Below are positions 1 through 49,879 of a stretch of DNA of 49,879 nucleotides, in pieces. The notes under the pieces are model-generated. The model was not told the DNA's origin. It ran no database searches and saw only the letters and a program-made list of their open reading frames with translations. Position numbers and translations under genes: made by a program. Location: contig CAIYDT010000207.1 of assembly GCA_903924985.1 (NCBI GenBank), positions 1 through 49,879 on the forward strand, written 5' to 3'. The DNA comes from an uncultured Acetobacteraceae bacterium (GTDB lineage Bacteria > Pseudomonadota > Alphaproteobacteria > Acetobacterales > Acetobacteraceae). Each line of letters starts with the position of its first letter. The stretch's first letter is position 1.

Positions 1-1775
1 TCCTTCCGTAGATTGACGCTCGCCCATCTGTTATCTTCAAAGAGCCACAAGACGCTCCCCTCGACCTTCTTCAAGATACGCATCCATATGTCGAATACTT
101 CGGGGTTTATTTTGTAATTGTTATTAAAACAGCAAAATACGAATGCATCATCCGGCAAGCCCTGAGATTTTCTTGTGTATTGTACGTCCGATATTATACG
201 ACGCGAGTCGTTCACTTGATAGCTGTTCGGGAGATAGGCGATTTTCTCGGAATAGTCTTCGCGATGCGATTCCGGTATAGTCGTCCTATCCGCGATTATA
301 TAATCCATATACTCGGCGGCCATTGTTCCGGGATAGCCGAGATAGTTCACCTGTATAGGCGCGGCACGATAGGAGAAAATCCCCGTTCTGCAATCCTGTG
401 TGAGCCCCTTTAGGTCTACCGCGACGTCGATTGAGTGTTCACGTGACAGTTGCGATATTTCCTGGACCGATCTGTTGCCCACTTCGAGGAATCGATCGAA
501 TGCGGCGATCACCCTTCGCCTGATGGGACTATCCGACTTGGGTCCGAATGAGTAGGCGTTTATACAAAACCGACTCCGATCGTGTAGCTCAAAAAGCTCC
601 GCGATCAAATACGGCGTAGCGTGGTCGCGAAAATCCGCGGAGTAATACCCTATATTTATCTTCTGCTTTCTGCCAATTGGACCCATGGCAGGCAAATCCC
701 CGCGCGGGGGGGCCTCCCTCTCCACCCAAATTCTGGCGGATTTCTTTTGAATGGGTCGAAGTGTACTCCATCCCAGAACATTAAAGGGCATCGATGCCGC
801 GCGCATCCCATGTATTTCGGAAATAATGTGGGATATTGTGTTGTCCAGACCATCCCAATCGCAAATGCGAAGCCTCACATTGAATGCAGCCCCCATAAGG
901 AATTTATGGCCTGGTTTCAGCGCGAACGCTTTTTCATAGCCGGCGATCGCCTCATCGAGGCGCATCAGGTCTTGCAAAACGATAGCTCGATTGTAATGCG
1001 CCTCGGCATGATCTGGGTTCAGAGAAATTACCGTATCGTAGCTGGCGATCGCCTCATCGAGGCGCTTCAGGTCTTGCAGAGCGATAGCCCGATTGTAATG
1101 CGTCTCGGCATGATCTGGGTTCAGAGAAATTGCCGTATCGTAGCTGACGACGGCTTCATCGAGTCTTAATATCTCCGCAAGGGCATTGCCCCGATTATAA
1201 TGGGTCTCAGCGTGGTTGGGATTCAGATGGATCGCCCTGTCATAGCTTGCAATGGCCTCGTCGATCCGTTTTAGCTCCTGGAGAGCAAATCCACGATTGT
1301 TATATGCCTCGGCATAATCCGGTTTTAGGGAGATTACCTTATCATAGCCGATAACGGATTCTTCCAGGCGTCCGAGCTTTTGAAGGGAGATCGCCCGATT
1401 GTAATGCGCCGGAATATAACGGGCATTCAGATAAATTGCCCTGTCATAGCTTTCCAGGGCATCGTCGTGCCGCTTCAGGTCATTGAGCGCGGCGCCTAAG
1501 TTACAATGGGCGGCGAAGGAATTCGGATCCACGGATGTGGCTTTGGAAAACGATGCAACGCTTTGCTCAAGGCGTCCGGTTTGAAATGCTACAACCCCCA
1601 AGAGATGCAAAGCGCCGAAATGGTCGGGATTATTCGAAAGAACATCTTTATACAACGCTTCAGCTTCAGCGAGATTGCCCCGCCGGTGCAATGCCTCTCC
1701 CTGCTGGAATTTTCGCTCGGCATCGCCTGCATTGTGCGATTTTTCTTTGGAACGGGACCACGGATCGTCTTCCAA
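1..1775 (-). CDS. TPR-containing SPINDLY-family O-GlcNAc transferase-like protein, C-terminus off the window
   Basis: About 590 residues are visible and the 3' end lies beyond base 1. After a short charged leader the protein has about eight or nine 34-residue TPR units (pattern A-HYNRA-AL--L-R-DEAI-SYD-AI-LNP), then a GT41/SPINDLY catalytic region with recognisable pieces: GYYSADFRDHATPYL, VDLKGLTQDCRTGIF, QVNYLGYPGTMAAEYMDYII and FCCFNNNYKINP. The family transfers sugars, usually GlcNAc, from UDP-sugars to Ser/Thr of proteins in the cytoplasm; bacterial members often act on flagellin or adhesins. I chose the TTG start at 1773-1775 because an AGGAGGG Shine-Dalgarno lies 6 nt upstream and no ATG fits. 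The TPR units at 943-1044 and 1045-1146 are nearly identical at DNA level, which suggests recent repeat expansion. The family call is firm; the substrate is unknown. Confidence 0.88.
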   Translation of the reverse strand, partial: MEDDPWSRSKEKSHNAGDAERKFQQGEALHRRGNLAEAEALYKDVLSNNPDHFGALHLLGVVAFQTGRLEQSVASFSKATSVDPNSFAAHCNLGAALNDLKRHDDALESYDRAIYLNARYIPAHYNRAISLQKLGRLEESVIGYDKVISLKPDYAEAYNNRGFALQELKRIDEAIASYDRAIHLNPNHAETHYNRGNALAEILRLDEAVVSYDTAISLNPDHAETHYNRAIALQDLKRLDEAIASYDTVISLNPDHAEAHYNRAIVLQDLMRLDEAIAGYEKAFALKPGHKFLMGAAFNVRLRICDWDGLDNTISHIISEIHGMRAASMPFNVLGWSTLRPIQKKSARIWVEREAPPRGDLPAMGPIGRKQKINIGYYSADFRDHATPYLIAELFELHDRSRFCINAYSFGPKSDSPIRRRVIAAFDRFLEVGNRSVQEISQLSREHSIDVAVDLKGLTQDCRTGIFSYRAAPIQVNYLGYPGTMAAEYMDYIIADRTTIPESHREDYSEKIAYLPNSYQVNDSRRIISDVQYTRKSQGLPDDAFVFCCFNNNYKINPEVFDIWMRILKKVEGSVLWLFEDNRWASVNLRK

Positions 1776-2047
1776 AATAAACCCTCCTGCTCCGCGGCCG
1801 AAAAACCGCTGCCTTATGGTTTGCGGCCCCCTTCGCCGCCTCGAAGGCAACTTAGCCACCGTCCCATGGGCAGTTCAACAGTGCCCTCGCGGCACGCGAG
1901 CAGCATCCTGGCAACCGCGTTCTTCCTCTCTTGTAAGCTGCCGGCATCGTAGCTGGGAAGGCGCCTGACAGGGCCGTTGCAGCACCCGCCCTTGGGCGTC
2001 ACCCCTAACCGGTGGTAATCTCTCCCAACCAACGGGGAGGAACCATC
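1776..2047. other. Divergent intergenic region
   Basis: This 272-bp spacer separates the divergent SPINDLY-like and LLM oxidoreductase genes. Each gene has a strong Shine-Dalgarno next to its start (AGGAGGG on the minus strand, GGGGAGGA at 2034-2041 on the plus strand). Promoters for both genes should lie here, but I see no convincing -35/-10 pair, operator or terminator. Confidence 0.6.
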
Positions 2048-3118
2048 ATGGATTTCGGCATCGGCATCGCCACATCGCACGACTCCTGGAAGCTCGCGCA
2101 GCGGGCCGAAGAGTTGGGCTTCACCCATGCCTGGTTCTACGACACCCAGATGATCACCGCCGACTGTTTCGTCGTGATGGGCGCGGCGGCGATGAAGACG
2201 TCCAAAATCCGCCTCGGCACCGGGGTGCTGGTGCCGTCGAACCGCATCGCGGCCGTCACCGCCAACGCCTTCGCCACGCTGAACGCCATGGCGCCGGGGC
2301 GGCTGGATTTCGGGGTTGGCACCGGGTTCTCCGCCCGCCGGGCGATGGGGCTGGGCTCGATGAAGCTGGCGGACATGGAGGAGTATATTCGTGTCGTATA
2401 CGGCCTTCTGAACGGGGAGACGCTGGAAACCACAATCGAGGGCAAACGGAAAAAGATCCGTTTCCTCAACCCCGACGCTGGGCTGATCAATATCGACGAT
2501 CCGGTAAAACTGCACGTTTCCGCCTACGGGCCGAAGTCGCAGCAGCTTGTCGCCAAGCTGGGCGCCGGCTGGAAAACCTTCATCCAGGACGTGGACGGCG
2601 CGATCGGCGCGCTGGAGGGGATGCGCAAGGACTGGACCGAAGCCGGCCGCTCCACCGCCGACCTTTACACCACCGCATGGGTGTGCGGCTGCGTGCTGGA
2701 GCCTGGAGAACCCGCGGACTCCCCCCGCGCGATGGCGCAATCCGGACCGCGCGCCGCCGTGCTACTGCACCGCGCCGCCGACATGGATATGGAGGGGTGG
2801 AAGAACACCTCCCCCGTGCCGCCGTCGACCCAGCGCAGCATCGACGGCTACATCGAAATGGCGCGGCAGTTCGAACCCGCCGACGCCCGCTATCTGATGA
2901 ACCACCGCGGCCACTTCGTCTTCGTGAAGCCCGAAGAAAAGAAGTTCGTGGACGCCGAGCTGATCCGGCGCACCACCTTCACCGCCACCGAACAGGAGCT
3001 GAAGCAGCGGATCGAGGCACTGCGCGATTCCGGCTGGAACCAGTTCGTCATGCCCATCGTCCCCGGTCAGGAACACGCGATCGAGGACTGGGCGCGCATC
3101 CGGAAAGCCTTCGCGTAA
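2048..3118 (+). CDS. LLM class flavin-dependent oxidoreductase
   Basis: This 356-aa protein is a luciferase-like (TIM-barrel, FMN or F420) oxidoreductase. It opens with the family's N-terminal strand ([24 protein letters not shown]) and carries the [14 protein letters not shown] and [15 protein letters not shown] segments that build the flavin pocket. Length is normal for the family (330-360 aa). The ATG at 2048 follows GGGGAGGA with good spacing; an upstream in-frame GTG at 2012 lacks that support. Its stop overlaps the start of the MFS gene (TAATG), so the two are probably co-transcribed and translationally coupled. Such enzymes oxidise small organic molecules; the substrate cannot be read from sequence. 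Confidence 0.88.
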
Positions 3119-4335
3119 TGGGGACGTCCACCACCACCGCCCGCGGGAAAGAACGTCACGCGCTCGCGCTAATCTGCGGCGCGCATCTGGTCAGCCACTT
3201 CCACTATTTGGTGCTGGTGCCGTTGTTCCCACTGCTGAAAGCCACCCTGGGCGTCGGCTACGTGGAGCTGGGCTTCGCGCTGACGCTGTTCAACATCACC
3301 GGTGGCCTGATCCAGACGCCGATGGGCTACGCGACGGACCGGTTCGGCGCCCGCCGCGTGCTGATCGCCGGGCTGCTGCTGGGCGGTTTCGCCTATGTCT
3401 CCCTGGGACTCTTCCCCAACTACGCCTGGATGCTGGGCGCCTCCGTGCTGCTGGGCATCGCCAACGCGGTGTACCATCCGGCGGATTATGCCATCCTGGG
3501 GTCGGTGATCGAGCCGGCGCGGCTGGGGCGGTCGTTCTCCTTGCACACTTTTTCCGGCTTCCTCGGTAGTGCGATCGCGCCGGTGGCGATGCTGGGGATG
3601 GCGCATCTTTTTGGCATGGGTCCGGCCATCGTAGCGGCGGGGGTGCTGGCCATCGTGGTCGCAATGCCTTTGCTGGCCGCCGGCTGGCTCGATCGCGCGG
3701 TCATCGCAAGCACGCCCGAGGGCTCGGCGCATATCCCGATGCGAGGATTGCTCACCCCGGCCGTGCTCAGTCTTGTGGCGTTCTTCGCATTGCTCAGCCT
3801 CAGCACCGGGGCGTTGACGAATTATTCGGCCGTGGCGTTGACTTCGCTGTACAGCATGACCCTGTCGGCAGCCAACGTGGCGCTGTCTGGCTTCCTGTTC
3901 GCCACCGCCATCGGGGTGCTGGCGGGTGGGCTTGTGGCCGATGCCACCCGCCGGCACGGCGACGTGGCTGCCTGGTGTTTCGGCGGCGCCGCGGTGCTGA
4001 TCCTGTTGGTGGGCACCATCGACCTGGGTCCTGTGTTGTTGACGCTGGCGATGACGGCGGCGGGATTCCTCTCCGGGATGATCTCGCCTTCGCGCGACAT
4101 GCTGGTGCGGGCCGCTTCGCCGCCCGGCGCCTTCGGGCGGGTGTTCGGCATCGTCACCACCGGCTTCAACATCGCCGGCACCATCGGGCCGCTGCTGGGC
4201 GGCTGGATCATGGACCACAGCCTGCCGCGCTGGGTGTTCTACTCGTCGGTGTGCTTCATGGTGGCGACGTCGCTGATGGGTCTGGCCAGCGAGCGGCGCG
4301 CTCGCCGGCAGGCCGCCTGGGGAGCAGCAGAATGA
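3118..4335 (+). CDS. MFS transporter
   Basis: This 405-aa, very hydrophobic protein has about 12 predicted membrane helices and the MFS motif A loop ([11 protein letters not shown], about residues 70-80) between helices 2 and 3. A repeat of helix pattern is visible in the C-terminal half, as expected for the two six-helix bundles. It resembles the fosmidomycin-resistance/FSR-like and YNFM-type exporters. The ATG shares its A with the TAA stop of the upstream flavin enzyme, and the 3' end overlaps the next gene by ATGA. This suggests co-expression with enzymes acting on the same compound. Direction and cargo are unknown. Confidence 0.88.
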
Positions 4336-4790
4336 CCGGATTGCCCGAAGCCGACGCCGCGACGCGCGCATTCTTCCTCCACTGGCTGGAGACGTTTTCC
4401 AGCTATGTCCGGGACGTGGATTACGCGTCTGCCAAGCCCTTGTTCCACAAGGATATCCTGGCCTTCGGCACGCACCGCGACGTGCTGCCGAGCCTGGAGG
4501 CCTGGGTGAATGCGCAGTGGGACAATGTGTGGCCAAAGACCGACGATTTCCGCTTCGATCTGGCGGCGACGCATGTGCTGGCCTCCGATGACGGGTCCAT
4601 GGCGGTGGTCGTGGCGCCATGGACGAGCACGGGTTTCCACGAGGACGGCTCCCGCTTCGACCGGCCGGGTCGCGCGACCATGGTGTTCCATAAGCGGGAC
4701 GGAACCTGGTTGGGCGTGCACACGCATCTGTCGCTGAATCGCGGCGTCCCACAGACCAGCCACGGCAACCGGCCCGTCAAGGCCCGATAA
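4332..4790 (+). CDS. SnoaL/NTF2-like domain protein
   Basis: This 152-aa protein looks like one NTF2-like alpha+beta cone: an N-terminal helical part ([25 protein letters not shown]), the [15 protein letters not shown] segment, and C-terminal strands ending in [20 protein letters not shown]. That ending is typical of SnoaL/DUF4440 polypeptides, which bind small hydrophobic ligands and sometimes act as isomerases or cyclases. It starts on the ATGA overlap with the MFS gene, so it belongs to the same transcript. No signal peptide is seen and it should be cytoplasmic. Catalytic role unknown. Confidence 0.75.
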
Positions 4791-4801
4791 GGAGAACCAC
4801 C

Positions 4802-5281
4802 ATGCGCGTTCTGTTCACTGGTTTGGCGATTGCCCTGGCATCGGGCCCTGCCTGGGCGGAGCTTCCCGTGCAGCACAGTTTGCCCGCCGCGGCGGCGGTC
4901 GTCATCGCGCAAGGCACGATCGAGAGTTGCGCCGCGAAAGGCTACGCGGTCTCGGTGGTGGTCGTGGACCAGGGCGGCAACACCGTCGTGGCACTCCGAG
5001 CGGACGGCGCCGCGCCGCACACGATGGAGAATGCACGGCGGAAGGCCTACACGGCGATGACGTTTAAGATTTCGACAACGGATTATGCCAAGCGCTATGC
5101 CGATGGAAATCCGGTGGTGCGGCAGCAGGTGACGTTGCCGAACGTGATCGCCATTCCGGGCGGGCTGCCGGTGAAGTTGGGGAATGAGGTAATTGGCGGG
5201 GTGGGCACATCGGGCTCGCCGGGGGTGGACGAGCCCTGCGTTCAGGCCGGGTTGGACAAGGCGGCGGGGCTGCTCAAATAG
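4802..5281 (+). CDS. Secreted GlcG/HbpS-family heme-binding-like protein
   Basis: This 159-aa protein has a clean Sec signal peptide (residues 1-19, cleavage after PAWA) and a GlcG/HbpS fold. The family landmarks are VSVVVVDQGGNTVVALRADGA, the ENARRKAYTAMTF helix, IPGGLPVK and the final EVIGGVGTSGSPGVDE loop. Family members bind heme or cobalamin-like ligands, or sit in glycolate and aldehyde-oxidation clusters. An AAGGAGA Shine-Dalgarno precedes the ATG, and the gene lies 11 bp after the SnoaL-like gene, so it is the last member of the 2048-5281 cluster. Likely periplasmic. The ligand is not determinable. Confidence 0.85.
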   Translation: MRVLFTGLAIALASGPAWAELPVQHSLPAAAAVVIAQGTIESCAAKGYAVSVVVVDQGGNTVVALRADGAAPHTMENARRKAYTAMTFKISTTDYAKRYADGNPVVRQQVTLPNVIAIPGGLPVKLGNEVIGGVGTSGSPGVDEPCVQAGLDKAAGLLK

Positions 5282-5447
5282 CGCTGCCGCCCATCGTCCT
5301 GCCGACGAATGCCGGCATCCCCCGGCCCACGCTCATCATCCAATCAACGTTGGGTAAAGGTCCACCCAGTCGGGGGGAGAGCGGGCGTCCCGCACGTAAT
5401 CGTGGGTCAGCCGCGGCAGCATTTCATACCGTATATGCAATCAATAC

Positions 5448-5728
5448 ATCGCGGACAATTATGCCATTCGAAAAAACAGGAAGTGAAGGATTGGCTTGCC
5501 GGGCACCCGCGCTTCCATCGGCATTTTATGCCGACATGGTCGTCGTGGTTGAATCTGGTTGGGCAGTGGTTCGACAAAATCACCACGGACAGCATTCGTC
5601 GCGGTATTTTCAAGCGTGTACCCGAACTCGAGCGGGCCATCGAAGATGACATCGATCACAACAACGCCAATCCCAAGCCCTTCGTCTGGACGAAGTCCGC
5701 CAACGACATCATCGTCGGTGAACTTTAA
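5448..5728 (+). pseudogene. IS630-family transposase C-terminal remnant
   Basis: The reading frame ending at 5728 matches the C-terminal third of IS630/Tc1-type transposases: EVKDWLAGHPRFHRHFMPTW, then SWLNLVGQWFDKIT, RRGIFKRVPELERAI and DHNNANPKPFVWT. The second catalytic Asp motif (ADNYA, about 5451-5465) sits in another frame, so a frameshift separates the two parts. In the SWLN-V-E-WF motif the catalytic Glu is Gly. The N-terminal two thirds are missing. It is a decayed, inactive fragment, and I could not identify terminal inverted repeats. The rest of the 5282-5816 spacer holds no other recognisable gene. Confidence 0.82.
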
Positions 5729-5816
5729 CATGAGACACTACACTAATAGCCGAAGGGGACCTGATCGTGGCGCTTTAGCCTTTCCCTTGGCAGCGAACCC
5801 GTGCGATGACGGGGAC

Positions 5817-6728
5817 ATGCCTGACAGCCACACGCAACAGGACGCGGCATCCGTCGCCGCCGAGCTGATCGCGGTCATCGTCGCGGTGACCGACGGGGAA
5901 CCGCGCGTGCTGACCATCGAGGCGGGACATGCCCTGCCCTCCGGCCCGTTCGAATTCGGTCACCGCTCCTTGCAGGCGGGCTTGCGGTCATGGGTGGAAC
6001 GGCAAACCCACCATCCCCTCGGCTATGTCGAGCAACTCTACACCTTCGCCGACCGCGACCGCACCGACAGCGCGGCCGAACGTGTCGTATCGATCTCCTA
6101 CCTGGGCCTGACGCGGGAGGCCCGCCTGGCGCGCGAACCGGGTGCCGGCTGGCTGAGCTGGTACCGCTTCTTCCCGTGGGAGGATTGCCGCGGCCCCGCC
6201 GTCGCCATGGCCGGAGAGCAGCTGGTTCCATTGCTGCGCGCCTGGGCCGGCACCAAGCGCGACCGCATGCACCGCCTGGCGGTCAATTTCGGCCAGGACG
6301 GCCAGCGCTGGAATGAGGAATTCGTGCTGCAGCGTTATGAGTTGATGTGGGAAGCGGGCCTTGTGCCGGAAGCCGGCGGCGCCGCGACCATTCCGGGCCA
6401 GCCCATGGCGCACGACCACCGCCGCATTCTGGCCACCGGCATCGCCCGCCTGCGCGCCAAGATCAAATACCGCCCGGTGGTGTTCGAGCTGATGCCCCCA
6501 TCGTTCACCTTGTTGCAGTTACAGCGCACGGTGGAAGCACTGGCCGGCCGCCTGCTGCACAAGCAAAATTTCCGCCGCCTGATCGATCAGCAGGACCTGG
6601 TGGAGGAAACCGGCGAGATGGCGACGGAAACCGGCGGACGCCCGGCAAAACTGTTCCGCTTCCGGCGGGAGATATTGGCCGAACGGGCCGTTATCGGCAC
6701 GAAACTACCGCTGGTGCGGGCGGTTTGA
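5817..6728 (+). CDS. NrtR-like NAD-metabolism regulator (Nudix-like domain + winged helix)
   Basis: This 303-aa protein has an N-terminal Nudix-like ligand domain (about residues 15-200) and a C-terminal winged-helix domain. The latter has the NrtR-type signature: RYRPVVFELMP-like (here KYRPVVFELMPPSFTLLQLQ), then LLHKQNFRRLI. The Nudix box glutamates (REx2EE) are absent, as expected for a sensor that no longer hydrolyses. Members of this alphaproteobacterial branch repress NAD biosynthesis genes in response to NAD-derived ligands such as ADP-ribose. No NAD genes lie next to it here, so any targets are elsewhere. The ATG at 5817 fits the domain boundary; the in-frame extension upstream runs through the IS630 remnant. 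Confidence 0.75.
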   Translation: MPDSHTQQDAASVAAELIAVIVAVTDGEPRVLTIEAGHALPSGPFEFGHRSLQAGLRSWVERQTHHPLGYVEQLYTFADRDRTDSAAERVVSISYLGLTREARLAREPGAGWLSWYRFFPWEDCRGPAVAMAGEQLVPLLRAWAGTKRDRMHRLAVNFGQDGQRWNEEFVLQRYELMWEAGLVPEAGGAATIPGQPMAHDHRRILATGIARLRAKIKYRPVVFELMPPSFTLLQLQRTVEALAGRLLHKQNFRRLIDQQDLVEETGEMATETGGRPAKLFRFRREILAERAVIGTKLPLVRAV

Positions 6729-6769
6729 TAACAACCCCGGCTATTATAAACATACAAGAACAATGAAAA

Positions 6770-6819
6770 CCTGCGTCGGATGCCGGAAGGCACCGCGCCT
6801 TTCCGCCACCCCACGCAGG
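6770..6819. terminator. Nested hairpin between convergent genes
   Basis: Two nested inverted repeats lie between the convergent nrtR-like gene and the secreted-protein gene. The outer arms are CCTGCGT (6770-6776) and ACGCAGG (6813-6819). The inner arms are CGGAAGGC (6784-6791) and GCCTTTCCG (6797-6805, one-base bulge). No long T-tract follows on either strand. It may act as a bidirectional, Rho-assisted transcription barrier; this is inference from position. Confidence 0.4.
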
Positions 6820-6870
6820 TCCGTCAGGCGGGAGGAGACCATACCGGCGTACGGCCACCCCACTGACGTA

Positions 6871-7308
6871 TCAGCCACCGCCGCCGGTCGCCTCGGACCA
6901 ACGGCGTATCGTGAACGAGGCGTTGGCACAGGCATCGCCCTTCACGTCGAGATGCGTGCTGTCGGCAGCACGTGTTCCGGTAACCGTGCCGACCGGGCCA
7001 TTTCCGAAGACCGAAGTCAGCGTCGAAGTGATCTTGCCATCGGCGGTCACATTGCCACTGATCCGGCTGATGCCGCTCATATCGCTGTAAAACGCCACAC
7101 CTTTAATCGGACCGGCCTTGTCGCGCGGGGGCGGAACGACATTCCAATCAATCATCGCACACGTTGGCCCGGCTCCCTTGGAGCGGCCGAGCCAATACGA
7201 TGTATTTGTGTCATTCCCGCCTTCCTGAGCAAAGGCGCCGGCCGCCGTCAGACCCAGCGAAACCGCGCAGCATAACGCCGCCACAGAGCCGAATATGAGC
7301 TTTCGCAT
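6871..7308 (-). CDS. Small secreted protein, paralogue 1
   Basis: This 145-aa protein has a Sec signal peptide (cleavage near residue 27, GAFA/Q) and a mature part of about 118 residues. Two cysteines (GPTCAMIDW and GDACANASF) could form a disulfide in the periplasm. I do not recognise the family. It is a clear paralogue of the gene at 7365-7817: shared features are W-GRS-G----C, W-VVP-PRD, YSDMSGIS and the final CANA-F--RW. The two genes are 56 bp apart in tandem and follow the Tae1-like amidase gene in the same direction. They are candidate periplasmic partners or immunity proteins, but that is position-based inference. Confidence 0.72.
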   Translation of the reverse strand: MRKLIFGSVAALCCAVSLGLTAAGAFAQEGGNDTNTSYWLGRSKGAGPTCAMIDWNVVPPPRDKAGPIKGVAFYSDMSGISRISGNVTADGKITSTLTSVFGNGPVGTVTGTRAADSTHLDVKGDACANASFTIRRWSEATGGGG

Positions 7309-7364
7309 GTGCTTCTCCTATTACCCGAGATATCCAAATTGTTCGATCGGCTTGCCAGCCCCCC

Positions 7365-7817
7365 TCAGTCGCCGCCTGCCTGTGCTGGGAACTCCCACCG
7401 GGGAAGATCGAACGCCGCGTTGGCACAACCCTCACCACGCAACTCGATATGGGTCTTGCTGGGCCCGCGCTGACCGACGACGATACCGGCGGGCCCCTTG
7501 CCGTCGATCGAGGTCACATGGGCGGATATCGCGCCATTCGGCTCGATCGTTCCCTTTATAGTGCTGATCCCACTCATGTCGCTATAATAGGCGACTCCGT
7601 TGATGGGGCCATTGGCCGCACCCGACACGTCGCGCGGAAGCGGGACAACCGTCCATTCCAGTTGCGGACAACTGGCATTGGGGCCATTCGAACGGCCTCC
7701 CCAATAATCTATACTGGGTTTCGCCGTTGTTTGAGCCTGGACCGCCGGTGCCATGGCAAGGCCGAACATGGCGAGGCCCGATACCGCGACAAGGCATTTG
7801 ATCGCTGTGTTTCGCAT
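7365..7817 (-). CDS. Small secreted protein, paralogue 2
   Basis: This 150-aa protein has a Sec signal peptide (cleavage near VQA/Q, residue 28). The mature domain matches paralogue 1: W-GRSNGPNASCPQLEWTVV, PLPRD, YYSDMSGIS, and CANAAFDLPRW at the C-terminus. Both conserved cysteines are kept. A beta-rich, single-domain periplasmic protein is likely. It starts 113 bp downstream of the Tae1-like amidase stop, on the same strand, so it could be in the same transcript or have its own promoter. No known family is recognised. The duplication, with sequences clearly diverged, could reflect selection for two specificities. Confidence 0.72.
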   Translation of the reverse strand: MRNTAIKCLVAVSGLAMFGLAMAPAVQAQTTAKPSIDYWGGRSNGPNASCPQLEWTVVPLPRDVSGAANGPINGVAYYSDMSGISTIKGTIEPNGAISAHVTSIDGKGPAGIVVGQRGPSKTHIELRGEGCANAAFDLPRWEFPAQAGGD

Positions 7818-7930
7818 AGCTCTTTCCCTCCAAGCGGTTGCTTGACGCTAAACAAAGAGCTACGTAACAGCATATAGTGACTACTTCATTGACCTGAGTC
7901 AAGAACAGAGGCGGACACAGACGGGATTCG

Positions 7931-8359
7931 TCACACCGCGATATCGTGCGCCGCGTAACTCACTCGGTCCCTGTCCCCGGCGACCCAGGCGTAATTGATG
8001 GTCTGATTCTTCCCCGGCTGCCCACCGAGGCTGCCCCACCACGCGGTAGGATAGGCGTTACGTGCCAGGGGGCCTGGAACAACCACGACCACATGCCCAT
8101 GCGGATTGGGGGTCGTTTGCTCCGCGCCTTTCAGGCCCCCCACCACGAGCTTTCCGGCCGCGGCGGCGGCTGCAGCCGCTGGCCCGCCTGTCACCACCGT
8201 CCAGCCACCCTCGCCGCTGCGCAGAATGTCGACCATCTGGTCGGCATTTCCCTCGACCGTCACGTCCAAGGTCGCCGCGACGGCTTTGACAAATCCGCTG
8301 CAATCGCCGGTGTGGGCATCGTAACAGGCCTCGCAGGCATCCGTGACGCGGTCCGGCAT
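7931..8359 (-). CDS. Tae1/Tse1-family peptidoglycan amidase
   Basis: This 142-aa protein matches the type VI secretion amidase effector Tse1/Tae1 along its whole length. GDCSGFVKAVAATL carries the catalytic Cys (C20), GNADQMVDIL and the Ala-rich helix follow, and GLKG with HGHVVVVVPGPL carries the catalytic His (H89). WWGSLGG and the final DRDRVSYAAH correspond to the Tse1 C-terminus. The family is NlpC/P60-like and cleaves gamma-D-Glu-mDAP bonds of peptidoglycan. No signal peptide is present, consistent with delivery by a secretion system. The gene starts 3 bp after the crotonase stop. No T6SS gene is in the window, so it may be an orphan effector or a domesticated enzyme. Confidence 0.82.
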   Translation of the reverse strand: MPDRVTDACEACYDAHTGDCSGFVKAVAATLDVTVEGNADQMVDILRSGEGGWTVVTGGPAAAAAAAAGKLVVGGLKGAEQTTPNPHGHVVVVVPGPLARNAYPTAWWGSLGGQPGKNQTINYAWVAGDRDRVSYAAHDIAV

Positions 8360-8362
8360 CGG

Positions 8363-9280
8363 TCAGAACTCCCCGCTACGGTAAATCTCATCCAGGCGTT
8401 TGGCCTGCTCCTCCGATGGTTCCTCCCACCCCTTGCCGCGGCGGCGTAGCGTGCCGGTGAATTTGGGTTTGCGCTTTTCGTTGAACGCCCTGCGGCCTTC
8501 CTCGCCATCCGTGGTGGTCTGGATCAGCAGATGGTTCATCAGGTTCTGCACATGCCAGGCCTGATCGGTGGGCAGGTCGCCGAACCGGACGACGAACTCC
8601 TTCATCATCCGCGTCGCCAGCGGCGGCAGATCGACGATATGCCTCGCCAAGGCCTCCGCTCGGCTCAGGAGTTCCGCGTGCGGCACGACTTCGTTGACCA
8701 GACCGACACGCAATGCCTCGGCAGCGTCGAACGGCAGGTCGGTCAGCAGGATTTTCATCGCGTCGGCGTAGCGGAGTTGCTTGGTCAACAGCGCCGCGCC
8801 AGGACCGTTGCCAACCCATCCCTGGGTGGTCAGTCCGAATTTGAAACGGGCGTTTTCCGCGCTGGCGATGCGGATGTCGGTGGAGGCAAGCAGGATGTAC
8901 ATCCCCGCCCCCGCCGCCCAGCCATTCACCGCCGCGATCACCGGCTTGAACACACGGGGGTAATGATCCCCCATCCGCCCGTCGACGCCGGTTTTCTGCC
9001 CGTGCACCGTCCCCGCCAGCGGCCAGAATATCTTCTGAGTCCGCAGAAACTCCCGTTCTTCCTCTGTCACGCCGGGGCGCGGGGCGAGGTTGTGGCCACC
9101 GCAGAAATGCTTGTCCCCCGCGCCAGTCAGGATGGCGCAGCGGATGTGCCGGTCTTCCCACAGATCGATCCAGGCGGCGGAGATGTCGTCGGACATCCGT
9201 TTGTCCAGGATATTCGCCTTGGATGGGTTGTTCAGCGTGATGTAGGCAACGCCATCGCGCTTTTCGTAATCGAGCCCCAT
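8363..9280 (-). CDS. Enoyl-CoA hydratase/isomerase (crotonase) family protein
   Basis: This 305-aa protein has the crotonase fold. The first oxyanion-hole segment is HFCGGHNLAPRP and the second is NGWAAGAGMYILLASTDIRIA, followed by FKFGLTTQGWVGNGPGAALL and GLVNEVVPHAE. Neither of the two catalytic Glu positions of true hydratases appears conserved (about TTQGW instead of PEI-LG, and ADAMKILLT where hydratases have a Glu). It may therefore isomerise, hydrolyse or decarboxylate an acyl-CoA rather than hydrate it. It lies 4 bp from the hydrolase gene upstream and 3 bp from the amidase gene, in a minus-strand run from 12219 to 7931. Confidence 0.85.
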   Translation of the reverse strand: MGLDYEKRDGVAYITLNNPSKANILDKRMSDDISAAWIDLWEDRHIRCAILTGAGDKHFCGGHNLAPRPGVTEEEREFLRTQKIFWPLAGTVHGQKTGVDGRMGDHYPRVFKPVIAAVNGWAAGAGMYILLASTDIRIASAENARFKFGLTTQGWVGNGPGAALLTKQLRYADAMKILLTDLPFDAAEALRVGLVNEVVPHAELLSRAEALARHIVDLPPLATRMMKEFVVRFGDLPTDQAWHVQNLMNHLLIQTTTDGEEGRRAFNEKRKPKFTGTLRRRGKGWEEPSEEQAKRLDEIYRSGEF

Positions 9281-9284
9281 CCGC

Positions 9285-10214
9285 TTAGCTCCAGCTTTGC
9301 CGCAGGGAATTGGCGATCATGCGGATCGCGGTGTCGGACGCACGCAGAAGCTTGCCCATCGAAACGAAGCCATGCAGTTGGCCGCTGAAATACAGGCTGT
9401 CGACCAGCACGCCGTCATGCTCCAGCCGTTTCGCATAGGCCAGCCCGTCGTCGCACAGCGGGTCCTTCGCGGCGATGACCACGATGGCCGGGGCAGTGCC
9501 GGCGAGCGACGCGGCCCGCAGCGGCGAGGCGCGCCAGTCGTACTTGTCGGCCTCGTCGCGCAGATAATGGCCGATGAACCATTCCATGGTGCGCGCCACC
9601 AGCGGAAATCCGTCGGTGATCCGGTGATAAGAACTGGAACCCATCGCCATGTCGGTGGCGGGGTAGATCAGCACCTGGTTGGTCAGCGCGATGCCGGCAT
9701 CGCGTGCCGCCAGCGCCGCCGCGGCAGCGAGGTTACCGCCCGCGCTGTCGCCGCCGACCGCGACCTTCTTCGGGTCGATGCCGATCTGATCCGGGTGCCG
9801 GATGGCGAATTGCATCGCCGCCACCGCGTCGTCGTACGCGGCGGGGAATTTATGTTCGGGCGCCAGCCGGTAATGCACGGACAAAACCGCGCAGCCCGCG
9901 TCGTTCGCCAGCCGGCGGCACAGCACGTCGTGCGAGTCCAGATCGCCCAGTACCCAGCCGCCGCCGTGATAATAAACCAGGCAGGGGAGTTTCGCGGCCG
10001 GATTGGTCCCAATGCCGCGATACAGCCGCACCGGGACGCCGCTGGGAAGGTTGAAATCGCGGACCGAGGCAACCTCGGCGGGATCCGGTTGCAGGATCGG
10101 GCGGCCAGCCGCGAAGGCCACCCGCGCTTCCGGCGGCGGCAAGCTGTCCAGCGCCGGACGGCCGGCGCGTTTGATGAGGTCCAGGAGACCGATTACATCC
10201 GGGTCGAGAGTCAT
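9285..10214 (-). CDS. Alpha/beta hydrolase of the hormone-sensitive-lipase family
   Basis: This 309-aa esterase/lipase has the HSL-family oxyanion motif HGGGW in YYHGGGWVLGDLDSHD, the nucleophile elbow GDSAGGNLAAA, an acid in AAKDPLCDDGLAYAKRL and the His in GQLHGFVSMGK. Length and N-terminal cap (about 70 residues) are typical. It should hydrolyse short acyl esters in the cytoplasm. It is followed after 4 bp by the crotonase gene and preceded by another alpha/beta hydrolase, so the cluster could process acyl esters or lactones and pass acids to CoA metabolism. The substrate is unknown. Confidence 0.88.
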   Translation of the reverse strand: MTLDPDVIGLLDLIKRAGRPALDSLPPPEARVAFAAGRPILQPDPAEVASVRDFNLPSGVPVRLYRGIGTNPAAKLPCLVYYHGGGWVLGDLDSHDVLCRRLANDAGCAVLSVHYRLAPEHKFPAAYDDAVAAMQFAIRHPDQIGIDPKKVAVGGDSAGGNLAAAAALAARDAGIALTNQVLIYPATDMAMGSSSYHRITDGFPLVARTMEWFIGHYLRDEADKYDWRASPLRAASLAGTAPAIVVIAAKDPLCDDGLAYAKRLEHDGVLVDSLYFSGQLHGFVSMGKLLRASDTAIRMIANSLRQSWS

Positions 10215-10275
10215 GTCGTCGCCTTGTTTTCGGTGGACTTCCCGCCACGAAGAAGTCGTGGCGGGATTTCGCGAG

Positions 10276-11133
10276 TTATTTCAGGAAACGGTGGAAGAAC
10301 GCCGCCGTCGGGTTGTGCGACAGTTCGGACACCTTGGTGGCGTTGTCGATATACAACGTTTCCAGATACCCGCCCGCCTTGCGGTAGTTGTGCGCGAAAC
10401 GCAGCGGTTCGTTCAGCTCCACCGGTGATTCCGGGTCGCGGTAATCGTGCGTCTGGTCGGGCTGGCCCTGGATCCACAGGGTCGGCGGCATCTCCACCTT
10501 CTCACCCCTTTCGAGGATCAACATCGGGTTGCCCTCGATCATGCCGGGCGCGCCGCCCCAGAACCCTTCCTGACGTTCCGGAATATCGCCGATCCACGCC
10601 GGCGGATTGGCGCTGTCGCGCAGCCGGCGCGCATGGTTGTAGCGGGAGATCGGGTTGATTACCGGCCACTGCATCACGATCGCCTGCGCCGTCGCGTCCG
10701 TGGCCGGCAAACCGGCGGGCAGCGGAATGGACTCGTAACGCGCATCGTGCGGCCGCATCGACGACAGCATCGCCAGATGCCCGCCCGACGAGGTGCCTGA
10801 CACGCCGAGCTTCGAGGCATCGCCGCCGAAGCGCGCGGCGTTCGCCTTGAGCCAACGGATCCCGTAGTTGATGTCGGACATGCAGGCCAGATAGCCGTCG
10901 TTGGCGTGGCGAAAATTCATCGCCGCGACGACCAGGCCGCTGGCGGCCAGCACGCGGTCGCGCGCGTCGCAATCGGACAGATCGCTGCGGCTCCAGGCGC
11001 CGCCGTGCAGGTCGGCGATCATCGGAAACGGGCCGTCGCCGGTGGGGCGATAGACCCGCAGCATGACCGGCTTGTCGCCGTGGCGGATGTATTCGATGTC
11101 CTCGGTGGTGAAGGCGTAGGTCTGGGCTGGCAT
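10276..11133 (-). CDS. Alpha/beta hydrolase (carboxylesterase, BD-FAE-like)
   Basis: This 285-aa protein has DLHGGAWSRSD (oxyanion loop), the nucleophile elbow GVSGTSSGGHLAML and a C-terminal His in SELSHNPTAAFFHRFL. The Asp of the triad is probably in WIQGQPDQTHDYRD. The ATG at 11133 (MPAQTYAF) has GGGAG upstream and is preferred over a start 22 codons earlier. No signal peptide is seen. It belongs to the same minus-strand cluster as the HSL esterase and the crotonase. Its active-site layout fits small-ester or arylformamide-type hydrolases; precise chemistry is not determinable. Confidence 0.84.
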   Translation of the reverse strand: MPAQTYAFTTEDIEYIRHGDKPVMLRVYRPTGDGPFPMIADLHGGAWSRSDLSDCDARDRVLAASGLVVAAMNFRHANDGYLACMSDINYGIRWLKANAARFGGDASKLGVSGTSSGGHLAMLSSMRPHDARYESIPLPAGLPATDATAQAIVMQWPVINPISRYNHARRLRDSANPPAWIGDIPERQEGFWGGAPGMIEGNPMLILERGEKVEMPPTLWIQGQPDQTHDYRDPESPVELNEPLRFAHNYRKAGGYLETLYIDNATKVSELSHNPTAAFFHRFLK

Positions 11134-11304
11134 TGGAACACTCCCTTCAAAGGTTGCTCTGACGGCAACGCGGTCCGCCGGGGCCGGCGGGATACCCATT
11201 GGGAAGTTTAGACCGGAAGTCCTGGCGGGGCTAGCGCGGCGGACAGTGACTCTCTGAATGCCGTAACCCCGCCGCCGGGATGCCGCATCGGTGTGGTAGC
11301 GAAC

Positions 11305-12219
11305 CTATCCCACCAAACCGAGGAACCCCTGCACCACCGGCACCACCACCTCCGGCGCGTCCTCCTGGATGTAATGGCCGGCGCCCGGCACCTCGATCAC
11401 CGGCGCATTCGGCCAAATCCCCTTGAAATCCGCGATCGCCAAGGCCGCCGGGATCGCGCGGTCCAGCATCCCCTCGATCATGATCGCCGGCTTGTCGCGC
11501 AGCGCCGGCACGCCCGCCGCCCCTTCGCGCACGAAGTCGCGGATGCGACCGAGCGCCAGATCCAACGGGAAGTCGATCGCACCCCGGCAATCGGCCGGCG
11601 TTTGGAACGGCGCCGCGTAAGCACGAATAAAGGTAGGATCGACGCGGTCCAGCCGCTCCAGGCCGACGATCTGCATGACCGAGAGGATGGTCGAGCCGAG
11701 CTGCGAAAGAACCGCCTCGGTGCGGCCGGATTCCATGCCTTCGCGGATCCAGCGGAACCACGGTGTTTCCAGCGGGTTCGGGAGGTCCCGCCTTCCCGCG
11801 ACGCCATACCCGAACACGGTGTTCATCAGCACCACGCCATGCACCCGTTCCGGATTCCGCACCGCGTAGCCGACCCCGATCGGGCCGCCCCAGTCCTGCA
11901 TGACCAGCGTGATGTCCCGCAGGTCCAGACTGTCGATCAGCGCGGTCAGGTTCTCCACATGGGTGCGCAACGTGTAGGTTCGGTCCGCGGGCGTCTCACT
12001 CTTGCCGAAGCCCATATGATCCGGAACGATCACCCGGTGCGTCGCGGCCAGAGGCCCAACGAACCGCCGCCAGATATAGCCCCAGGTGGGCTGCCCATGC
12101 AGCAGAACGACCGGCCGTCCAGCGCCCTCATCGATGTAATGCTGCCGGAATCCCGCCGCCTCGCAGTAATGCGGTGCGAAGGGCCAGGTGCCGTCGAAAT
12201 CTTCGGAAGCGGGGATCAT
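11305..12219 (-). CDS. Haloalkane dehalogenase-like alpha/beta hydrolase
   Basis: This 304-aa protein has LLHGQPTWGYIWR (oxyanion region) and VMQDWGGPIGVGYA, where the elbow carries Asp followed by Trp, as in haloalkane dehalogenases of the DhlA type. The charge-relay acid is likely in IEGMLDRAIP and the His is in PGAGHYIQED. The Asp nucleophile means SN2 attack on a carbon-halogen bond or epoxide rather than ester hydrolysis, so dehalogenase or epoxide hydrolase are the best guesses. No signal peptide is present. The gene is transcribed toward the esterase cluster with a 171-bp gap that may hold a promoter for the downstream genes. Confidence 0.83.
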   Translation of the reverse strand: MIPASEDFDGTWPFAPHYCEAAGFRQHYIDEGAGRPVVLLHGQPTWGYIWRRFVGPLAATHRVIVPDHMGFGKSETPADRTYTLRTHVENLTALIDSLDLRDITLVMQDWGGPIGVGYAVRNPERVHGVVLMNTVFGYGVAGRRDLPNPLETPWFRWIREGMESGRTEAVLSQLGSTILSVMQIVGLERLDRVDPTFIRAYAAPFQTPADCRGAIDFPLDLALGRIRDFVREGAAGVPALRDKPAIMIEGMLDRAIPAALAIADFKGIWPNAPVIEVPGAGHYIQEDAPEVVVPVVQGFLGLVG

Positions 12220-12311
12220 CGAACAAACCTATCGAACAGGGCTTCGGTCATACTCAGCACCGCAACGGTTAAGCAGACGCGCGCACGATCGTCACCGCCA
12301 TGGCCGACACG

Positions 12312-13091
12312 CTACAGCAACCCCGTAACCCCCGCCAACACAACAGCAAGCCGGTCGCCGAAACCCCGAGGCGCGGCAACCAACGGCCAGCGGCGCAGGT
12401 CACGACGCGCCAGCACCGCCGGCAGTGCGGCGGCACGCGCGGACTTCGGTACCCGAATGCCCTGGGCGGCTTCCAGAAACGCCCGCGCTTCCGCCGCCAA
12501 TTGGCGCAGCACGGGACCAGCCTCCGCCCCGCCCACGATGGCCTCCGGCACCAACCCATGCTCGGCCAGCACGTCCGCCGGCAGCAGGCAGCGGCCTTGC
12601 AGCGACAGAACTCGCACGCTGCGCAACACACCCGCCGCGCCGTAGGCGGCGCCGACGGGACGCAAAGCCTCGGGGTCCGGCGCGCCCAGCAACCGAGCGG
12701 CTGCAACCGCGAGACCGCCCGCACCGGCCAGCAAATACGCGCGCCAGTCCTCCAGCGTCTCGACGCAAGGATCGGCCTCGATCTCCCGAGCTTCGACAAT
12801 GGGCAAAAGATCGGATGGCAGCAGCAGGCCCTGGGCAATGGCATCCGACAGCGGCGTCGCGACCTCGTGCCGCCGGCGTGTGCCCTCCACCACCTCCCGC
12901 CACCATTGCAGGCGGATCAGCGCCATGTGCGGTTCGCTGGCGACTTCCCGCGCCCGCGCCAGCTCGTGGTTGAAGGCAAACAGTGCCAGCAGCGCGTCCC
13001 GCTTGTCGGGCGGGGCGAACAGCGCGGTCAGGAACCGGTCGGGGTCGTGCCGGCGCACCAATTCTGCGATCTCAGTGTTCATGACTCGCAT
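12312..13091 (-). CDS. Squalene/phytoene synthase-fold protein, NDUFAF6-like
   Basis: This 259-aa protein has the all-helical squalene/phytoene synthase fold: RHDPDRFLTALFAPPDKRDALLALFAFNHELARAREVASEPHM (read in parts), then IRLQWWREVVEG, and GAAGVLRSVRVLSLQGRCLLPADVL. The Asp-rich motifs that bind Mg-diphosphate in real synthases are absent (FNHELARARE where enzymes have DD--D). That pattern is typical of NDUFAF6/C8orf38-like proteins, which assist respiratory complex I assembly in mitochondria. Length is at the short end of the family. It is divergent from the superoxide dismutase gene. The start could be the first or fourth residue (MRVM). Confidence 0.78.
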   Translation of the reverse strand: MRVMNTEIAELVRRHDPDRFLTALFAPPDKRDALLALFAFNHELARAREVASEPHMALIRLQWWREVVEGTRRRHEVATPLSDAIAQGLLLPSDLLPIVEAREIEADPCVETLEDWRAYLLAGAGGLAVAAARLLGAPDPEALRPVGAAYGAAGVLRSVRVLSLQGRCLLPADVLAEHGLVPEAIVGGAEAGPVLRQLAAEARAFLEAAQGIRVPKSARAAALPAVLARRDLRRWPLVAAPRGFGDRLAVVLAGVTGLL

Positions 13092-13182
13092 GGTGGCGCG
13101 GATCGCCGTGTCATGCGAGATTGCCCCGCCCCGGCGCGCGCCTTACAAGTGCGCCGGTACCCGTAACACCCGGAGGATTTCA

Positions 13183-13776
13183 ATGGCTTTCGAACTGCCA
13201 AAACTGAACTATGCCAACTCCGCCCTCGGCGCGAAGGGGATGTGCGAGGAAACCCTCGACATCCATTATGGCAAGCACCATCAGGCCTATGTCACGGCGC
13301 TGAACGGCCTTGTGGCGGCGGATGCCTCGCTCGCCGGCAAGTCGCTGGAAGACCTGATCAAGGGCAGCGCCGCCGCGGGCGGCCCGCTGTTCAACAATGC
13401 CGGTCAGCATTTGAACCACAGCCTGTACTGGCTGTCGCTCAACCCCAACGGCGGCGGCATTCCGGGCAAGCTGGAAGCGAAGATCAACGCCGATTTCGGC
13501 AGCGTCGCCAAGTTCAAGGAAGATTTCAAGAACGCGGGCATCACGCAGTTCGGCTCCGGCTGGGCCTGGCTGGTGCTGGGCAACGACGGCAAGCTGAAGA
13601 TCACCAAGTCGCCGAACGCCTCCAGCCCGCTCGCGACCGGCGAGGGTAAGACCCTGCTGGTCTGCGACGTGTGGGAACATGCCTACTACATCGATTACCG
13701 CAACCGCCGCCCGGACTTCCTGACCAACTGGCTGGATAATCTGGCGAACTACGAATACGCCGCCTCGCAGCTCTAA
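13183..13776 (+). CDS. sodB: Superoxide dismutase, iron type
   Basis: This 197-aa protein is a complete Fe/Mn superoxide dismutase. Metal ligands are in DIHYGKHHQAYV (H28), HLNHSLYW, and the DVWEHAYYIDYRNRRPDFL motif (Asp and His). The Gln in NNAGQHLNH is the position that favours iron. The reaction is dismutation of superoxide to peroxide and oxygen in the cytoplasm. A GGAGG Shine-Dalgarno precedes the ATG at 13183. A strong intrinsic terminator follows directly, so it is monocistronic. Confidence 0.97.
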   Translation: MAFELPKLNYANSALGAKGMCEETLDIHYGKHHQAYVTALNGLVAADASLAGKSLEDLIKGSAAAGGPLFNNAGQHLNHSLYWLSLNPNGGGIPGKLEAKINADFGSVAKFKEDFKNAGITQFGSGWAWLVLGNDGKLKITKSPNASSPLATGEGKTLLVCDVWEHAYYIDYRNRRPDFLTNWLDNLANYEYAASQL

Positions 13777-13790
13777 GCCTTTCGTACTGG

Positions 13791-13825
13791 CCGGACGGGG
13801 GCGTGGTCCCCGTCCGGTTATTCTT
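13791..13825 (+). terminator. Intrinsic terminator of sodB
   Basis: A perfect 10-bp stem, CCGGACGGGG (13791-13800) with CCCCGTCCGG (13808-13817), encloses a 7-nt loop. It is followed by the T-rich run TTATTCTTTGTT. It lies 14 bp after the sodB stop and is the clearest Rho-independent terminator in the window. Confidence 0.9.
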
Positions 13826-13844
13826 TGTTAATGGACTGCACACC

Positions 13845-14354
13845 ATGGCTTCCACCGCCGAACTCCGCGAGCAACGCGCCGCCATGGAGCTGGCCCTCGA
13901 ACACCTGCAACGCGAACGCGGCGAGGACGACCCAGACGTCGCCACCGCGCTACGCGACCTCGGCCGCATCACGCACGAATTGGGGGAGATGGAGGACGCG
14001 CAGGCGTTGCTGCGCCGCGCCATCGCCATCCACACCCTGACGGTGGGCGCCGAACACCCGGACACCGCCACCGACATAAACCACCTTGGTCTCGTGCTGC
14101 ACGACATCGGCGACCTCGACGCGGCGCACAATGCGTTCGAGCGGGCACTGTCGATCGACGAGGCGCATTTCGGCAATAACCACATCCACGTCGCGCGCGA
14201 CGTGAACAACCTGGCCGGCGTGCTGCGCGACATGGGCGACAATTTCTCCGCCCGCACCGCGCTGCAATGGTCGCTGCGCATCTATGTCGAGCAACTCGGT
14301 GAGGACCACACCACCACCAGGTCGGTGTCGCGCAACTTGCGCTTGCTGGGGTAG
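13845..14354 (+). CDS. Tetratricopeptide repeat protein
   Basis: This 169-aa protein is built of about three or four kinesin-light-chain-type TPRs of 42 residues: HPDTATDINHLGLVLHDIGD and LDAAHNAFERALSIDEAHFG, repeated with variation. No enzymatic domain, signal peptide or membrane segment is seen, so it is probably a small cytoplasmic scaffold. The ATG at 13845 is preferred; an in-frame GTG upstream lies inside the sodB terminator hairpin. It is followed after 40 bp by the AroQ-like gene. The partner is unknown. Confidence 0.78.
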   Translation: MASTAELREQRAAMELALEHLQRERGEDDPDVATALRDLGRITHELGEMEDAQALLRRAIAIHTLTVGAEHPDTATDINHLGLVLHDIGDLDAAHNAFERALSIDEAHFGNNHIHVARDVNNLAGVLRDMGDNFSARTALQWSLRIYVEQLGEDHTTTRSVSRNLRLLG

Positions 14355-14394
14355 GACCCTACGGTTCCGCCATACACTCTCAGGGGAGACCGAC

Positions 14395-14826
14395 ATGACG
14401 AAAATCCTGGTGATCCACGGCGCCGGCATGAACATGCGCGGCAAGGTTCAGACCGAGATTTTCGGCACCATGACCCTGCCGGAATACGACGCCCACATCC
14501 GCGCCTACGCGAAGGAGCTCGGCGTCGAGATCGAGATCTTTCACTCCAATATCGAGGGCGAGGTCGTCAATAAGATCTACGCGGCGAACGATGGCGATTT
14601 CGATGCGGCGATCTTCAACCCGGCCGGTTTCTCGCGCGGCTACCCGGCGCTGACGGCGGCAATTGGGCAAATTCGGTTCCCGACGATCGAGATGCACATC
14701 TCCAACCCGATGCGGCGCGGCCCGGCGTCGGATACCGTGGCGGTGAGTCGCGGGGTTGTCGCGGGGTTCGGGGTGGCGGGTTATTATCTGGCGCTGCGTG
14801 GGCTGCGGGATATGCTGACAAAATAG
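14395..14826 (+). CDS. Type II 3-dehydroquinate dehydratase-like protein with altered active site
   Basis: This 143-aa protein has the AroQ flavodoxin-like fold: ILVIHGAGMNMRG, then EIFGTMTL, SNIEGEVVNKIY, FNPAGFSRGYPAL and EMHISNPMRR. Length is normal for AroQ (about 145 aa). Key residues differ: the loop that normally reads G-x-R-x-P-x-x-Y-G is GKVQTEIFG, so the catalytic Arg and Tyr are Val and Phe, and the THTS-type motif is changed. The Asn of FNP and the His of MHISN remain. It may have lost dehydratase activity or act on another ligand. GGGGAG precedes the ATG. Confidence 0.8.
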   Translation: MTKILVIHGAGMNMRGKVQTEIFGTMTLPEYDAHIRAYAKELGVEIEIFHSNIEGEVVNKIYAANDGDFDAAIFNPAGFSRGYPALTAAIGQIRFPTIEMHISNPMRRGPASDTVAVSRGVVAGFGVAGYYLALRGLRDMLTK

Positions 14827-14835
14827 CCGGCACGC

Positions 14836-15417
14836 CTATGGGTGCGACGGCAGGTAGCGCATCGCCGCGATCACGAACCCGGCGGCAAGGAAGATCATGC
14901 CGCCCAGGGTGATCACCATGTCGCGGCGCAGCAGTTCGATGGAGGCCCCGAGGCCGGCAAAGCTATGTTTCGATTCCGACCGCAGCTCGGCGATGTCGCC
15001 TCTGGCCTCCGCGCGTGACACGGCGATGTCGCCCTTGACCTCCGCGCTCAGCGCGGCGACGTCGCCTTTGACCTCCGCGCGCAACCCGGCGATGTCGCCC
15101 TTGACCTCCGCGCGCAACGCGGCGACGTCGCCTTTGACCTCCGCGCGCAACGCGGCGATGTCGCTCTTGACCTCCGCGCGCAACCCGCCGATCTCGAGCC
15201 TTACCTTAGCGAACTCGCCGATCACCTCGGTACGAAACTGCGCAATTTCCCCCTGCAGCTCGGTCCGAACCAAACTGACATCCGCTGTGGTGGCGCAATC
15301 GGCGTCTTTCATGGCTCCGGCCAATGCCTCCGCCGACCCGTTGGCCATCGCCGGTGACATACCGGCGGCTTCAAACCCACGGGCGAGCTTCAAAGTGTCG
15401 AACGGAACGGCGTTCAT
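14836..15417 (-). CDS. DUF1640-type coiled-coil membrane protein
   Basis: This 193-aa protein has an N-terminal globular part (FDTLKLARGFEAAGM--AMANGSAEALAGAM, typical of DUF1640/CCDC90-like proteins). A long coiled coil follows, made of about seven 11-residue units of the form ALRAEVKGDIA. A C-terminal membrane helix (MVITLGGMIFLAAGFVIAAM) ends the protein. The family includes mitochondrial MCUR1-like proteins; the bacterial role is unknown. The coiled coil would project from the inner membrane. The DNA under the coil is a 33-bp tandem repeat, so its length may vary between strains. Confidence 0.82.
   Translation of the reverse strand: MNAVPFDTLKLARGFEAAGMSPAMANGSAEALAGAMKDADCATTADVSLVRTELQGEIAQFRTEVIGEFAKVRLEIGGLRAEVKSDIAALRAEVKGDVAALRAEVKGDIAGLRAEVKGDVAALSAEVKGDIAVSRAEARGDIAELRSESKHSFAGLGASIELLRRDMVITLGGMIFLAAGFVIAAMRYLPSHP
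15005..15200 (-). repeat. 33-bp tandem repeat coding for coiled-coil hendecads
   Basis: About six copies of a 33-bp unit (core CCTCCGCGCGCAACGCGGCG on the plus strand, then TGTCGCCCTTGA) start near 15005, 15038, 15071, 15104, 15137 and 15170. Each encodes one 11-residue coiled-coil unit of the DUF1640 protein. The near identity of neighbouring copies suggests slippage or unequal exchange. Confidence 0.85.
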
Positions 15418-15516
15418 GTCGGAACCCTACTGCTGTTGCGCGGACACAGTCCAGCATGAATTTCTTAACAAGAGGTTACCAAAACGCAGAATAATACCAT
15501 GGTACGCGATTATTTT

Positions 15517-15843
15517 TCACACCTCACCAAAGACGTCCTTCGACAGCTTTATTAGAGCGCGTATGTATGCATCCCCGTTCTCCGGAGTATGCGCGAACCC
15601 AACCCCCACGCGATACTCGTGCGCGAAATGGTTGAAGTCCTCAATGCCATCCGACTCCGCCAGCCAGTTGCAAATACACCGGTATTCCGCGACCAAAGGC
15701 GTCGTCCCATGCGCCCGCAAATCGTCGGCAATGGCCTGCAACCGTTCCGCGGCCGCGGCGCTGTCCTGGTCGCCTTCGTCCGCCTCGCGCAGGCGCCAGG
15801 CGGCGGCGCGTTCCAGTTCCTCGGCTTCGGGGAAGCCGTCCAT
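15517..15843 (-). CDS. Hypothetical small protein, last gene of the NitT/TauT-type operon
   Basis: This 108-aa acidic protein (MDGFPEAEELERAAAW...) has no recognised family; its N-terminal helix (AAAWRLREADEGD) slightly recalls the DUF4880/FecR-type start, which is weak. It is cytoplasmic by appearance. The ATG at 15843 sits 1 nt after the SDR stop, which suggests translational coupling; an in-frame ATG at 15867 overlapping the SDR gene is possible. Its place at the end of the operon suggests a role in use of the imported compound, but nothing shows what. Confidence 0.6.
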   Translation of the reverse strand: MDGFPEAEELERAAAWRLREADEGDQDSAAAAERLQAIADDLRAHGTTPLVAEYRCICNWLAESDGIEDFNHFAHEYRVGVGFAHTPENGDAYIRALIKLSKDVFGEV

Positions 15844-15844
15844 G

Positions 15845-16630
15845 TCAGATCGCCAGCCAGCCGCCATCGATGGAAATCGGGGTGCCGGTCATTTCCCGAG
15901 CGGCGTGGCCGCACAGGAAGTGGATCAGCTCCGCTACGTCGGCGGGCTCGATGAAGCGGCGGGACGGCTGCCGTTCGGTCAGGAATTGGATCACCGTTTC
16001 CTCCCGCGACAGTCCGCTGGCCGCCATGCGTTGTTGCAACTGGCGCTCGGCGTTCGGCGTCAACGTCGCGCCGGGGCAGATGGCGTTGCAGGTCACGCCA
16101 AACGGTAATCCTTCCAATGCCACGCCGCGGGTCAGGCCGAGGATGCCTGCCTTCGTTGCGCAATAATCCACCCGGTTGATGGTGGCGGTGGTGCCGTAAT
16201 TCGACGACATGTTGATGATCCGCCCCCAGCGGCGCGCCTTCATGCCGGCCATGACCAACTTGGTCAGGATGAACGGCGCGGTCAGGTTCACGGCCACGGC
16301 TTGCGACCAGGCCTCCAGCGGGAAATCCTCGACCGGGGACAGATGCCGGAACACAGCGTTGTTCACCAGGATGTCGATCGGCCCCAGGGTCGTTTCGGTG
16401 TGTTTCACCAACGCCTCGATCTGGTCCGGTTGCGCCAGATCGGCGCGGTGCAGCCCGACCTCCACACCGGTTTCCGTCGCCAGCGCGGCGCGCGCGGCTT
16501 CCGCGACGTCCAACGGTTCCAGCCCGTGCAGCATCACCTTGCAGCCGTCCCTGGCGAGTGCCCGAGCGGTGGCGTTGCCGATGCCGCCGATGGAGCCGGT
16601 GATGAGGGCTGTACGTCCAGCGAGGCTCAT
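15845..16630 (-). CDS. SDR family oxidoreductase (3-hydroxybutyrate-dehydrogenase-like)
   Basis: This 261-aa classical short-chain dehydrogenase has the nucleotide-binding motif TGSIGGIGNA, the NNA motif in ILVNNAVFRH, the catalytic Ser in INMSSNYG, the YCATK motif (Tyr and Lys), and the NAICPGATLTP segment after it. The C-terminus (MTGTPISIDGGWLAI) is standard. Overall pattern is closest to 3-hydroxybutyrate dehydrogenases and related NAD(H) enzymes. It follows the ABC permease gene by 13 bp, so it probably oxidises or reduces the imported substrate or a product of it. Confidence 0.88.
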   Translation of the reverse strand: MSLAGRTALITGSIGGIGNATARALARDGCKVMLHGLEPLDVAEAARAALATETGVEVGLHRADLAQPDQIEALVKHTETTLGPIDILVNNAVFRHLSPVEDFPLEAWSQAVAVNLTAPFILTKLVMAGMKARRWGRIINMSSNYGTTATINRVDYCATKAGILGLTRGVALEGLPFGVTCNAICPGATLTPNAERQLQQRMAASGLSREETVIQFLTERQPSRRFIEPADVAELIHFLCGHAAREMTGTPISIDGGWLAI

Positions 16631-16643
16631 ACAAAAATCTCCG

Positions 16644-17405
16644 TCAGTTCGGTTGCCAGCGCAGCAGCCGGCGTTCGGCGGCCGATACGATCATGTCGAG
16701 ACCGAAGGCGAACGCCGTCAACGTCAGGATGCCGGCAATGACGGCGTCGATGTCGAAAATGCCCTCGGCTTCCAGAATCAAATACCCAATGCCCTTCACC
16801 GACCCAAGATACTCCCCGATCACCGCGCCGACGAAGGCCTGGCCGACCGCGTTGTGCAGGCTGGCGAACACCCAGGTCATGGCCGAGGGGAGGTAGACCA
16901 TCCGCAACAACTGCCGTTTGTTGGCACCGATCATGCGGGCGTTGGCCAGCACCACCGGGTTCACCTCCCGCACGCCGTGAAACACGTTGAAGAACACCAG
17001 GAAGAAAACGATGCTGATGCCGAGGGCCACTTTCGACCAGATGCCCAGGCCGAACCACACCGCGAAGATCGGCGCCAGGATCAGGCGCGGCATGGAGTTG
17101 AAGGCCTTGAGATAGGGCGACAGCAGGTCCGATGCCGTGGGTTGCAAACCCAGCCACAGGCCCGCGACCAGACCCAGGAGCGTGCCGCCGATGAAGGCCA
17201 GCATCGTCTCCAGTAATGTGATCCACAGATGGGGATAGATGCTGCCCGACGAAAACCAGGTCCACATCTGCGCCGCGACCTTCAGCGGTTCGCCGAAGAA
17301 GAACGGCGGCAGGATTTTGGTTTGCGTCAGAACGTGCCAGATCAACATCGATGCTACGAACATCAGCAACCGGTAGACATTCATCATGCCGTTACGCGCG
17401 TTCAT
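16644..17405 (-). CDS. ABC transporter permease, NitT/TauT type
   Basis: This 253-aa membrane protein has six predicted helices and the BPD-transporter signature in the cytoplasmic loop (ANARMIGANKRQLLRMVYLPSAM; EAA-type loop). It matches SsuC/TauC-like permeases, which form a dimer in the inner membrane with the ATPase encoded just upstream. The start at 17405 overlaps the ATPase gene by 14 bp; an ATG six codons later would avoid this. It is the membrane component for uptake of a small organic anion or amine. Confidence 0.9.
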   Translation of the reverse strand: MNARNGMMNVYRLLMFVASMLIWHVLTQTKILPPFFFGEPLKVAAQMWTWFSSGSIYPHLWITLLETMLAFIGGTLLGLVAGLWLGLQPTASDLLSPYLKAFNSMPRLILAPIFAVWFGLGIWSKVALGISIVFFLVFFNVFHGVREVNPVVLANARMIGANKRQLLRMVYLPSAMTWVFASLHNAVGQAFVGAVIGEYLGSVKGIGYLILEAEGIFDIDAVIAGILTLTAFAFGLDMIVSAAERRLLRWQPN

Positions 17406-18201
17406 GCTGCCGGTACCCTTTCAGCACTTCGTCGCGCATGGTTTCCCAGATCGCCGCGTGGATGCGCAGGAATTCCGGGGTCAGCCGAATTTCAGCGACG
17501 TCGCGAGGTCGCGGCAGATCGATGGAAAACTCCCCGATCGGTCGGGACGCCGGGCCGGCCGACATCACCACCACGCGGTCGGACAGGGAAATGGCTTCCT
17601 CCAGATCGTGGGTGATGAAGATCACCGATTTGCGGTTGGCGGACCACAGCGCCAGCAACTCATTTTCCATCAACTGCCGGGTTTGCACGTCCAGCGCGCC
17701 AAAGGGTTCGTCCATCAGCAAAATCTGAGGTTCCAGGATCAGGATTTGCGCCAGCGCCACCCGCTTGCGCATACCGCCGGAAAGCTGGTGCAAATACGCA
17801 TCCCCTCTTCCCGCCAAGCCCACACGCTCCAGCCACCCCGTCGCTCGGCGGCGGCTTTCCGCGGGTTCGACGCCTCGCACCTCCAGCCCCGCCATGACGT
17901 TCTGAATGGCGTTGCGCCAAGGCATCAAAGCCTCGGCCTGGAACATGTAGCCGGCGCGGCGGTTCAGGCCGTGCAAGGGTTCCCCGAAGATTTCCACCGA
18001 TCCGATGGTGGGCGACAACAAACCGGCCGTCACGTTCAGCAAAGTGGACTTGCCGCAGCCGGTCGGCCCGACGACGGACACGAACTCCCCATCCGCCACC
18101 GACAGCGAAACATCGCGGATGGCCGTGTAAGCCGCACGTCCCTTGCCGGAAGGCAGGAACGTGCAGCTAATGTCGCGTAACGCGATGGCCGGCGAGGTCA
18201 T
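17392..18201 (-). CDS. ABC transporter ATP-binding protein, NitT/TauT type
   Basis: This 269-aa ATPase has Walker A GPTGCGKST, signature LSGGMRKRVALA, Walker B ILLMDEPFGALD and the H-loop THDLEEA. It matches SsuB/TauB-type proteins. Its ATG overlaps the TGA of the binding-protein gene (ATGA), and its 3' end overlaps the permease gene, so the three transport genes are translationally coupled. Confidence 0.93.
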   Translation of the reverse strand: MTSPAIALRDISCTFLPSGKGRAAYTAIRDVSLSVADGEFVSVVGPTGCGKSTLLNVTAGLLSPTIGSVEIFGEPLHGLNRRAGYMFQAEALMPWRNAIQNVMAGLEVRGVEPAESRRRATGWLERVGLAGRGDAYLHQLSGGMRKRVALAQILILEPQILLMDEPFGALDVQTRQLMENELLALWSANRKSVIFITHDLEEAISLSDRVVVMSAGPASRPIGEFSIDLPRPRDVAEIRLTPEFLRIHAAIWETMRDEVLKGYRQHERA

Positions 18202-19211
18202 TTGAATTTCTTCATCGCCTCATCGATGAATTGGTTGTTGTAGGTTTTCGACAGATCGATTTTGGCGTCCTTCAGATTGGGCTGAAACATCAGGATGGAC
18301 TGGTAGGCGTTTTGCGCCACCACTGGCGTGATGCGCCCGTCGAAATTCATCGCCGACATATTGGCGCTTAGCATCCGGCGGTACCGGTCCTTGTCCTTGA
18401 CGTATTCGGCCGGCACCTTGGCGACGATCTCATCGATCGGGGTCTTATTCAGCCAAAGCATCGCCCGCACCGTGGCATTCACCACCGCCTGCGTCGTGCG
18501 GGGGTTGGCGTTGACGAAGGCCCAGGTGGTGTAAAGCCCATCCAGCACGTAATCGCCGCCGTAGACCGCGACAGTACCCGCGGCCTCCCGCGAGTCGAGC
18601 AACACCACCACATCGTCCCACATTTCCGTGGTCGCTGGGTCCTGCGTGACCAGTGCATCGAGTTGTCCGGCGCGCGCCGCCGCCACCGCGGTAGGGCCAA
18701 GGCCGACGCCGACATAGGACGCATCTTCCTTTTTCAGCCCCGCCTTTTCCAGCGCCCGCACCGCGAACACCTGCGTGCCGCTGCCGGGGGCGGAGACGCC
18801 GATGGCCTTGCCCTTCAAATCCGCCACCGTTTTGATCGTTCCGGCCTTGGCTTTCGGCACCACCAGCACGTAGCCGGGGTAGCGGCTCATGCCGACGACA
18901 TCGACCATCGACAGACCCTTGGCTTGCAAATCGATGGTGTGCTCATAGGCACCGGAGACGAAATCGGTATTGCCCGCGACCAGCGCCTGCGCGCCCTTGG
19001 CGCCGGATCCGAAATCGATGAACTCGACGTCCAGGCCTTCGTCTTTGAAATACCCGAGGGCCCGCGCCATCACCAGCGGCACCTTGGCGACCTGGCTGAA
19101 CAACCCGCCGGCCCCGAGGATAACATGCGGGTGCTCCAGCGGTTCGGCACGCGCGGTGGTCGCCAGCAGCGACACGGCGGCGGCCAAAATCAGTCGGCGC
19201 GTTAGTAACAC
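18198..19211 (-). CDS. ABC transporter substrate-binding protein, NitT/TauT (SsuA/NMT1-like)
   Basis: This 337-aa periplasmic protein has a signal peptide (about residues 1-22, ending TARA) and an SsuA/ThiY-like fold: VPLVMARALGYFKDEGLDVEFIDFGSGAK, VAGNTDFVSG, LKGKAIGVSAPGSGTQ and the AARAGQLDALV segment. I chose the GTG at 19211 because a G-rich Shine-Dalgarno lies upstream; an in-frame TTG at 19226 is the alternative. The Shine-Dalgarno lies in the arm of a perfect hairpin. First gene of the operon through 15517. The ligand is unknown, plausibly an aromatic or sulfonate-like anion. Confidence 0.9.
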   Translation of the reverse strand: MLLTRRLILAAAVSLLATTARAEPLEHPHVILGAGGLFSQVAKVPLVMARALGYFKDEGLDVEFIDFGSGAKGAQALVAGNTDFVSGAYEHTIDLQAKGLSMVDVVGMSRYPGYVLVVPKAKAGTIKTVADLKGKAIGVSAPGSGTQVFAVRALEKAGLKKEDASYVGVGLGPTAVAAARAGQLDALVTQDPATTEMWDDVVVLLDSREAAGTVAVYGGDYVLDGLYTTWAFVNANPRTTQAVVNATVRAMLWLNKTPIDEIVAKVPAEYVKDKDRYRRMLSANMSAMNFDGRITPVVAQNAYQSILMFQPNLKDAKIDLSKTYNNQFIDEAMKKFK

Positions 19212-19218
19212 GATAGGC

Positions 19219-19242
19219 CCCCCCAAGGATTTGCTTGGGGGG
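19219..19242 (-). promoter_or_regulatory. Hairpin enclosing the ribosome-binding site of the binding-protein gene
   Basis: On the transcribed strand CCCCCCAAG, a 6-nt loop and CTTGGGGGG form a perfect 9-bp stem. The right arm holds the only Shine-Dalgarno-like G-run, about 6 nt before the GTG start at 19211. The stem would hide the RBS and limit or condition translation of the importer. Structure is seen; regulation is inferred. Confidence 0.5.
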
Positions 19243-19279
19243 ATGCTAGGTACCGCGCGTCGCCAGTGTCAACGCGCTG

Positions 19280-20269
19280 TCAGGCCTCCATCAGCACATG
19301 CGCATCCCGCTCCGCCCAGATCAGCGTGGCGGGATCGCCGGGGGACACTGGTTCGGCATAAAATTCGTGGTCGGGCACCAAGGCAGCGGCCTCCGATCCC
19401 GGATCGGTCGCCATCGCGACGCGCACCATCGCCCCCTGATACTCCACCGCGGTCACCCGCCCCGTGACGAACGGCCCGTCGCCAGCCTCCCCCAGGCGGC
19501 AGCGATCCGCGCGCACGGCGATCATGCCGGTGGGACCATTGAGGACATTATGGCTCCCGATAAAGCGGGCGATGAAGGGGCTGACCGGGCGCTCGAACAC
19601 CTCGCGCGGGGAGCCGGCCTGACGGATATGGCCGTCCTGCATGACCACCATCATGTCGGCCATCGCCATGGCCTCATCCTGGCTGTGGGTGACGTGGATG
19701 AAGGTGATGCCGAGTTCACGTTGCAGGCGTTTTAGTTCCTCGCGCACTTTGATGCGCAGGAAAGGGTCCAGCGCCGACAGCGGCTCATCCAGCAGCAGCA
19801 CCCGTGGGCGCATGATCAGCGCCCGGGCCAGAGCCACACGCTGCTGCTGCCCACCCGAGAGTTGCGCCGGCAATCGTTGCGCGAAATCCGCCATTTGCAC
19901 GAGACCCAGAAATTCCCGCGCCTTGGCATGGCGTTCGGTTTTTCCGACGCCGCGCATTTTCAGGCTGAAAGCGACGTTGTCAAGGCAGCTCAAATGCGGG
20001 AACAACGCGTAGCTCTGGAACATCATCGCAGTGCCGCGCCGGACCGGGGCAAGTTCCGAGACATTCTGTCCTCGAATCAGGATATCGCCGGAGGAAATCG
20101 CCTCGTGCCCAGCGATCATGCGCAGCGTGGTGGTCTTCCCGCAGCCGGAGGGGCCCAGCAGGCAGCAATAGCTGGCGGCTGGAATACGGAGAGAAATCTC
20201 GTCCACGGCCAGGGTGGTGCCGTAGCGCTTGCTGACGAAAATCAGCTCGACGTCGAATCGCGTATCCAT
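19280..20269 (-). CDS. ABC transporter ATP-binding protein, PotA-like
   Basis: This 329-aa ATPase has Walker A GPSGCGKTTT, signature LSGGQQQRVALARA, Walker B LLLDEPLSALD, and a C-terminal TOBE-like beta domain (about residues 235-329) typical of polyamine/iron/molybdate-type importers. The ATG at 20269 has GAAGG upstream; an in-frame TTG three codons earlier is less likely. Last gene of the minus-strand operon starting at 24445. It powers the two-permease importer encoded upstream. Confidence 0.92.
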   Translation of the reverse strand: MDTRFDVELIFVSKRYGTTLAVDEISLRIPAASYCCLLGPSGCGKTTTLRMIAGHEAISSGDILIRGQNVSELAPVRRGTAMMFQSYALFPHLSCLDNVAFSLKMRGVGKTERHAKAREFLGLVQMADFAQRLPAQLSGGQQQRVALARALIMRPRVLLLDEPLSALDPFLRIKVREELKRLQRELGITFIHVTHSQDEAMAMADMMVVMQDGHIRQAGSPREVFERPVSPFIARFIGSHNVLNGPTGMIAVRADRCRLGEAGDGPFVTGRVTAVEYQGAMVRVAMATDPGSEAAALVPDHEFYAEPVSPGDPATLIWAERDAHVLMEA

Positions 20270-20270
20270 T

Positions 20271-21134
20271 TTATCCAACCTTCAGAGAAGCAGCCGAACG
20301 CCGGCGCTGCATGCGCATAACGAGAAGCAAGGTGATGGCGATCGCCAGGAACGACCCGCCGGTCGTCAACGTGCCGATGGCGAACAAAGTGGGTGACGTG
20401 GCCGAGGAGATCAGGGCGTAAATCTCCAGCGGCAAGGTATTGTGCTGGCCGATGGTCAGCGTGGTGCGGGCATATTCGTCGTAGGACAGAGTGAATGCCC
20501 CCATCGCCACGCCGAGAATACCCGGCAACAGGATCGGCAGTGTGACGTAGCGCAACCGCTGGAAGGCGCTGGCGCCGAGGTCGGCGGCGGCTTCCTCCCA
20601 CGACCGGTTGAAGCGGTTCACCACGGCGAACATCGCGAACATGCCGAACGGCAAGGTCCAGGTGAGTTGCGCGCCCAGGGCCGACGTAAACAGGCTCGTT
20701 TGCAGCCCCAGAAACTGGAAGCCCAAGCCGATACCGAAACCCACCAGCAGGCTGGGCATCACCAGGCTGGCGACGGCGAGGTAAAACACAATGCCCGATC
20801 CCGGAAAGCGACGGCGGAAGCCGAGGCCGGCCGCAACGGAAAATACCACGGTCAGGAGGCTGACCAGGGAGGCAAGAGCGATGGAACGCGAGAATGACAC
20901 GGGGATGTTGGCCATCTGACCCGGCTTCACGATGTCGCCGAACCAGACCAGCGAGGTGCCGACCATCGGGAAGGTGACGCCTCCGTTCTCCCCCTGGAAG
21001 GACAGCACGTAGATCACGAGCATCGGGCCATACAGGAAGGCCATGTACGCCACGAACAATGTCCCCAGCGCGTAAAACGTCCACGGCCGCTTTTCAGTGA
21101 CCGCGCCCGCTCGGCTTGGACCGCCGACCATCAT
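20271..21134 (-). CDS. ABC transporter permease, PotC-like
   Basis: This 287-aa protein has six predicted helices and the permease loop EEAAADLGASAFQRLRYVTLPILLPGI (EAA motif). It is the second permease of a PotB/PotC pair. The ATG at 21134 overlaps the TGA of the PotB-like gene, with AAGGAG 8 nt upstream. Acts in the inner membrane as part of an importer for polyamine-like or other small nitrogen compounds. Confidence 0.9.
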   Translation of the reverse strand: MMVGGPSRAGAVTEKRPWTFYALGTLFVAYMAFLYGPMLVIYVLSFQGENGGVTFPMVGTSLVWFGDIVKPGQMANIPVSFSRSIALASLVSLLTVVFSVAAGLGFRRRFPGSGIVFYLAVASLVMPSLLVGFGIGLGFQFLGLQTSLFTSALGAQLTWTLPFGMFAMFAVVNRFNRSWEEAAADLGASAFQRLRYVTLPILLPGILGVAMGAFTLSYDEYARTTLTIGQHNTLPLEIYALISSATSPTLFAIGTLTTGGSFLAIAITLLLVMRMQRRRSAASLKVG

Positions 21135-22060
21135 TTCACCAACTCCTTGCGGACATCGACCACCCGCATCATGCAAGCCACCATGATGGCAACGAACACC
21201 ACCAGCACCATCGCGTTGGCGGATGCCGGCGGGTACTGCATGGCGGTGATCTCGGTGGACAACATCGAGACAATGGAGGCGCTTTGGCCTCCGCTCATGG
21301 TTTTCACCACGAAGTAGTCGCCCATCACCTGAGTGAACACCAGCAACGAACCCAGCGCGATGCCGGTTTTGGACAGCGGGATGATGACGTTGGTCATCGT
21401 GTGCCAGCGGGAGGCGCCAGCATCGCGCGCGGCCTCGATCAGCGCGGGGTCGATCTTCGCCAGGGAATTGGCGATCGGGCCGATCATCAGGAGGGTGAAT
21501 AGATGCACATAGGTGACGATGACGGCGAAGTCGGAGAACAGCAGAAACTCCAGGGGTTTACTGGTGACCCCCAGCGCCATCAGGATCTGGTTGAAGGCCC
21601 CATTGCGGCCGAGGAAGGGGATCCAGGCGATGGCACGTATGATGCCCGAGGTCCAGAATGGGATGGCGCAGGCCAGGAACAGCACCGTGCGCAGCATGCC
21701 GCTACGGATGTGGAACACAAGGAAATAGGCGATGTTGAATCCGAGGAACAGCGTGATGCTCCAGACGATCACCGCGAATTTCAGGGAGCTGACGTAAACC
21801 CGCCAAGTGGAGGGGGTGGTCAGGAGATCGCGGTAATTGTCCAGGATGAAGGCGGGGTAAATGCCGATGCGGTCGTAGTCGAAGAAGCTGACGACCAGGA
21901 AAAGGAACGTCGGCAGCGCGAACAGCACCGACAGAATCAGCATCAGCGGGCCAACCTGAAGCCAGGATACGGCCCAGGATGGCAGGCGAAAAATCGGCAT
22001 CGGAAAACGCTTCCGAACCGCCGGCACGTCCATGTGCCCGAGGCTTGTCGTGCTACTCAT
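21131..22060 (-). CDS. ABC transporter permease, PotB-like
   Basis: This 309-aa protein starts [15 protein letters not shown] and has an N-terminal helix, a large periplasmic loop (FDYDRIGIYPAFILDNYRDLL) and the core helices, with the EAA loop EAARDAGASRWHTMTNVIIPLS. This matches PotB-type permeases. The ATG at 22060 overlaps the stop of the RutA-like gene, so oxygenase and transporter are translationally coupled. Confidence 0.9.
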   Translation of the reverse strand: MSSTTSLGHMDVPAVRKRFPMPIFRLPSWAVSWLQVGPLMLILSVLFALPTFLFLVVSFFDYDRIGIYPAFILDNYRDLLTTPSTWRVYVSSLKFAVIVWSITLFLGFNIAYFLVFHIRSGMLRTVLFLACAIPFWTSGIIRAIAWIPFLGRNGAFNQILMALGVTSKPLEFLLFSDFAVIVTYVHLFTLLMIGPIANSLAKIDPALIEAARDAGASRWHTMTNVIIPLSKTGIALGSLLVFTQVMGDYFVVKTMSGGQSASIVSMLSTEITAMQYPPASANAMVLVVFVAIMVACMMRVVDVRKELVK

Positions 22061-23142
22061 CAGGCTGCCTCCCGCAACGTCTCGCGGCACCGAAGCAAGG
22101 GCATGATGCGGGTGCCGAATTGCTCCATCCCGATGACGAAATCGTCGAACGTCATCATGACACCGCGGACGCCGGGCACCTCGGACAATTCGTCCAACAT
22201 CCGAGCGACCGTGGCATAGGAGCCGACCAGCACGCCCTGGTTGGTGGGGAGTTTGTTCGTGCCCAGGATGTGGCGGCGGTTGGGCTGCGCGTAGATGTCG
22301 GTGGTGGGGTCGTCGCGTGCCTGTTCGTCGCGGTAGGCAAGCGCTTCCATGTCGGTGCCGGCTTTGTAGTGTTCCCACTTCGCGTTGGCGGCTTCGTCGG
22401 TTTCGTCGGCGATGATCATGGTCAGGATCAAGGCGCCGCAGTCTCGGCCTGTGACTTTGTTCGCCTCGACCAGGCGGGCGACGCTGGTCGCGACGCCGGT
22501 CGGCGCGTTGTACCCGAAGCTGGCACAGAAATTGTAGTCGGCATATTTCGCCGCGTACATGGTGCCGGCGTCGCTTTGGGCGGCGCAGATGATGGGGATT
22601 TGCGCGGTCGGCATCGGCAGGCAGCGGCAATCGTCCATCTTGAAAAAATCGCCCTTGAAGTCGGAATGGCCGGCACCCCACAACTCCTTCATGATCGTGA
22701 CGTATTCAGCGCAGTAGTCATAGCGGCGCTTGTAGTGCTCCGACCCCGGCCAGATACCCATCTGGGTGTATTCCCGCCGCTGCCAGCCGGAGATGATGTT
22801 CACTCCGAAGCGCCCATGGGAAATGCTGTCGATCGTGACCGCCATGCGTGCCGCCAAGGGCGGCGGCATGGTCAGCACGGCGCATGTCGCGAACAGCTGG
22901 ATGCGGTTCGTGACCGCCGCCAGGCCCGACATCAGCGTGAAGGACTCCAAATTGTAATCCCAGAACTGCGACGGCCCGCCGAAGCCGTGGAACTTGATCA
23001 TCGACAAAGCGAAGTCGAAGCCAAACCCCTCGGCTTTCTGCACGATGGTCTTGTTCAGATCGAAGCTGGGCTTGTACTGCGGCGAGGTGGTGGAGATCAG
23101 CCAGCCGTTGTTGCCGATGGGAATGAATACACCGAGTTGCAT
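22060..23142 (-). CDS. RutA-like flavin-dependent (pyrimidine) monooxygenase
   Basis: This 360-aa LLM flavoprotein closely follows E. coli RutA from end to end: [83 protein letters not shown] and [20 protein letters not shown]. RutA opens uracil at the N3-C4 bond with FMN and O2. The other rut genes are absent here; instead the gene is embedded in a polyamine-type ABC importer operon and faces an alpha/beta hydrolase and another LLM enzyme across the promoter region. The substrate may be uracil or a related N-heterocycle or amide, so I leave the symbol blank. Confidence 0.85.
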
Positions 23143-23155
23143 GGAATTTGCCTCC

Positions 23156-24445
23156 TTACGACGTGATGAATTCGGCCCACTTGCGGGTGAGATACCGGTC
23201 CTCGTCCATCACCGCGTTCCACACGGCGATGTTGCCCAAGCGGTCCCAGAAGGCGCCGCCATCGCGGGTGTTGCCGGCTTTCTCCGTCAGCTTGCCGAAG
23301 GGGTTCAGGATGTCGGTGGCCGCGGGCTTGCCGCCGTACCAGTAGTCCCACTCCGCTGGCGTCAGGTATTTGCGGGCATTTTCCGGTTGCGCGGCGTAGT
23401 AGCCCTGACGCGCGATGAAGGCGCCCTCGAATCCCGAGGTGTACCAGTTCAGATATTCGTAGAAGGCGTCGAGCTTGATGCCCTCCACGTGTTTCATCAC
23501 GCCCAGGGTGTAGCCCCAGCCGCGGAAACCTTCCTTCAAAGGCTGGTAGGTGCAGGCGACGTTGCGGGACCGAACGGCGGCGACGGCGGGGGACCACATG
23601 GATTGGATAACGACTTCGCCGGAAGCCATCAGGTTCACGGATTGATCGAACGACGTCCAGAATGAGCGGAAATGGCCGCCGCGCTTGATGTCCATCATGG
23701 TGGTGATGGTTTTGTCGATCTCCTCCTTCGTCATATTGCCTTTGTTGCCGTATTTGATGTCACCCCGAGCTTCGAGGGCCAAGGCGACGTCGATCACGCC
23801 GACGCTGGGCTGGTCCTGCAGCGCGGCTTTGCCGTGGAACTCCGGCGCCAGCAGGTCGGCCCAGCTGGTGATGGGACGCCCGACCAGGTCGGGGCGGATG
23901 CCAAGAGTGTCGGCGTTGGTGACGGTTGGCATGCCGGTGAGCCACTCGGTCGGGCCGTCGTGGAATTTCTGGCCGTCGGGGCCGGTGGCGTAGAGTACCG
24001 TGTAGGGCGCGGTGCCCTGCTTCGGGGCTTTGCGGCCGTCGGGGTATTCGCTCTTGGTGAATAGCGGGATGGTCTTGTCCCACTGCGTGGCCTTCGCCAG
24101 CGGGATGGCCTGCAGCACATTCCGACCGACGAGATATTTGAGGTAGGGGATGCTGACGTCGGCACAGTCCATGGACGTGGATTGCGACATGAAGCGATTC
24201 AGCAGATCGGCCTGTTCGGTGGCCTGCATCGTGACTGTGAAGCCCAGGTCTTTGGTGGCCTGTTCCGCGATTGCGGGGATGGCGGTGACCGGCGGGCCGG
24301 CGTGGCGCAGGACGATATCCTTGATATTCTGCGCCCAGATGGTGGGGAAGCCGGTCAGGGCGCCGGATCCGGCTGCGGCTCCGGTCGTGACCGCGGCGGC
24401 CTTCAGCAGGCCACGGCGGGTGAGCTTGGGTGTCTTGTTTGGCAT
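23156..24445 (-). CDS. Extracellular solute-binding protein, Tat-exported
   Basis: This 429-aa protein starts with a twin-arginine signal ([21 protein letters not shown], read as RR in the n-region). The rest is an ABC-importer binding protein of the spermidine/putrescine (PotD/F) cluster: lobes with [19 protein letters not shown], the hinge segment [12 protein letters not shown], and a C-terminal lobe with [18 protein letters not shown]. Tat export suggests it folds before export. First gene of the operon 24445-19280, followed after 13 bp by the RutA-like gene. Its ligand is presumably the oxygenase substrate. Confidence 0.9.
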
Positions 24446-24786
24446 GATGGCTCCTCGACTCGCGTTGTCTCGGTTGCCCCCCAGGTGGTATTATGCCTTA
24501 TAAATCAGCATATCTGGCGCTGACGTCTATTTTGCTGCAACGCAGCATGAGCCGATGTCCGGGATTTACGCAAGGGGGAAAATTAGATCGGACGCAAATT
24601 GCCCACTTAGATCATTATGATAGCAATTTATGAACTAATATAAGTCTTATGACTATAATATAGACTTTCGATGCGCCGAGCCCGCACCCATTGCCCTCCG
24701 CCCGCCACACCGTAAACTCCACGGCAACAAACCCGACGGAGGAGGCGCCCCATGGGCAACAAACCCAATCCCCAGGACCCGGCCGC
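24446..24786. promoter_or_regulatory. AT-rich divergent promoter region with palindromes
   Basis: This spacer between the divergent importer/RutA operon and the hydrolase/LLM genes is strikingly AT-rich at about 24590-24670 compared with its surroundings. It holds the palindrome ATCATTATGAT (24611-24621) and AAGTCT-N14-AGACTT (24642-24667), the latter including AGTCTTATGACT. These are plausible operator sites for a shared regulator. No regulator gene is adjacent. Promoter role is inferred from position and composition. Confidence 0.5.
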
Positions 24787-24790
24787 ATGA
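24752..24790 (+). CDS. Possible 12-codon leader peptide
   Basis: A 12-codon frame (MGNKPNPQDPAA) begins at an ATG 6 nt after the strong GGAGGAGG Shine-Dalgarno and ends in a TGA that overlaps the ATG of the hydrolase gene (ATGA). The hydrolase ATG has only a weak AGGA upstream. The arrangement suggests translational coupling by a short leader. It may equally be fortuitous; no homologue is known to me. Confidence 0.35.
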   Translation: MGNKPNPQDPAA

Positions 24791-25560
24791 GCCGGTCCAT
24801 CACCGTGTCCCGCGTCACGCTGGACATCGAGGAGCGCGGCGCCGGCCGGCCACTGCTGTTCCTGCACCCCGGGGAGGGGCTGCAACCCAACCGCCCCTGG
24901 ATCGACGCCCTGGCGCGCACCCATCGGGTGATTGCCCCCAACCACCCAGGCTTCGGCGGTTCGTCGCTGCCCGACTGGTTCGGGACGGTGGACGATATCG
25001 CTTATTTGTACATGGACCTCATCAGAGCCATGGATTTGAAGGACGTGCTGTTGGTCGGTGCCTGCTTCGGCGGTTGGATCGCGGCCGAAATGGCGGTGCG
25101 CAACACCGCCGCTCTCTCCGGGCTGATCCTGTCCGCCCCCCTCGGCATCAAACTCGGCGGCCACCTCGACCGCGACATCGCCGACATGCACTCCCTCGCC
25201 CGTTCCGCATTCATGGAGAAGGCCTGGGCCAACCCGGCGAACGGCGAAATCGACTACGCCGCGCTGCCCGACACCGAACTCGCCGGCATCGCTCGGGGCC
25301 GCGAGTCGCTCGCCCTGTTCGGCTGGAAACCCTACATGCACAACCCCCGTCTGCGCCGCTGGCTGCACCGCATCGACGTCCCCACCAAACTGATCTGGGG
25401 CGACAGCGACGGGATTGTGTCGACGGCCTACGGCGAAGGCTGGTGCGAGGAAATCGACGGCGCCACGCTCGAAACCATCGCCCATGCCGGCCACTACCCG
25501 CATTGGGAACAGCCGGAGGCCTTCGCCGCCCGCGTCACCGCTTTCTCCGCGAAACTGTGA
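24787..25560 (+). CDS. Alpha/beta hydrolase with Cys at the nucleophile position
   Basis: This 257-aa protein has the hydrolase fold: LLFLHPGEGLQPNRPWIDAL, APNHPGFGGSS, the elbow VGACFGGWIAAEMA, WGDSDGIVS (acid) and AHAGHYPHWEQP (His). The elbow is G-x-C-x-G, so the nucleophile would be Cys rather than Ser, as in dienelactone-hydrolase-like enzymes. It is followed after 15 bp by an LLM oxidoreductase and is divergent from the RutA-like operon, so it may hydrolyse an oxygenated ring-opening product. Confidence 0.84.
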   Translation: MSRSITVSRVTLDIEERGAGRPLLFLHPGEGLQPNRPWIDALARTHRVIAPNHPGFGGSSLPDWFGTVDDIAYLYMDLIRAMDLKDVLLVGACFGGWIAAEMAVRNTAALSGLILSAPLGIKLGGHLDRDIADMHSLARSAFMEKAWANPANGEIDYAALPDTELAGIARGRESLALFGWKPYMHNPRLRRWLHRIDVPTKLIWGDSDGIVSTAYGEGWCEEIDGATLETIAHAGHYPHWEQPEAFAARVTAFSAKL

Positions 25561-25575
25561 ACAGGAGCCGACACC

Positions 25576-26766
25576 ATGCGCACCTGGTATTTCTCCGAAA
25601 TGGCCTACCACCCGGCGTGGAAGGAAGGCATCGAGCGAGGCTCCCTGCGGGTGAACTTCCCCAACGAAGCCCTCGACCCCGTCGAGGCCGGCAAGCTGCT
25701 GAACCGCTATCTGGACGAGTTCCGGCTGTGCGACGAGGTCGGCATCGACATCATGGTGAACGAGCACCACAGCACCGCCACCTGCATGACGGTCTCCGTC
25801 CCCATGGCGCTGGCGGTAATCGCGCGCGAAACCAAGAAATCCCGCCTGCTCACCCTGGGCAACCCGATCGCCAACCGCCCCGACCCGGTGCGCGTGGCCG
25901 AGGAAATGGCGTGGCTGGATTGCCTCTCAGGCGGTCGCCTGGAAATGGGTCTGGTCAAAGGCGCACCCTACGAAATCGCGCCCGCCAACGCCAACCCCGC
26001 CCGCCTGATGCGCCGCTATTGGGAAGCGCACGACCTGATCCTCAAGGCCCTGTCCACCCATACCGGCCCGTTCAGCTGGGAGGGTGAATACTACCACTAC
26101 CGTAACGTCAACATTTGGCCGCGCCCCATCCAGCAACCGCACCCCCCGGTGTGGATGACCGGCATGAGCGTGGAAACCGGTGCCTTGGCCGCCGAACGCG
26201 GCCACGTCGTCGGCACGCTGCTGTCGGGCGGGCTCGCGAAGCCGATGTACGAAGCCTACCGCAAGCGCGCCCGCGAACTCGGCTGGGAAGCCGGCCCGGA
26301 CCGGTTCGCCTACGCCGCCATCATCGGCGTCGGCCACACGCGGGAGGAAGGGCTACGCCGAGCGGACCAGATCGCCGATTACGTCCGTACCGCTCCTTTG
26401 GTCTACGAGGGTTTCACCAACCCGCCCGGCTACAACTCCCTTGGCGCCAATGTGGCGATCCTGAAGAACGGCCCACGCGCCAACCGCATCGTCACCGACC
26501 GCCATGGCGAGCAGATCGACCACCGCAAGGCCACCGTCGAGCAGTTTATGGACACCGAAACCGTGTTCGCCGGCACCCCGGACGACGTCTTCAACCAGCT
26601 GAAGGCCTTCAACGCCCGGATGGGCGGCGTCGGGCATCTGCTGTTTTTCGGCCAGGGCGGGTTCCTCAGCCACCAGGACGCGATGTCGAATATCTCGCTG
26701 TTCGGCAAGGAAGTCGCGCCGCGCTTGTTGGAACTGGGCATGCCGGACGCCGCCGCCGCGGAATAA
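25576..26766 (+). CDS. LLM class flavin-dependent oxidoreductase
   Basis: This 396-aa luciferase-like enzyme has MRTWYFSEMAYHPAWKEG, MVNEHHSTATCMTVSVPMALAVIA, RLLTLGNPIANRPDPVRVAEE and GRLEMGLVKGAP, which build the flavin-binding barrel, and a C-terminal extension after residue 330. It pairs with the Cys-hydrolase gene (15 bp gap, AGGAG near the start). It likely oxygenates the compound imported or handled by this locus. FMN and an NAD(P)H:flavin reductase would be needed; no reductase is encoded in the cluster. Confidence 0.9.
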   Translation: MRTWYFSEMAYHPAWKEGIERGSLRVNFPNEALDPVEAGKLLNRYLDEFRLCDEVGIDIMVNEHHSTATCMTVSVPMALAVIARETKKSRLLTLGNPIANRPDPVRVAEEMAWLDCLSGGRLEMGLVKGAPYEIAPANANPARLMRRYWEAHDLILKALSTHTGPFSWEGEYYHYRNVNIWPRPIQQPHPPVWMTGMSVETGALAAERGHVVGTLLSGGLAKPMYEAYRKRARELGWEAGPDRFAYAAIIGVGHTREEGLRRADQIADYVRTAPLVYEGFTNPPGYNSLGANVAILKNGPRANRIVTDRHGEQIDHRKATVEQFMDTETVFAGTPDDVFNQLKAFNARMGGVGHLLFFGQGGFLSHQDAMSNISLFGKEVAPRLLELGMPDAAAAE

Positions 26767-26799
26767 TCTGGCCTGAGGGCACGCACTGACGGCATACTC

Positions 26800-26834
26800 C
26801 CCTGACACCCCGGATAAACGGGGGTTCCTCAGGG
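26800..26834 (+). promoter_or_regulatory. Leader hairpin overlapping the RBS of the LivK-type gene
   Basis: Outer arms CCCTGA (26800-26805) and TCAGGG (26829-26834) enclose inner arms ACCCCG and CGGGGGT, giving an interrupted stem of about 12 bp. The right outer arm overlaps the AGGGAGGA Shine-Dalgarno before the ATG at 26846. It could terminate the upstream transcript or modulate translation. Structure is seen, function is inferred. Confidence 0.4.
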
Positions 26835-26845
26835 AGGATGTTGCC

Positions 26846-28057
26846 ATGCGTTGGACACTTGCGACCGCTATCCTGCTTCTGGCGTTGAACGCGTCGGATG
26901 CTCGGGCAGAGAAACAGTACGGACCGGGGGTAACCGATACGGAAATCCGAATCGGGAATACCAACCCATATAGCGGCAACGCCTCGGCCTACGGACAGAA
27001 CGGCCGAGCCGAGGCCGCGTATTACCGCTTCATCAACGACCAGGGCGGGGTAAACGGGCGCAAGATCGTGTTCCTGTCGCTCGACGACGGCTACAGCCCG
27101 CCGAAAACGGTCGAACTGACCCGCCAACTGGTCGAACGCGATCAGGTTTTCGCCGTCGCGGCGCCCCTCGGAACGGCGCCTAACATCGCGATCCAGAAAT
27201 ACCTCAACCAGAAGAAGGTGCCGACGTTGTTCATCGGATCGGGTGCCTCCCGCTGGGACGACGCCGAACACTTCCCGTGGTCGATGGGGTTCAATCCCAG
27301 CTATCACGTAGAGGGATATCTGTACGCCCGGCACATCCTGGCGAACGTCAAAGAGCCGAAAATTGCCATCCTGCGTCAGAACGACGACGTGGGGGAGGAC
27401 TATCTCAATGGCGTGCTGGAAGGCCTCGGCGCGGAGAATAAGAAGCTAATCGCGGAGATAGCCACCTATGAGGTGACGGACCCCACCGTCGACTCGCAAA
27501 TGCTGCAACTAAAACGGACCGAGGCCAACGTCTTCATCAACATTACCACCCCGAAATTCGCCGCCCAGGCGATCAAGAAAGCGGGGGAGATCGGCTGGAA
27601 ACCGGCGCATTACCTCGTGAACATCGGCGCCTCCATCGGCGCGGTGATGAAGCCAGCGGGGGTCGAGAACAGCCAGGGCATTATCACGGCCGACTACAAA
27701 ATGGATCCAACCGACCCCCGCCTGGCCGACGATCCAGAATACAAGACCTGGAAGGCGTGGTTCGACGCATACCTCCCGAACGCCAATCCCGCTGAAGCCG
27801 CCAACGTCGTCGGCTGGGCCGAGGGGTGGCTGGTGGTCGAGGCACTACGCCGCTGCGGCGACGAGCTGACGCGGGAGAATGTCATGCGTCAGGCCGCCAG
27901 CCTGAAGAACTTCCGCATACCGATGCTGATGAAAGGCCTGCTGATCAACACCGGCCCAAAGGACTTCGCGCCGATGAAATCGCTCCAGTTCGAGCGTTTC
28001 GTGGGCGAGCACTGGGAACCGTTCGGCGAGCTGATGACCTACGAAAAGAAGCAGTAA
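26846..28057 (+). CDS. Branched-chain amino acid-type ABC substrate-binding protein
   Basis: This 403-aa protein has a signal peptide (cleavage after DARA, residue 22) and the LivK/periplasmic binding protein type 1 fold: GVTDTEIRIGNTNPYSGNASAYG, INDQGGVNGRKIVFLSLDDGY, PTLFIGSGASRW and KIAILRQNDDVGEDY. No permease or ATPase is next to it, so it must use a distant importer or act as a sensor partner. It converges with another LivK-type gene. AGGGAGGA precedes the ATG. Confidence 0.9.
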   Translation: MRWTLATAILLLALNASDARAEKQYGPGVTDTEIRIGNTNPYSGNASAYGQNGRAEAAYYRFINDQGGVNGRKIVFLSLDDGYSPPKTVELTRQLVERDQVFAVAAPLGTAPNIAIQKYLNQKKVPTLFIGSGASRWDDAEHFPWSMGFNPSYHVEGYLYARHILANVKEPKIAILRQNDDVGEDYLNGVLEGLGAENKKLIAEIATYEVTDPTVDSQMLQLKRTEANVFINITTPKFAAQAIKKAGEIGWKPAHYLVNIGASIGAVMKPAGVENSQGIITADYKMDPTDPRLADDPEYKTWKAWFDAYLPNANPAEAANVVGWAEGWLVVEALRRCGDELTRENVMRQAASLKNFRIPMLMKGLLINTGPKDFAPMKSLQFERFVGEHWEPFGELMTYEKKQ

Positions 28058-28058
28058 T

Positions 28059-28084
28059 GCCCCCCGCCGTCGCCGGCGAGGGGC
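28059..28084. terminator. Hairpin between convergent binding-protein genes
   Basis: GCCCC-CC-GCCG, a 4-nt loop and CGGC-GA-GGGGC form a stem with a 2x2 internal loop between two converging genes whose stops are 34 bp apart. No T-tract follows, so Rho-independent action is uncertain. Confidence 0.35.
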
Positions 28085-28090
28085 CGATGC

Positions 28091-29287
28091 TCAGAAGCTG
28101 AGCGGCGTCTCCAGCACCGGAGTCCAGCGGGTCTTCTTCACCACCGACAGGAACGACTGGCTGGAGGCGTGGTGGCTGGTGGGGCTCATGGACAGCTTCG
28201 GACCGCCGAAGATGTCCTGCCAGTCCTTCATGCTTTCCAGCGCATTCACGAAGCTGTCGAGGGTCAGGTCCTTACCGGCTTTCTCCAGCACCGCGACGGT
28301 GAAGGCGGCGCAGGTAATCCCGGCTTCCCCAAGGTAGTTGATGTCGATACCGAAGCGCTTCTTATAGGCGGTGCAGAGGTCGTGGATGGCCGGGGTTGGG
28401 TCGTCGGGATAGCGGTATAGGGCCGGCGCCATGGAATAGAACCCCTCGGCCGGTTCGCCAGGCGCCTCGGCCACGGCGGTCGAGTAGGACGCGAAGTTGC
28501 CGCAAAAGATCGGGTTGAACCCGGTCTTACGGGCCGTTTGAAGGATAATGGTCGTGTCCTTCACGATGGTACCCATGATGACCAGGTCGCACTTGGCATC
28601 CTGCAACTTCGCGATGGCGGCGTTGAAGTCGGTATCGGTCGGGCGGTGCGCGGTGACGGCGGCGAGTTTCAGGCCCATCGCCTCGGTCTGCGCCACGGCC
28701 CCGGCCAGATTGTCCTTCCCGAAATCGGTGTCCTGATACATGATCCCGATCGTCTTCGTGCCGTGCTTATCCACAAAATACTTCACCGCTGCTCGGATCT
28801 GATCGTAGTACGACGAGAATTGACCGTACTTATAGCGGCTGAGCGGTTCGTACATGGACCGAGCACAGGTCAGCGGGAATACATTCGGCACCTGCTTTTC
28901 GATCATCAGCGGAAACACGGCATCGTTGTGGGGCGTCCCACCATTGCCGACCGTGAAGAACACGTTGTCGCGGTTTACCAGCTTGTTCATGGCCTGCACC
29001 GCCTTGGGGACGATGTATTCCATGTCCTCCAGCACCCAGTTGAGCTTACGCCCATGGATGCCACCCTTGGCGTTCGCTTCGTCGAAGATCATGCGCATGG
29101 CGTTGGCGTTGTTCACCCCCTGCACGGCGGTAACGCCGGACAGATCGGTCATGGTGCCGAAGGTGATTTGCGTGTCCGTCACACCGCGCGTCGCCGCATA
29201 GGCGCGCCCAATGATCGCCGGTGCCGCGAGCAGCCCGGCGGAACCGGCCAATATGGTACGGCGAGAAACGTCCCGTTGTGTTGACAT
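28091..29287 (-). CDS. Branched-chain amino acid-type ABC substrate-binding protein, Tat signal
   Basis: This 398-aa LivK-type protein starts with a twin-arginine signal (VSRRTILAGSAGLLAAPAII, RR at about residues 9-10). Then follow GVTDTQITFGTMTDLSGVTAVQG, FDEANAKGGIHGRKLNWVLEDMEY and a second lobe with GIMYQDTDFGKDNLAGAVAQ. The ligand may be aromatic or amide-like; many such orphan proteins occur in this bacterial group. An AGG-rich RBS precedes the ATG. An inverted repeat lies about 90 bp upstream. Confidence 0.9.
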   Translation of the reverse strand: MSTQRDVSRRTILAGSAGLLAAPAIIGRAYAATRGVTDTQITFGTMTDLSGVTAVQGVNNANAMRMIFDEANAKGGIHGRKLNWVLEDMEYIVPKAVQAMNKLVNRDNVFFTVGNGGTPHNDAVFPLMIEKQVPNVFPLTCARSMYEPLSRYKYGQFSSYYDQIRAAVKYFVDKHGTKTIGIMYQDTDFGKDNLAGAVAQTEAMGLKLAAVTAHRPTDTDFNAAIAKLQDAKCDLVIMGTIVKDTTIILQTARKTGFNPIFCGNFASYSTAVAEAPGEPAEGFYSMAPALYRYPDDPTPAIHDLCTAYKKRFGIDINYLGEAGITCAAFTVAVLEKAGKDLTLDSFVNALESMKDWQDIFGGPKLSMSPTSHHASSQSFLSVVKKTRWTPVLETPLSF

Positions 29288-29374
29288 ATTTTAACCTCCC
29301 TGGTGCGGCCGGGTTATTCCAGCCGTCGCTTTGCTTGTTGACCGCTAAACGCTAACGTGAACCGCGCGGGGCGT

Positions 29375-29389
29375 CACGTAAATAACGTG
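29375..29389. promoter_or_regulatory. Candidate operator CACGT-AAATA-ACGTG
   Basis: A perfect 5-bp inverted repeat with a 5-nt AT-only spacer lies about 90 bp upstream of the Tat-LivK gene start, with an extra TAACGTG at 29354. It could bind a dimeric regulator. No further support. Confidence 0.3.
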
Positions 29390-29458
29390 CAGCGCGTGGA
29401 ATACGGTCCCATGCTCGTCGATGACGCAAAGAACCTTCTTATTGAGCTTCCCGGCCAC

Positions 29459-30982
29459 CTATCCCCGCCCAGGCGTACGGTGGCGGAATGCCAAAGCCTC
29501 GGCGACATGCACCCGGCCGACAACCTCCACCCCCGCCAGATCGGCGATGGTGCGGGCGACACGCATGATGCGGGTGTAGCCACGCGGCGACAGGCGCAGC
29601 TTTTCCATCGCCTGTTCCAGCAGCTTCTGTGCATCCGGCGCCAATCGGATGTCCCGGCTGTCGGCCTCGGCGTTGCTCGCCGGCCCATCCGCCCCATACC
29701 GCGCCACCTGCACCACCCGCGCCCGAGCCACCCGCTCCGCGATGGCGATGGAGGGCTCGCCCGGCGGCGCGTGGGCCATTTCGGCGGCCGTGGCCGGTTG
29801 CACCGCGACGGTCAGGTCGATGCGGTCAATCACCGGGCCGCTGATGCGGTTCTGATAATCCTCCCCGCAACGCGGCGCTCGGCCGCATTCGCGCGATCCA
29901 TCTCCCAGATAGCCACAACGGCAAGGGTTCATCGCCGCGATCAGCTGAAACCGCGCGGGATACGTAATGTGGGCGGACGCTCGGGAGACTGTGGTTCGGC
30001 CGGACTCCATGGGCTGGCGGAGCGCCTCCAGCGCCTGGCGGGGGAACTCCGGGAGTTCGTCCAGGAACAGCACGCCCCGGTGTGCCAACGACACCTCCCC
30101 GGGTTTGGCGCGCTGCCCGCCGCCGGTCAGCGCCGCCTGCGACGCGGAGTGGTGCGGTTCGCGGAAGGGCGGGCGCATCACCAACCGTCCCCCATCCAAC
30201 AGACCGGCGACGCTGTGGATCATGCTGACCTCCAGCGCCGCGCCGGGCTCCAGGTCCGGCAGCAGCCCCGGCATGCGAGCGGCGAGCATGGACTTGCCGG
30301 CGCCGGGTGGTCCGATCAGCAGGAGGTTGTGACCGCCGGCGGCGGCAATCTCCACCGCGCGCCTGGCGCTTTCCATACCTTTGACGTCGCTCATGTCTGG
30401 GCCGCGGATGGCATCCGCGATGCCTGCGGTTTCCGGTGGGGTCAGCACCTGGGTGCCGCGGAAATGGTTGATGACCGACAGAAGGTCGCGCGGTGCCAAA
30501 ACCTCGATTCGGCCGGCCCAAGCGGCCTCCCCGCCCTGGCTGGCGGGGCAGATCAGGCCCAGATCGCGGGCCGACGCCGCCATCGCGGCCGGCAATATTC
30601 CGGCGACAGGGCAGAGCGTTCCATCCAGCGACAGCTCCCCCAGTGCCGCGTAACCGGCGATCTCATCGCGTGGCAGCACGTTCATCGCGGCGAGGATCGC
30701 CAGCGCCAGTGGCAGATCGAAGTGCGATCCTTCTTTCAGGATATCCGCGGGCCGCAGGTTGATCAGCACCCGCCTGGGTGGCAGCGACAACCCGATCGCG
30801 GCGAAGGCGGCGCGCACGCGCTCCTTGGCCTCGAAGACCGCTTTGTCCGGCAACCCAACCAGGACCAGCGCCGGAGTGCCGGGGGTGACCTGTACCTGCA
30901 CCTCGACCGGAACGGCGTCGATGCCGGAGAATGCGAATGTATTAACGCGGACGATGCCCGCCTGAGGGGATATTTTGTTCAT
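29459..30982 (-). CDS. comM: YifB/ComM-family Mg-chelatase-like AAA+ ATPase
   Basis: This 507-aa protein has the three YifB parts: an N-terminal Lon-like/ChlI region (VNTFAFSGIDAVPVEVQVQV), a central Mg-chelatase AAA+ domain (GPPGAGKSMLAARMPGLLPDLE, RPPFREPHHSASQAALTGGG, LFLDELPEFPRQ) and the C-terminal region with GYTRIMRVARTIADL. ComM promotes branch migration in natural transformation and homologous recombination in other bacteria. The ATG at 30982 is preferred over a TTG 7 codons earlier. It stands alone between the LivK gene and the mucR gene. Confidence 0.93.
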   Translation of the reverse strand: MNKISPQAGIVRVNTFAFSGIDAVPVEVQVQVTPGTPALVLVGLPDKAVFEAKERVRAAFAAIGLSLPPRRVLINLRPADILKEGSHFDLPLALAILAAMNVLPRDEIAGYAALGELSLDGTLCPVAGILPAAMAASARDLGLICPASQGGEAAWAGRIEVLAPRDLLSVINHFRGTQVLTPPETAGIADAIRGPDMSDVKGMESARRAVEIAAAGGHNLLLIGPPGAGKSMLAARMPGLLPDLEPGAALEVSMIHSVAGLLDGGRLVMRPPFREPHHSASQAALTGGGQRAKPGEVSLAHRGVLFLDELPEFPRQALEALRQPMESGRTTVSRASAHITYPARFQLIAAMNPCRCGYLGDGSRECGRAPRCGEDYQNRISGPVIDRIDLTVAVQPATAAEMAHAPPGEPSIAIAERVARARVVQVARYGADGPASNAEADSRDIRLAPDAQKLLEQAMEKLRLSPRGYTRIMRVARTIADLAGVEVVGRVHVAEALAFRHRTPGRG

Positions 30983-31358
30983 GCCCCCGAGTGTGACGGG
31001 CAAAGATGAATAAAGTGATAACGCCGCGCAGATTTATGGGCTCAACCAATCTTTAATACGTCCGTATGCAACACGCGCCATCACCGCCGTTGTCGCCCAG
31101 GCAGGCCGGAACGGTTTCATGCGGCTCATGAACGTGCGGATAGTGGTCGGTCGTGACGGCAAGCTGGCCGCTCCAGGCATGGGTCCACCTTGTTTTCCTA
31201 TTCGGCCACCGAACCTTGCCTCGGTGCGTACCGTGGCAGAAACGGGATCAGCCGGAGGAACGTTTAAACGAGCGTCAGATCGCACGCGATCGCCACATCG
31301 GGGTTACATAACTATTGACAGAGCCCACGGGGATAAGGCTATGTAGAAAAAACCACAT
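30983..31358. other. Intergenic region upstream of mucR
   Basis: This 376-bp spacer lies between divergent comM and mucR. It contains TTGACA at 31315-31320 with a poor -10 (GGCTAT or TATGTA). A minus-strand open frame (31034-31285, ending KDWLSP) is present, but has no recognised homology or RBS. I treat the stretch as regulatory, likely including MucR autoregulation. Confidence 0.4.
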
Positions 31359-31832
31359 ATGTCTCACTCTTTGGAGCAGCCCGTGCAACTAAATCAACCC
31401 CATAATCAGATGCTGGCGCTAGCGGTGAACATCGTCAGTGCCCATGTCGGCCACAATGATACACCTACCAAAGCACTACCTGGGCTTATCAAGGATATCT
31501 ACGACACGCTGGTGGATATCGGCGCCTCTGCCCCACCGCCCCAGGAAGCCGCGCCGACCCATAATCATGCCGTCCCGCATTCCACCGCCAAATCCCATGC
31601 CCCGGCGGAGGATCATTTGGTCTGCCTGGAAGATGGGCTGACCATGAAGATGCTCAAACGGCATTTGATCACTGTGCATGGCCTGACGCCGGACCAGTAC
31701 CGCGCCAAGTGGGGCCTGCCGAGCGATTATCCCATGGTTTCGGCGGACTATGCCAAGCTTCGGTCGAGCCTCGCCAAGGAAAGCGGCCTCGGACTACGCC
31801 CGGGTGCTCGGCTCAAGCGCAATCGGGGCTAA
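31359..31832 (+). CDS. MucR/Ros-family transcriptional regulator
   Basis: This 157-aa protein has the MucR/Ros pattern: N-terminal helix (LALAVNIVSAHVGHN), a Pro/His-rich linker, then LVCLEDGLTMKMLKRHLITVHGLTPDQYRAKWGLPSDYPM in the usual order. The zinc-finger-like site reads C-x2-D-x9-H-x4-H, with Asp at the usual second Cys position, as known in part of this family. MucR proteins silence AT-rich and horizontally acquired genes, act in exopolysaccharide and motility control, and often autoregulate. GTG at 31383 with TTTGGAG upstream is an alternative start. Its 3' end overlaps the convergent glycosyltransferase gene by 39 bp. Confidence 0.9.
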   Translation: MSHSLEQPVQLNQPHNQMLALAVNIVSAHVGHNDTPTKALPGLIKDIYDTLVDIGASAPPPQEAAPTHNHAVPHSTAKSHAPAEDHLVCLEDGLTMKMLKRHLITVHGLTPDQYRAKWGLPSDYPMVSADYAKLRSSLAKESGLGLRPGARLKRNRG

Positions 31833-33392
31833 CGAATACCGCTCCATCAGCGCTACCGCGACACGGGCTGCCAGTCCATCCCAATCCCCCGGTGCGGCTT
31901 GACGGAACAGCCGAGCGGTTGGGTACCAGGGGCTGTCTTCGCGGTGGCGCAGCCAGCGCCATTCGGCGACGTATGGCAGCATGATCCAGACCGGTTTTCC
32001 CAGGGCGCCCGCTAAATGCGCGACGCCGGTATCGATCGTGACAACCAGGTCCAGCGCCTCGATCAGGGCCGCGGTTTCCGCGTAGTCGGTGAGGGCCGCA
32101 CGATGATCCTGAACCCGGCCGCCTCGGCGCAAAAACTCCAAATCCGTGGAGTTCAGCTCTTTTTGTAGAGCGTGAAACGACACATTGGCGCAGCTCAGTA
32201 AAGGGCGCATGGCCTCCAGCCTCGTGGCCCGCGTCGCGCCGGGGTTCCCGCTGGACCAGGTCAGGCCGACCCGCGGCCCCCGTTCGGTGCCCAGTCGCAA
32301 TTTCCATTTGACCACCCGATCCGGATCGGCCCGCAAATATGGCACGCCGGCGGGAATAGTTTCTACTTTAGTCCCAAAAGCCAGCGGCAGGCTGAGCAAC
32401 GGCGTCACGATATCGTACGCTGGCTCCTGCTCATCTTCTCCCATAACGCGCGCCACTCCCGGCATGCCGGATAACAGCGGTATCAGATCGTCATAGACGC
32501 CCAGATATACACTGGCGCCGCGTTCAGCCAACAACGGGGCATACCGGACGAACTGGATGACATCGCCGCGCCCTTGCTCGCCCGTTACCAGGATGCGTTT
32601 GCCTGCTATCGCCGCGATGTCGGGGATCGTCGCGTCCGGACGCGGTTTGTCATGATCTTTGACCTGCCAGCGGCTTTCGTAACCCCGCCAGCCGGATGTG
32701 TAATCGCCCAGTTGCAGGTGCAACAAGCTCATATTCCAAACGAGGTCGAGCAGCCCAGGATGGCGGGCCAGTTCCCCCTGTAACAGCGCCAAGGCTTCCT
32801 CCGGCCGGTCGAGTTCGACCAACACACGCCCGAGTTCGCTGATGATATCGCCGATCCGTTCCGCTGATGTGTCGGGGGGTGCGAAGCGCAAGGCCGTTCG
32901 GAACGCCGCGACGGCTTCGTCCAACCGCCCCAATGCCGTTAGCGATTTCCCCATATTGAAAGAGGCGGGCGCAAAGTCGGGTTTATAGGCGAGTGCGGTT
33001 CGGAGAACCGCGATCGCCTCTTCGTCCCGATGCTGCTGCCCCAACGCGAAGCCAAGATTGTTCCATGCATCGAGATTGTGCGGATGGGTCGCGACCAGCT
33101 GCCGAGAGGCGTCCTCCGCGCGCGGGAATAATTTCAACGCCGACCAGGCGTTGCCGAGATTGACATTCATTTGCTCATGGTCTGGCTGTAAACGCGCCGC
33201 TCGGGTCAGGTAGCAGACCGCATCGGCCGCCTGGCCCCGGTTCAGGCAGAGCACCCCCAACAAGTGCAGCGCGTCGAAATGCTCGGGCGCCTGCGCGACA
33301 ATAGCCAAACCGCATTGCGCGGCAGCGTCGAATGCCCCGGCGCGGTAATACACCGCCGCCTGAGCGATCAGGGCATCCGGGGTACCCGGCAT
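31794..33392 (-). CDS. TPR-containing glycosyltransferase-like protein (GT9-like C-terminal domain)
   Basis: This 532-aa protein has about six TPR units (residues 1-230, e.g. AVVL/AALRFAPP-type helices and ALLQGELARHPGLLDL) and a Rossmann GT-B-like C-terminal part (about 265-520: GKRILVTGEQGRGDVIQFVRY, RVGLTWSSGNPG, VVTIDTGVAHLAGALGKPVWIMLPY). The TG-A-HLAGALG motif is the GT9/heptosyltransferase-like donor-site pattern. It likely transfers a sugar to a protein or lipid, but the acceptor is not known. It lies 10 bp after the ThDP enzyme gene and is probably co-transcribed. Confidence 0.85.
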   Translation of the reverse strand: MPGTPDALIAQAAVYYRAGAFDAAAQCGLAIVAQAPEHFDALHLLGVLCLNRGQAADAVCYLTRAARLQPDHEQMNVNLGNAWSALKLFPRAEDASRQLVATHPHNLDAWNNLGFALGQQHRDEEAIAVLRTALAYKPDFAPASFNMGKSLTALGRLDEAVAAFRTALRFAPPDTSAERIGDIISELGRVLVELDRPEEALALLQGELARHPGLLDLVWNMSLLHLQLGDYTSGWRGYESRWQVKDHDKPRPDATIPDIAAIAGKRILVTGEQGRGDVIQFVRYAPLLAERGASVYLGVYDDLIPLLSGMPGVARVMGEDEQEPAYDIVTPLLSLPLAFGTKVETIPAGVPYLRADPDRVVKWKLRLGTERGPRVGLTWSSGNPGATRATRLEAMRPLLSCANVSFHALQKELNSTDLEFLRRGGRVQDHRAALTDYAETAALIEALDLVVTIDTGVAHLAGALGKPVWIMLPYVAEWRWLRHREDSPWYPTARLFRQAAPGDWDGLAARVAVALMERYSLAPIALEPSTRA

Positions 33393-33402
33393 GCGGCCGC
33401 CG

Positions 33403-35166
33403 TTATCCCCGCGTTTTACGCGCGGGATTGGGATGCTTCGGCGCGACCGCCCGTTTGGCTTTGGGCGCGGGCTTGGGCGGGGTCTTGCCGGCGCGCATGT
33501 CGGCGATGGTCATGCGGGTGGTGATCTGATCCGGGTTCACCCGCAACTCGATCAGCGCCGGCTTGCCGCTTTCGACCGCGCGACGGAACGCTGGGGCGAA
33601 CTGCGCCGTTTCGCTGACGACCTCCCCATGGCCGCCGAACGCCTCGATATATTTGGCGAAATCGGGGTTGGTCAGGGCGGTGCCGGACACCCGATAGGGG
33701 TGATGGCGCTCCTGGTGCATGCGGATGGTGCCGTACATCTGGTTGTTGAACACCAGCACGATGGGGGCAACGCCGTGGTGGAAGGCGGTGGCGAGTTCCT
33801 GCCCCGTCATCATAAAGCCCCCGTCACCGACCATGGCCACCACCATGCGGTCGGGGAAGGCGATCTTGGCGCCAATGGCGGCGGGGACGGAGTAGCCCAT
33901 CGCGCCGTTGGTCGGGCCGATGTAACGCTGGTTTTCCCCGAAATTCAGGAACCGCGTTGCCCAGCCGGCGAAGTTGCCCGCGTCGGTGGTCACGATGGCA
34001 TCCGGAGCCAGCATGGTTTCCAGCTCCCGCATGGCGGTGCCGAGGTTCAGCACGCCGTCATAATTCGGCACGGCGCGCTGCGCCTCCCGCAGCGAGCGCA
34101 GATCCTTGGTCCAGGCGGTCCAGCCCGGTTTGGCGATCGGGTCCAGCGCGGCGGCCGCGATGGCGAAGGCGTTCAGATCGGAAACGATACCGAGTGCGGG
34201 ACGGAAGACGCGGCCGATATCGGCGCCGTCAGGGAGGATCTGGATGATCGGGGTGGCGCCGGCCATGTCCAGCAGCGTGTAACCTTGGGTGACTGCGTCG
34301 CCGAGGCGGCTGCCGATGGCTATGATGAGATCGGCCTCCTTCACCTTGTCGATCAGACCGGGATCGGAACCAACCCCGAGGTCGCCGACGAAATGCTCAT
34401 CGGTGCCATCGAAATGCGCCTGGCGACGGAAGCCGGTGGCGACCGGCAGGCGGTTGCGGGTCAGGAATTCGTGCAGCGCCTGCCGGCCTGTGGGGGACCA
34501 GCAGGAGCCGCCAACCAGCGCGATGGGTTTTTTGGCTTTGACGATCATCTCCCGCATTTGCTTCAGCGCGGCCGGATCGGGGAAGGCGACGCTGGTGGGT
34601 GCGCGCGGCAGGTCGGGGACATCGACAAAGTGGCGCTGCATTTCCTCCGACAGCGCGATCACCACCGGTCCGGGCCGGCCGGAGGTAGCGACGTCAACGG
34701 CGTGCGCCACGACCTCGGGGATGCGTTTGGCGTGGTCGATCTGGGTGACCCATTTCGCCAGCGGGGCGAACATCTGGCGGTAATCGACTTCCTGGAAGGC
34801 GTCGCGGCCGGTGTCCTCATGCGGGATTTGGCCCACGAACAGCAGCATCGGGGTCGAGTCCTGGAAGGCGACATGCACCCCGATGGCGCCATGGCAGGCA
34901 CCGGGTCCGCGTGTCACGAAGGCGGCGGCGGGGCGGCCGGTGAGCTTGCCGTAGGCCTCGGCCATGTTCACCGCGCCGGCTTCGAAGCGGCAGGTAACGA
35001 GCTTCAGCCTGGAATGGACGTCGTACAGACCGTCGAGCGCGTCGAGGAAGCTTTCCCCCGGAACCTCGAAAACATGGTCGATGCCTTGCGCCACCAGCGC
35101 GTCGGCGAGGACACGGCCGCCATGGCGTGGGGCGATCGAGGGCTTGCGGGTACGGTCCAAGGCCAT
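33403..35166 (-). CDS. Thiamine diphosphate-dependent enzyme, acetolactate synthase-like
   Basis: This 587-aa protein has three ThDP domains. The N-terminal PYR domain has HVFEVPGESFLDALDGL with the catalytic Glu and VTRGPGACHGAIGVHVAFQDS. The central Rossmann domain has VGGSCWSPTG. The C-terminal PP domain has MVGDGGFMMTGQELATA and VFNNQMYGTIRMHQE, which bind Mg and ThDP (GDG-x25-30-N motif). Length fits acetolactate synthase, benzoylformate decarboxylase and related enzymes. The isoleucine/valine pathway partners (regulatory subunit, ilvC) are not adjacent, so a catabolic 2-oxoacid enzyme is just as likely. Basic Ala/Pro-rich C-terminal tail. Confidence 0.86.
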   Translation of the reverse strand: MALDRTRKPSIAPRHGGRVLADALVAQGIDHVFEVPGESFLDALDGLYDVHSRLKLVTCRFEAGAVNMAEAYGKLTGRPAAAFVTRGPGACHGAIGVHVAFQDSTPMLLFVGQIPHEDTGRDAFQEVDYRQMFAPLAKWVTQIDHAKRIPEVVAHAVDVATSGRPGPVVIALSEEMQRHFVDVPDLPRAPTSVAFPDPAALKQMREMIVKAKKPIALVGGSCWSPTGRQALHEFLTRNRLPVATGFRRQAHFDGTDEHFVGDLGVGSDPGLIDKVKEADLIIAIGSRLGDAVTQGYTLLDMAGATPIIQILPDGADIGRVFRPALGIVSDLNAFAIAAAALDPIAKPGWTAWTKDLRSLREAQRAVPNYDGVLNLGTAMRELETMLAPDAIVTTDAGNFAGWATRFLNFGENQRYIGPTNGAMGYSVPAAIGAKIAFPDRMVVAMVGDGGFMMTGQELATAFHHGVAPIVLVFNNQMYGTIRMHQERHHPYRVSGTALTNPDFAKYIEAFGGHGEVVSETAQFAPAFRRAVESGKPALIELRVNPDQITTRMTIADMRAGKTPPKPAPKAKRAVAPKHPNPARKTRG

Positions 35167-35684
35167 GCGCGGGTCTCTCCGGTGCTTGTGTTTGGCGACA
35201 GGATATACGGGGGGTAAGGTGGTACGTCACCTGCCGCGGCACGGGCGTGGAAGCGATAGCCGGACGGAAGGCGCCGGACTATACTCCCTGGACCGTCAGG
35301 TTCAGCCGTCCGGGAGGCATCCATGCGAGCGATATTCGTGCAGAGAAGATGGCTATCGTTATATTTCAATGGGTTGTGTGACAACTAAAGCTTGTTGTCG
35401 GGCAATAGATCGTCAACTCAGAGGCACGTGGGGCTTGCGAAACGGGCGCAGGCTTCGAGCCTGAAAATCATCCCGACTGCCATATTCGTTCTATCCCTCG
35501 CGGGCTGCGCCAGGGACGCCGGCGTCTATGAGGCCGGGTTATAATGCGGGACGTCGAGCATCGATCCGGCCTTGCATGGATCCCGACCGGTCCCAGCGTT
35601 GCGAGTCCAAACCTTGGTAGGCAGCTCGTCGGTCTTCGTCGGGCGGCTAAATCAGGGTGACCTTGAAAATACCGTGCAAGACCG
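35167..35684. other. Intergenic region with possible small lipoprotein gene
   Basis: A 518-bp stretch between the ThDP enzyme and the 415-aa protein gene. It contains a 38-codon lipoprotein-like frame at 35428-35544 and otherwise no recognisable gene, repeat or clear promoter. Confidence 0.5.
35428..35544 (+). CDS. Possible 38-aa lipoprotein
   Basis: A short frame from GTG (35428) to TAA encodes a basic n-region (MGLAKRAQ), a hydrophobic core (IIPTAIFVLS) and the lipobox LAGC followed by ARDAGVYEAGL. That is a complete type II signal peptide with an 11-residue mature peptide after the Cys, as in entericidin-like small lipoproteins. The Shine-Dalgarno is poor (AGAGG only 3 nt away). It could be a truncated remnant of a longer lipoprotein. 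Confidence 0.3.
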   Translation: MGLAKRAQASSLKIIPTAIFVLSLAGCARDAGVYEAGL

Positions 35685-36932
35685 ATGGCGTCAGATCGCA
35701 AGTGGCAGTTCAAGACGAAGTTTCGCACCAACGCCTATGGCTGGCGCGGGTCGAATCTCGCGATCAGCCGGCTCAAGGAAGCTGCCTCCGAGATCAAAAC
35801 CGTCGCGAAATCCGATCCTGCCGCGGCTGGAGACGGCGTCGTGTCGCTGATGGAGCGCATCTGGCCGGCGTTCCAGGGCATTGACACCTCATCAGGCGCC
35901 CTTGGCGCGACGGTCTTTCGCACGTTGAACGAGCTGGTCCCGATCCTGATCGCGGCGCCGGCGGACCACGCGACCAAAAGCAAGTGGCTCGAAAGGTTGT
36001 TCGAGGCGGTGCAAAACGACGGCGTCGAATATCTGGCGCCGATCGAAGATCGCTGGGGCGAGATCGCCCAATACCCGGACCTGATCGACGAATATGCCGA
36101 CCGAATGATCGAAATGGTGGGGCGCGCCTGGGCCGACCACCAAACCTTCCAGCATGTCATTGGAACATCCATCTGCTTGTCGTGTCTGCTGGAAGGCGGC
36201 CGTTACGACGAACTTCAAGAACTGCTGGCAACGCAGCGGATGAAGTTTTGGTCCTGGCACAGGTTCGGCGCCGAGGCTCTGGTCCGCCAGGGGTTGTGGG
36301 AAGCCGCGATCGCGTACGCCGAAGCCGCCCGCAGCGTCACGAACCCCGGCTTCTCCGAAACGTCCATCGACCGGTTTTGTGAGAAGCTATTGATCGACCA
36401 TGGCCACCCGGATGAGGCCTATCGACGTTATGGACTGCGTGCTGCCAGCGGCGCGACGAACCTATCGGTCTACCGCTCTCTGGTCCGCACATATCCGGAC
36501 CGGGACCACCGCCGGATGCTCCAGGATCTGATCGAAACCCGCGGCGACAAGGGCAAATGGTTTGCGGCCGCGAAAGATTCCGGGTTTCTCGACATCGCTG
36601 TCGAGTGTGCCGCCACACATGGCGCTGACCCGTCGACGCTGGTGCGGGCGGCCCGGGATTTCTGCGGCAAGGAGCCGAAATTCGCCGCCACCGTCGCGCT
36701 GCTCGCTCTCTCGAGCCTGCTCGATGGCGGGGGCTATGACCCGAGCGTGTCGGAAGTCGACGACGCCGTGAAGCATCTTCTCGCGGCTTCGCGCCAGATC
36801 GGATCGGTCGAATGGGCCTTGCGAGAACTCGGCCAGTTGGGGGAGCAGCGATGCGCGCCAGGCCGGGAGCCGTTTCAGCATGCCATCCAGGCCGCGCTGT
36901 CGCGCTGGCATCCGGTCGAGCCCAGCGTTTAG
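35685..36932 (+). CDS. Hypothetical alpha-helical (solenoid) protein
   Basis: This 415-aa protein is not assigned to a known function. It begins MASDRKWQFKTKFRTNAYGW, is helix-rich throughout, and has TPR-like helix pairs in the middle (ALVRQGLWEAAIAYAEAARSVTNPG; LLIDHGHPDEAYRRYGL). There is no signal peptide, membrane segment or catalytic motif that I can identify. It stands alone between metabolic genes and the mobile-element-rich region before the defence operon, so it could be accessory DNA. A role as scaffold or adaptor is possible but unproven. Confidence 0.72.
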   Translation: MASDRKWQFKTKFRTNAYGWRGSNLAISRLKEAASEIKTVAKSDPAAAGDGVVSLMERIWPAFQGIDTSSGALGATVFRTLNELVPILIAAPADHATKSKWLERLFEAVQNDGVEYLAPIEDRWGEIAQYPDLIDEYADRMIEMVGRAWADHQTFQHVIGTSICLSCLLEGGRYDELQELLATQRMKFWSWHRFGAEALVRQGLWEAAIAYAEAARSVTNPGFSETSIDRFCEKLLIDHGHPDEAYRRYGLRAASGATNLSVYRSLVRTYPDRDHRRMLQDLIETRGDKGKWFAAAKDSGFLDIAVECAATHGADPSTLVRAARDFCGKEPKFAATVALLALSSLLDGGGYDPSVSEVDDAVKHLLAASRQIGSVEWALRELGQLGEQRCAPGREPFQHAIQAALSRWHPVEPSV

Positions 36933-37666
36933 CAACCATGGCCGACCCGGCTTCAGCCTGACCGATCTCGGTGCGGTCGCACTGGATTAGACGCTTCGCG
37001 AGCTTGGCATCGCCGTGCTGACCCGAGGCCTCTGCTGCTTTCGTAGCCGATACCCACTCCAAGTCGCGGTAGGGACGCAGCTCACGCCACGCCCCCCGCA
37101 CAGATCCGAGCGTGCGCTGCTAACGCACTCGGCTCTTGCCTCGGATGTTTGACGTCGAAGCGTTGATTAGGCCAGGGGTGGCGGACGACTGCGGGCGGTA
37201 TCCAAGCGTCGATGATCCAGTTCATGCGTTCCCACGGCATATTCTGCCGCTGACTGCGCCGCCGGAGCGACTTCAGCCACACACAGTTCACATGATACCG
37301 GAATGCCGAGATACCCCGCGCGTTTGTCGGCACGGCATGATAGGCCAGATAGCCCGTCACGACGCTTTTCAGCCATTGTCCCTGTTCGGCGATGCTCTGG
37401 TGCAAGGGCCGCAACCCCTTGCTTCTCGTCTCCGCCTGGGCGCACCGAGCAGCGCCATATTCACGCGCGCCAGCATCACCATCTGTGGCGATGATCCTTG
37501 TGCGTCTGGTAGATGCGCTCGTGCAGAGCGTTGAAGTCCTTCATCAGGCGGTCGTACAGTCCTGGCGGTGCGTCGCCCATTTGTTACCCTGGGGACGTCA
37601 CGCCCGGGATGATCGGGGAGTGGCGACGATCACACCAATGACATAGCGCGCATCGCCCCGCGCCAC
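36933..37666. other. Degenerate region with group II intron remnant
   Basis: This 734-bp stretch contains the intron maturase remnant at 37082-37414. The flanks show only short broken frames. At about 37440-37600, minus strand, a 34-codon frame starts MGDAPPGLYDRLMKDFN after AGGGTAACAA; I do not recognise it. Confidence 0.55.
37082..37414 (-). pseudogene. Group II intron reverse transcriptase/maturase, C-terminal remnant
   Basis: The frame matches the C-terminal end of bacterial group II intron-encoded proteins (LtrA-like): HQSIAEQGQWLKSVVTGYLAYHAVPTN, FRYHVNCVWLKSLRRRSQ, HPWPNQRFDVKHPRQEP and the final ARICAGG. The reverse-transcriptase catalytic palm (YADD) and most of the protein (about 400 residues) are gone. 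It is a dead fragment that marks past insertion of a retroelement. I could not find intron RNA domains V/VI with confidence. Confidence 0.85.
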
Positions 37667-38275
37667 TCAGTTACAGTCGCCCCCCGCCACCATCGCCTGA
37701 TAGCAAGTGTACCAGTTGTCCCGGAGGATCGCCTGCCCCTCGGCCAGCGACAGGGACTTTGACGGCTTCCGCCCCGACGAGAATTTGGCATTGGGCACGT
37801 CGAGGCAGATGCCATTGTGGACGAAATTCTCAACCATATCCTTTTTCTTAAACCAGCGTTGCGCCAACGTGACGCCCGCCGGCCCGCACTCCGGCCAGAT
37901 GTTATCTAGCCCGTCGCCGCCGCCGTTTTCCAGGCTGATCAGATGGTCGAGTTCACAGGTTTGGTTCTGCCCCGTGTTATTGGCGGGGTGGGGAATGTGA
38001 TAGGTTGAATACGTCTTCGCCTTCTCGGCTGCCGTCGACTCGGTGTCGCGGATCGATCCGGTGCTCCAACCCCGATTGCAAATCGTGTCGGCGATGTTGT
38101 CCTGGGTGACCGCCGGGTTCGTCTCGCCCGGCGTCAAGGTCGGATCGGGCATGATTTTGAGTTCTTGCATCCGTTCGACCGACATGTCCTGCGCGGCAGC
38201 GGGTGCGCTGGCGCTGAGGGAACTGACGCCGATCACGGTGACGGTCATGGCCAAGTAAAAGATCGAAGCTCGCAT
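37667..38275 (-). CDS. Secreted HNH-like nuclease domain protein
   Basis: This 202-aa protein has a signal peptide (about residues 1-28, ending PAAAQ) and a secreted HNH-like domain: TCELDHLISLENGGGDGLDNIWPEC, in which the D-H and N-WP residues match the core of HNH endonucleases. The classical third His is not evident. Several Cys suggest disulfides outside the cytoplasm. It may degrade extracellular or periplasmic DNA, or be a toxin-like protein. Flanked by a retroelement remnant and repeats, so possibly accessory. Nuclease activity is inferred. Confidence 0.72.
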   Translation of the reverse strand: MRASIFYLAMTVTVIGVSSLSASAPAAAQDMSVERMQELKIMPDPTLTPGETNPAVTQDNIADTICNRGWSTGSIRDTESTAAEKAKTYSTYHIPHPANNTGQNQTCELDHLISLENGGGDGLDNIWPECGPAGVTLAQRWFKKKDMVENFVHNGICLDVPNAKFSSGRKPSKSLSLAEGQAILRDNWYTCYQAMVAGGDCN

Positions 38276-38822
38276 GGCGGGTCCCTTATTTGCTTGAGTT
38301 CATGGAAACCACACGCTGGGCGCCAGCCACTGACGACACAAGGGAGGTTCAAGGCGGCGTCGCCGCCAGACGTCACTATCGTCGGATTGTTGGCGCGATA
38401 TCGAGTACTCGACATCCGCCCCTCGCGGTCCTTGGGAACTGCGGAGATCAAGAGGGTCAGCCACGCACGCAAGCTGATCATCCGTCTGGGGGCGGGCGCC
38501 GAGGCACTGGGCCTGATCCTCTCGGCCCGTCAGGCCATCCGGGCGCTGGCGTGCGGACCGTCCGGATGATCAACCGCAGCCGGCCTCAACGCGTTCCGGG
38601 TTCGGCCGCCAGCCACCTGATCGGGAGGCAACGCCTTCCCGTGTCCGCACGCCAGGCACGGGACTCGCGAGGGTTGCACAGCCCCGAACCCGGACTCGCC
38701 TACCGTGCAGCCCTGTCCGAAAGAAAGGCAAAGCCGATGCCGCACTGAGCCAGAACCGCCGACTCACCCGAAAATCCGACCGCCGTCCAACCCGCCCAGC
38801 GGTTTGTTCGGGAATCCTGGGC

Positions 38823-38914
38823 GGGACATCCCCTGGGTGGGACATCCCCTGGGTGGGACATCCCCTGGGTGGGACATCCCCTGGGTGGGGCATCCCCTGG
38901 GTGGGACATCCCCT
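38823..38914. repeat. 16-bp minisatellite
   Basis: About 5.75 tandem copies of GGGACATCCCCTGGGT; the fifth copy has GGGGCATC. Within a unit GGGACATCCC and the flanking CCCTGGG make short inverted repeats. Copies are nearly identical, so the array is probably length-variable. There are no spacers, so it is not a CRISPR. Confidence 0.93.
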
Positions 38915-39049
38915 TGACAGACTGCTCATCCATATAGCCAATGTCTAACGGTTCCCGGCATCGTGAGCTGTCGTTCTGACGGAGCGTAAGGGGTGATGGG
39001 ATGGCAGACGAGGAAGATCAGGCGGAACGCCCCCGTCCGCAGAGGCCTG

Positions 39050-39217
39050 CCCCCTGAAAATGGTCCTCCCTGAGGTAAGGCACATTGCCAGTTGGAGGGT
39101 CTGAAGATGGCTAGAAAGCACTACACGGTGGACGAGATCGTTGCGAAGCTTCGGCGGGCAGAGATGCTTCAATCACAGGGTCGGTCGACAGCCAACACTG
39201 TCTGTAATTTCGGCTGA
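39050..39217 (+). mobile_element. IS3-family element remnant (orfA start)
   Basis: A terminal-type sequence (CTGAAAATGGTCCTCCCTGA, about 39054-39073) precedes GGAGGGTCTGAAG and an ATG at 39107. The 36-codon frame (MARKHYTVDEIVAKLRRAEM, then LQSQGRSTANTVCNFG) matches the N-terminal HTH of IS3-family OrfA. It stops early at 39215-39217; the rest of orfA and all of orfB are missing. It is a truncated, inactive end. Confidence 0.75.
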
Positions 39218-39422
39218 AATCTCGTCCACAAATCGACAGCGTGCTGATCTGGGTGCTCATGGGGGCTTCGGTGGAAGCGGGGCACTCCAACACTCGGCAG
39301 CGCGCGGGGGACGTCAAGATGGGCCCACAGCCTAAGACGCCGATGCAAGCGGCGCCTACGGCCTACTTGGCTCTGTCGGCCGCTATTGCCCTCATCCAGA
39401 CTGATCGCGTATCGTTCCCGGC

Positions 39423-42400
39423 ATGTTGTTGAGGACGGTCAGGAGCTTACTGGAGCTGCACCCAGCCGGATTGTCGAACGAGCAACTCCTATGGCGTCTC
39501 CGTAATGCAGGACTCCGCTTTTCGGCCGACGACATCCTACAGTCTCTTGGGGCCTTGATCGATAATGGCGAGGTCGCCATGGCCGAGCCGGGTCGGTGGC
39601 GGATTACGGCGTTCCGACGTGGGGTGTCCACGCTGGCGCCGGGCTCAGCCGCCGCGCGAGCACGAGCAACAAACGCACAGGAACAGCGTGTGCTGGCCGC
39701 TGTCACCGCAATCATCGCGAGGCCTCGCCCCCAGGGGGAATCCTTGTCCTTGACCGAACCCGCCGGGGGCAAGAGCGCCGATGCGGATTGGCAGGCCTTG
39801 CTGCGCTACTATGCTGCAACCCAGCGGCAGGACCCGCGGGGGAAGGTAGACGAGCGTGCCGACCAACATGCCGTCTCCTGGCAGCTCTTCCGCGCAGACG
39901 GGAACTGGTGGAATCTGGGTGAACTGCATGTTCCGCTCGATACGCTCGCCGACACGTTCTGCGAAGCCCTGATGCGGCGGCCGGAATCGGTCTGCAGCGT
40001 CGGCTACCCGGTTACCCTCTTCGTGCAGTCGGACGTGCCGGCATTTGTGCCTGGGCTGCTGCTACCGGCCGCCTACCGGGTCACGGCGTCACACCTAATT
40101 GTAGAGGTGACAGAATCCGAGCCCGTGATCAACCCGCTCTGGCTCGATATGGTCGTGAGCCGGTCGCGTTGGCAGAAGGACGCGCTGGTCGACGTCCTGT
40201 TGCCGGATGGTGATGTCGGTGATCTTGCAGATATCGCTGGCCGGCTGCGCAACAGCCTGGCGACGATAGGGGGCACGCTGCTGCGGCCGGCACAGCTTGC
40301 GGGCGAGATGACCCTTAGTGGGGAGGGAATCCGCAACGCCGCCGGCTTCTTCCTGCCGTCGGACGACCGCTTTACCCGCGGTGCGGAGCGCGATCTGGAA
40401 GCCATGCAGGCCTGGCCGGAGGAGGTCGTCCGTCATACGGCGCTGGGTCACCTGGTTACATCGCGCGGCACCACCGTATCGACGACCCGGGTCGCCTCTG
40501 GTCCGACGGCACTGACCGATCGCCAGTATGCCGCTACATCAACTGCACTTGCCGGGCCGATTACCCTGATTCAGGGGCCGCCCGGTACCGGAAAGAGCGA
40601 GGTCATCCTCGGGCTGCTGACCTCCATTGTGCTGTCGGGTGGCAGTGTTCTGCTGGCGTCGAAGAACCACCAGGCGCTGGACGAGGTCGAGGGACGACTC
40701 GCAGTGCTTGCCAACGACGCGCCGATCCTGACCAGGGGCCGCGACAGCGAGGGTGAGCGGGACACAAGCTTTCTGTCGCAAATGCGTGCTTTGGCGGACG
40801 GCGAAACCATGGCTGATGGTGTTGCGGTCGCGGATCCTACACAGGCCATACTTGAGCGCGCCCGGGCATTCCATGAATTGAACGGCACTGCCGGACGCCG
40901 GACAGCACTGAATGTGGCCCTGTCCGAGGTCGCCGAACAGCTCAGCCGTTGGAACGACGCGTTGCCGACTAGCCTGTCTGGGCGCAGCCGGTGGGTATCG
41001 ATCCTGACCCGCATCATCCGATTCGTCCTTCGCCGTGGCGGTTCCGACGCGGATACTCCGGCACGGCTTGTTAAGCTGGCCGAACGTCTTCGTCGCGAAA
41101 TTGCCGCCCTGCCGCCGACGCCAGAAGCGGCAGAATGGGATACCATCGCTGACGCCCTTGCCGCCGATGTGCGGACCGCTCTGCGCGCGAGCGCCCGCGT
41201 GCGTACCACGCCCAGCAGACCGGAGGCGGTAGCGCTCTCGCAGCGGCTGAAGGAGCTGGAATTCAACAGCAGGACGAGGCTGCCGCAGCTGACGGCCGAG
41301 GATGCGCGATGCGTCCTGCGACATCGGCCAGTATGGGCGATCAGCACCTTGTCAGTCTCGTCTCGGGTGCCGCTTGTCGCGGGACTGTTCGACTATGTCA
41401 TCTTCGACGAAGCCAGTCAGTGCGACATCGCCTCGGCCTTGCCGCTGCTTGGCAGGGCCCGTTCCGCGGTAATCGTGGGGGACCCGATGCAACTGGGCTT
41501 CATCCCGCGGCTTTCCCTGCGCCAGGAACACGCGTTGATGGACGCGGCCGGTCTGGGGCGAGTAGGCCGGCATTTGGTGGCCCAGAGCAACAACTCGCTC
41601 TTCGCCTTCGTCCGCCAGCGGGAGACGGCGCATTGGCATTTCCTGGCCGATCAGTTTCGCTCGGCGCCGGACATCGTCTCCTATCTCAACGAAGAATTCT
41701 ATGAAAGGCGCCTGCTAGCGAGCCAGGATCCACGAAGCGTCCGCCTGCCCGACGGCTACAAACCCGGAATCGCATGGCATGACGTCTCTGGCCTAGCGAC
41801 GCGCGAGGATGGGGGAAGCGTGAACCATGCCGAAGCGGACGCCGTTGTCGGGGTACTGACTGAGATGATCCGCGAGCGGGGGTTCAGCGGCAGCGTAGGC
41901 GTGCTGTCACCTTTCAACTCCCAGGTCGGCCTGCTGACCCGCCGGATCCGGGCGGCTCTCACTGAGCACGAGCAGACCCGTATCAACCTGCGCGTCTCGA
42001 CGATCGACAAGTTCCAGGGCGGCGAGGCCGACGTGATCCTGTTCTCGCTAGTGGTGGCCGAGGGCGTCCATGCTGCGACGCTCAGCTTCTATGGACGCGA
42101 GCGGCGCCGGGTGAATGTCGCCATCAGTCGGGCGCGGGCGCTATGCCTCGTCTTCGGTGACAAAGCCTTCGTGCGACGCAGTGGCATAGGTCTTCTAGCC
42201 CGGCTGGCGGAACGAACCACCCAGCCGCCGAAGCCGCGTCAGACATTCGACAGTGAATGGGAACGCCGGCTTTTCGAGGCAATGCGTGGGCGCGGGCTCG
42301 ACCCGATCCCGCAATACCCGGTGGCCGGTCGCTATCTCGACTTCGCCCTTGACCCGGAGGGACGCCGATTGGATGTCGAGGTTGATGGGCGCCGGTGGCA

Positions 42401-42557
42401 TGCGGATCCGGATGGCAACCGAAAGCTGTCCGACCGTTTGCGCGACCGGGCGATGATTGCCCTTGGCTGGAGGGTCTGCCGTTTCTGGGTGCACGAACTC
42501 GCCGACAACATGGAGGAGTGCCTTGATGTCATCGAACGCGACCTCGGCCGCACCTGA
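39423..42557 (+). CDS. UPF1-like SF1 helicase with C-terminal Vsr/DUF559-like nuclease (CnuH-like)
   Basis: This 1044-aa protein has an N-terminal winged-helix-like segment (residues 5-65), a mid region of unknown fold, and SF1 helicase motifs. Motif I is GPPGTGKSE (about 385-393), motif II is FDEAS (about 660), then VGDPMQLGFIP, LADQFRSAPDIV, STIDKFQGGEADVILFS and RRRVNVAISRAR. This is the UPF1/DNA2-like helicase layout. Residues 940-1044 are a PD-(D/E)XK nuclease of the Vsr/DUF559 kind (YLDFALD, DVEVDGRRWH). It is the first gene of a five-gene operon with McrB-like, DUF2357 and Hsp70-like proteins, as in CoCoNuT systems. DNA or RNA as target is not decided by sequence. Confidence 0.9.
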   Translation: MLLRTVRSLLELHPAGLSNEQLLWRLRNAGLRFSADDILQSLGALIDNGEVAMAEPGRWRITAFRRGVSTLAPGSAAARARATNAQEQRVLAAVTAIIARPRPQGESLSLTEPAGGKSADADWQALLRYYAATQRQDPRGKVDERADQHAVSWQLFRADGNWWNLGELHVPLDTLADTFCEALMRRPESVCSVGYPVTLFVQSDVPAFVPGLLLPAAYRVTASHLIVEVTESEPVINPLWLDMVVSRSRWQKDALVDVLLPDGDVGDLADIAGRLRNSLATIGGTLLRPAQLAGEMTLSGEGIRNAAGFFLPSDDRFTRGAERDLEAMQAWPEEVVRHTALGHLVTSRGTTVSTTRVASGPTALTDRQYAATSTALAGPITLIQGPPGTGKSEVILGLLTSIVLSGGSVLLASKNHQALDEVEGRLAVLANDAPILTRGRDSEGERDTSFLSQMRALADGETMADGVAVADPTQAILERARAFHELNGTAGRRTALNVALSEVAEQLSRWNDALPTSLSGRSRWVSILTRIIRFVLRRGGSDADTPARLVKLAERLRREIAALPPTPEAAEWDTIADALAADVRTALRASARVRTTPSRPEAVALSQRLKELEFNSRTRLPQLTAEDARCVLRHRPVWAISTLSVSSRVPLVAGLFDYVIFDEASQCDIASALPLLGRARSAVIVGDPMQLGFIPRLSLRQEHALMDAAGLGRVGRHLVAQSNNSLFAFVRQRETAHWHFLADQFRSAPDIVSYLNEEFYERRLLASQDPRSVRLPDGYKPGIAWHDVSGLATREDGGSVNHAEADAVVGVLTEMIRERGFSGSVGVLSPFNSQVGLLTRRIRAALTEHEQTRINLRVSTIDKFQGGEADVILFSLVVAEGVHAATLSFYGRERRRVNVAISRARALCLVFGDKAFVRRSGIGLLARLAERTTQPPKPRQTFDSEWERRLFEAMRGRGLDPIPQYPVAGRYLDFALDPEGRRLDVEVDGRRWHADPDGNRKLSDRLRDRAMIALGWRVCRFWVHELADNMEECLDVIERDLGRT

Positions 42558-44052
42558 GCCGAAGGGCGGCAGCCTGCTGTCGGCCCGCGCGGGCGCCGTC
42601 GCCCTTGGCGGGCTCCTGGTGGTACTCAACCTAGTGGCGGTTGGCCTGGTGCTGAACCAGCAGCAGGTGGTGGACGCGCAGCGTAGCGACATCGCGCGCG
42701 AACGGGTGGAGCTTGCGGGCGAACGCGGCAAGGTTGAGGCGGCTATCGCGCGAAGCACGGCCGCCGAAGCGCAAATGGCCGATTTGACCCGACAGATCGA
42801 TGCGCAGACCGTAGCCATGGAGCGCCAGAGGACCGAGCTGCGCGATCTCGATCAACGCAAGCGCGAAAGGGATGCCGCGATCGCAGACCGTGACGAGGCC
42901 CGCCGTGTGCAGCGCGACGCCGAGGCCGCACGCGACAAGGCTCAAATTGACTCCCGGGCCGCCGGCAACGACCGCGCCGCAGCCAGGGATGCACTGCAGG
43001 CCATGCAGGGCCAAATCACCCAGCTGGAAACAACAAAATCGGGACTCCAAAGCGAAATCGGTAGGCTGCAACGCGACAAGCAGCTGGCAGAGACAGCCCT
43101 GCGCCAGTCAAACGAAAATCTTAGGGACGCCGAGGCGAAGACGCAGATCGCTGTGCAACGCCGTGATGAAGCTCAACGTTCGCTCGAGACGGCCCAGCGC
43201 GATAGGGATGCGGCCCTTGACGCGGCGACGCATGCTAAGGCCGATCAGACGAGCGCAGAGGCGCGCCGCGCAGACATAAACAGCGCGTTGCAGCGCCTGG
43301 ATGAGCGTCAACGGCTAGCCACAGCTGACGCTGAAGCCGCAGAGACACGGCTAAAGAAAGCGCGTGTCGATCTAGCCGCCGCGCAGTCCGAACATCAGGC
43401 ATTCCTCGCAGCCGGACCGCAGCGTGAGAAGGATCTTCGCGACCGGCTCCTGGCCGCCCAGGCCGCTGCCGACCAGGCAGAGAAGAAGCGACTTGCTGCC
43501 CAACAAGAGTTCGACAACACCCAGGAGCGGCTCATGGCGGCACGTGCGGATCAGGCACGCCAGCAGAACCTTCAGGCCCAAATTGGCGCCGCTATGCAGC
43601 AGATCACCGACCTCCAGAAGCAGCAGGCAACCCTGCGCGCTGATATCGGAAGCCAGCAGAATAACATTATTCAAGGGAGTGCGACGTTGGCCAAGGCTCA
43701 AGCAGAGTCAGCAGCTTTGCACGCTAACATCAATAATTTAACGGCTCAGCGCGACCAGCTGCAACAAGACCTGGGGCAGCGTAACCAGCTCGAGCAGACT
43801 CTTAAGGATCTGAACCAGGCTATTGGTCAGAAGCGGGCCGAGATGGAGCAGGTAAGAGCCGAGGCACACCAGGCGGGGGCCGAACTCGCTGCGATGGAGC
43901 AGGAGCACGCCAACCTTGCGGCTCTCCTGCCCAGCCTGCGCGCCCGGCGAGACACCCTACAGAACGACCGTGACGCCGCCGGTGCCCCACTCGCACCACA
44001 GGCCACCCAGGCGCCGCCGAACACCGTCCCTAGCACGCGGGAGAAGCCCTGA
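42526..44052 (+). CDS. Membrane-anchored coiled-coil protein of the defence operon
   Basis: This 508-aa protein has one membrane helix (about residues 20-45, GAVALGGLLVVLNLVAVGLVL) followed by a coiled coil of about 420 residues rich in Ala, Gln, Glu, Arg and Asp, then a short Pro/Ala tail. No globular domain is seen. The ATG at 42526 has AGGAG 7 nt upstream and overlaps the helicase gene by 32 bp. The stop overlaps the next gene (TGATG). It probably spans the inner membrane and forms long rods with the next protein, which shares the architecture. Role, by analogy with CoCoNuTs, is scaffolding or signalling. Confidence 0.85.
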   Translation: MSSNATSAAPEPKGGSLLSARAGAVALGGLLVVLNLVAVGLVLNQQQVVDAQRSDIARERVELAGERGKVEAAIARSTAAEAQMADLTRQIDAQTVAMERQRTELRDLDQRKRERDAAIADRDEARRVQRDAEAARDKAQIDSRAAGNDRAAARDALQAMQGQITQLETTKSGLQSEIGRLQRDKQLAETALRQSNENLRDAEAKTQIAVQRRDEAQRSLETAQRDRDAALDAATHAKADQTSAEARRADINSALQRLDERQRLATADAEAAETRLKKARVDLAAAQSEHQAFLAAGPQREKDLRDRLLAAQAAADQAEKKRLAAQQEFDNTQERLMAARADQARQQNLQAQIGAAMQQITDLQKQQATLRADIGSQQNNIIQGSATLAKAQAESAALHANINNLTAQRDQLQQDLGQRNQLEQTLKDLNQAIGQKRAEMEQVRAEAHQAGAELAAMEQEHANLAALLPSLRARRDTLQNDRDAAGAPLAPQATQAPPNTVPSTREKP

Positions 44053-46322
44053 TGCCGTTGATCCCGATCGGGCAGACCTTCTGGGCCGTGGCCGTCATCG
44101 TCCTCGCCGTGGCCTTGGGCGTTCTTGCTATCGCTGTGATCTGGAGCTTCGAGCGGCGGCGGGCCCGCCAGCCCGATGCGACACGCTACGAAGACCTTAA
44201 GGAGCGCGCAGCGGCCATCGAGGTGCGCATTCGGGAGCGCGAGGACCTGCTGCGAGAGATCGACCAGAGGATCCACGACCGCGACCGTATCGGCGCCGAA
44301 GTCGCCGCACTGACCGAGCGGCGGGATAACCTTCGCGTCGAGCTAGACGCCCTTGCCGGCGCCGAACAGCAGATCGAGGCGATGAAGCAGCGCGCCGCCG
44401 ACGCGGCGGCGGCTTTCGCGGTCGAGACTGCAAAGCTCGATGAAGTGAAGCTGGCACTGCAAGAAACGGCGGGCCACCTCACAGAGGCGCAGAACCGTCT
44501 TGACCGGTTGAAGAAGGATGCGGACGAGCTGGAAGGTCGGAACAAGACGCTCCGGGAGACGCTGCCGGGTGAGATCGAGGAGCTGCACGCCAGACTGGTA
44601 GAACTCGTCAACGAAAAGGCCGTACTCGACAAGGAAATCTCGCAACTCAGGGGTGTGCGAGAATCGCTGTTCGCCGCCCGCGAGGAGACCGCCGCCCTGG
44701 CCGTGCGGAACGATGCGCTGGAGGCCCGATACAAAGAGCTCCGTGAGACGCTTCCGGAAGAGACGAAGGGGCTGATCGACGAGCTGGCCCGCCTGCGCAC
44801 CGAGCGGGAGGCGCTCGGACAAGAGATCGCGGAGGTTCAGGTCACGCGCGAGTCGGTGCTTGCCGCGCGCGAAGAGATCGCCTTTCTGGCTGCACGGATC
44901 GAAGCACTGAACCGGGAGATCGACGTGGCGCGCAAGACCCACGAGGACCTGCTCAGCGGCGCGGAGCTTGAAAGGCCGCGGCAGGAGCGCGTGCAACTCA
45001 TGGACGAGATCGGCACGCTCAGGGCCGAGCGCGCGAGCCTAGAGCAGATGGCAACAAAGGCTACATTGGAAGAGAACATCGCGCGCCTGCGGGGTGATGC
45101 TAGCGGCGTGACCGCTGGCGGCCCTGACCCCGCAACCGTTGCCGCTGATCTGGCGCAACTGCCACCCTGTCTTGTCTCCGTCCCTTCGGCGGCGTATCCG
45201 CCGCAGCTCGAGAGGGAAGCGCTGCACGACGTCGCGGTGCACCTTGCTGGCCTGAGCCTGCGCTATGATCAGCGCACTCTCTACGCCTTCCACACGGCGC
45301 TCAAGATTAACGAGACGTCGCAGATGACGGTGCTTGCCGGCGTCTCGGGCACCGGCAAAAGTCTGCTGCCGCGCCGCTATGCTGAGGCCATGGGGCTGCA
45401 TTTCCTGCAGATCTCCGTCGAGCCGCGCTGGGACAGTCCGCAGGATTTACTTGGTTTCTACAACTACATCGAAAAGCGCTATCGGGCGACGGATCTGGCT
45501 AGGGCGCTCGTCCATATGGACCCATATAACACCTCCGGGCTGTCGGACCGCCCGCACAGCGATGAGGTGATGCTGGTGTTGCTGGACGAGATGAACCTCG
45601 CGCGCGTTGAGTATTATTTCTCCGAGTTTCTCAGTCGGCTTGAGGTGCGCCCGCGCTTGGCCGAAGCTGCGAACGCGGAGCGGCGGTCCGGCGCGTGCCT
45701 GCCGATCGACATCCCCGGCCGGGCGGAAGGGCCGATCCGTCTGTTCCCATCCCACAACGTGCTGTTCGCTGGAACGATGAATGACGACGAGAGTACGCAA
45801 TCCCTGTCAGACAAGGTACTGGATCGGAGCAACGTGATGCAGTTCGCGGCCCCCGACCGGTTTGCCCGGCCCGTTGATGGCCAGCCCGCCGCTGCCATGG
45901 GTCGGTATCGTAGCTTCCGGGAATGGCAAAAGTGGATCCGTCCGGCCGACCAGCTTGCAGGCGGGGAGCGGGACAAGGTCGAACGGGTCATCGGCAAGCT
46001 TGCCCAGATCATGAAGGACTGCGGTCGCCCGTTTGGCCACCGACTGAACGAGGCGATGCTGGCCTATGTGGCGAACTATCCACGCGACAAGGGTATGGCG
46101 GTCGACCTGCCGCTGGCTGATCAGATTGAGCTTCGCATCCTCCCGAAGCTACGTGGCCTGACCATTGAGGGCCATGAGCAGCCGTTTGACGACCTCAACA
46201 AGCTGATCGGCGAGGACCTCGGCGACAGGCACCTTGCAGAAATGCTGGAGCACACTGTCGATCGCCAGGGGGGCAGCAATGGCCAGTTCAGCTGGCGCGG
46301 CTTTAGCCGCGGGCAGGCTTGA
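44052..46322 (+). CDS. Membrane-anchored coiled-coil McrB-type AAA+ ATPase/GTPase (CnuB-like)
   Basis: This 756-aa protein has a membrane helix (about residues 10-32), a coiled coil (about 45-340) and a McrB-like AAA+ motor (about 380-740). Walker A is GVSGTGKSLLPRRYAEAM (about 430). McrB-type segments are ISVEPRWDSPQDLLGFYNY, Walker B VLLDEMNLARVEYYFSEFLSRLE (about 510), and GTMNDDESTQSLSDKVLDRSN, which holds the MNxxD element. McrB hexamers hydrolyse GTP and drive the McrC nuclease. Here the motor is tethered to the membrane by a long stalk, unlike E. coli McrB. TGATG overlap with the preceding gene. Confidence 0.88.
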   Translation: MPLIPIGQTFWAVAVIVLAVALGVLAIAVIWSFERRRARQPDATRYEDLKERAAAIEVRIREREDLLREIDQRIHDRDRIGAEVAALTERRDNLRVELDALAGAEQQIEAMKQRAADAAAAFAVETAKLDEVKLALQETAGHLTEAQNRLDRLKKDADELEGRNKTLRETLPGEIEELHARLVELVNEKAVLDKEISQLRGVRESLFAAREETAALAVRNDALEARYKELRETLPEETKGLIDELARLRTEREALGQEIAEVQVTRESVLAAREEIAFLAARIEALNREIDVARKTHEDLLSGAELERPRQERVQLMDEIGTLRAERASLEQMATKATLEENIARLRGDASGVTAGGPDPATVAADLAQLPPCLVSVPSAAYPPQLEREALHDVAVHLAGLSLRYDQRTLYAFHTALKINETSQMTVLAGVSGTGKSLLPRRYAEAMGLHFLQISVEPRWDSPQDLLGFYNYIEKRYRATDLARALVHMDPYNTSGLSDRPHSDEVMLVLLDEMNLARVEYYFSEFLSRLEVRPRLAEAANAERRSGACLPIDIPGRAEGPIRLFPSHNVLFAGTMNDDESTQSLSDKVLDRSNVMQFAAPDRFARPVDGQPAAAMGRYRSFREWQKWIRPADQLAGGERDKVERVIGKLAQIMKDCGRPFGHRLNEAMLAYVANYPRDKGMAVDLPLADQIELRILPKLRGLTIEGHEQPFDDLNKLIGEDLGDRHLAEMLEHTVDRQGGSNGQFSWRGFSRGQA

Positions 46323-46327
46323 GCCAA

Positions 46328-47890
46328 ATGCCAGGGATCGAGCTCTGGCACCGACCTTGGGCCCGACTCGGAAAAGAAGGGCGCGACTATCGCTTCCTGC
46401 GCCCGGACAAGCCTGACCCTGCGCGAGGGCACGCCGACTCGATCCGGGTATGCACGGATATCCCGGGTGGGCCGGTTGTCGACGGCCGGATAGGCAGCGG
46501 CAAAGAAGTTCAAAACCTCGGAGACGGCAGGCGAGTGTATGCCATGCCGGTGCCTCTACGCGCCTCCGCGGGCATGACAGTCGGCGTGGGGGCCAGCAGT
46601 GTGCGGCTCGTCTTTGACGAGATTCCCGACCGCCCACCCGAGGGCCTGGAGCCCACGACCGATCGACAACGCGAGGCGATTGCCCTGCTCGATCGCGTGA
46701 AGGCAGTCTGGGCGCGGCTACGCGAAGTGGAATCAGCGATCGCCGACCCGGCGACCATCTGGGAGCGACTGACCGCACTGTGGCTGGCCGACGACCAGGC
46801 AGCGAACCCGGAGATGGACATCATCGTCAGCCAGGCACGCCAACTGCTGGCGACCCTCGAGTTGCTAGACCGCGCACCCCGCCGCATCCTGCGCCGCACA
46901 CTCCGAATGATCCCACTCTCGCGTGTGCAAGAAATTGACCGTCGGGCGATGAGCTGGTTGGTCCGTCAGCCCGGCGAAACAATGGCCGAGCGCGCTGGTA
47001 GCCGCCAAAAGATCAGCGCCATCGCACGAGAAGAGAACTTCGACACGCTGGAGAACCGGGTTCTACGCAGCTATGCTCAGCTCGCGGCAACAATCGCCCG
47101 CGAATACGTTGCCAAGCATCCCGCCGTCACCAACTCCAGGCGGGTACTGCTCGTCGGCAAGTTCGGCAAGCGCTGCCGGCAATTGGAGGCGGATCTGGCG
47201 GAGCGCGGCGTCGGCGAGGCCAAAGCCGATGCCACGCCCAACTTCGTGCTGCAGAACAACGCCAACTACCGCAAGATCTGGGATGCCTGGATGACGCTTC
47301 GCGGGCGGGAACGCGTACTCGACGAACTCTGGCGCTGGCAGGCCCGGTCCTGGGAGGAGTTCTGCGCTCTTGCGCTCGTGGTGGCGTTGCAGTCGATCCC
47401 GGGAGCGCGCCTTATCGCGACCTCGCCGCTCGTCTTTCGCGACGAGCAAGAACAGGGCTGCTGGCTTCGTCATGTCAACCCGCTGGCCGTGTTCTTCTTG
47501 CGGGAACAGGATGTGACGGTCGAAGTCTCCTACGGAACTCCGAGCGGACGCACCCTGCACAAGTTTGGTGCGCCGATCTGGCTACGGTTTGGCCCCGTCG
47601 GGGACAATACCTTTCTCCTGCGCTGGGCGGTTTGGCCGATCTGGCATGCGAAGGGTGGGTTGGAGAAGGAGGATATAGCCGCAATCACGCCACTGCTGTC
47701 GGAAGGCAGGAACGAATTCGTGCGCGGTGGGATTTCCATCCGGCCGGTGGCCGCAGATGGCGGTCCCCAAAGCGAGAGTTCGGACAAAGCTGCGTGCCTG
47801 ACGATCGGACCTTCCGGCAGGGCCCTCGGCAGCGGCATCGGGCTTCTGCGTGACCTGCTGGTCCACAACGTTCTGCGCGGGGCCGACTGA
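46328..47890 (+). CDS. DUF2357/McrC-like protein (CnuC-like)
   Basis: This 520-aa protein matches DUF2357 proteins that accompany McrB-like motors. A beta-rich N-terminal part (1-120) is followed by helices and the family segment EENFDTLENRVLRSYAQLAATI (about residues 235-256), and a WEEFCALALV region (about 345). McrC homologues carry a PD-(D/E)XK nuclease, but I cannot find its D-(D/E)xK triad here; the C-terminal part may be a degenerate or very divergent nuclease. The ATG at 46328 is preferred; a TTG at 46319 overlaps the upstream stop. It probably caps the AAA+ ring encoded by the preceding gene. Confidence 0.8.
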   Translation: MPGIELWHRPWARLGKEGRDYRFLRPDKPDPARGHADSIRVCTDIPGGPVVDGRIGSGKEVQNLGDGRRVYAMPVPLRASAGMTVGVGASSVRLVFDEIPDRPPEGLEPTTDRQREAIALLDRVKAVWARLREVESAIADPATIWERLTALWLADDQAANPEMDIIVSQARQLLATLELLDRAPRRILRRTLRMIPLSRVQEIDRRAMSWLVRQPGETMAERAGSRQKISAIAREENFDTLENRVLRSYAQLAATIAREYVAKHPAVTNSRRVLLVGKFGKRCRQLEADLAERGVGEAKADATPNFVLQNNANYRKIWDAWMTLRGRERVLDELWRWQARSWEEFCALALVVALQSIPGARLIATSPLVFRDEQEQGCWLRHVNPLAVFFLREQDVTVEVSYGTPSGRTLHKFGAPIWLRFGPVGDNTFLLRWAVWPIWHAKGGLEKEDIAAITPLLSEGRNEFVRGGISIRPVAADGGPQSESSDKAACLTIGPSGRALGSGIGLLRDLLVHNVLRGAD

Positions 47891-49833
47891 TGCGCCGCCC
47901 GGTCGGTCTCGATGTCAACGGCTGGCGAGATTACAGCTGCCGGGACTGGTCGGCGGAGGATCCGGACGCGCCGGCGGGGGCGCCGGTCACACTCGACGGC
48001 GGCATCCTGTCGGTTATTGTCCAGGATGACGACCTTCTGGTGGGTGGGCCGCAGGCAATCCTCTCACCTATCGGCCGCGGCCAGGGCTGGAGTGACATCG
48101 GCGCCGCAAGCAAGCGGCGTAACCTTGCTGACCACTGGTCCGCCCTGCTGGCCGGCACGACCGGACACGGCTTCGACGGAGACATGCTTGCGGCCGCACG
48201 TGCGCTGTCGCAGTTAGCCGACCAGCGGATCATCTGCATGCCCGACCATGCAGGAATGGGTGAGGCACAGCAGAAGCGCCTACTCGCCGCACTCTCTGGC
48301 CCTCGTGAACCGCGACCCGTCTTACTCTGGCGGTCGGTCGCACTGGTGCTTGGCCTGCTCGAGGGCGGCGGCCTGGCGGAGGCGGCGGATGGGATGCGGA
48401 TCGCCTGTCTGATCCATGGAGCTGACGGGATCGAACGTCAGCATCTTGTCCTGCGGCGCCTCGCCGAACATCAGGATCGGCTTGCACCGGAACGGGCTGG
48501 GCCGGGCGATGTCTGCTGTCCCATGCTCGGGCTTGTGGGCCTGCGGGCCCGGGCTGTCGAGGCCGTTGAAGCGGCCAATCCTGTGCTGAGGGATACGCGG
48601 ACCGACACACCGAGGATGGCTGCCGAACTGCTGTTTCGAGACGCGCCTTTGTACGGCGAAGAAATCGTCCGCCGCATCAACAGCAATTGGCTTATGTTGC
48701 GTACACCACATGACTTTGTGCTGTTGGACTTGGCGGAAGCAATTGCAGAAGTTTCCGTCGATGCAGATCTTGTCGTGCTGCTCTCGCCGTTGGCCGCCCG
48801 CCATCGTGACCGGTTGGGCGACGGGCTGACCGCAAGCGGAGCCGGTCGATCCGTCATCGTGGCGAACTCCGACACCGCGGCCCGCGGTGCTTTGTTCGCC
48901 GCACGACGCATCGAGCGGGGCATTCCGCACTACCTCGACCACCTTGACCAGATCTCTCTCATCGTCATGCGCGGCAATGGGCCGACATTCGAGGACTTGG
49001 TTCCAACGAACGCGATAGTGCCAGGCAACCGCGAATACATCTCCGCTCCGATCACCAGCATGGTCTGGACGGCTGGGATGGCTGATGTGCAGTTCTACGT
49101 CCGCAAGGGCCCTCGCGAGATCCGCCGTTGGGTGACACAGACACAGGCCGCGCCCGAGCGGGATGAGCGGCTGGAGATCCATCTTCGGCAGATGCCGGCA
49201 CAGGGCTGGGCAAAACTTTCGATCAGCTCGCCTGACTGGGATGCACTGCGCCGCGCACCAATCCATCTCGACTGGGGCGCATTGTCAGTCGATCCGCGCT
49301 CGGAAGGAGACATTCTTGCCTCACTCGAGCGTCCGCGCCCGGTCGTTCCTCAGCGCGTGCATTATGCAGCGCACGTCGGCCTCTGGGATGGTTCCCTGCG
49401 ACACCCGGGTATCCGCGCGGTGCTGCAATCGTTCACAACGGATGTTCCGTCGAGCCTCAAGAACCTGGCCGATTCAATCCGTGCCTCTTTCCGGGTAGAG
49501 ATACCGGGATCGGGGGAACGTTTGTCTAAAACGGTGTACCCGGTCGGAACAGACGGCGAGTTGCCCGATACACTCGATGAAGCCGTTCAACGGCAATTCG
49601 ACGACGTGATTAACCACGTCACCAAGAGTCTGTTGCAAGCAATCAAACGGCGGAGCCCTATACTCGACAACAATCACGCCCTCCTTTGTTTGTCTTGGAT
49701 CTTCGCGCGATGTCCTCTGGATGTGCAGCACGAAATGGTCGCGGCACTCAATGCCATCCGGTCTAGCCCATCTTATTCACCGCATAGCAGGGATTCAGAA
49801 ACGGGCATGGTACAACCATCTGGAATCGCTTAG
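47890..49833 (+). CDS. Hsp70-like protein of the defence operon, probably frameshifted near its end
   Basis: This 647-aa protein recalls distant Hsp70/actin-fold proteins: an N-terminal G-D-N start (MRRPVGLDVNG), VVLLSPLAARHRDRL, and the diagnostic ARGALFAARRIERGIPHYLDHL followed by ISLIVMRGNGPTFEDLVP, which resemble the end of the Hsp70 ATPase domain and the start of a substrate-binding beta domain. RNA-binding Hsp70-like proteins are reported in type III CoCoNuTs. TGATG joins it to the DUF2357 gene. The final 20 residues look non-protein-like, while the frame starting near 49751 reads GLAHLIHRIAGIQKRAWYNH and runs off the window, so the real protein may be longer. Confidence 0.75.
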   Translation: MRRPVGLDVNGWRDYSCRDWSAEDPDAPAGAPVTLDGGILSVIVQDDDLLVGGPQAILSPIGRGQGWSDIGAASKRRNLADHWSALLAGTTGHGFDGDMLAAARALSQLADQRIICMPDHAGMGEAQQKRLLAALSGPREPRPVLLWRSVALVLGLLEGGGLAEAADGMRIACLIHGADGIERQHLVLRRLAEHQDRLAPERAGPGDVCCPMLGLVGLRARAVEAVEAANPVLRDTRTDTPRMAAELLFRDAPLYGEEIVRRINSNWLMLRTPHDFVLLDLAEAIAEVSVDADLVVLLSPLAARHRDRLGDGLTASGAGRSVIVANSDTAARGALFAARRIERGIPHYLDHLDQISLIVMRGNGPTFEDLVPTNAIVPGNREYISAPITSMVWTAGMADVQFYVRKGPREIRRWVTQTQAAPERDERLEIHLRQMPAQGWAKLSISSPDWDALRRAPIHLDWGALSVDPRSEGDILASLERPRPVVPQRVHYAAHVGLWDGSLRHPGIRAVLQSFTTDVPSSLKNLADSIRASFRVEIPGSGERLSKTVYPVGTDGELPDTLDEAVQRQFDDVINHVTKSLLQAIKRRSPILDNNHALLCLSWIFARCPLDVQHEMVAALNAIRSSPSYSPHSRDSETGMVQPSGIA

Positions 49834-49879
49834 AGATTGGGTGCTGACGCCACTCTCCAGCCCCGGACAGAATCTGCCA
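49834..49879 (+). other. Window edge
   Basis: The 46 bases after the annotated stop contain no independent gene start. They remain open in the alternative frame described for the Hsp70-like gene. Confidence 0.5.

Follow-up and report, generated by a model that had tools for sequence, protein, structure and literature searches.

At the downstream end of the window (the whole 49,879-nt stretch of DNA analysed here), five long ORFs lie end to end on the forward strand in the ORF listing, with short overlaps between neighbours. They raise the question of whether this is a defence operon and, if so, whether its composition is a new one. The same gene order recurs in other Alphaproteobacteria; it was found in 19 of 19 relatives carrying both cnuH and cnuB and in an annotated plasmid copy. 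Conservation of the order across other genomes excludes a chance arrangement, and the five-gene operon is confirmed as real. A reading made earlier from the sequence alone had expected the five genes to occur together in other genomes, as they do, but the co-occurrence is biased because the loci were collected by CnuB.

The operon is best read as a Type III-B CoCoNuT, a predicted McrBC-derived defence system, in this case membrane-tethered, at a probability of about 0.88. The established part of this reading comprises the five proteins, their folds or families, the gene order, and the family membership. In the main text of PMC11090510 (Bell et al., 2024, eLife), Type III-B has a CnuH with a fused Vsr-like nuclease, a wHTH, and an OB fold; a separate coiled-coil CnuA; a CnuB combining a coiled coil with an NxD-motif McrB-like domain; a CnuC with an Ig-like beta-sandwich, DUF2357, and a McrC-like fold lacking the catalytic Lys; a separate Hsp70-like CnuD with a HEAT-like C-terminus; and no TerY-P triad. 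III-B and III-C are placed there chiefly in Alphaproteobacteria and Cyanobacteriota. The sequence-only reading named the five parts correctly, and its assignment to Type III CoCoNuT is borne out by domain searches, the CnuB tree, structure models, and phyletic range. Its suggestion of a possibly new composition is rejected: III-B is a subtype already published, its description includes the separate coiled-coil gene, the separate Hsp70-like CnuD, and the helicase-fused nuclease, and the composition of the window operon is therefore not new. No kinase, phosphatase, or VWA match indicative of a TerY-P triad was found in the five operon genes and two upstream ORFs; the contig ends downstream. Mokosh and Hhe were also considered, from PADLOC matches on the helicase (MkoA, 3.2e-55; Hhe, 2.8e-20), and rejected: these matches cover only part of the models, in their helicase or nuclease regions, and none of the remaining four genes hits a Mokosh or Hhe model.

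Features of the operon and of the element at its downstream end (positions in the window)
Feature	Position	Strand	Details
CnuH, UPF1-like SF1 helicase with C-terminal Vsr-like (MTES_1575/DUF559) nuclease	39423..42557	+	1044 aa
CnuH nuclease domain, conserved acidic and His residues intact	42243..42539	+	MTES_1575 2.7e-13, domain alone
CnuA, coiled coil with predicted membrane anchor	42526..44052	+	ORF opens at TTG 42457; likely start ATG 42526
CnuA hydrophobic segment	42598..42654	+	Kyte-Doolittle 2.67; reached by 0/2000 shuffles
CnuB, N-terminal predicted anchor, coiled coil, McrB-like AAA+ with NxD	44052..46322	+	756 aa
CnuB hydrophobic segment	44085..44141	+	Kyte-Doolittle 3.18; reached by 0/2000 shuffles
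CnuB Walker A, GVSGTGKS	45339..45362	+	7/8 residues invariant in 17 aligned rows
CnuB NxD signature (N-D-D, then E)	45780..45788	+	N577, D579, E580 invariant in 17/17 rows
CnuC, beta-sandwich, DUF2357, McrC-like nuclease-fold domain	46319..47890	+	523 aa; DUF2357 1.3e-8
CnuD, Hsp70-like NBD, SBD, and first C-terminal helices, 3' part missing	47890..49763	+	
End of repeated, probably transposable element	49764..49879	.	interrupts cnuD, ends contig

CnuH has the expected helicase and nuclease parts. Its Pfam matches are AAA_12 (7.5e-34), AAA_11 (2.2e-18), and MTES_1575 (1.1e-11), and the best matches in the PDB profile comparison are SEN1 (3.8e-39) and UPF1 (about 6e-30). The nuclease motif columns are kept in 16 of 16 aligned CnuH sequences, an alignment that excludes loci L010-L013, where the CnuH frame is broken or shortened (a 732-aa ORF, two tblastn pieces). 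The nuclease matches are to MTES_1575 and DUF559, with Vsr itself matched weakly and in L002 alone (0.069). No Pfam match supported a wHTH in the N-terminal segment in any of four proteins tested; a conserved 60-residue pattern there looks wHTH-like by eye.

All 20 loci with both cnuH and cnuB, the window included, have an ORF of the CnuA build between the two. The window protein has a 285-residue stretch free of Pro and coiled-coil-type matches only (in Pfam, PADLOC, and NCBIfam), all below curated cut-offs, and corresponds to the separate coiled-coil protein of the III-B description, with no other recognisable domain. CnuB residues 43-348 likewise give SMC/Rad50-type coiled-coil matches, all below curated cut-offs; a home-made heptad scan scored above shuffles in the coiled-coil window 101-200 and also in one AAA window, for which reason it lends the coiled coil weak support.

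The AAA+ part of CnuB carries the diagnostic motif. In CoCoNuTs, NxD replaces NxxD in the McrB-like domain, usually with E or D next (PMC11090510, main text); the window protein follows this pattern, while E. coli McrB has NTAD (NxxD) at the same position. Its domain matches are Pfam AAA_5 (2.2e-5) and PADLOC PDC-M26A (1.3e-36). Comparison with E. coli McrB by hhalign gave E 2.3e-5 at a probability of 76; whole-length and AAA-only profiles run against PDB sequences returned coiled coils and weak P-loop matches and did not find McrB. Taken together, the NxD motif, the hhalign match, and the CnuB tree agree with the earlier view of this protein as a McrB relative.

CnuC may begin at TTG 46319 or at ATG 46328. 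Its best match among PDB sequences (E 0.031) was taken as chance, and hhalign against E. coli McrC gave no usable match (probability 0.9). Because these sequence searches were uninformative, the link to McrC rests on DUF2357 and on the AF2 model (pLDDT 81), whose best structural matches are McrC chains. In 17 of 17 sequences E399 is followed, two positions on, by a residue other than K, i.e., the catalytic Lys of E-x-K is absent. CnuC thus agrees with the III-B form, with an Ig-like beta-sandwich, DUF2357, and an inactivated nuclease fold. The window operon and E. coli McrBC share the AAA+ core and the McrC partner fold, but differ in the McrB motif. In the E. coli system the McrC nuclease is active, and a coiled coil, helicase, or Hsp70 is not known to be part of it.

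For CnuD, the search of PDB sequences with the window protein yielded no useful match (best E 0.43). A homologue 43% identical to it was modelled with a DnaK-like Hsp70 fold, so that the separate Hsp70-like CnuD with a HEAT-like C-terminus expected in III-B is predicted from a relative and not from the truncated window protein. The gene 5 ORF (47890-49833, 647 aa) had been taken as complete to 49833, but it has no natural end there: the sequence from 49764 on belongs to a repeated element that gives 18 more long matches within this genome and whose boundary is shared by 12 other copies. Native cnuD is therefore interrupted at about codon 625, with roughly 170-200 C-terminal residues absent, and the lost part was not found elsewhere in the assembly. 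Since these residues are missing, the window copy may be impaired; the system here is probably weakened or dead, and this copy is unsuited as a test copy. Intact relatives include the loci of Siculibacillus lacustris (L002) and Rhizobium leguminosarum (L058). The element had no match in the plasmid collection, and no recognised transposase was found among ORFs of >=150 aa adjoining its one internal copy (contig C15). Upstream of the operon, positions 39107-39214 presumably resemble an IS3-like orfA, without Pfam support for this.

In the CnuB tree, the window falls in a 20-row alphaproteobacterial clade (support 99/97), itself part of a 30-row group (99/98) that adds nine cyanobacterial rows and one TerY-P-associated copy. 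The last, from an Enterobacter plasmid (L057), was labelled Type II or III-A from its annotated phosphatase and kinase genes, and joins the III-B rows weakly (82/63). This phylogeny places the window CnuB apparently within the III-B branch, mostly of Alphaproteobacteria, in a tree that contains neither the paper's own reference sequences nor CoCoPALM; L028, whose ORF lacks Walker A, was left out, and outgroup placement is unreliable because of long branches. With Type III-B as described, the window shares the Vsr-like nuclease fused to CnuH, the coiled-coil CnuA and Hsp70-like CnuD on genes of their own, the coiled coil and NxD McrB-like domain of CnuB, the inactive nuclease fold of CnuC, the lack of any TerY-P found, and an alphaproteobacterial host; it differs in membrane anchors that the paper's main text does not state and in its interrupted cnuD. 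Nine cyanobacterial loci, labelled III-C by taxonomy alone, are joined to it by CnuB (one 30-row group), a CnuC-like match in seven of nine, and a hydrophobic CnuB start in six of nine, but the window CnuH and CnuD match nothing in these loci at E 1e-5. In III-C an elongated wHTH-PLD effector protein takes the place of the Vsr fusion (PMC11090510, main text). L057 shares an AAA-domain helicase gene and a McrB-like CnuB with the NxD motif, but has phosphatase and kinase genes, an extra gene between helicase and CnuB, and a CnuB without the N-terminal anchor. More distantly, Druantia I/II, counted as Type IV CoCoNuT (PMC12458937), also has a CnuB homologue in a defence operon and, in Druantia II, an extended coiled coil, but its helicase is YprA-like and its CnuB inactivated (same source).

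The order of parts in CnuB, a membrane segment and then a coiled coil, is the one described in the main text of PMC11090510 for CoCoPALM, where an FtsB-like membrane and coiled-coil domain is fused to the McrB GTPase and signal-peptidase-family genes are present. A CoCoPALM-like identity nonetheless seems extremely improbable: the UPF1-like helicase-nuclease and separate Hsp70-like protein are tied to Type III in the same text, no signal-peptidase-family match was found in the five genes, and CnuB groups with the cyanobacterial copies and with L057, which has adjoining phosphatase and kinase genes, albeit in a tree without a CoCoPALM sequence.

The sequence-only reading had put two of the five proteins in the membrane, and this pattern extends to every intact relative examined. 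A Kyte-Doolittle scan gives a hydrophobic N-terminal segment in 17 of 17 CnuA and 18 of 18 CnuB distinct sequences with intact starts; as a hydropathy scan, it predicts membrane insertion only. These counts omit L004, L020, and L028 (gene start truncated by the end of the contig, or a disrupted CnuB reading frame) and count L010-L013 once (identical CnuB, CnuA, CnuC, and CnuD), and several of the rows are near-copies (e.g., L016/L018, L017/L058). The ORF in the CnuA position of L028 has no anchor, but opens near the contig edge. Outside this group, six of nine cyanobacterial CnuB begin with a hydrophobic segment (1.86-2.12), and the TerY-P-associated CnuB of L057 has none (-0.24). In 16 of 17 intact-start rows the CnuB segment is preceded by no K/R and followed by one to six within 15 residues, the exception being L019, read from an earlier start; these charges fit a cytoplasmic AAA+ domain. 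Those flanking the CnuA segment point both ways among relatives.

The predicted N-terminal anchors of CnuA and CnuB were found here as a new observation, with no mention of them in the main text of PMC11090510. This silence could speak for a new type of CoCoNuT outside III-B, having its coiled coil on a separate gene and its proteins in the membrane, the more so as the window was set against III-B by description, with the paper's own III-B sequences outside the comparison. Such a type is very unlikely: each III-B trait that gave a clear test result is present, the relatives belong to the lineage named for III-B, and the alphaproteobacterial rows carry the anchors throughout. Because of this last distribution, the anchors look like a trait of III-B and not of a separate type.

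If the anchors are real, the working model for III-B would no longer be a soluble complex that targets RNA but one tethered to the membrane. The N-terminal anchor of CnuB would hold this protein in the inner membrane, its coiled coil and McrB-like NTPase ring lying in the cytoplasm. CnuC would attach to the ring in the way McrC does to McrB and drive its cycle, its own nuclease activity lost; CnuA, as a second membrane coiled coil, would organise the complex; CnuD would help to recognise or hold the target, an RNA or nascent-chain complex; and CnuH would be the effector, unwinding and cutting nucleic acid. Tethering would bring surveillance to the site of phage nucleic acid entry or of early phage protein synthesis. 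Tentatively, and at somewhat less than even odds, III-B and perhaps III-C may be membrane-resident systems, in which two anchored coiled coils hold the McrBC-like NTPase at the inner membrane while a helicase-nuclease that cuts RNA or DNA, together with an Hsp70-like recogniser, guards the place where phage nucleic acid comes in or phage proteins are first synthesised. In some rhizobial relatives the flanking charges are compatible with a periplasmic CnuA coiled coil, which could then also sense the envelope of an infected cell.

RNA surveillance and proteostasis also make use of UPF1-like and Hsp70-like parts, and neither a laboratory study nor any assay of Type III-B CoCoNuT was found in the open-licence literature; the operon might accordingly be a housekeeping module for RNA or membrane stress and not a phage defence. 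This looks decidedly unlikely given the patchy distribution of CnuD, the carriage of the system on a plasmid, the interruption and decay seen in single genomes, and the defence genes near some relatives. Among 385 genomes drawn from the class, CnuD was found in one, that of the window; among 297 drawn from a family, it was found in five. Three of these five, searched CnuD-first, have CnuB on the same contig, one has a fragment, and one (G457) has an orphan N-truncated CnuD-like gene with the other four genes not nearby.

Upstream of the operon in the window, 20 ORFs were tested by Pfam, with no defence gene among them; 15 fall into housekeeping families (metabolism, transport, TPR, and others), and five have no match. 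Known defence genes lie near 5 of 11 relatives sampled, in a scan of 20 of the 75 flanking ORFs (long ones, picked by eye, at 11 loci, without a control set); eight of the 20 have no model match at 1e-10 and several others match helicase-type or partial models only. The matches are Shedu, Type I RM (two loci), an Orf5/Type IV enzyme-like protein, Cas1, and PD-Lambda-1, and Shedu also adjoins the plasmid copy of the operon.

The components of the operon, their folds or families, the gene order and its conservation are shown by the analysis, and membership of CoCoNuT Type III-B with this general build is very probable (roughly 0.88). Relatives were collected by scanning species genomes with CnuB as query, giving 31 loci, 22 alphaproteobacterial and nine cyanobacterial. 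A tblastn search with the window proteins matched CnuC and CnuD in every alphaproteobacterial locus and CnuH in 19 of the 22, the three without a CnuH match (L004, L020, and L028) each having CnuB near a contig start. CnuA was matched in just one of the 22 (Siculibacillus lacustris), its sequence being too divergent for tblastn; between cnuH and cnuB, all 19 loci holding both genes, and the window too, have a long ORF whose N-terminus includes a hydrophobic segment. In all 20 of these cnuH and cnuA overlap, by 4–143 nt (a length that varies with the automated choice of start codon); at the remaining junctions the genes overlap or lie a short way apart. L010–L013, four Rhizobium loci whose operon proteins are identical, give CnuH as two separate tblastn matches and an ORF of 732 aa; the 5' portion of cnuH is therefore disrupted there or lies in a different frame. 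One open frame in a Loktanella MAG spans both cnuC and cnuD (see table), possibly a natural C-D fusion as in Type III-A, or else a sequencing error. No other work on Type III-B was found among the papers listed in literature searches; the text of a 2025 YprA preprint (PMC12458937) treats Druantia I and II as Type IV CoCoNuTs.

Both CnuA and CnuB open with a strongly hydrophobic segment. Scored by the highest Kyte-Doolittle mean over 19 residues close to the N-terminus, in distinct rows with intact starts (near-copies kept), these putative anchors reach 1.85–2.81 in 17 of 17 CnuA rows and 2.44–3.23 in 18 of 18 CnuB rows; in the three rows tested for each protein, the score was reached by 0–7 of 2000 shuffles. 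The same scan gives 0.79 for E. coli McrB, 0.31–1.54 for seven further McrB-like proteins (drawn from plasmids and a single genome), and −0.24 for CnuB of L057, a TerY-P-associated Type II or III-A operon. On the Enterobacter plasmid carrying the latter, an IS21-like element separates the McrB-like gene from the DUF2357 gene. Six of the nine cyanobacterial CnuB proteins begin hydrophobic (1.86–2.12; the other three score −0.03 to 1.58), so membrane anchoring may extend to Type III-C. In 16 of 17 CnuB rows with intact start there is no K or R before the segment and one to six in the next 15 residues, a pattern that fits a cytoplasmic AAA+ domain; the charges flanking the CnuA segment vary among relatives in the orientation they suggest. 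In the main text of Bell et al. (2024; PMC11090510) no word begins with "membrane", and "transmembrane" occurs six times, always on other proteins or in a cited title; the two anchors are absent from that main text, and its figures or supplementary files may note them. CnuB and CnuC would form a membrane-tethered McrBC-like NTPase without a nuclease of its own, with target recognition aided by CnuD and cutting by CnuH; RNA as the target is a prediction already in print. Reading the system as one of membrane surveillance is tentative, the odds being somewhat against it.

Features located in the window and in related loci
Feature	Location	Strand	Remarks
Short protein	window 37667-38275	-	HNH-like sequence and signal-like N-terminus by eye
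36-codon ORF	window 39107-39214		just upstream of cnuH
Repeated element	window 49764-49879		ends this contig and many others
cnuC and cnuD in one frame	L028 3190-7068		1292 aa
Orphan N-truncated CnuD-like gene	L074 (G457) 12069-14252		other four genes absent from stretch taken
Cyanobacterial CnuB with hydrophobic start	L022, L025, L026, L029, L030, L031

In the window, which is the complete contig C207, cnuD is broken off near codon 625 by a multicopy element, since the sequence from ~49764 has 18 other long matches in its own genome (91–100% identity) and the copies compared share one common boundary after unrelated flanks. At least 15 of the 18 lie 25 bases or less from the end of a contig; the one internal copy, on contig C15, has 91% identity. 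The final 23 codons of the cnuD ORF belong to the element. CnuD ORFs of relatives, where complete, are mostly 781–850 residues, and the part lost is most of the helical C-terminus, described as HEAT-like in PMC11090510. With a relative's sequence as query, this C-terminus had no match in the window's genome at E 0.1, and was matched in all three control genomes. This copy of the operon is probably not fully working.

The system is rare: of 385 genomes drawn evenly from the class, one, the window's own, has a CnuD match, and two match the CnuB AAA domain, one of them more weakly (1.1e-30). In a second family, represented by 297 genomes, CnuD was matched in five and CnuB in three, each of these three with both on one contig. 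The other two CnuD matches are a fragment and the orphan gene of G457, which has none of the other operon genes within the 17.5 kb taken and reads as a decayed copy.

Of 20 upstream ORFs tested in the first 35 kb of the window, 15 match metabolic, transport, TPR, or other housekeeping families and five have no match. Operon G+C (0.63–0.65) is close to that of the rest of the window, except its first 2 kb (0.52). The short HNH-like protein has no Pfam match; the 36-codon ORF looks like the opening of an IS3-type orfA, for which Pfam gives no support. Around the relatives' operons, the scan for defence genes covered 20 of 75 flanking ORFs, at 11 loci. Eight had no match at 1e-10; the notable matches are to Shedu (L017), Type I RM subunits (L005 and L016), an Orf5/Type IV enzyme-like protein (L005), Cas1 (L002), and PD-Lambda-1 (L015). 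On a Rhizobium leguminosarum plasmid, the operon's neighbours are a gene annotated as a Shedu nuclease and one for a restriction endonuclease.
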